This document shows positions 1 through 25,947 of a stretch of DNA of 25,947 nucleotides, piece after piece. The stretch is taken from the IMG/VR virus record IMGVR_UViG_3300032665_000171, positions 1 through 25,947 of that record; one strand, given 5' to 3'. The first letter of the stretch is position 1, and each line of letters starts with the position of its first letter. A program made the translations under genes and the position numbers. Source of the DNA: a virus. Under the pieces are notes generated by a model. That model ran no database searches, was not told the DNA's origin, and saw only the letters and a program-made list of their open reading frames with translations.

Positions 1-3000
1 CAGGTGCATGGCTGTTAAAAGTGTTTACATATGATCCGCCATCAATGTTAATATCATAAGGATTGACTCCTAATGTATTTCCATAGAAACTTTGGATAAC
101 AGAATCGTATATGTTACTAGTAAATGTGTTGCCGTCGACAATCACACCCGGATACTCTAATCCAGACTGTGTTGTTGCCAAATTGATATACCCGTTGTAG
201 GCAACAATACGATCGTTTGCATTGTTAAATGCACCAGCATTAATTGTGGATACATTAGCAACCGGGAAATCAACGTTTGCATCAATCGTGTAAGCATTAG
301 CTAGAACATATAGTATATCATTGTTAACAATAATAGTATTGGCAGTTAATGTTTGTCCTATGTTTGCTGTTGTAATATTACTCCAGAATACAAAGGTATT
401 GGCCGCAGTATAGTTAACACGGTCAAACTTCACCGTGGTTGCAATACTTCTGATCACATTATGTCCAGAATTATTATTATCAAACACATTACGCAATACC
501 GGATATGCAGTTGCACCGGTGCCTGTGCCATTGATTAAAATAGTCGGAGTGGTTGTGTACCCTTTACCAGAATCTGTAATTACAATGCTACCAATGCCGC
601 CTGTGCCATTGAGTGTAGCGTAAGCAGTGGCATTAACCGTTGCGCCGCCACCGGTAATTATTATCTGAGGCGCAAATAAGAAGCCTTCGCCCGGTGTTTC
701 TACAATCACATTAACGACATCGTATGTGTAGTTTTGATACCACTGACTATATACGCTATTAGTTGTACTTAATAAGTTTGCATCACCGGCTTGTTCTCCA
801 TTTGGACTACGATATACATTTAAGTTTGCATCCCAGTATGGTGGCAAGTCAAAGTCGGTTGTGTCTCCGGAGAATTGATCATTGCCTTGATAATCCACAA
901 CAAATTCACGGATTGTTGTTCTGTATGGTTTAACTTCGTTGATATAATCTAAGTAGTATTGTTGGTTATCTGCTACATACGCAGGTACCTGTTCTAACTG
1001 GCGTAGGTATTGAGTTGCACTTAAGAAACTAGTTTTAAATACCCAATCAAGATTCTTTTGTTCTGACAATGCATACTTAACCATAGTAAAAAACAATTGG
1101 TTATAGTCTAGTGCTAAATCATCAACAAAAATGTCATGTTCTATTGCTGTTAGTATTTCTCTTAGCTCAAGTGCCGGAGGAATTGTTGCAGTTTCAATTT
1201 GAATAGTGCCATTCTGAATTCCTACCAGAGATGATGTTAAATTACTATCAACATAGTAAACAACAAATTGATTGTTACTGGCATTCAGTACTTTAACGTA
1301 AGTATTTGCTGTTGGTGTTAGTTTACCGTATTCGAGTAAATTGGCCACCGCGATGTCAGGTGTTACTGTATAATCATATCCAGTCTGGTACCAATCTTGG
1401 AATGTCCAATATAAATTAGTCTTAAAACTCTGTACTGTAACCAATGACCATGTTCCTACTGTTACAGAATTGGTTGTAGTCTTTGTAGCTAATTCGTAAA
1501 TTGCCCACTTGCCCAAATTATTAATATCGCTGTTGACTAAAATTTTATAACCAATTGTTAGCAGGCCTGCATCTACATACGCTAATTCGGCATAGGTATC
1601 AACTACTCGGCTATAACTGCCAGAACTTGGATTTGGAATGGCTTGCTCACTGTTTAACCCAGTCATTAACTTGCGTTCAACTACTGGATATGTTGCGAGA
1701 ATCCCATTTACAAATGTTAGATAATTACTCAGTGCCAGCGACTGGTTAATAAACATACTTTCACGAGGACGAATACCAATGCCGTATGCTTGTGCTGGGG
1801 TTAACGCTGGATCGGGTACTGCGTTACCAGCGGCGTCTTGTCCAACTATACTGTCAACGATTTTACTCTTTATAACAGCAGGAATTTGACTGTGCGGATT
1901 ACCTTCTTGTACCAATTGGTACTCACTGTGTACTACACCAGATTGAACGTTACGTGCGCCAATGTGTAGAACACTATTTTGTCCAGTTAATGCAGAATTA
2001 ACATTATATAATGCAATGGTATCGTCGCGCAATACTGTTGCGTACGGTATGCCCTGTGCTTGTGGATTTATAATTGCAGCAGTAATGTTGTATACGCTAT
2101 TTGATTTTCCGGCTGCTGTATTGATTGATGTCTTACCTGCTACCCAGAAATAGTACCCAACTTGTACTGCACCTGTATCGTCAACAAATGCCATGGCACT
2201 AAATGCGCTATCATCTGCGGCCAACGGAACGCCGTTGCCAACAGTGGCCACATACTCACTAGGCGGAACAGGACTTTGTACCCATTCATAAACTGCAATC
2301 TGACTGCCCGGGAATGTTGTGCCCCATTGGTTTAATCTATAAATCAATTGATCTTGTTCGTAGTTAATATATCTAACTGCATCAACGTCCCACCAAATTT
2401 TACCAACTTGATCAGGACCCCAGTGATAGTCTGTATATATTGTTCCAGTTCCTGCATTATATAACGCAGGATCGGAAGTCAATTGGTAATCAATATCCGC
2501 ACCAATTGCATTTAATAGTTTTCCTTTAGCATGGTCAATATAATCTATAGAAGATAATATAACATTGTTTGACTTATTGTAAATGAATGTTCTACCAATG
2601 CTGTTGATATCTACTGTAGGTGCTTGTTGTCTTGTGCGGGACCAGGTACTTGAACCAGCATTGTAAGTATATACTGCCCAGCCTGTTGCGCCAGCATTTG
2701 TATCTGTGTTTACCCACTGACGATCATTAGTTAACCAACCGTTGGGCGGAGGGTTATTGCCAATTGATGCGTCATTTGATATTACCATAGATTGCAATGT
2801 AAAGATATTACCAGTGCTTGATATACTACCACCCGACGCAATAATGTTTGCGGTGTTTTGTATTGTAATTGTTACACTTGTATTATTTGGAATACTATTA
2901 ACTTGATATAAACCATCATATACACTACTAAATCCTTGTACTACAAAGAATTCATTTTGGGTTAAACTATGTGTAGTATTAAAGACCAATTGTGCAGTTG

Positions 3001-6000
3001 ATCCTAATGAATAGTTCAAGTTTGCTGTAGTCAATGGTGTTGCGTTAGTTCTATATACGTTCCAACCGCCGCCAAAATCTTTGGCTACCCAAATTTTATT
3101 ACCATCAACAATACCAGGTAATGCAGTAATAGTTGAAATATCAAAAATTTGATAATCAACATCGGCTAAGTTTACGTAACCAGATGTAGGTAAGTCCGAC
3201 GAGTATGCAACATTCGCTCTGTTGTTATACAATGAGGTAGAAGTACTGTATATGTTACTAGCATTATACACGTTTGATGTTGTGGTATTTCCAGTTACTG
3301 CTAAATTAACAATGATGTTTCCAGTATTGTAATTATTAGTTGCAGTGAGTGACACAGGGTTTGTTAAAAATACACTTTGGTCTAAAACAAATTCTGTGTA
3401 TTGGTTACTATTAACTGATCCGTATTGCCCAACTTGAAATGCCCATTCTTCGTATACGTTGATGTTGCCTGCAATCGTGTCAAAGGTTGCACTAGTCAAT
3501 GCTGTGATAGCATCAATTGTACCTTTTTGTTTAATATATCCCTGGTAGAACTTAGTCTGCGTTGGGACGCTAATTCCTAAATTGCTCAAGAACGGGCGTT
3601 CGCGGAAGCCAATTAAACCTGCGCTGAATAGTTGGAAATTCTTATCTTGTGGCGGACTGTCTACGTCATAGATATTTTCAAATACTTGTGCATTGTGACC
3701 AAAGCTAGGAAGTAAACCTGTTTGAATATCACCAATATTGATTTGTGTCCAGTTGCTTAATGCAAAGTTCTGGCTAGCAACAATATCTATAGGTGCTGTA
3801 TAAGTTGCATTGTTATAGGTTACCAAGTCGCCTTGCTTGTAATCAGTGCCAGGTTGCCAATTTGCAATTTTTGGATTGCTGTAGATATACCCAGCTGCAC
3901 TTAATGCGCCGTCCCATCCACCGGTTTTTACTCCGTTTAGTTTTAATCGGAATTGACGTGTGCCTTGCTCGGGAATATAAATAATATCGCCAAAGTCATC
4001 AATATTGTCAAATATTAATGTAGTTTCGTATTGAATTAAGTCCAACTCTGCAAATGCAATACCGGTAGTGTCTAGTGTACTAACCTGGAACTGATTGTAC
4101 AATGGTGCCGTAGGGCTATCGCTTCTAAGAATATTAAAATTAGTACTCTTAATTGGTGCAAAGTTTGTATTTAATAAACGGCTACCGTTGGGAATATTAG
4201 TAATTTCATCAATGACAGTCCCAATTGTATTAACTTCTAGCACATCTACTACAGGATTTAATACCAATATTGTGCCAGTGGCCCAACCCTGTTGTGCCCA
4301 GGTTAGGAACTCACGTATACTCAATATCCAATCTCGTGTGGTTTGCAACTCTATGTCAAATGTTGTGAACAAGAAACCTTGACTGGACAAATACCGTTGA
4401 TAACTAATTAAAAAGTCTGCTACCTGTTGTGGCGAAGTAAATGTAGTCCCGTATGGAATAGTTAACGGAGTTTTACTACCTGTCTGATATATCTTAGCTG
4501 TTAAATTATTTACAGTAATTGTTTGCGAATTATTATTTGCAACACTTGGTAAAATATTAAAGAATGGGTGTGACGTATCGTATCCAGACACAGAATAACC
4601 GTTGTTGGTTTTTGTTACTACTACACCGCTATACGAAATAGTTTTAACAGGAACCGGCTTGCCAAGATAAACAACATAATTTTCCGTAGGAATAATAATA
4701 CTAGAATTGGTACTGCCGGGACTTGTTTGCTCGGCTGTAATGCTAATCAGATTCTGATCTGTAAATCCAGCAACTTTATATGCTAGTTGTACACTAAAGT
4801 TATTAAAGTAACTTTCAATTTTAGCAACAGGATCCATGCCAAGATTCTTAACATAGTCAGCAATCCAGTTTAAGTAACCACATGTTCTTAGTACTGTGCC
4901 AGGACTGGTCATAGTATCGCCATTTACGGTCAATAATGTTGGGGCAATCTTTTGATTAGCTAGATTACTGAATTGTCCGGTAACTGGATTTTTATAAAAG
5001 CGACTCAAGTCTAACATTGTAGGAAAATACTGCGCCGGACGAGCCAATGCCAGTGCCTGCTGAATAGCAAAAGGATAATCACTACTACGGCGCCATGCTG
5101 TTTCTACAGGACCATATTCCCCAACTTGAAAACTATTACTAGCAGATGTTGGATTTTGTTTACCAACAATCCCAATTGCAGTTGGATCTAATAGGTTACC
5201 GGCAGAATCAACAGGTATAAACTTGGTTAGTCCCGGACGAGCAAATCTTACGTCGTGGTATGCTAGAGCGTTACTGCCGTTCCATACATATCCAGCTTCT
5301 AAGTCAGCCCACAATGTTGTATTACCACTTGTGTAGGGTGCAGGACCATATCGAGTTGCCCACCATGATGGTATTTTTGTCAATCCCAACATGTTCCATG
5401 GACTAGTGTGTGGGGTATCTGTGTCGAACCAGTAGTTGTAAATGGCTCTCCAAGACCCCTGTAAGTAACTACCATCTACGCTGTCTGTCCATTGGTCGTA
5501 GTTCCAAGTCCACGGATTGTTTTCATTGTAAGATTCGTTTGATGTATAATCAATGTTGTTACTACCAACCCATTCCAAGAAATTCTGCGTGATTAATTGT
5601 GTCCACTCGGGCAAACTATAATCGGTTTTACGGAAACGCCCAGGGATCACATCGTAGTGATTTAGAATACCACGTTCAACTGTAGATTTGTTATTGTTGT
5701 AGATACGTTTTTCAAGTTCAAATAAGAATTCGTCTCTGAAGTCTCCAAACGCCGGAGTAATACTACCATCGTGTCCTTGAATAGCCGTGACTGGGGTTAG
5801 GTAAGTAGTATCTGTAAATATTGCCGGGGGGTAGTCTTGTGCTAATCCCAACTTGATTGGAGTCTCAGGAACATAATTTCCATCAGTGTCCGAGTAATCG
5901 CGGATCATTAATTTGTCACCAAATGTTAGCGGTATATTAATTATAACTTCTGGGCTAACAGGATTAAAAGAATAATCATTGCCATCACCAATTAATTGAA

Positions 6001-9000
6001 CGCCATTATGATATACCAAAACTGCGCGATTGCTCAACGCAGTGGTGTCAAAGATGCTGTTAATTTCGTAGTTTGTCTGACGAGCATTTAATACAGTATA
6101 GTTAATTGTAGAATAGTTACTACCTTGTGGTACCATATCGCTATAATACCAAGGAAAACTACTGTTCTTAACAGAGTTAATACTTGACATGATTGTGTCA
6201 ACACCAGAGATTGGATCGTTATAATCTAATCCTTTTAGCGTTTGACACAGGTGTAAAAACTTATTCTTAAAACGCTGATATTCATTTCTTGCCAGTGTTA
6301 GGCCATTAACGATATTAACCACTGGATCAGTCATGAAAGTCATTGCATAGATTGCCGGACTACTATGTTGTAGTAGCGTGCCGCCCTGTGCTTTTAAATA
6401 TCTGTCTTGAGAAGGAATAGTGGCACTAGAACTAAATGTTGTATTTTCAAGTAACTTATTATAGTGTGTGCGAATTTGACCAAGTGTAATCCCAGAGTTC
6501 GCTGAACCAACTGCCGGGAATACTTGATTTAATGGATTAAGATCGAGGTTCTGCGGAATCTGATAAAACCCAATTGCACTAACGCTATCACCGAATACTG
6601 CAATGTCAATTTTATCACCAACTGCCGGTGTAGACATCAATGCTATAACATTGTAAACACCATAAGGTATTAAATTGTAATCGTTGCCAGGTTCTAGTAT
6701 TTGATTATTTACATAAACCTTAAGATGCGGAATAGTTGCAGAATCTACAGGCAATGCATCAAGTTGAATAGCTGCATAAGCACCAGCTGGAGTAATTGAT
6801 CCAATTGGATATGTTGCACTAGTATCTTGTACAATAGATAAAGAGCGACCATCAAAAAACTTAGTTATAAGTTGATATTGTTCAGTTGGCTCAATACCCA
6901 CCAACCAATTATTCAACTTGATTGTTTCACCATTGGCATTATTTTTAACCAGGTATCCTGTGTTACATGCAATCTTTGATGTGGTGTTTACACCAGACTC
7001 GTAAGTAAAGGTATCAGTGTCGTATGAGTTTTCAAATACAATATCGCCAATGTTATTAAAGTTTTGATACTGTAAAGGAAAGCCCAATACAGAATCATTG
7101 GTGCCTGTTGCCACAGTTGGATAACTAAAGAATGTTGTTCCACTAAATGTGCTGCTAGGATATACTGTAGTGTCGCTGAAACTGTATCCGTTATTGTCTA
7201 CTAGATCAAACAGTGGTGCTTGGTTAAACGCTGTTTTTTCTTGACTGCTATGCCAGCTGGTTCCATCAAACCAGAATGTTTTACCAACGTTGGCACCCTG
7301 AGAAATTAAAACAGATTGTCCAGCAATAACTGGATCATCCGATGTTTCAATTAATCTTAAGAAATATTGACTATTAATATATTCAATGTCAACTTGCCAA
7401 ATTTCATTTGCAACGGTGGTATCGTAGTCATTTGCAAAAATAACACGCATACCTTGAGTCAACAATATTCCATCAAGCGTATACGACTGCTGTCCCTCAA
7501 TGTGAACGAAGGCATCTGTACTATCAAATGTAATTAAATCAACACTATTCTTAGCTTGTGATCCAAAGTTGAATAACTGTAGGTTGGGTTCAAATTCAAT
7601 GATAGCACGACGGCCGGACATATTAGGCCCGTAGTTGACTGAAGTGTTATTGTATGCGGCTGTGGCATTCAATACATCTTTATGGAACCAACGGTTACTA
7701 CGGCTCCAGGCATTACGATCCTGGCTAGAGCGATTAATAGTTATATAATCTGTGGTTGTTGCGATTTCTGATGCAAACGATTCAGGTACAATCAATTGAT
7801 CAACTGGGGCAAGTGCAATACCAGTGCCAACACCATCAACATAATATTGATTGCCTGCATAGGTGCCAGGGACAACTAAGCTATCAAACTGAACTTTAAG
7901 TCCATTGGTGAATATCACGCCGTTTGGACTTGTGTAATTGGTTTTACCAAGAATGTCGTTATTAATATCAATTGGTGTTGATACGTTATCTACTAATTTG
8001 ATTTGTCCTACAAATTCTGGATTACTACTATCTTGATAAAACAAGTAAGCAGCAGGAGCTGTGATCAATGGCACACGTTGATATATGTTATTTTGATTCA
8101 ACCAGAATTGAGTTGATGCATACGTTTTACCGGATCCAATAAAGATCTTTTGTAATGAAGCTACACCAACGGTTGGACGAATTTGTATTGTATAATCTGA
8201 TCCTGTGGGTACCAAATTAATTTGCCATACGCCCGGGCGGTTAGCTGTAGGAACAACGCCTGGCATTAGGCCGCCGGCCACTGTCCAGAAACTATCGTCT
8301 TGTGCATTGTTAATAAAAATAAATGTTTTATTTTGTAATTGATTAGTAATGCCATCTAGGCCTTCGGGAAAGTTCTTCAGGAAGGTACTTAATAATACGT
8401 TTTGTATGTCAGTATAATTAAATGTTACTGCGGCACTAACTGTAGCATTAGTGGGCATACTAACAAAAAAGTCTTGTGCATTTGATTGCGGAACATTAAA
8501 TTGTATTACGCCAGAGTCTGTGCCGTTGTTACTAACACCATATACTTCTCTGGTATTAATAGTTGCCACGTTGGGATCTACGCCATTAACGCCTTCTTCA
8601 CTTTGAATCCAGAAGTTAAAGCCAGGTTGGTCAACTATAAATTTATATGTACCCCCACGAGCCAATGTCAATTGCGTATTAGGATGTCCGCCATAGGTAC
8701 TAAATGTAAAACCACCCACTGCTGTATTTCTTGTAACTGTGTAGTCTGCCAGTAGTGGAGTTGCGCCGGATGTTACTTCAACTGAGTCCGGGCCATTTGG
8801 TATCCAGTAGTAATTGTTATAGTTTACAAACTTATCGTAATCAAAATGTCCATCAAAATTATAATAGTCAGATGTAAATAAACGTTGATGATTATCTACT
8901 AGTCCGCCATTGTTTGCAATACTTTGTAGTAGGTCAATATATCCACTGTTTAATACCACATTGTTGTTTTTATCTTTAACCACAACACTTGGCTCAAGTT

Positions 9001-9205
9001 GATAGTTGGCACGCTGAGTACTAAACTCAGGAACATAATTGTCGCCTAGTTTATATGTTGGAGCAAATGTTCGACCAATATATCCACTAACCGGAATGTT
9101 AACTGCATCAGTTAATAACTGATCTATAGTTGCGCCAAGGAAGCGTTGGTTGGTTACCGATTTAAAGGTATCTGGTAAAAAATTAAGTGTTGATCTTATT
9201 GCCAT
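1..9205 (-). CDS. Giant T4-like baseplate/virion structural protein (partial, C-terminus beyond window)
   Basis: The frame opens at ATG 9205, overlapping the gp6 stop as TAATG, and I found no in-frame stop down to position 1. At least 3068 residues are encoded and the C-terminus is missing. The N-terminus (FLPDTF...NQRFLGATIDQLL, residues 9-27; NYYWIPNGPD near 131-140) looks like the very large structural proteins encoded after gp6 in T4-like cyanophages (recalled, not searched). Landmarks that helped confirm the frame: SRSNRWFHKDVLNATAAYNN near 501-520, GHDGS at 1144-1148, WWATRYGP near 1281-1288, a chitin-binding-like W/Y motif (NWQPGTDYKQGDLVTY) near 1782-1797, HWGPDQVGKIWWD near 2261-2273, VFKTSF and EVKPYRTT near 2722-2764, two beta repeats of the form G-GY..P.I.I.G near 2829-2895, and a YPGV...DGGSYV module near 3014-3061. 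The position equals T4 gene 7 (baseplate wedge, about 1030 aa). A baseplate-peripheral or host-contact role is inferred. The RBS is weak (TAGGCA). Confidence 0.85.
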   Translation of the reverse strand, partial: MAIRSTLNFLPDTFKSVTNQRFLGATIDQLLTDAVNIPVSGYIGRTFAPTYKLGDNYVPEFSTQRANYQLEPSVVVKDKNNNVVLNSGYIDLLQSIANNGGLVDNHQRLFTSDYYNFDGHFDYDKFVNYNNYYWIPNGPDSVEVTSGATPLLADYTVTRNTAVGGFTFSTYGGHPNTQLTLARGGTYKFIVDQPGFNFWIQSEEGVNGVDPNVATINTREVYGVSNNGTDSGVIQFNVPQSNAQDFFVSMPTNATVSAAVTFNYTDIQNVLLSTFLKNFPEGLDGITNQLQNKTFIFINNAQDDSFWTVAGGLMPGVVPTANRPGVWQINLVPTGSDYTIQIRPTVGVASLQKIFIGSGKTYASTQFWLNQNNIYQRVPLITAPAAYLFYQDSSNPEFVGQIKLVDNVSTPIDINNDILGKTNYTSPNGVIFTNGLKVQFDSLVVPGTYAGNQYYVDGVGTGIALAPVDQLIVPESFASEIATTTDYITINRSSQDRNAWSRSNRWFHKDVLNATAAYNNTSVNYGPNMSGRRAIIEFEPNLQLFNFGSQAKNSVDLITFDSTDAFVHIEGQQSYTLDGILLTQGMRVIFANDYDTTVANEIWQVDIEYINSQYFLRLIETSDDPVIAGQSVLISQGANVGKTFWFDGTSWHSSQEKTAFNQAPLFDLVDNNGYSFSDTTVYPSSTFSGTTFFSYPTVATGTNDSVLGFPLQYQNFNNIGDIVFENSYDTDTFTYESGVNTTSKIACNTGYLVKNNANGETIKLNNWLVGIEPTEQYQLITKFFDGRSLSIVQDTSATYPIGSITPAGAYAAIQLDALPVDSATIPHLKVYVNNQILEPGNDYNLIPYGVYNVIALMSTPAVGDKIDIAVFGDSVSAIGFYQIPQNLDLNPLNQVFPAVGSANSGITLGQIRTHYNKLLENTTFSSSATIPSQDRYLKAQGGTLLQHSSPAIYAMTFMTDPVVNIVNGLTLARNEYQRFKNKFLHLCQTLKGLDYNDPISGVDTIMSSINSVKNSSFPWYYSDMVPQGSNYSTINYTVLNARQTNYEINSIFDTTALSNRAVLVYHNGVQLIGDGNDYSFNPVSPEVIINIPLTFGDKLMIRDYSDTDGNYVPETPIKLGLAQDYPPAIFTDTTYLTPVTAIQGHDGSITPAFGDFRDEFLFELEKRIYNNNKSTVERGILNHYDVIPGRFRKTDYSLPEWTQLITQNFLEWVGSNNIDYTSNESYNENNPWTWNYDQWTDSVDGSYLQGSWRAIYNYWFDTDTPHTSPWNMLGLTKIPSWWATRYGPAPYTSGNTTLWADLEAGYVWNGSNALAYHDVRFARPGLTKFIPVDSAGNLLDPTAIGIVGKQNPTSASNSFQVGEYGPVETAWRRSSDYPFAIQQALALARPAQYFPTMLDLSRFYKNPVTGQFSNLANQKIAPTLLTVNGDTMTSPGTVLRTCGYLNWIADYVKNLGMDPVAKIESYFNNFSVQLAYKVAGFTDQNLISITAEQTSPGSTNSSIIIPTENYVVYLGKPVPVKTISYSGVVVTKTNNGYSVSGYDTSHPFFNILPSVANNNSQTITVNNLTAKIYQTGSKTPLTIPYGTTFTSPQQVADFLISYQRYLSSQGFLFTTFDIELQTTRDWILSIREFLTWAQQGWATGTILVLNPVVDVLEVNTIGTVIDEITNIPNGSRLLNTNFAPIKSTNFNILRSDSPTAPLYNQFQVSTLDTTGIAFAELDLIQYETTLIFDNIDDFGDIIYIPEQGTRQFRLKLNGVKTGGWDGALSAAGYIYSNPKIANWQPGTDYKQGDLVTYNNATYTAPIDIVASQNFALSNWTQINIGDIQTGLLPSFGHNAQVFENIYDVDSPPQDKNFQLFSAGLIGFRERPFLSNLGISVPTQTKFYQGYIKQKGTIDAITALTSATFDTIAGNINVYEEWAFQVGQYGSVNSNQYTEFVLDQSVFLTNPVSLTATNNYNTGNIIVNLAVTGNTTTSNVYNASNIYSTSTSLYNNRANVAYSSDLPTSGYVNLADVDYQIFDISTITALPGIVDGNKIWVAKDFGGGWNVYRTNATPLTTANLNYSLGSTAQLVFNTTHSLTQNEFFVVQGFSSVYDGLYQVNSIPNNTSVTITIQNTANIIASGGSISSTGNIFTLQSMVISNDASIGNNPPPNGWLTNDRQWVNTDTNAGATGWAVYTYNAGSSTWSRTRQQAPTVDINSIGRTFIYNKSNNVILSSIDYIDHAKGKLLNAIGADIDYQLTSDPALYNAGTGTIYTDYHWGPDQVGKIWWDVDAVRYINYEQDQLIYRLNQWGTTFPGSQIAVYEWVQSPVPPSEYVATVGNGVPLAADDSAFSAMAFVDDTGAVQVGYYFWVAGKTSINTAAGKSNSVYNITAAIINPQAQGIPYATVLRDDTIALYNVNSALTGQNSVLHIGARNVQSGVVHSEYQLVQEGNPHSQIPAVIKSKIVDSIVGQDAAGNAVPDPALTPAQAYGIGIRPRESMFINQSLALSNYLTFVNGILATYPVVERKLMTGLNSEQAIPNPSSGSYSRVVDTYAELAYVDAGLLTIGYKILVNSDINNLGKWAIYELATKTTTNSVTVGTWSLVTVQSFKTNLYWTFQDWYQTGYDYTVTPDIAVANLLEYGKLTPTANTYVKVLNASNNQFVVYYVDSNLTSSLVGIQNGTIQIETATIPPALELREILTAIEHDIFVDDLALDYNQLFFTMVKYALSEQKNLDWVFKTSFLSATQYLRQLEQVPAYVADNQQYYLDYINEVKPYRTTIREFVVDYQGNDQFSGDTTDFDLPPYWDANLNVYRSPNGEQAGDANLLSTTNSVYSQWYQNYTYDVVNVIVETPGEGFLFAPQIIITGGGATVNATAYATLNGTGGIGSIVITDSGKGYTTTPTILINGTGTGATAYPVLRNVFDNNNSGHNVIRSIATTVKFDRVNYTAANTFVFWSNITTANIGQTLTANTIIVNNDILYVLANAYTIDANVDFPVANVSTINAGAFNNANDRIVAYNGYINLATTQSGLEYPGVIVDGNTFTSNIYDSVIQSFYGNTLGVNPYDINIDGGSYVNTFNSHAP

Positions 9206-12200
9206 TAATATGTGCCTACGATAGTGTTGCCAAGATTAAGTTGTGCTGCTGTTACTGCGCTAATAATATCTACGTCATTGACCGTTGCTGCACTTGTAAT
9301 AATTTCCCAAGGTTCAGCGTTAATCTGGAAGTAGTTACCAAATACCAAGTTGTCGTCTGCTGGCACAATTAACACACTAGCAATAGTAGGAACTAAACTT
9401 GTATGTAGGTATGCCGCTAATTCACTAAAATAGAATGTGTCACCAAAGTCCCAGTTTGCAATGTTAAAGTATGCGTTGATCGCAGCAATAACCTGACTCT
9501 TAACTTCGTTAGGTGTAATACTAACTGCAGGGTTAATAACAACCTGGAAGCGAGCACGTAAACTAGGATCAGCTTTAGATCCAAAGAGTGGTTTAAATTT
9601 AGCAGGATTGTAAATTAAACTATCACTAACTGTTTTAAAATTGTCTAATTTACTATAGGCAATTTCTAAACTACTTGAAGTTGGTGCAACAGGCTCTACT
9701 AGAGTACCTGTTAAATCCTGTATCCAATTCATATAGCTTGTTGTGTAGTCTGCTGTTAATACATATAGGTCAATCAAGTTAACCGGTGTAGGATCAACAC
9801 GATTACGATTTGGGCTATTGTGTTTATACTGGAAATATAGACTGCTACGTGATGTTGCGGTGTTGGCAACTGTAGTATATAAATCAGGATTGTCTGGTGT
9901 GCCGGTCATTTGTGTTTGCGGGAACGATACTAAAATTTCATTGCGACTAACATAGCCATCGTTTGCTGTGATGACATCGTATATATCCCAGATAATATCT
10001 GTGCCAAGCGGGGTACTATTACCAGGGTGTGAGTTTATCTTTAAGATTTTAATTAAGTCAGCAACAGGAGCACCAATTGTTGAATCATAAACTTTAACAG
10101 TTGGATCAAAGTAGAAATTGGTCTCAGATGCACTAGCAAAACTATACTGTAATGTTTTGTATTGAATATTGTATAAGCCGGCATTGTATGTAAACTTCAA
10201 TAACCAATTGGTACTTGAACCAATTTGACTTGGAGGAATATTGGCCCACACTTGATTTACTTGATCAAAATATAAGCCAAAGTTGACCATTGACTGAATT
10301 TGTGTGGCTATAGTTGTAATCACCGATCCAGTTAAATCATTTTTAATTGGAGGAATAATAGAACTTACAATAGATCCGGTTGGTACAACCATGCCAAAGT
10401 AGGTTTGTGAATTGCCAACTACGTTAGTAACTGACGAATAGAATGATGTTGCATTTGAATTGGCATTTGTTAGGAACTTTACGCTTGATCCTGTTGTGAC
10501 ATATTTTAAATTGCCACTGGCAACATTGCCCACGTTGATTACGTTACCATTGTAGGTTAAATTACCGTAACTACTTGATGTAGTATTACCTGTTTGCACA
10601 AAAGTAACATTACTGTGCGTTGGCGCATAGCGTGGATAATTTGCATAGTAGTAGTTTGTCATTCCGGTAGAACTTAATACAGGAATAACGTCATTATAGA
10701 TTGCAGAGTAGATATCGTTAGTGGTTAAGAAACTAAATGTTTCTGACCCAGTGATAGCATTGGCATACAATATACCATCGTCGGCAAAAATATTTGTGCT
10801 ACTAAAACTGCCGGTTGTATCTAGCGTATCAAGATATAGACTTACACCACTACTTGTGCGGTTAACTGCTTTAATTTTTTGTATACTAGTAAAGTTTGTT
10901 AATGGAAAGATATTATAATCTTCACCAGTGATCATACGATTCTGTGTATAATAATTTTGCGGTGCGTATGTTTTAATACTTTGTAAACTTTGAGTAGCTG
11001 TTGCATTGGTTACAGTATATTGTAAACTAGCCACAACTGTTAGAGTCTGTCCGTTACCATGAGCATCAACATAGGGAATAGCAACTACAACGTTTGATAA
11101 ATCATCTGGAGTAATAGTGTATGAAAGACCATTGCTTGTGCGGAAGTAAAAATTAAATGCGCCTTGCGGAATGTTGGCAAAAGAGCCGTCACCGAACACT
11201 AAACTGACCTGGTCATTGTTTAATGTATTAACTTGGTACAAGTTCTTGTTTGTTGATTGGTTAAAAACAACATTGATACCGGGTAGCGCAGGCACTTGAG
11301 TCCATAGTGTTTGCGGAACATTGTTTACGTTTAAGCTATACAACCAGCCATCGGAATTATTAATGTTGTTTGTTGCAACTGTAACAAAGTTGTTTGGAAT
11401 AGCATTTTGTATTTTAAAGTTGGTGGCCTGCATACTTCCCTGTTTAAAGTACAAGAAGAAGCCAGTGTTATTACTGTTATTACCATTGTTGTCGTTTTGG
11501 TAAAGAATGTTAAATTGACCCAAGTTAGTTGGGTCGCGCTCATATATGTAACTTTGACCTAGTGTACTTGCACTAACAGCTTCAAAGTTAACTTTTGTAT
11601 TCTGAATATTAACACTAAATGGTGCCAGGGGTAATGTATTGCGATTTAAACTAATTGTGTATTCACTAGTTTGTACGCCATTGATAGCCTGTGTGTTACC
11701 AGGTTTGCCGATTGCTTGGTTAGTAACCAAGGTAGCATTTAAAATTGTAGTGAACTGCTCTAACCAATTGGTATTGGTTAAATCGTTCCAATAAATGGTA
11801 GTATTGGCTAGACTATTGCCGTTACTGTCAGTGATGTTCTCTGTTGTACTGATACTGTTAAATTTAATTAGACCGCTTGCGCTTTGTGTACGGGTCGGAT
11901 TATAGCTCAACATACGTGCTAATTTTAGAATACTGTCGCGACGTTGCGCTGTATCAATAAAGTTTTCACGTGCGTTTAGATCTGTGCGGAAACTCAAACT
12001 TTGACCCAAGAACGCAATCATATCAATCAGTGCCAGGTACTCACTTGATTCTAAGAAGTCATTGAATGTTTCTGGATAATAGGTCTGCAGGTAGTTGATC
12101 ATTGAGTTACGAAGTGTTTCAAAGTCGTAACTAGTGAAGTCCGCATTAGTAAAGCTCTGATAGACCTTAGTCCAGTCCTGGTTTACTAAAAGATTTGTTT

Positions 12201-12219
12201 GACGTGTTGTTTGTGCCAT
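9205..12219 (-). CDS. 6: Baseplate wedge subunit gp6, enlarged
   Basis: gp6 forms the inner ring of the T4 baseplate wedge and drives the change in baseplate shape at infection. The N-terminus is diagnostic: SYDFETLRNSMINYLQTYYP near residues 29-48, then ESSEYLALIDMIAFLGQS and FRTDLNARENFIDTAQRRDS, a run strongly conserved in T4-like gp6. The C-terminal third (FQVVINPAVSITPNEVKSQV onward, then IANWDFGDTFYFSELAAYLH) fits the J-like baseplate fold. At 1004 aa it is much longer than T4 gp6 (660 aa), and the extra length lies in a Ser/Thr/Asn-rich beta-type middle. It follows gp25 after a 49-bp gap that carries a late-promoter-like box. The Shine-Dalgarno is TAGGTAA, ending 8 bases before ATG. 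Its TAA overlaps the ATG of the giant downstream gene, so coupled translation is likely. Confidence 0.93.
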   Translation of the reverse strand: MAQTTRQTNLLVNQDWTKVYQSFTNADFTSYDFETLRNSMINYLQTYYPETFNDFLESSEYLALIDMIAFLGQSLSFRTDLNARENFIDTAQRRDSILKLARMLSYNPTRTQSASGLIKFNSISTTENITDSNGNSLANTTIYWNDLTNTNWLEQFTTILNATLVTNQAIGKPGNTQAINGVQTSEYTISLNRNTLPLAPFSVNIQNTKVNFEAVSASTLGQSYIYERDPTNLGQFNILYQNDNNGNNSNNTGFFLYFKQGSMQATNFKIQNAIPNNFVTVATNNINNSDGWLYSLNVNNVPQTLWTQVPALPGINVVFNQSTNKNLYQVNTLNNDQVSLVFGDGSFANIPQGAFNFYFRTSNGLSYTITPDDLSNVVVAIPYVDAHGNGQTLTVVASLQYTVTNATATQSLQSIKTYAPQNYYTQNRMITGEDYNIFPLTNFTSIQKIKAVNRTSSGVSLYLDTLDTTGSFSSTNIFADDGILYANAITGSETFSFLTTNDIYSAIYNDVIPVLSSTGMTNYYYANYPRYAPTHSNVTFVQTGNTTSSSYGNLTYNGNVINVGNVASGNLKYVTTGSSVKFLTNANSNATSFYSSVTNVVGNSQTYFGMVVPTGSIVSSIIPPIKNDLTGSVITTIATQIQSMVNFGLYFDQVNQVWANIPPSQIGSSTNWLLKFTYNAGLYNIQYKTLQYSFASASETNFYFDPTVKVYDSTIGAPVADLIKILKINSHPGNSTPLGTDIIWDIYDVITANDGYVSRNEILVSFPQTQMTGTPDNPDLYTTVANTATSRSSLYFQYKHNSPNRNRVDPTPVNLIDLYVLTADYTTSYMNWIQDLTGTLVEPVAPTSSSLEIAYSKLDNFKTVSDSLIYNPAKFKPLFGSKADPSLRARFQVVINPAVSITPNEVKSQVIAAINAYFNIANWDFGDTFYFSELAAYLHTSLVPTIASVLIVPADDNLVFGNYFQINAEPWEIITSAATVNDVDIISAVTAAQLNLGNTIVGTY

Positions 12220-12241
12220 ATTAATGTTTACCTATATTGTA

Positions 12242-12249
12242 TATTTATC
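12242..12249 (-). promoter_or_regulatory. Late-promoter-like box GATAAATA upstream of gp6
   Basis: On the minus strand the sequence GCCGATAAATATAC ends 22 bases before the gp6 ATG. GATAAATA differs from the T4 late box TATAAATA at one position. T4-type late promoters have only this -10 element and are read by gp55-loaded RNA polymerase, and a gp55 gene is in this window. The same 11-mer GCCGATAAATA occurs upstream of the tube-initiator gene at 18458. The assignment is inferred; no transcript data are available. Confidence 0.55.
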
Positions 12250-12268
12250 GGCAAAATAATATGGGCAG

Positions 12269-12646
12269 TTAATTCGTGGTCAAAGTTGATGCATTTTTAT
12301 TAAAGTTTAGCAGAATAGTGTCTGATTGATTTGACGGGATATACGATAGAGATATTTGAATTTGCAATCCATTGGTTTGCTGTGTAACATTTATACTAGA
12401 AACAGTTAATCTAGGATCATAACTAACAATTCGTTTGATATCCGACGTGATAATGTCTTGAGTTGTTTCGTTTAATGGCTCAAACAGCTGATCCCAGATG
12501 ATTGTGCCAAAATTTGGTTGCATTAGCTTAGATCCTTTACGGATATTAAAGTAATTCATTAAATCTTGTTTGGCCAGTGCATAGTCCGTTAGGCTATAAC
12601 GTTTTTTGTTAACTAAGGTGCTAAATCCGCGATATACTATTGCCAT
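12269..12646 (-). CDS. 25: Baseplate wedge subunit gp25
   Basis: This 125-aa protein matches the size of T4 gp25 (132 aa), the small wedge protein that nucleates the sheath. It shares its fold with TssE of type VI secretion. Visible signatures are an N-terminal segment with Y-x-L-T-D, the MNYFNIRKGSKLMQPNFGT..WDQLFEPLN block at residues 30-58, and DPR at 77-79, corresponding to the EPR/DPR motif that binds the gp6 core bundle. It starts 8 bases after the stop of the lysozyme-like gene. The Shine-Dalgarno GTAGGTAA lies over that stop codon, which suggests coupling. The order lysozyme-gp25-gp6 fits a T4-like baseplate cluster. Confidence 0.93.
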   Translation of the reverse strand: MAIVYRGFSTLVNKKRYSLTDYALAKQDLMNYFNIRKGSKLMQPNFGTIIWDQLFEPLNETTQDIITSDIKRIVSYDPRLTVSSINVTQQTNGLQIQISLSYIPSNQSDTILLNFNKNASTLTTN

Positions 12647-12654
12647 ATTAATAT

Positions 12655-13305
12655 TTACCTACTTAAAACTGTCACAGCATAACGGCCTGCATTAAAGACA
12701 TTTGTACCGGCGCCAGTATTATTGTAGCGCCATGCCCATGCACCTGTTCCGCTTGTTCGTGATCCAGTGCCAAGTATCCAACATACGTAAAGCATGCCAG
12801 CTACTACATCAGCAGTATCATCATGTGTTATTGCTCCCACGTGTGTAGCAGAAACATATAAATCATTTAGATACTGGTATGCTAAATGATCTTGTGCCAC
12901 AGTGGTTGTTAAGAATCCGTTTAGACTAGTAATATTATAAAAATAGTTTTCGTAAACATTTAATCCTTTGTTTACATACGTTGGGCGCCAGCAATGACGA
13001 TAGTTTACGCAATCAGTGCCATATGCGGCATTGGATCCAAATGCAATCAGTCCGTATGATTCTAATAGAGCTGGTGTAAATTGATAACGACCAAGTGCGT
13101 TGCCTGCGCCAATTAAATTATAATTCCAGTTACTTTGACTGTACCCAATTTGTGCTTGTAAATTTTGTATCTGTGTAGGTGTTAGAATACCAATGGTAGC
13201 CCAACTTGGTGCTGCAGAGGTAGTGGCGGCCGCAATACCAAGTAAACTGGTTGGTAGTGCATTAACAATTGGTTGCCCAAGAGAAGCGGCTATTCCTGCA
13301 TCCAT
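12655..13305 (-). CDS. Putative tail lysozyme/transglycosylase-like protein (stand-alone)
   Basis: I place the start at ATG 13305 (216 aa). It forms TAATG with the gp5 stop and has GGAAAAG just upstream. An upstream in-frame ATG at 13344 would add 13 residues inside gp5 and has no such support. The core GAGNALGRYQFTPALLESYG near residues 68-87 resembles the G(K/R)YQF motif of lysozyme-like murein hydrolases found in phage tails and VgrG spikes. The C-terminal GMLYVCWILGTG...FNAGRYAV fits the end of that fold. In T4 the lysozyme is a domain inside gp5; here it would be a separate subunit directly after the OB/beta-helix spike gene. The residue where I expect the catalytic Glu (E-S before the YQF motif) reads Gln57-Ser58, so activity is uncertain. 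Confidence 0.62.
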   Translation of the reverse strand: MDAGIAASLGQPIVNALPTSLLGIAAATTSAAPSWATIGILTPTQIQNLQAQIGYSQSNWNYNLIGAGNALGRYQFTPALLESYGLIAFGSNAAYGTDCVNYRHCWRPTYVNKGLNVYENYFYNITSLNGFLTTTVAQDHLAYQYLNDLYVSATHVGAITHDDTADVVAGMLYVCWILGTGSRTSGTGAWAWRYNNTGAGTNVFNAGRYAVTVLSR

Positions 13306-14711
13306 TATCTTTTCCAAGGTTCGTGTGCCGGAGCAATGGTACAAATACTACTGATTGATCCCGACGCTGTCCAGTTTGTGCCATTAAACGAAACATCTGG
13401 TAAGCTATTCATAGTTGGCATGGTAGCAGATGGGGGATTGCCTGACCCGCCGCCCAGGTTAATTGATTGGCCGGCTATGGTAGCAGGACCATTGGAGCTC
13501 ATACTTAGTCCGCCACCGCTTAATAAACTTGCGCCGCCGCCACCAAACAGTTTTATTTGTCCGTTTGTACCTGCAGTCAACGAGCTCAATGCTTGAATAT
13601 CAATAGTTTGCGGACTACTGATTTTAACACCCTTTGCACCACTAATGTTTACAGTATCATTGCTGTTGATGTTTAATGCTGCATCACTATGTAAATTTAA
13701 ATCGCCTTTTGTTCTGACATTAAAACCTGTATCTGCAAATATGTTGATTTGTCCGTTGGATCCAAACTCTATCCATTGATTACCACTGGCACTAGCTATG
13801 TAAAAAATACCTTCTGTGTCATTCATTAAAATCTGATGACCACCACTTGATCGTAATCTGATTAATCTGTCTACTCCAGAAACATCACCGTCATCCATTA
13901 CAAAACTATGGCCGCCCTGACGTGCTATAACTGCTTGTTTTGCATTTTCGCCAGGCGCAGCACTAACCTGCGGATTGTTCCCGGTCATTGAACGCCCAGG
14001 AGTACTAATACCGTATACATTACTAGGCGATTCACGTAAACTACTAGAACTAATTGCACCGCGTACTAAGTCTTGATCTAATCCCTGTCCAACTAAAATA
14101 ATATTTTGGTACTCATGTACATAGCGCGGTGTGCTTGTAATTCCATCTGGAGTAAAACTAGATGAATCACCAGTGTATGCTTCTACTACCGGACTAACAC
14201 TCTTACTGTTAAGTGCAGGAGTTAGTGTGTCTGCTGGATTTGGCGGTAGTGTTTTACTTTTGTCTGAACTGATATTACGAGCTAACCCGGGAACCATATG
14301 GTGGCTCATACTATCATAGATACATCCAATCCAATAGCCACGCTTTCTATCCCCTGCAGCAAATACCACTAAAACTTTATTACCAATGTCGGGAGGTACC
14401 ATCCACATGCCATAACTCTGACCTGTGATAAATTGTGCGTCGGGTGCTGTGTCACTTGAATCTTGCGAGTCTGTGTTATAGGTTGTTCCATAGTATGGAC
14501 TACAATAGCTTACAGGAATTTGATTGTTTGGGTCTGTTTTTTCTCCACCAAAGTCCGGAATGTACACCATTAACTGGCCCATACGTGTACCAACCACGTG
14601 AGAAACTACAACCGCTTCATAGGGGCCAGAGTCTACTGTGGATTCTGTGTTTTTACTATCCGCTTTACTAGCTGGATCTGCGCCCGAGCGTCTAAATTGA
14701 CCTGTTGCCAT
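13305..14711 (-). CDS. 5: Baseplate hub/central spike protein gp5-like (OB fold plus beta-helix)
   Basis: The 468-aa protein has two parts. Residues about 31-145 form an OB-type domain (YEAVVVSHVVGTRMGQLMVY, then YGMWMVPPDIGNKVLVVFAAGDRKRGYWIG near 100-129), as in T4 gp5 and VgrG-type spikes. From about residue 266 to 435 there are short repeated beta strands (RLIRLRSSGGHQILMNDTEG, INIFADTGFNVRTKGDLNLH, ALNINSNDTVNISG), typical of the triple-stranded beta-helix needle. T4 gp5 carries a lysozyme domain between these parts; it is absent here and the next gene may supply it. A good Shine-Dalgarno (AAAGGAAA) precedes the ATG, 16 bases after the upstream stop. The protein should sit at the tip of the tail tube and puncture the outer membrane. 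Confidence 0.85.
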   Translation of the reverse strand: MATGQFRRSGADPASKADSKNTESTVDSGPYEAVVVSHVVGTRMGQLMVYIPDFGGEKTDPNNQIPVSYCSPYYGTTYNTDSQDSSDTAPDAQFITGQSYGMWMVPPDIGNKVLVVFAAGDRKRGYWIGCIYDSMSHHMVPGLARNISSDKSKTLPPNPADTLTPALNSKSVSPVVEAYTGDSSSFTPDGITSTPRYVHEYQNIILVGQGLDQDLVRGAISSSSLRESPSNVYGISTPGRSMTGNNPQVSAAPGENAKQAVIARQGGHSFVMDDGDVSGVDRLIRLRSSGGHQILMNDTEGIFYIASASGNQWIEFGSNGQINIFADTGFNVRTKGDLNLHSDAALNINSNDTVNISGAKGVKISSPQTIDIQALSSLTAGTNGQIKLFGGGGASLLSGGGLSMSSNGPATIAGQSINLGGGSGNPPSATMPTMNSLPDVSFNGTNWTASGSISSICTIAPAHEPWKR

Positions 14712-14727
14712 TTATTGAATTTTTCCT

Positions 14728-17148
14728 TTAACCTTCGCCCCATCTAGTGGCGTCGTATGCTGAATCTACTGCGCCAGATGAGTTAAGTGTTGCTTGTCCG
14801 TTGTTGCCTGTTGCTGAATTATATAAATCGCTTGCTGCTGTAGCAACTGCGCCTAGTCCAGTATTTACTAGTCCGCCCAATGTTTGCACCGCACTATTGA
14901 CTAGGCCTTGTGCTAGTTGACTTGTACCAACTGCGCCACGTCCAGTATTTGGAGCTCCGCCGGCAGCAACAAGTGCATCGTTTGATAATCGTATCATACT
15001 TAATACTTGTGTAAATGTGCCGCCAGTGAACGTGTTTTTAATTGTTTTTATAATATACTGCCCGCTGAACAAACTAGGTACTGTACCAATTGTTGGTGTC
15101 ATTAATCCTTTGTTGGTCTGATCTATATCTATATCCACTGGTGTATTAATTGTAACAGATGCAATTAAGTCACCATTGTCCATTTTAATATGTCCATATT
15201 GTTGTGCAAAATCTGATTGAGATATTTCTGCCAACCAGTTAGTACTTGTTGTTGGGCTTGGACTATATAGCCAATCGTCCTGTTTAAGTAGCGTAGGATC
15301 ACCAACAATAGTTAACTCGAGATTCTGCATATCGCCCTGTAATTCACTATATACACTTCTCATCAAGTTCGCTGTTGTTTGTGCAGCCGGATTAGCAATA
15401 ATGTTCATACCAGTATTATCGCGTTGATCGTTTACAATATTTTTGTATCGCAATGGTGTGAGATTTTGTATTGATCCAAAGTTTGGAATCAAATTTAATG
15501 CTCCCATCAGTGCAGAACTTAACGATATTGCGGGCCCACTAGCTAATACAGTATCTAGCCCAGTACTGGCAGTAGGTTGCGTTGCAGCAACAGATGAAGT
15601 ATACGCATTTACCGCTGTAAAGAATGTTGCGTCAAAGTGAATATTGAGATCTAGGATATCAATGTTGTGTCCAGTGTATATATAGCTGTATGCTTTTGAC
15701 GTATATGGTCTACTGTCTGTCAATAATGGTGCTGCTGGATGCTTTGCGTCGTATACACTATATTGGTGTATGTTGTAGGTGTATACCTTGGGATATATGT
15801 TTCTGATAGAATCAAATACTCCATTGGTTGTTACCCCAGCAGCACTTGTTCCTGCATAGGTAGTCTGAACTACCGTTTTATAAGTGTTTAGTACTTGCGT
15901 CATTGACGTTTGTACTTGGTCTGGTGTTGAGCTTTGTAAATCTAATCCAAGCTGTCCTATCAGGTAGTCTGATTGTATTAATACTTTATTAATAATTTCC
16001 TGTATTGACGTACCCGATGCAATACTAAAGTTTCCAGTTGACAAGTCAATTGAACTAGCGTTTGGGTTGGCCTGGCTCAGGCTCATTTGTTTGTCATAAA
16101 CAATTTTACTAGAGGCAATAGACGAGTCTATGTCAAATTTATAACTGTGAGCAGATTCAGCTTTTTTATCAGTTACTTCTTGTTGTAAAAATTTATTCAA
16201 TTGACTAGTAAATGAATTAGGTAATGTTGCATCAAAAAATTCACCTACTGTTTTTGCGATTACTGTTATATTTTTGGGAATCTTAGCAACTTCGTCTGCG
16301 TGTGCTTCGTGTCCTGCGGCAGTAAATGCAAGTGCGTATTCGGCGCCGCGGTTAGATACTTGTATTTTAAATTCTCGAATATTAATCGGAAAACGTTTTC
16401 TGTATATGCTGGTTTGGCTTGCAGGTACTTGATTCCCTGCATCGTCGTATCCAACAAAATCTATTTGCAACATATAAGGTTGCTGAAGATAATTTGATTT
16501 GCCTGAAGGGTTTAGTACTGTGTCTGCTTTTACTAGCGTGTCTAATAAAGTAACGCCATACGGTTCTGCTATAGTTAATGTACCGTCTGTCATGTTGCTA
16601 CTTTTACTAGTAGAGTTTAGTCCTACTACAGTATTAAAATCTATTGTTTGAATATTATAGTTTAGGCCCCGTTGCGTTGGCAATCTACGGTCTGGGTATA
16701 GTCCACTGTCTTCAGCAATTACATAACTATTTAATAACGGTGTAGTTGTACCTGTACCAGCATCGCCGCTATCAATTAATGCATTGTAATCATTGATGTC
16801 TAACCACCATAAACTTGTTGCATAGGTCCAACTAGCATATTGATGCATTGGATTTGGAATCGCAGATCCTGCCACTGGAGCTTTGATAACGCTACCAAGA
16901 AGTCCTGCCAATGCTCCACTGAGTGCACCGTTTAATCCGCCGCTTAGGCCACCAGACAATGCCCCGCTTAACGCACCTGCTAATGCGCCGCCAATTGGTC
17001 CAGACACCGATCCAGCCAATGCAGTAACTCCGCTGGATAATGCTGAATTTGCTGCACCAGCGATAGGCGCTGTTACACCTGCGGCCACAACACCAGTTAA
17101 ATCTTGATTAACTTGGTCAGCTGAAAAAATTGGGGTTGGATCTGCCAT
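14728..17148 (-). CDS. Putative baseplate hub structural protein with glycine-zipper N-terminus
   Basis: The 806-aa product lies between gp53-like and gp5-like genes, where a hub subunit (gp27-type) is expected. Residues about 165-290 contain patterns seen in hub proteins of T4-like marine phages (YMLQIDFVGYDDAGNQ, FPINIREFKIQVSNRGAEYA, then IPKNITVIAKTVGEFFD). A later part (GDPTLLKQDDWLYSP, GQYIIKTIKNTFTGGTFTQVL) resembles the distal domain of such hubs. The first 100 residues are unusual: Gly/Ala/Ser/Leu-rich with a Gly every fourth residue from 50 to 82. The C-terminus is again Ala/Gly-rich. The Shine-Dalgarno TTAGGA lies inside the end of the upstream gene and the start is 3 bases after that stop. 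A hub role is inferred from position and motif style; exact equivalence to gp27 is not established. Confidence 0.65.
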   Translation of the reverse strand: MADPTPIFSADQVNQDLTGVVAAGVTAPIAGAANSALSSGVTALAGSVSGPIGGALAGALSGALSGGLSGGLNGALSGALAGLLGSVIKAPVAGSAIPNPMHQYASWTYATSLWWLDINDYNALIDSGDAGTGTTTPLLNSYVIAEDSGLYPDRRLPTQRGLNYNIQTIDFNTVVGLNSTSKSSNMTDGTLTIAEPYGVTLLDTLVKADTVLNPSGKSNYLQQPYMLQIDFVGYDDAGNQVPASQTSIYRKRFPINIREFKIQVSNRGAEYALAFTAAGHEAHADEVAKIPKNITVIAKTVGEFFDATLPNSFTSQLNKFLQQEVTDKKAESAHSYKFDIDSSIASSKIVYDKQMSLSQANPNASSIDLSTGNFSIASGTSIQEIINKVLIQSDYLIGQLGLDLQSSTPDQVQTSMTQVLNTYKTVVQTTYAGTSAAGVTTNGVFDSIRNIYPKVYTYNIHQYSVYDAKHPAAPLLTDSRPYTSKAYSYIYTGHNIDILDLNIHFDATFFTAVNAYTSSVAATQPTASTGLDTVLASGPAISLSSALMGALNLIPNFGSIQNLTPLRYKNIVNDQRDNTGMNIIANPAAQTTANLMRSVYSELQGDMQNLELTIVGDPTLLKQDDWLYSPSPTTSTNWLAEISQSDFAQQYGHIKMDNGDLIASVTINTPVDIDIDQTNKGLMTPTIGTVPSLFSGQYIIKTIKNTFTGGTFTQVLSMIRLSNDALVAAGGAPNTGRGAVGTSQLAQGLVNSAVQTLGGLVNTGLGAVATAASDLYNSATGNNGQATLNSSGAVDSAYDATRWGEG
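16894..17001 (-). repeat. Coding glycine-zipper repeat (GxxxG x8)
   Basis: Within the hub gene, codons 50-85 encode a tetrad repeat of the form G-(A/G)-L-(S/A). Gly occurs at 50, 54, 58, 62, 66, 70, 74, 78 and 82, and Leu at 56, 60, 64, 68, 72, 76, 80 and 84. The DNA shows a matching degenerate 12-base period. Such heptad-free GxxxG runs pack as close helices and are common in membrane-inserting segments. The role in a hub protein is unknown. Confidence 0.85.
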
Positions 17149-17151
17149 TGG

Positions 17152-17451
17152 TTACAATCCTAAGGTTGCTTTTACCACTGACATTGATGGAACATATATA
17201 ATAGTTGGTGCCACAAAATCAAATAACGGATCTACCAGTGTATTTGGGTTGCGTACTGCAAATAACCACCACAGATTACTATCTTGGTACATATCGTATG
17301 CTAACAAATCCGGACGTAGATTGTACGGTGGGTCAATTTGATATAGCGCATCGCTTACGTCCGATGGGAATACAATTCCTTTCCAAATGTCAAGGAACGG
17401 TCCCCATACAGGGGTATTACGATAAGGACTAGTTGTTGCGTATGTTGCCAT
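17152..17451 (-). CDS. 53: Baseplate wedge protein gp53-like, short form
   Basis: The 99-aa protein carries the gp53-type core: RPDLLAYDMYQDSNLWWLFAVRNPN at residues 46-70, then DPLFDF and IIYVPS. The pattern (a site where a tyrosine-rich strand meets LWW, followed by N..DP.. and I.VPS) is shared by gp53 and LysM-like tail proteins. In T4, gp53 clamps the inner baseplate and is 196 aa; this version keeps only the LysM-like core. Its ATG overlaps the stop of the tube-initiator gene (TAATG) and a strong GGAGG sits about 8 bases upstream. The next gene starts 3 bases after its stop. Confidence 0.75.
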   Translation of the reverse strand: MATYATTSPYRNTPVWGPFLDIWKGIVFPSDVSDALYQIDPPYNLRPDLLAYDMYQDSNLWWLFAVRNPNTLVDPLFDFVAPTIIYVPSMSVVKATLGL

Positions 17452-18458
17452 TATAAGAATCCTCCAGGCCCAGCTACTCCGCCATTGCTGGCTTGTTGTG
17501 TAGCACCAAATGCACTTCCTGGGTTGCCCGAGCCTGCACTATTAATCAATGCACCTTTGGCAAAATCTTGTAAACTAAATCTCTGGCTCTGTGCCAGGCG
17601 ACTGTACACAGGTTGAACTGTTAATGTTATTGTGCTGGTTGTTGGTAATCTAGTACTATTCAATACAGGATTGGTTACAAAAGGATTATACGTTACGCCA
17701 GGTTCTGGAATATCCATATAATCGCTGTCAGTTGGCATAGCATGATTAAAACTTGTTACCACGCAAGGCACGTTGGGCAAGTAGTATTGACCATATCCGT
17801 TTAAGTATACAATCGGTGGCGGATTACCTGCTAGTGGATCTGCACCAAAGAACATTTTTGTCAATGATCTAAAAAAGTAAATTGTTGCCAATAAGTACTG
17901 ACCTTCATTTACGTTCTGTACTGTAAAGTCGCCTGTGATTGTAATTGGTTGCACTTCTGAGTTATCATAGAAGTACTGGGCATAGTTATTGTGTAGTAAT
18001 TTTTGTGCAGAATAGTTTGCTACGTGTGTAACTGAGATTGATGGGGTATATGGAAAAATTACACCAACACGGGTTTGTCCTGCTGGGCCAAATAAGCTGT
18101 TCATTCCCTGTGCCACTGCGCTGGTTACACCATTATTAGTTTCTGTGCGTAGCGGCGATAGTAAATTATTAGTTGGATCATTGTAGAAGTACTTGCTGTT
18201 TGGCGGAAGTGTAATACGCACACGCCAATCATAGTTTGCCTGCGGGTAGTTAACTACCACCTGTGGTCCTACTGTTCTGGAACCGCCGGGATTTGATGTA
18301 CTATATGCAAACATGTCATTGACATTTTGTCTACTGGCTGTAGGATTGTAACCAACTTGTCCCTCAACTGAATTAAGGACGCTTTGGCCAATCTGAGTTA
18401 GTAAACCCTGGCTTTGGTTTACTGCATTATTTAGAGGTTGGTTAGGTAGCACTGGCAT
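17451..18458 (-). CDS. Baseplate tail-tube initiator/cap protein (gp48/gp54-like)
   Basis: The 335-aa protein fits the size of T4 gp54 (320) and gp48 (364), related proteins that cap the baseplate and start the tail tube. Supporting segments: YDWRVRITLPPNSKYF near residues 75-90, VIFPYTPSISVTHVANY near 133-149, and GYGQYYLPNVPCVVTSFNHAMPTDSDYMDIP around 218-250, a hallmark near the tube-like fold. Only one member of the pair is in the window, so gp48 versus gp54 is not resolved. It is the first gene of the leftward block. A GATAAATA box ends only 5 bases before the ATG and no Shine-Dalgarno is visible. Either the transcript is leaderless or nearly so, or transcription starts further upstream. 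Confidence 0.78.
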   Translation of the reverse strand: MPVLPNQPLNNAVNQSQGLLTQIGQSVLNSVEGQVGYNPTASRQNVNDMFAYSTSNPGGSRTVGPQVVVNYPQANYDWRVRITLPPNSKYFYNDPTNNLLSPLRTETNNGVTSAVAQGMNSLFGPAGQTRVGVIFPYTPSISVTHVANYSAQKLLHNNYAQYFYDNSEVQPITITGDFTVQNVNEGQYLLATIYFFRSLTKMFFGADPLAGNPPPIVYLNGYGQYYLPNVPCVVTSFNHAMPTDSDYMDIPEPGVTYNPFVTNPVLNSTRLPTTSTITLTVQPVYSRLAQSQRFSLQDFAKGALINSAGSGNPGSAFGATQQASNGGVAGPGGFL

Positions 18459-18463
18459 ACAAG

Positions 18464-18471
18464 TATTTATC
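18464..18471 (-). promoter_or_regulatory. Late-promoter-like box GATAAATA upstream of the baseplate operon
   Basis: On the minus strand GCCGATAAATACTTGT precedes the ATG at 18458. The box differs by one base from the T4 late consensus TATAAATA and shares the 11-mer GCCGATAAATA with the element before gp6. It stands at the head of the leftward structural block. The 5-base distance to the ATG would put the transcript start at or next to the start codon. Confidence 0.55.
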
Positions 18472-18477
18472 GGCTGT

Positions 18478-18495
18478 ATAATATGCCCATATTAT
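18478..18495. promoter_or_regulatory. Perfect 8-bp inverted repeat in the divergent intergenic region
   Basis: ATAATATG-CC-CATATTAT is a perfect inverted repeat with a 2-base centre. It lies directly upstream of the late box at 18464-18471 and about 25 bp upstream of the rightward -35 element. Its left arm includes TATAAT (18477-18482). The position is suitable for an operator or an alternative -10; no binding protein is known. Confidence 0.4.
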
Positions 18496-18520
18496 GTTTA
18501 GGATACATTTCAAAATTAGG

Positions 18521-18550
18521 TTGACCTTTGGCAATTAAATATGTTAGTAT
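18521..18550 (+). promoter_or_regulatory. Sigma70-like promoter for the gp55 operon
   Basis: TTGACC (18521-18526), an 18-base spacer, and TAGTAT (18545-18550) make a reasonable host sigma70 promoter reading right. The gp55 Shine-Dalgarno AAAGGA at 18562-18567 follows, 8 bases before the ATG. This would give early or middle expression with host polymerase, before gp55-dependent late transcription of the opposite strand. Confidence 0.5.
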
Positions 18551-18575
18551 GTGCTAACTTTAAAGGAATCACCGG

Positions 18576-19469
18576 ATGGCTCGCAATAATTATCTGAATA
18601 ACAAAGATATTCTCAAAGAAATTCACAAAAGCAAAAACACTTACTGCCACTATACAGACCCATCTGTTGCAGATTATGATATGATTTTGCCAGACGTAAG
18701 CAAAATTAATAAAAAGAATATCATGCAAGCACGTAAAGATCGTGCTGTCCGATTGCAAAAATTAGCCCACGAAGCCGCTAGTGCAGATGGTACTAAGCAT
18801 AAAATGGACGAATTTGAAATTAAATTAAAAGAGATTGCCGATACCGATGTTGTGTTCCGTGTAATGACATGGGACCATATTCCTGTAGACGATGTTAAAA
18901 GCCGTAAAGCTGCTGTCAAGGCAATGGAATTAGAAGATGATGGTCCTGCTCGTTCAGAATATGATGACGACGAATTAGATATTGCAGGTAATACCAAATA
19001 CGTTAAAGTAAATTTTCCACCATTTGAACATTTTCAAGTTACCGAAGATGGTACTCCTGTGCTAGTAGGACGTAGTCACTGGAAAGGTGATTTTGTTGCT
19101 GGTGTGTTTAGCCGCGAACACGGTAAAATGACACCAAAACTTGCTCATATGTTTATTAAGCTGTGCGAGCGTTATGCTACACGCTCTAACTGGAGAGGAT
19201 ATACATACAATGATGAGATGCGTAGCCAAGCATTGCTACAACTATCGCAAATTGGACTACAGTTCGACGAGTTTAAGAGCCAGAACCCTTTTGCTTATTA
19301 TACTGCCGCTATCACTAATAGTTTTACTCGTGTTCTTAACATAGAAAAGCGTAACCAAAACTTACGCGATGATATTTTAGAAATGAATAATTTAACGCCT
19401 AGTTACACACGCCAGGGACAAAAGATTAGTTCCACATCGGGTGGCAGCGACGGCGGATACGATGATTGA
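18576..19469 (+). CDS. 55: Late-transcription sigma factor gp55
   Basis: gp55 replaces host sigma on RNA polymerase and recognises the TATAAATA late box. The C-terminal half is diagnostic: YVKVNFPPFEHF at residues 142-153, SHWKGDF at 167-173, and the block NWRGYTYNDEMRSQALLQL at 205-223 followed by FDEFKSQNPFAYYTAAITNSF, which matches sigma region 2 of the gp55 family. At 297 aa it is longer than T4 gp55 (185 aa). About 130 charged N-terminal residues (NNYLNNKDILKEIHKSK at 4-20) precede the core. The C-terminus is Gly/Asp-rich and acidic. It is the first gene of the rightward block, with a clear Shine-Dalgarno, and its stop overlaps the TTG start of the small lipoprotein gene. Confidence 0.92.
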   Translation: MARNNYLNNKDILKEIHKSKNTYCHYTDPSVADYDMILPDVSKINKKNIMQARKDRAVRLQKLAHEAASADGTKHKMDEFEIKLKEIADTDVVFRVMTWDHIPVDDVKSRKAAVKAMELEDDGPARSEYDDDELDIAGNTKYVKVNFPPFEHFQVTEDGTPVLVGRSHWKGDFVAGVFSREHGKMTPKLAHMFIKLCERYATRSNWRGYTYNDEMRSQALLQLSQIGLQFDEFKSQNPFAYYTAAITNSFTRVLNIEKRNQNLRDDILEMNNLTPSYTRQGQKISSTSGGSDGGYDD

Positions 19470-19642
19470 AGTACCTAGTACTTTTATTACTCTTACCATT
19501 ATCTGGGTGTAGTAACTTACACTCAGATTTCCCCGAAGCCTGTGTAGTAGGAGTACCTACCAATAAGAACTGTTTTTCCTTAGGTGGCGGCCCAGGCGGT
19601 ATTAAACTTGGGCCATTTAACATAGTCGATCACCAATTCTAA
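19466..19642 (+). CDS. Small phage lipoprotein (58 aa, TTG start)
   Basis: An uninterrupted 58-codon frame starts at TTG 19466 and overlaps the gp55 stop (TTGA). It reads M-K-Y-L-V-L5-P-L-S-G-C: a short basic start, a leucine-rich hydrophobic core, and a lipobox LSGC with Cys15 as the predicted lipidation site. The mature part of about 44 aa has a pair of Cys (26 and 36, giving CVVGVPTNKNC) and a GGGPGG turn. A lipoprotein signal would direct it to the periplasmic face of a membrane. Phage lipoproteins of this kind can act in superinfection exclusion or lysis (spanin), but nothing here decides. The gene is below usual length cut-offs and has no strong Shine-Dalgarno, so expression is inferred from the clear signal peptide and tight packing. 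Confidence 0.6.
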   Translation: MKYLVLLLLLPLSGCSNLHSDFPEACVVGVPTNKNCFSLGGGPGGIKLGPFNIVDHQF

Positions 19643-19655
19643 TTGAGCAAAATAA

Positions 19656-19674
19656 GATTTGAGTTTACTCAATC
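19656..19674 (+). promoter_or_regulatory. Hairpin before gp47
   Basis: GATTTGAG-TTTA-CTCAATC folds into a stem with one bulged T and ends 20 bases before the gp47 ATG. It is followed by CTTTCCTCT, only a weak pyrimidine tract. It could attenuate transcription or mask the gp47 start region, which has no obvious Shine-Dalgarno. Confidence 0.3.
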
Positions 19675-19694
19675 TTTCCTCTATACTGATTATT

Positions 19695-20711
19695 ATGACA
19701 AATCTATTTAAAAAAGCTGCAATCTTTACTGACATACACTTTGGGTTGAAGTCTAATAGTACGCTACACAATGAAGACTGTTTAGCATTTGTAAAATGGG
19801 CCACTGCCAAAGCCAAAGAAGAAGGATGCGAAACCTGTTTATTCTTGGGAGATTGGCATAACAATAGAGCAAGTCTTAATATTTTAACCTTAGGCTACAG
19901 CCTACGTGCATTAGAGCACCTAAATGAAAACTTTGACAATACTTACTTCATTCCCGGCAATCATGATCTTTATTATCGCGACAAGCGTGACGTACAGTCT
20001 GTGGAATGGGCCAAGCACCTCAGCAATATACACATTTGCAACGATTGGACTACTTTCGGGGATGTCACTATTGCTCCGTGGCTGGTTGGAGATGACCACA
20101 AGCGACTTAAAAAATTAAAAGGTAAGTACATGTTTGGGCACTTTGAGTTGCCCGGATATTTAATGAATGCCATGGTTGCTATGCCGGACCATGGTGAGAT
20201 CACCGGAGATGATATGCAAGGGTTTGAGCATGTTTTTTCTGGCCACTTTCACAAACGACAAACCCAGCGCAACGTTACCTATATTGGTAATGCGTTCCCA
20301 CATAACTATGCCGATGCCGGCGATGATGATAGAGGGTTAACTATTTTAGAATGGGACAAGCCCCCTGTATACCATAGTTGGCCCGATCAACCTATGTATC
20401 GTGTGTTCAGCTTAAAGGATGTATTGAATCATACAGAAACTATGCTTAAACCAAATATGCATGTTCGTGTAAACTTAGATGTAGATATTAGCTACGAAGA
20501 AGCAACCTTTATTAAAGAAACATTTATTGAAACATACAAGCTGAGAGAGATTACTCTTATTCCAGCCAAGGTAACTGATCTAACCGATTACGAAATAGCT
20601 GGTAATATTGAATTCGAGTCAGTCGATCAGATTGTGTATAGTCAGTTAAGCAGTATTGACAGTAACCAGTACAATCCAAATTTATTATTGGATATCTACA
20701 GGAATCTATGA
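19695..20711 (+). CDS. 47: Recombination endonuclease subunit gp47 (Mre11/SbcD-like)
   Basis: gp47 is the nuclease half of the gp46/gp47 complex that resects DNA ends for recombination-dependent replication and host DNA breakdown. I choose ATG 19695 (338 aa, like T4 gp47 at 339); an upstream TTG at 19659 would add 12 residues inside a hairpin. Metallophosphoesterase motifs are present in order: FTDIH with D13 and H15, LGDWHNNR with D53, PGNHD with N89, H90 and D91, MFGHFEL, and SGHFHKRQ near 184-191. All metal ligands expected for an active Mre11-type site are seen. The stop overlaps the next ATG as ATGA. Confidence 0.93.
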   Translation: MTNLFKKAAIFTDIHFGLKSNSTLHNEDCLAFVKWATAKAKEEGCETCLFLGDWHNNRASLNILTLGYSLRALEHLNENFDNTYFIPGNHDLYYRDKRDVQSVEWAKHLSNIHICNDWTTFGDVTIAPWLVGDDHKRLKKLKGKYMFGHFELPGYLMNAMVAMPDHGEITGDDMQGFEHVFSGHFHKRQTQRNVTYIGNAFPHNYADAGDDDRGLTILEWDKPPVYHSWPDQPMYRVFSLKDVLNHTETMLKPNMHVRVNLDVDISYEEATFIKETFIETYKLREITLIPAKVTDLTDYEIAGNIEFESVDQIVYSQLSSIDSNQYNPNLLLDIYRNL

Positions 20712-21421
20712 GGATTTATACCAACGGATGTTCATTTACTTACGGTGACGAATTACAGTCACCCGATACATCTGCGTGGCCAGTGCTGTTAGGTAATCTA
20801 TTAGGTGCAACAACTGTCAACGATGGGGTGAGTGGAGGTACAAATTATAGAACTATATACCGCACCATTAAGCAATATCAACATAATTTTGATTTGTACG
20901 TTATAGCATGGACCACTAATACCAGATTTACTTTTTATAAGTCAGACAACAATTACGAGATAAACTTTAATCCGGCATTGCAAAACAGCATGTACGGTAA
21001 TAGCTCATTTTATCATAATTGGGGCGAGACCCTATACAATGTTTGGTACAACGAGCTGTATGCTTTTAAATTATGGCTTCAGCAAATTATACAATTACAA
21101 TCTTTTATCAAAGCACCATGTCTGATGATCAATACAATGCATAATAATATAGGTAAATGGTTTGCACCTAAGGAGCAGTTTATAGATTCTGTCAGAGAGT
21201 TAATCAATTTTAATATCATGACTGACGAACAAATATTTGACGAATACAACGAAATACAGTACTATGTACAACTAATCGACACATCAATGTTTTATAATTG
21301 GAATGCGTTTTATATTCAAGATTTATGTAACAAATTTCCGTGTGGACCAAATGGACACATATTAGAAGCTGGTCACACTCACTTGGCAGAATTATTATAT
21401 AATCACTTATGTTTAAAATAA
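20708..21421 (+). CDS. SGNH-hydrolase-like protein inserted between gp47 and gp46
   Basis: The 237-aa protein shows SGNH-type blocks in order: NGCSFTYGDE with Ser9 (block I), NDGVSGGTNYR at 38-48 (block II, Gly), VIAWTTNTRF at 65-74 with Asn71 (block III), and GPNGHILEAGHTHLAELL at 213-230 with His217 (block V). The Asp usually three residues before the His is Pro214, so it may use a Ser-His dyad or have lost activity. SGNH enzymes hydrolyse or transfer acyl groups on lipids, glycans or carbohydrates; the substrate here is unknown. It overlaps gp47 by 4 bases and gp46 by 13, so it is embedded in the recombination operon. No signal peptide is visible, so it is presumably cytoplasmic. T4 has no such gene between 47 and 46. 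Confidence 0.65.
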   Translation: MRIYTNGCSFTYGDELQSPDTSAWPVLLGNLLGATTVNDGVSGGTNYRTIYRTIKQYQHNFDLYVIAWTTNTRFTFYKSDNNYEINFNPALQNSMYGNSSFYHNWGETLYNVWYNELYAFKLWLQQIIQLQSFIKAPCLMINTMHNNIGKWFAPKEQFIDSVRELINFNIMTDEQIFDEYNEIQYYVQLIDTSMFYNWNAFYIQDLCNKFPCGPNGHILEAGHTHLAELLYNHLCLK

Positions 21422-23178
21422 AAGATTTAACCGTTAAGAACTTTATGAGCGTGGGTAATACTACCCAGGCTGTTAACTTTGACCGGCAAGACTTAACCCT
21501 GGTACTAGGTGAAAACTTGGACCTGGGTGGCGACGATTCTGGTGCACGGAATGGCACAGGTAAGACTACTATTATTAATGCCTTAAGTTTTGCACTTTAC
21601 GGCAATGCTCTTACTAACATTAAGAAAGATAACTTAATCAATAAGACCAATGGTAAAAACATGATGGTTTGTATTGATTTTGAAAAAGACGGAGTTAACT
21701 ACCGCATTGAACGTGGGCGCAAGCCAAATATAATGAAGTTCTTTGTGGGTGATACAGAAAAAGAAATCACCGATGATGCACAGGGCGATAGTAGAGAAAC
21801 ACAAGCAGAGATAGAACGTATGTTGGGTATGAGCCACGATATGTTCAAGCATATTGTAGCACTAAACACCTACACTGAACCGTTCCTTAGTTTAAGATCA
21901 AACGATCAACGTACTATCATTGAACAGTTACTGGGCATTACTTTATTGTCAGAAAAAGCAGATAGTTTAAAAGAGCTAAACAAAAAAACTAAGGATGCTA
22001 TTACCTCAGAGGAGTTCCGCATTAAGGCCGTAACAGATGCCAACGTTCGTATACAAGAACAGATCGAAGCATTGAAGCGTAGACAAACCCTGTGGAACAA
22101 CAAGCACGATGAAGAGATTAACAAGACACAAGATGCGATCGAAGAGCTTCAGAAGATCGATATCCAGGCCGAGATTCAGGCACACCAAGCGTTCAAAGCC
22201 TGGGATCAGACTCGAAAGGATCTCAATGAATTATCTTCGGCGATTAGCCGTACCAAATTGGACCGTAACCGCGAGGAGAAAACGATTAGCAAGATATCAG
22301 CAGAACTTGTTTCGTTGGAAAGTCATACGTGCCATACGTGCGGACAAGAGTTCCATGACGAAAAGCACCAACAGGTCCTGGGATCAAAGCAGAGAGAATT
22401 ATCAGTGGCACGGGAGAGTGCGGAATCTCATGTTGCCACTTTGGCTGAGTTACAACAAGCTGAGTCTGGGCTGGGCAAACTCGGCACCCGTCCAGTAATG
22501 TTCTACGATAAAGAAGCGGATGCTATTCATCATCAAGCCACGGTAGATAATTTAATTAAACAATTAACTGCCAAAGCCGCAGAGTCGGATCCTTATAATG
22601 AGCAAATTGCAGAAATGCAAACTACAGCATTAGAAGAAGTTACATATGATGTTATTAACGAGTTATCTAACTTAAAAGATCACCAAGAATTCTTGCTTAA
22701 ACTGTTAACAAACAAAGATTCGTTTATTCGTAAGCGTATCATTGATCAGAATTTAAGTTATTTAAATGCCAGATTAGGGCAGTACCTGGATCGCATCGGC
22801 TTACCACACACAGTTAAGTTTAATAATGATCTGAGTGTAAGCATTACAGAACTGGGACGTGACCTAGACTTTGATAATTTATCCAGAGGCGAGCGCAATA
22901 GACTTATCTTATCTCTATCCTGGTCGTTCCGTGATGTATGGGAAAGTTTATATCAACCAATTAACTTATTGTTTATTGACGAGCTAATCGATTCGGGCAT
23001 GGACAGTAACGGTGTTGAAAATAGTTTAAGTATTCTTAAAAAGATGAGCCGTGAAGCCAACAAGTCAATTTGGTTAGTATCTCACAAAGACGAACTGGCA
23101 GGCCGGGTAAACAATACCTTGCATGTTATTAAAGAAAACGGATACACAAGTTATAATACGGACGTAGACATTGTTTAA
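21409..23178 (+). CDS. 46: Recombination endonuclease subunit gp46 (Rad50/SbcC-like)
   Basis: This is the ATPase/DNA-tethering partner of gp47. It has a Walker A GARNGTGKTT (45-54), a zinc hook CHTC with Cys308 and Cys311 at the apex of a coiled coil (about 175-440), an ABC signature LSRGER at 491-496, a Walker B INLLFIDE with Asp524-Glu525, and an H-loop His559. All motifs needed for ATP-driven dimerisation are intact. Length is 589 aa against 560 in T4. The start ATG overlaps the SGNH gene by 13 bases and the end overlaps the first radical SAM gene by 8. Confidence 0.94.
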   Translation: MFKIKDLTVKNFMSVGNTTQAVNFDRQDLTLVLGENLDLGGDDSGARNGTGKTTIINALSFALYGNALTNIKKDNLINKTNGKNMMVCIDFEKDGVNYRIERGRKPNIMKFFVGDTEKEITDDAQGDSRETQAEIERMLGMSHDMFKHIVALNTYTEPFLSLRSNDQRTIIEQLLGITLLSEKADSLKELNKKTKDAITSEEFRIKAVTDANVRIQEQIEALKRRQTLWNNKHDEEINKTQDAIEELQKIDIQAEIQAHQAFKAWDQTRKDLNELSSAISRTKLDRNREEKTISKISAELVSLESHTCHTCGQEFHDEKHQQVLGSKQRELSVARESAESHVATLAELQQAESGLGKLGTRPVMFYDKEADAIHHQATVDNLIKQLTAKAAESDPYNEQIAEMQTTALEEVTYDVINELSNLKDHQEFLLKLLTNKDSFIRKRIIDQNLSYLNARLGQYLDRIGLPHTVKFNNDLSVSITELGRDLDFDNLSRGERNRLILSLSWSFRDVWESLYQPINLLFIDELIDSGMDSNGVENSLSILKKMSREANKSIWLVSHKDELAGRVNNTLHVIKENGYTSYNTDVDIV

Positions 23179-24043
23179 CAGAGATATAAAAGTACTGCAC
23201 ATTGAGCCAACTGATGTTTGTCAGGCGGCCTGTGCCCTTTGCGCTCGTGAGATCGATCCTGCGTTTGATAAAACTATCAAACATCATTTATCTGTTGATC
23301 AAATTAAAGAAAAGTTTAGCGAAGACTTTATTCGCGGGCTGGACAAAATGTTTATGTGTGGTAACTACGGTGATCCTGCCGCAGGCAAATACACATTAGA
23401 AATTTTTGAATATTTTAGAAGTATCAATCCTGATATTACCTTAGGTATGAATACCAACGGTGGATTACAAAGTATGACCTGGTGGATTAAACTAGCACGA
23501 TTGCTCAGAAAGCCAAACGATTTTGTTGTGTTCAGTATAGACGGGTTAGAAGATACCAACCACATATACCGCAAAAACGTTAGTTGGGAAGTGCTAGAAG
23601 CCAACGTAGCATCATTTATTGCTGCCGGTGGCCCTGCCCACTGGGACATGCTGGTCTACAAACACAATGAACATCAAGTTGATGCTTGCGAAGCACTAGC
23701 AAAACGAATGAAGTTCAAATGGTTCCGTGCCAAGGTTAGCAAGCGAGAATATATTAACGGGCTAGAGGAACCAGCCAATTGGCAACGACCAACATACACC
23801 CCAGGTAAAATCGATTGTCACGCACTGGCAGAAGCAAGCATTTACATAGATGCACAAGGCAATATTAGTCCTTGTTGCTGGTTAGGCGCAAGGCAACAAG
23901 ATTTTATCACAGATATTAATCAAGTTGCAATACACTGGGATAACCCAGAATTGGCAGATCCTGTGTGTGTTATCACTTGCACCGCCAAGGCCAATATAAC
24001 TGTATTTGAAAGTCAATGGCAACGCGAGGTTGAACTATGCTAG
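23171..24043 (+). CDS. Radical SAM/SPASM-like enzyme, copy 1
   Basis: The 290-aa protein has the radical SAM cluster motif CQAACALC with Cys17, Cys21 and Cys24, which would bind a 4Fe-4S cluster and cleave SAM. The usual GGEP motif is replaced by CGNYGDP (about 62-68). A conserved strand VVFSIDG follows. The C-terminal part (CHALAEASIYIDAQGNISPCCW, then CVITC) is SPASM/twitch-like and could hold an auxiliary cluster. Enzymes of this type modify peptides or proteins, or small molecules; no substrate is evident. Start TTG 23171 lies 8 bases inside gp46; no ATG is near and homology to copy 2 supports this N-terminus. It overlaps copy 2 by 7 bases. Confidence 0.82.
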   Translation: MFNRDIKVLHIEPTDVCQAACALCAREIDPAFDKTIKHHLSVDQIKEKFSEDFIRGLDKMFMCGNYGDPAAGKYTLEIFEYFRSINPDITLGMNTNGGLQSMTWWIKLARLLRKPNDFVVFSIDGLEDTNHIYRKNVSWEVLEANVASFIAAGGPAHWDMLVYKHNEHQVDACEALAKRMKFKWFRAKVSKREYINGLEEPANWQRPTYTPGKIDCHALAEASIYIDAQGNISPCCWLGARQQDFITDINQVAIHWDNPELADPVCVITCTAKANITVFESQWQREVELC

Positions 24044-25059
24044 CCACGTGGCATTTTCATATTGAAATATCTAGTAAGTGTACTTTACGGTGTACTCGGT
24101 GTGCCCGACAAGAAGTCCCAGATAGTTTAGTTAATACTGAGTTAGATTTAGAGTTTTTTAAAAGAAATTTTACATCAGAATTTATTCTTGCTAATGTTGA
24201 GAAGATTACGTTCTGCGGCGACGATGGCGATCCTATATATGCACACGATTTAATTGCAGTAATTGAATATATCAAAAGTATTAAACCTGTTGAGATTGTT
24301 ATTGTTACCAATGGTAGTCATAAGAAAACAGAATGGTGGACAGCACTAGGCAATGTGCTCACAGAAGTAGATACTGTACACTTTAGCGTGGACGGGTATG
24401 ACAATGCAAGTAACAATTTGTACAGGATAAACAGCGATTTCGTGTCTATTGTCCAAGGTATTGAGGCTCTAAGGGCTACCAGCCGGTGTCGTTTAGTATG
24501 GGCCGCTATTGCGTTTAAATTTAACGAAGATCATATAGAATACATGCAGTCTTTAGCAACAAAATTAGGAATGGATGCTTTCCAATTAACTCGTAGTACT
24601 AAGTTTGGAAAGATATATCCTAGCTACGGAATTGATGATCCCTTACAACCTAGCGATAGATATGTAAGTAGTTCACACAGGTTTGAAAGAGATGTTGTAG
24701 TATTGACCAAGCGCGGACTTAATGCTGAAGTTAAGCAGATCAATTTGGAATTATTTAAGAAGACCCGGCCGCAAGGCGATGTTGTACCTAATGTAGTTCC
24801 TTTATGCGAAATTGGTAACAAGGGCTTGTACATAGATGCACAAGGTAGATTGTTTCCTTGTTGTTGGGTAGCTAATCGCTATAGCCACAATACAGAATGG
24901 CAGGAAATTGCTGGTCGTTTTAATTTAAACACTAGAACTCTTCAAGATGCTGTAAATGACAAGTTTTGGATTAGAGATTTTAAGCAGTTTGCATGGCAAG
25001 AATGCCGTACTAAGTGCACCAGAAATGTAGTAAATCAAGAATATGCAACTTCCTGGTAG
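24037..25059 (+). CDS. Radical SAM/SPASM-like enzyme, copy 2
   Basis: The 340-aa protein is a paralogue of copy 1. Shared features are HIE...CTLRCTRCARQ (Cys15, Cys19, Cys22), FCGDDGDP in place of GGEP (about 59-66), TNG..KKTEWW, VHFSVDG...YR, and a C-terminal GLYIDAQGRLFPCCW. It is about 50 aa longer, mainly in a charged segment before the C-terminal cysteines (near 200-260) and in a tail with CRTKC. Its ATG overlaps the stop of copy 1 (ATGCTAG), so the two are probably made in step and may work as a pair. The target is unknown; peptide or protein modification is the commonest role for SPASM members. Confidence 0.82.
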   Translation: MLATWHFHIEISSKCTLRCTRCARQEVPDSLVNTELDLEFFKRNFTSEFILANVEKITFCGDDGDPIYAHDLIAVIEYIKSIKPVEIVIVTNGSHKKTEWWTALGNVLTEVDTVHFSVDGYDNASNNLYRINSDFVSIVQGIEALRATSRCRLVWAAIAFKFNEDHIEYMQSLATKLGMDAFQLTRSTKFGKIYPSYGIDDPLQPSDRYVSSSHRFERDVVVLTKRGLNAEVKQINLELFKKTRPQGDVVPNVVPLCEIGNKGLYIDAQGRLFPCCWVANRYSHNTEWQEIAGRFNLNTRTLQDAVNDKFWIRDFKQFAWQECRTKCTRNVVNQEYATSW

Positions 25060-25078
25060 AAAGAGATAACTACTATGC

Positions 25079-25507
25079 ATGTCATGGCTTTACGAAACCT
25101 CTCTAGTAGAATCTCTTCCCGAAGATTGTGTCGGATTTGTTTATTTGATTACTAATAAACTGTCTGGTAGAAAATATATTGGCAAAAAGCTCGCAAAGTT
25201 TAGTAAAACAGCGTATAAAGTAGTTAAGCTGAAGAACGGAACTAAGAAGAAAAAGAAGATTCGTAGCAAGATTGACAGTGACTGGCAAGACTATTATGGT
25301 TCTAGCCCGGAACTAACAAAAGATGTAGTTGCATTGGGGGTCGAAAACTTTAGTAGAGAAATACTTTACTATTGTCGATCAAAATCCGAATGTAGTTACA
25401 TTGAAGCAAGAGAACAATTTGCTCGTAGAGTATTAGAAAGCAACGATTATTATAACGGACACATCCAGGTCCGTGTACATGGCTCACACATTATCAACAA
25501 GATTTAA
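25079..25507 (+). CDS. GIY-YIG family endonuclease
   Basis: The 142-aa protein contains GFVYLI at 19-24 and KYIGKK at 32-37, the GIY-YIG pair with a 9-residue gap. It is followed by a Lys-rich insert (KKKKK near 56-60), SDWQDYYGSS at 67-76, FSREIL at 91-96 and a Glu at 109 in YIEAREQF, the likely metal-binding Glu. Small GIY-YIG nucleases with this DW..YYGS pattern are frequent in T4-like phages, either as free-standing homing (Seg-like) enzymes or DNA-processing nucleases. No DNA-binding tail of the I-TevI type is seen. It begins 19 bases after the radical SAM gene and ends at the start of a structured non-coding stretch. Confidence 0.8.
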   Translation: MSWLYETSLVESLPEDCVGFVYLITNKLSGRKYIGKKLAKFSKTAYKVVKLKNGTKKKKKIRSKIDSDWQDYYGSSPELTKDVVALGVENFSREILYYCRSKSECSYIEAREQFARRVLESNDYYNGHIQVRVHGSHIINKI

Positions 25508-25744
25508 TTCAATAGACACAAAGTCTGCTCAGTAGTAACAATCAATATACAGTAGTGACTCGCACAGGTTAATATCATGTGCCTATGACAACCGGATAAT
25601 AACGGGGACGGAAGTCTTGCCGCTGTAGCAAGCACTTAGCAACTATCCTTAACAGGACGATGATCGGATATGCCTATTAACAACCGGTTTTGCTATTTGA
25701 AAAGATTTTAGGAAAGGCTAAAAGAAGGAGTAATACTCCTACGT

Positions 25745-25772
25745 TATTAAATATGTTCACGTATATTTAATA
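25745..25772. repeat. 10-bp perfect inverted repeat, 8-base loop
   Basis: TATTAAATAT pairs with ATATTTAATA around GTTCACGT. It is the longest perfect stem in the non-coding tail. AT-rich composition makes chance occurrence less improbable, but it sits in line with other perfect hairpins. Confidence 0.75.
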
Positions 25773-25855
25773 GCCGCCGTCGTAATAAAGACGCACTTCG
25801 AGGTACCGGACGACCGCCTCTGTAATTAGTGTAACGTGATGTGATTGTGCTACTC

Positions 25856-25924
25856 GGATAATGCTACAATTTTCATTTTGCCCTTTATCGGGCAAAGTGT
25901 GACTGATTAATCTGGATAATACTA
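25856..25924 (+). repeat. Direct repeat GGATAATnCTA, two copies 58 bp apart
   Basis: GGATAATGCTA (25856-25866) and GGATAATACTA (25914-25924) flank the TTTGCCC/GGGCAAA hairpin. A shorter GGATAAT occurs at 25594-25600. Another pair, CAGTAGT at 25530 and 25550, lies near the left end. These could be binding sites or repeated helix sides. Confidence 0.6.
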
Positions 25925-25947
25925 GAAGACTTACGTATGTCTTAACA

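Follow-up and report, generated by a model that had tools for sequence, protein, structure and literature searches.

What are two overlapping radical SAM genes doing next to the recombination gene gp46 of a T4-like phage? Radical SAM enzymes, which catalyze some of the hardest C–H chemistry in biology, are costly and sensitive to oxygen, yet phages of the kind studied here retain roughly a dozen or more. The window analyzed here, the whole 25,947-nucleotide stretch of viral DNA, contains two such genes, designated rS1 and rS2, and their carriers are large uncultured T4-like water phages. The reading we favor, to which we assign a probability of roughly 45%, is that rS1 and rS2 are functional radical SAM enzymes serving as accessories to a phage gene set for building or decorating a surface glycan.

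Mosaic cargo beside gp46

rS1 and rS2 occupy a slot between gp46 and a segE-like gene. The features of this region are as follows:

18576..19469, + strand: gp55-like late sigma factor, the conserved left flank (PHROG 12791, E=3.4e-80)
19659..20711, + strand: gp47, SbcD-like recombination nuclease subunit (PHROG 100, E=3.1e-56); the real start may be downstream of the listed one
20708..21421, + strand: SGNH-like/DUF6071 protein in the gp47-gp46 slot (Pfam DUF6071, 1.2e-6)
21409..23178, + strand: gp46, SbcC-like recombination nuclease subunit; borders the rS1/rS2 slot on the left (PHROG 77, E=7.8e-105; synteny)
23171..24043, + strand: rS1, radical SAM protein of 290 aa, TTG start
24037..25059, + strand: rS2, radical SAM protein of 340 aa, ATG start
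25079..25507, + strand: SegE-like GIY-YIG endonuclease gene; borders the slot on the right (Pfam SegE_GIY-YIG, 7e-32; synteny)
25557..25698, + strand: Polynucleobacter-1 RNA (RF01718), directly 3' of segE (102 bits; gathering score 37)

The original prediction described two overlapping radical SAM genes that follow gp46, with an overlap at each junction and no precursor peptide nearby. This layout holds: overlaps of 4 bp (gp47/SGNH), 13 bp (SGNH/gp46), 8 bp (gp46/rS1), and 7 bp (rS1/rS2) are followed by a 19-bp gap between rS2 and segE. The local reading frames, which leave room for a distant precursor, contain no small conserved ORF between rS1, rS2, and segE, and the locus thus lacks the neighboring precursor gene that would place it among RiPP systems. 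T4 late promoters (TATAAATA) occur at one site in the window and at few in relatives, and we draw no conclusion from them about expression timing.

The proposal that the pair forms a functional unit coupled to recombination genes did not withstand comparison with relatives. Both genes are present in 55 of 92 non-redundant relatives, rS2 only in 20, and rS1 only in 17. An obligate partnership was rejected on these grounds, since 37 of the 92 loci carry a single copy and the missing partner was not found elsewhere in the single-copy large contigs searched. On the gp46 tree, presence changes at least 18 times for rS1 and at least 10 times for rS2; the two genes are inherited independently, the outcome that the prediction had named as its refutation. 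The SGNH gene, whose co-occurrence with the pair had also been raised, is present in only 7 of the 64 loci with gp47 in view, which led us to reject the association; the gene is variable cargo of its slot. Both the gp47-gp46 and the gp46-segE intervals are cargo slots, and the link of rS1 and rS2 to recombination genes is positional. A recent tandem duplication in a phage was likewise rejected: rS2 groups with Bdellovibrionia proteins (100/98), whereas rS1 forms a separate clade. A profile built from all 28 diverse members had diverged too far to be useful in a genome scan; an rS1-centered profile was used, so that cellular relatives of rS2 come only from genomes already found.

Mosaic presence is consistent with a generic boost to host metabolism by loosely selected radical SAM cargo that serves no single pathway, which is how such genes in Campylobacter phages were read in 2010, when the CP220/CPt10 module was termed interchangeable and probably non-essential (PMC2853527). 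We consider this explanation unlikely for the present genes. rS1 and rS2 are under strong purifying selection, with dN/dS against one relative (L009) of ~0.044 and ~0.047, as low as that of gp46 (0.052), in a comparison whose synonymous sites are nearly saturated. Moreover, the order of the core radical SAM operon described below is near-invariant, and gene families are found together again in unrelated phages and in Bdellovibrionia.

Architecture and closest folds of rS1 and rS2

Both proteins belong to the radical SAM superfamily, as judged by a CX3CX2C motif, by Foldseek folds, and by matches to Pfam Radical_SAM (PF04055) that exceed the gathering cut-off (rS1, E=3.8e-11; rS2, E=5.9e-8). 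They are related to each other, as had been proposed, with 25% identity over 279 columns (BLASTP E=1e-25). The cluster cysteines are C17/C21/C24 in rS1 and C15/C19/C22 in rS2; CGNYGDP lies at residues 63–69 of rS1 and CGDDGDP at 60–66 of rS2. The two proteins have a C-terminal PCCW...CX3C in common and contain a twitch-like auxiliary cluster site, which consists of C216-x13-G230-x4-C235 (C236) and C266-x3-C270 in rS1 and of C257-x12-G270-x4-C275 (C276) and C323-x3-C327 in rS2. These motifs are not the product of chance, because they are fixed across orthologues: CX3CX2C is found in 83/83 orthologues of the two proteins, CGNYGDP in 36/36 rS1 orthologues, and CG(D/N)DGDP in 47/47 rS2 orthologues, and C216, C235, C266, and C270 of rS1 and C257, C275, C323, and C327 of rS2 are invariant in the alignments. 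AlphaFold2 models of rS1 and rS2 are confident (pLDDT 87.1 and 87.0; pTM 0.88 and 0.89).

The genes had been labeled SPASM-like. A full SPASM domain has seven cysteines and two auxiliary clusters (CX9-15GX4C, then CX2CX5CX3C and a further C), whereas rS1 and rS2 have only CX12-13GX4C and the terminal CX3C. Pfam SPASM (PF13186) did not match rS1 and scored 20.6 bits with rS2, below the cut-off of 21.5. Both proteins have the four-cysteine auxiliary site after the radical SAM core that defines a twitch (half-SPASM) domain, and their cysteine pattern fits a one-cluster twitch domain rather than full SPASM. Each enzyme is predicted to hold two clusters: the [4Fe-4S] cluster that cleaves SAM and an auxiliary one in the C-terminal twitch domain. 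The assignment of CG..GDP proteins to a distinct subfamily fared better: neither protein reached the cut-off of any curated NCBIfam family, and all members of each orthologue group carry its signature. Scores were 42.3 (rS1) and 25.8 bits (rS2) for NF033640 N_Twi_rSAM (cut-off 170) and 30.2 bits for rS2, with no match for rS1, to NF038283 prokaryotic viperin (cut-off 180). Membership in the full SPASM, viperin, and tungsten-maturase families was rejected on cut-offs or cysteines. PHROG 21308 (735 positions) was discarded as an informative fusion; its real matches are CP220-type proteins of 330–350 aa.

The best NCBIfam scores, 44 bits for rS1 and 58 bits for rS2, were obtained with TIGR04317 W_rSAM_matur and raise the idea that the two proteins mature cofactors or metalloenzymes and thereby assist other enzymes of the phage or host. 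This is very unlikely, given that the cut-off is 380 bits, that the score reflects general similarity of the radical SAM core, and that no metalloenzyme is linked to the genes.

Foldseek ranked the cytosylglucuronate decarboxylase BlsE first for rS1 (E=4e-11), with BtrN also among the matches. For rS2, viperin ranked first (E=1e-10) and BlsE fourth, and DesII was also among the matches. Sequence-profile matches of the two proteins include MoaA, SkfB, BtrN, and BlsE (E=1.2e-7). The closest solved folds thus include enzymes that act on sugar nucleosides or nucleotides (BlsE, viperin, BtrN, and DesII), which argues for the glycan reading. The peptide-modifying enzymes SuiB, SkfB, anSME (anSMEcpe), and EpeE match with similar scores, so the fold alone cannot tell sugar from peptide.

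The rank of viperin, the weak NF038283 match, and the placement of rS1 and rS2 within a DNA-metabolism block together suggest another role, either viperin-like or in DNA/RNA modification, in which the enzymes act on a nucleotide or base and thereby, for instance, stop competing phages or shield phage DNA; such an activity would account for their position beside gp46. We judge it improbable. rS2 falls far under the viperin cut-off, viperin lacks the twitch cysteines that are invariant in rS1 and rS2, and the slots that flank the two genes hold glycan-type cargo. In a large relative (G010), the thymidylate synthase looks ordinary by eye and therefore gives no sign of a hypermodified-base pathway; no gene supporting DNA hypermodification was seen in the same inspection of this contig.

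A larger radical SAM gene set

The large related contigs examined (85–344 kb) contain 9–21 radical SAM genes each. Among them is a core operon composed of five different N-twitch radical SAM genes, the unknown protein X361, and a carbamoyltransferase; across 40 loci, the first radical SAM gene is present in 39 and the other six genes in all 40. Genes for DxD glycosyltransferase-like and SGNH proteins, UDP-sugar dehydrogenase, NDP-sugar epimerase, DegT, and often amidinotransferase lie near the operon. Several of these families are shared with Bdellovibrionia islands, where they reside in glycan-type clusters, and the CG..GDP family recurs with its companions in these islands and in one O-antigen-like cluster. 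In SAR11 phages, radical SAM cassettes vary within a host-recognition cluster that contains glycosyltransferases (PMC7029224). Together with the domain architecture and confident models of rS1 and rS2, these findings argue for the glycan reading. Other observations point the opposite way: peptide-enzyme folds score alike, rS1 and rS2 are far from the tail/glycan module, and the glycosyltransferase-like genes show DxD motifs only, with no significant Pfam match. Since the five-gene radical SAM core is invariant and rS1 and rS2 come and go, their functional link to it is one of gene family and genome, not of fixed adjacency.

In G010, the core operon lies directly downstream of tail-fiber genes. 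Twitch and SPASM enzymes often modify peptides, and this gene order and the peptide-enzyme folds noted above would suit an alternative in which rS1 and rS2 epimerize, crosslink, or oxidize a phage or host protein, for instance at tail-fiber residues, independently of a small adjoining RiPP precursor. We regard this as unlikely, in that neither a RiPP recognition element nor a precursor was seen and no structural protein gene adjoins rS1 or rS2. The companions are instead glycosyltransferase-like, carbamoyltransferase, NDP-sugar, and sulfotransferase genes, and a bacterial homologue (L168) lies inside an O-antigen-like cluster.

For rS1 and rS2 we infer catalytic activity, a sugar substrate, and an envelope-directed or fiber-directed purpose. 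In the glycan reading, the phage set acting on a surface glycan would combine radical SAM genes with glycosyltransferase-like, carbamoyltransferase, amidinotransferase, sulfotransferase, and SGNH genes. For rS1 and rS2, the likeliest step would be abstraction of hydrogen from a carbon of a sugar or nucleotide-sugar, which could lead to oxidation, epimerization, or dehydration. The product may alter the envelope glycan of the infected cell, for example to block superinfection, or the sugars of the tail fiber. Should the product be a modified surface sugar, phages would have a chemically new route for remodeling host envelopes or their own fibers. A bolder version, which we hold to be doubtful, is that a widespread lineage of uncultured jumbo T4-like phages encodes a dedicated radical SAM assembly line. 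Five different core enzymes in fixed order would work with interchangeable CG..GDP accessories, rS1 and rS2 among them, to introduce a modification without precedent into a surface glycan or the tail fibers of the phage itself, and Bdellovibrionia would have a sister system. The fixed operon, exchangeable accessory enzymes, and bacterial sister clusters make the role of phage radical SAM genes testable with defined gene sets.

Comparison with known systems

The pathway had been presented as possibly undescribed. Radical SAM-rich T4-like phages have been in print since 2010 (PMC2853527), with further reports in 2017 (PMC5332604) and 2020 (PMC7029224), none of which gives a substrate. The isolated T4-like Campylobacter phages CP220/CPt10 and Pelagibacter phage Mosig carry several radical SAM genes, some of the rS1/rS2 family at 22–31% identity, in genomic slots that differ from that of rS1 and rS2. 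Those of CP220 adjoin an amidinotransferase and NDP-sugar transferases, and those of Mosig adjoin carbamoyltransferase, SGNH-like, and DegT genes. The CP220 proteins fall in a distant clade of their own and contain GNYCEP/GSVGEP, whereas rS1 and rS2 contain GDP. The T4-like environmental phage TARA_ERS488813_N000010 (183 kb, 12 radical SAM genes), likened here by description, was discussed for its Fe-S assembly genes rather than for a radical SAM operon or the rS1/rS2 subfamilies (PMC5332604).

Among enzymes, BlsE (PDB 7vob), which belongs to an antibiotic pathway, resembles rS1 and rS2 in fold only (16–18% identity). SPASM/twitch enzymes (anSME, PqqE, BtrN, SuiB, SkfB, and MoaA) share the fold and a C-terminal auxiliary domain (Foldseek E ~1e-4 to 1e-10); rS1 and rS2 differ from them in lacking the second-cluster cysteines and in having CG(N/D)(Y/D)GDP in place of GGEP, at ~10–18% identity. 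Proteins of the NF033640 family combine, like rS1 and rS2, a radical SAM core with a single twitch auxiliary site. The twitch half is N-terminal in that family and C-terminal in rS1 and rS2; with this and their scores below the cut-off, the latter are not members. In these phages the core array itself consists of NF033640 members (226–400 bits), and such proteins adjoin CG..GDP proteins in Bdellovibrionia.

Tandem radical SAM genes and their predicted fold

Both genes lie where the original prediction placed them, on the plus strand behind gp46:

23171–24043, plus strand, rS1, radical SAM protein
24037–25059, plus strand, rS2, radical SAM protein

Each protein scores above the Pfam Radical_SAM cut-off. 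The overlaps claimed at each junction after gp46 were found (8 bp for gp46-rS1 and 7 bp for rS1-rS2) and belong to a chain, gp47-SGNH-gp46-rS1-rS2, with successive overlaps of 4, 13, 8, and 7 bp. rS1 is 25% identical to rS2. CX3CX2C is kept in 83 of 83 orthologues, and the CG..GDP motif noted in both genes is fixed as CGNYGDP in 36/36 rS1 proteins and as CG(D/N)DGDP in 47/47 rS2 proteins. In a search of NCBIfam, neither protein reached the cut-off of any family. Values of dN/dS against the relative L009 (~0.044 for rS1, ~0.047 for rS2, and ~0.052 for gp46) are rough because synonymous sites are close to saturation. At the other end of the window, one open reading frame encoding at least 3068 amino acids (2–9205, minus strand) adjoins the baseplate genes and continues past the window end.

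C-terminal of the radical SAM core, rS1 and rS2 contain C-x12/13-G-x4-C(C) followed by a terminal CX3C; the four auxiliary-cluster cysteines are invariant inside each group. Their description as SPASM-like is better given as twitch-like: the first SPASM half and the closing pair are present, but the second-cluster cysteines are missing. The pattern matches that of twitch domains with one auxiliary cluster. AlphaFold2 models of both proteins are good (pLDDT 87, pTM 0.88–0.89) and were compared with the PDB using Foldseek. The rS1 model matched BlsE, SuiB, SkfB, MoaA, viperin-like enzymes, anSME, and BtrN, and the rS2 model matched viperin, BlsE, SuiB, MoaA, SkfB, EpeE, and DesII. These matches place the modeled folds among twitch/SPASM-type enzymes and leave the choice of sugar, nucleotide, or peptide substrate undecided.

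A cargo slot beside gp47 and gp46

IMG/VR contains relatives of rS1 in 197 stretches and of rS2 in 303; the 80 top matches to each protein were retrieved. The close relatives are all metagenome contigs, which may be incomplete. Their genes were called as longest open reading frames, and several cargo genes were annotated by eye; E-values of locus scans are relative to the candidate set only. Synteny among relatives is gp55-gp47-(cargo)-gp46-(rS1, rS2)-segE. Among 92 non-redundant loci, all chosen for carrying at least one of the pair, 55 contain both genes, 20 rS2 alone, and 17 rS1 alone, which shows that the two copies do not always co-occur. Large contigs with one gene yielded only distant paralogues, not the other orthologue, elsewhere in the contig. 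When mapped onto a tree of gp46 from 78 loci, rS1 is gained or lost at least 18 times and rS2 at least 10 times, although gp46 may itself recombine.

The gp47-gp46 slot holds zero to four cargo genes per locus. Across 64 loci, these include an N-twitch-like radical SAM gene (cluster c3; 12/64), the unknown family c4 (10/64), a third CG-type radical SAM gene (6/64), sulfotransferase, AMP-ligase, and others; the DUF6071-like SGNH gene of the window occurs in only 7/64 and is thus no constant partner. The original prediction coupled rS1 and rS2 to phage recombination genes. Given the mosaic presence and variable cargo, this neighborhood appears to be an insertion slot and not a sign of functional coupling.

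In L076 and L078 (both 8860–10554), a CG-type radical SAM protein and an SDR-like domain are encoded by one open reading frame (564 amino acids); in L062 and L066 the SDR has its own gene, immediately behind the CG-type gene. Fusion and adjacency together hint at a shared pathway.

The rS1/rS2 slot is bordered on the right by segE, directly downstream of which lies an RNA:

25557–25698, plus strand, Polynucleobacter-1 RNA (RF01718), 102 bits

Nine more of the fetched relatives (L009, L012, L020, L052, L060, L104, L114, L131, and L141) have the same RNA just behind segE, and a search of 20 large contigs found it in 8. At least some copies of this orphan Rfam RNA are thus phage-borne. A 2010 paper lists it for Burkholderiales and fresh water/estuary.

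A core radical SAM array and bacterial relatives

Ten large related contigs (85–344 kb) encode 9–21 Radical_SAM genes each, and an array composed mostly of N-twitch genes was read in seven of them. Array genes of contig G003 are members of NF033640 (226–400 bits).

L150:13126–L151:5857 (contig G010), also L152–L157 and L216–L295: near-invariant operon made up of five distinct N-twitch radical SAM genes (rA–rE), X361 (a 361-amino-acid protein), and carbamoyltransferase

Scanning IMG/VR with one array gene identified 430 relatives. The order rA-rB-rC-rD-rE-X361-carbamoyltransferase was assessed in 40 non-redundant full-flank loci, which were selected by rE from the best 80 of the 430 matches and are hence related to each other; rA is present in 39/40 and each other gene in 40/40. 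DxD glycosyltransferase-like genes usually precede the array (a YDEP gene in 36/40, GT2 in 24/40), an amidinotransferase accompanies it in 25/40, and in G010 it lies just downstream of tail-fibre genes. Ten large contigs that were picked for the array and not for rS1/rS2 each contain at least one CG-type relative; five of these have an rS2-like gene (at least 40% identity) and two an rS1 orthologue (56–60%). The array is therefore the core, and rS1 and rS2 are accessory genes often carried alongside it. A weak relative of X361 (L154:5008–6093) sits immediately behind a CG-type radical SAM gene in a Bdellovibrionaceae MAG (L164:9073–10005; 24% identity, E=3e-11).

In a genome scan, members of the CG-type family turned up in Bdellovibrionia/Oligoflexia, Microcoleus, Myxococcota, and other groups. 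As many as ten paralogues occur in several Bdellovibrionia genomes, within islands that include N-twitch and B12-binding radical SAM genes, SDR, and a DxD glycosyltransferase-like gene. Each of these can be recognized as a relative of its phage version (~26–43% identity). By eye, the Bdellovibrionia stretches L206, L207, and L208 combine many radical SAM genes with HTTM-like membrane proteins, a PP-loop ATPase-like gene, and a GmhA-like gene. The homologue in L168 is flanked, also by eye from sequence, by nucleotide-sugar dehydrogenase, SDR, Gfo/Idh-type oxidoreductase, acetyltransferase, glycosyltransferase, and DegT genes, an O-antigen-like cluster.

In a tree of 57 proteins, three Bdellovibrionia proteins group with phage rS2 (100/98); a separate clade (100/99) unites rS1 with a marine phage protein. 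On this topology the pair consists of ancient paralogues that were brought together, not of a local duplication. The contig of the marine phage protein carries rS1-like and rS2-like genes ~9 kb apart. That contig (L158/L213; NZDU01000042.1) was deposited within a Pacearchaeota MAG; by eye it resembles a marine phage, with a lysozyme-like gene, short phage-like genes, and two CG-type genes, so the assignment is probably a binning error.

Proposed function and comparison with known phages

Companion genes encode glycosyltransferase-like, carbamoyl-, amidino-, and sulfotransferase, SGNH, NDP-sugar epimerase, UDP-sugar dehydrogenase, and DegT proteins, a set typical of sugar building and decoration. 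From this neighborhood and the fold, we think that the substrate of rS1 and rS2 is a sugar or nucleotide sugar. They would abstract a hydrogen from this substrate, leading to oxidation, epimerisation, or elimination, and the predicted auxiliary cluster would accept an electron or bind substrate. Within PCC, the second cysteine never varies among rS1 and rS2 proteins and is absent from some CG-type paralogues; it is tempting to speculate that it donates hydrogen, as in radical epimerases. The outcome may be a changed envelope of the infected cell or fibre glycosylation. Surface change against coinfection has been proposed for glycosyltransferases of SAR11 phages (PMC7029224).

In the literature searched, which left many subscription papers outside, we found no description of the fixed five-gene radical SAM operon, of the CG..GDP accessory family with its cargo slots, or of a gene set common to phages and Bdellovibrionia; each absence is weak evidence. 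Radical SAM-rich phages themselves are not new: CP220/CPt10 have 11–12 such genes (PMC2853527), a T4-like ocean genome has 12 (PMC5332604), and pelagimyophages contain radical SAM cassettes (PMC7029224). Pelagibacter phage Mosig has carbamoyltransferase, SGNH, DegT, and methyltransferase genes in common with the phages described here, and Campylobacter phage CP220 shares the amidinotransferase.
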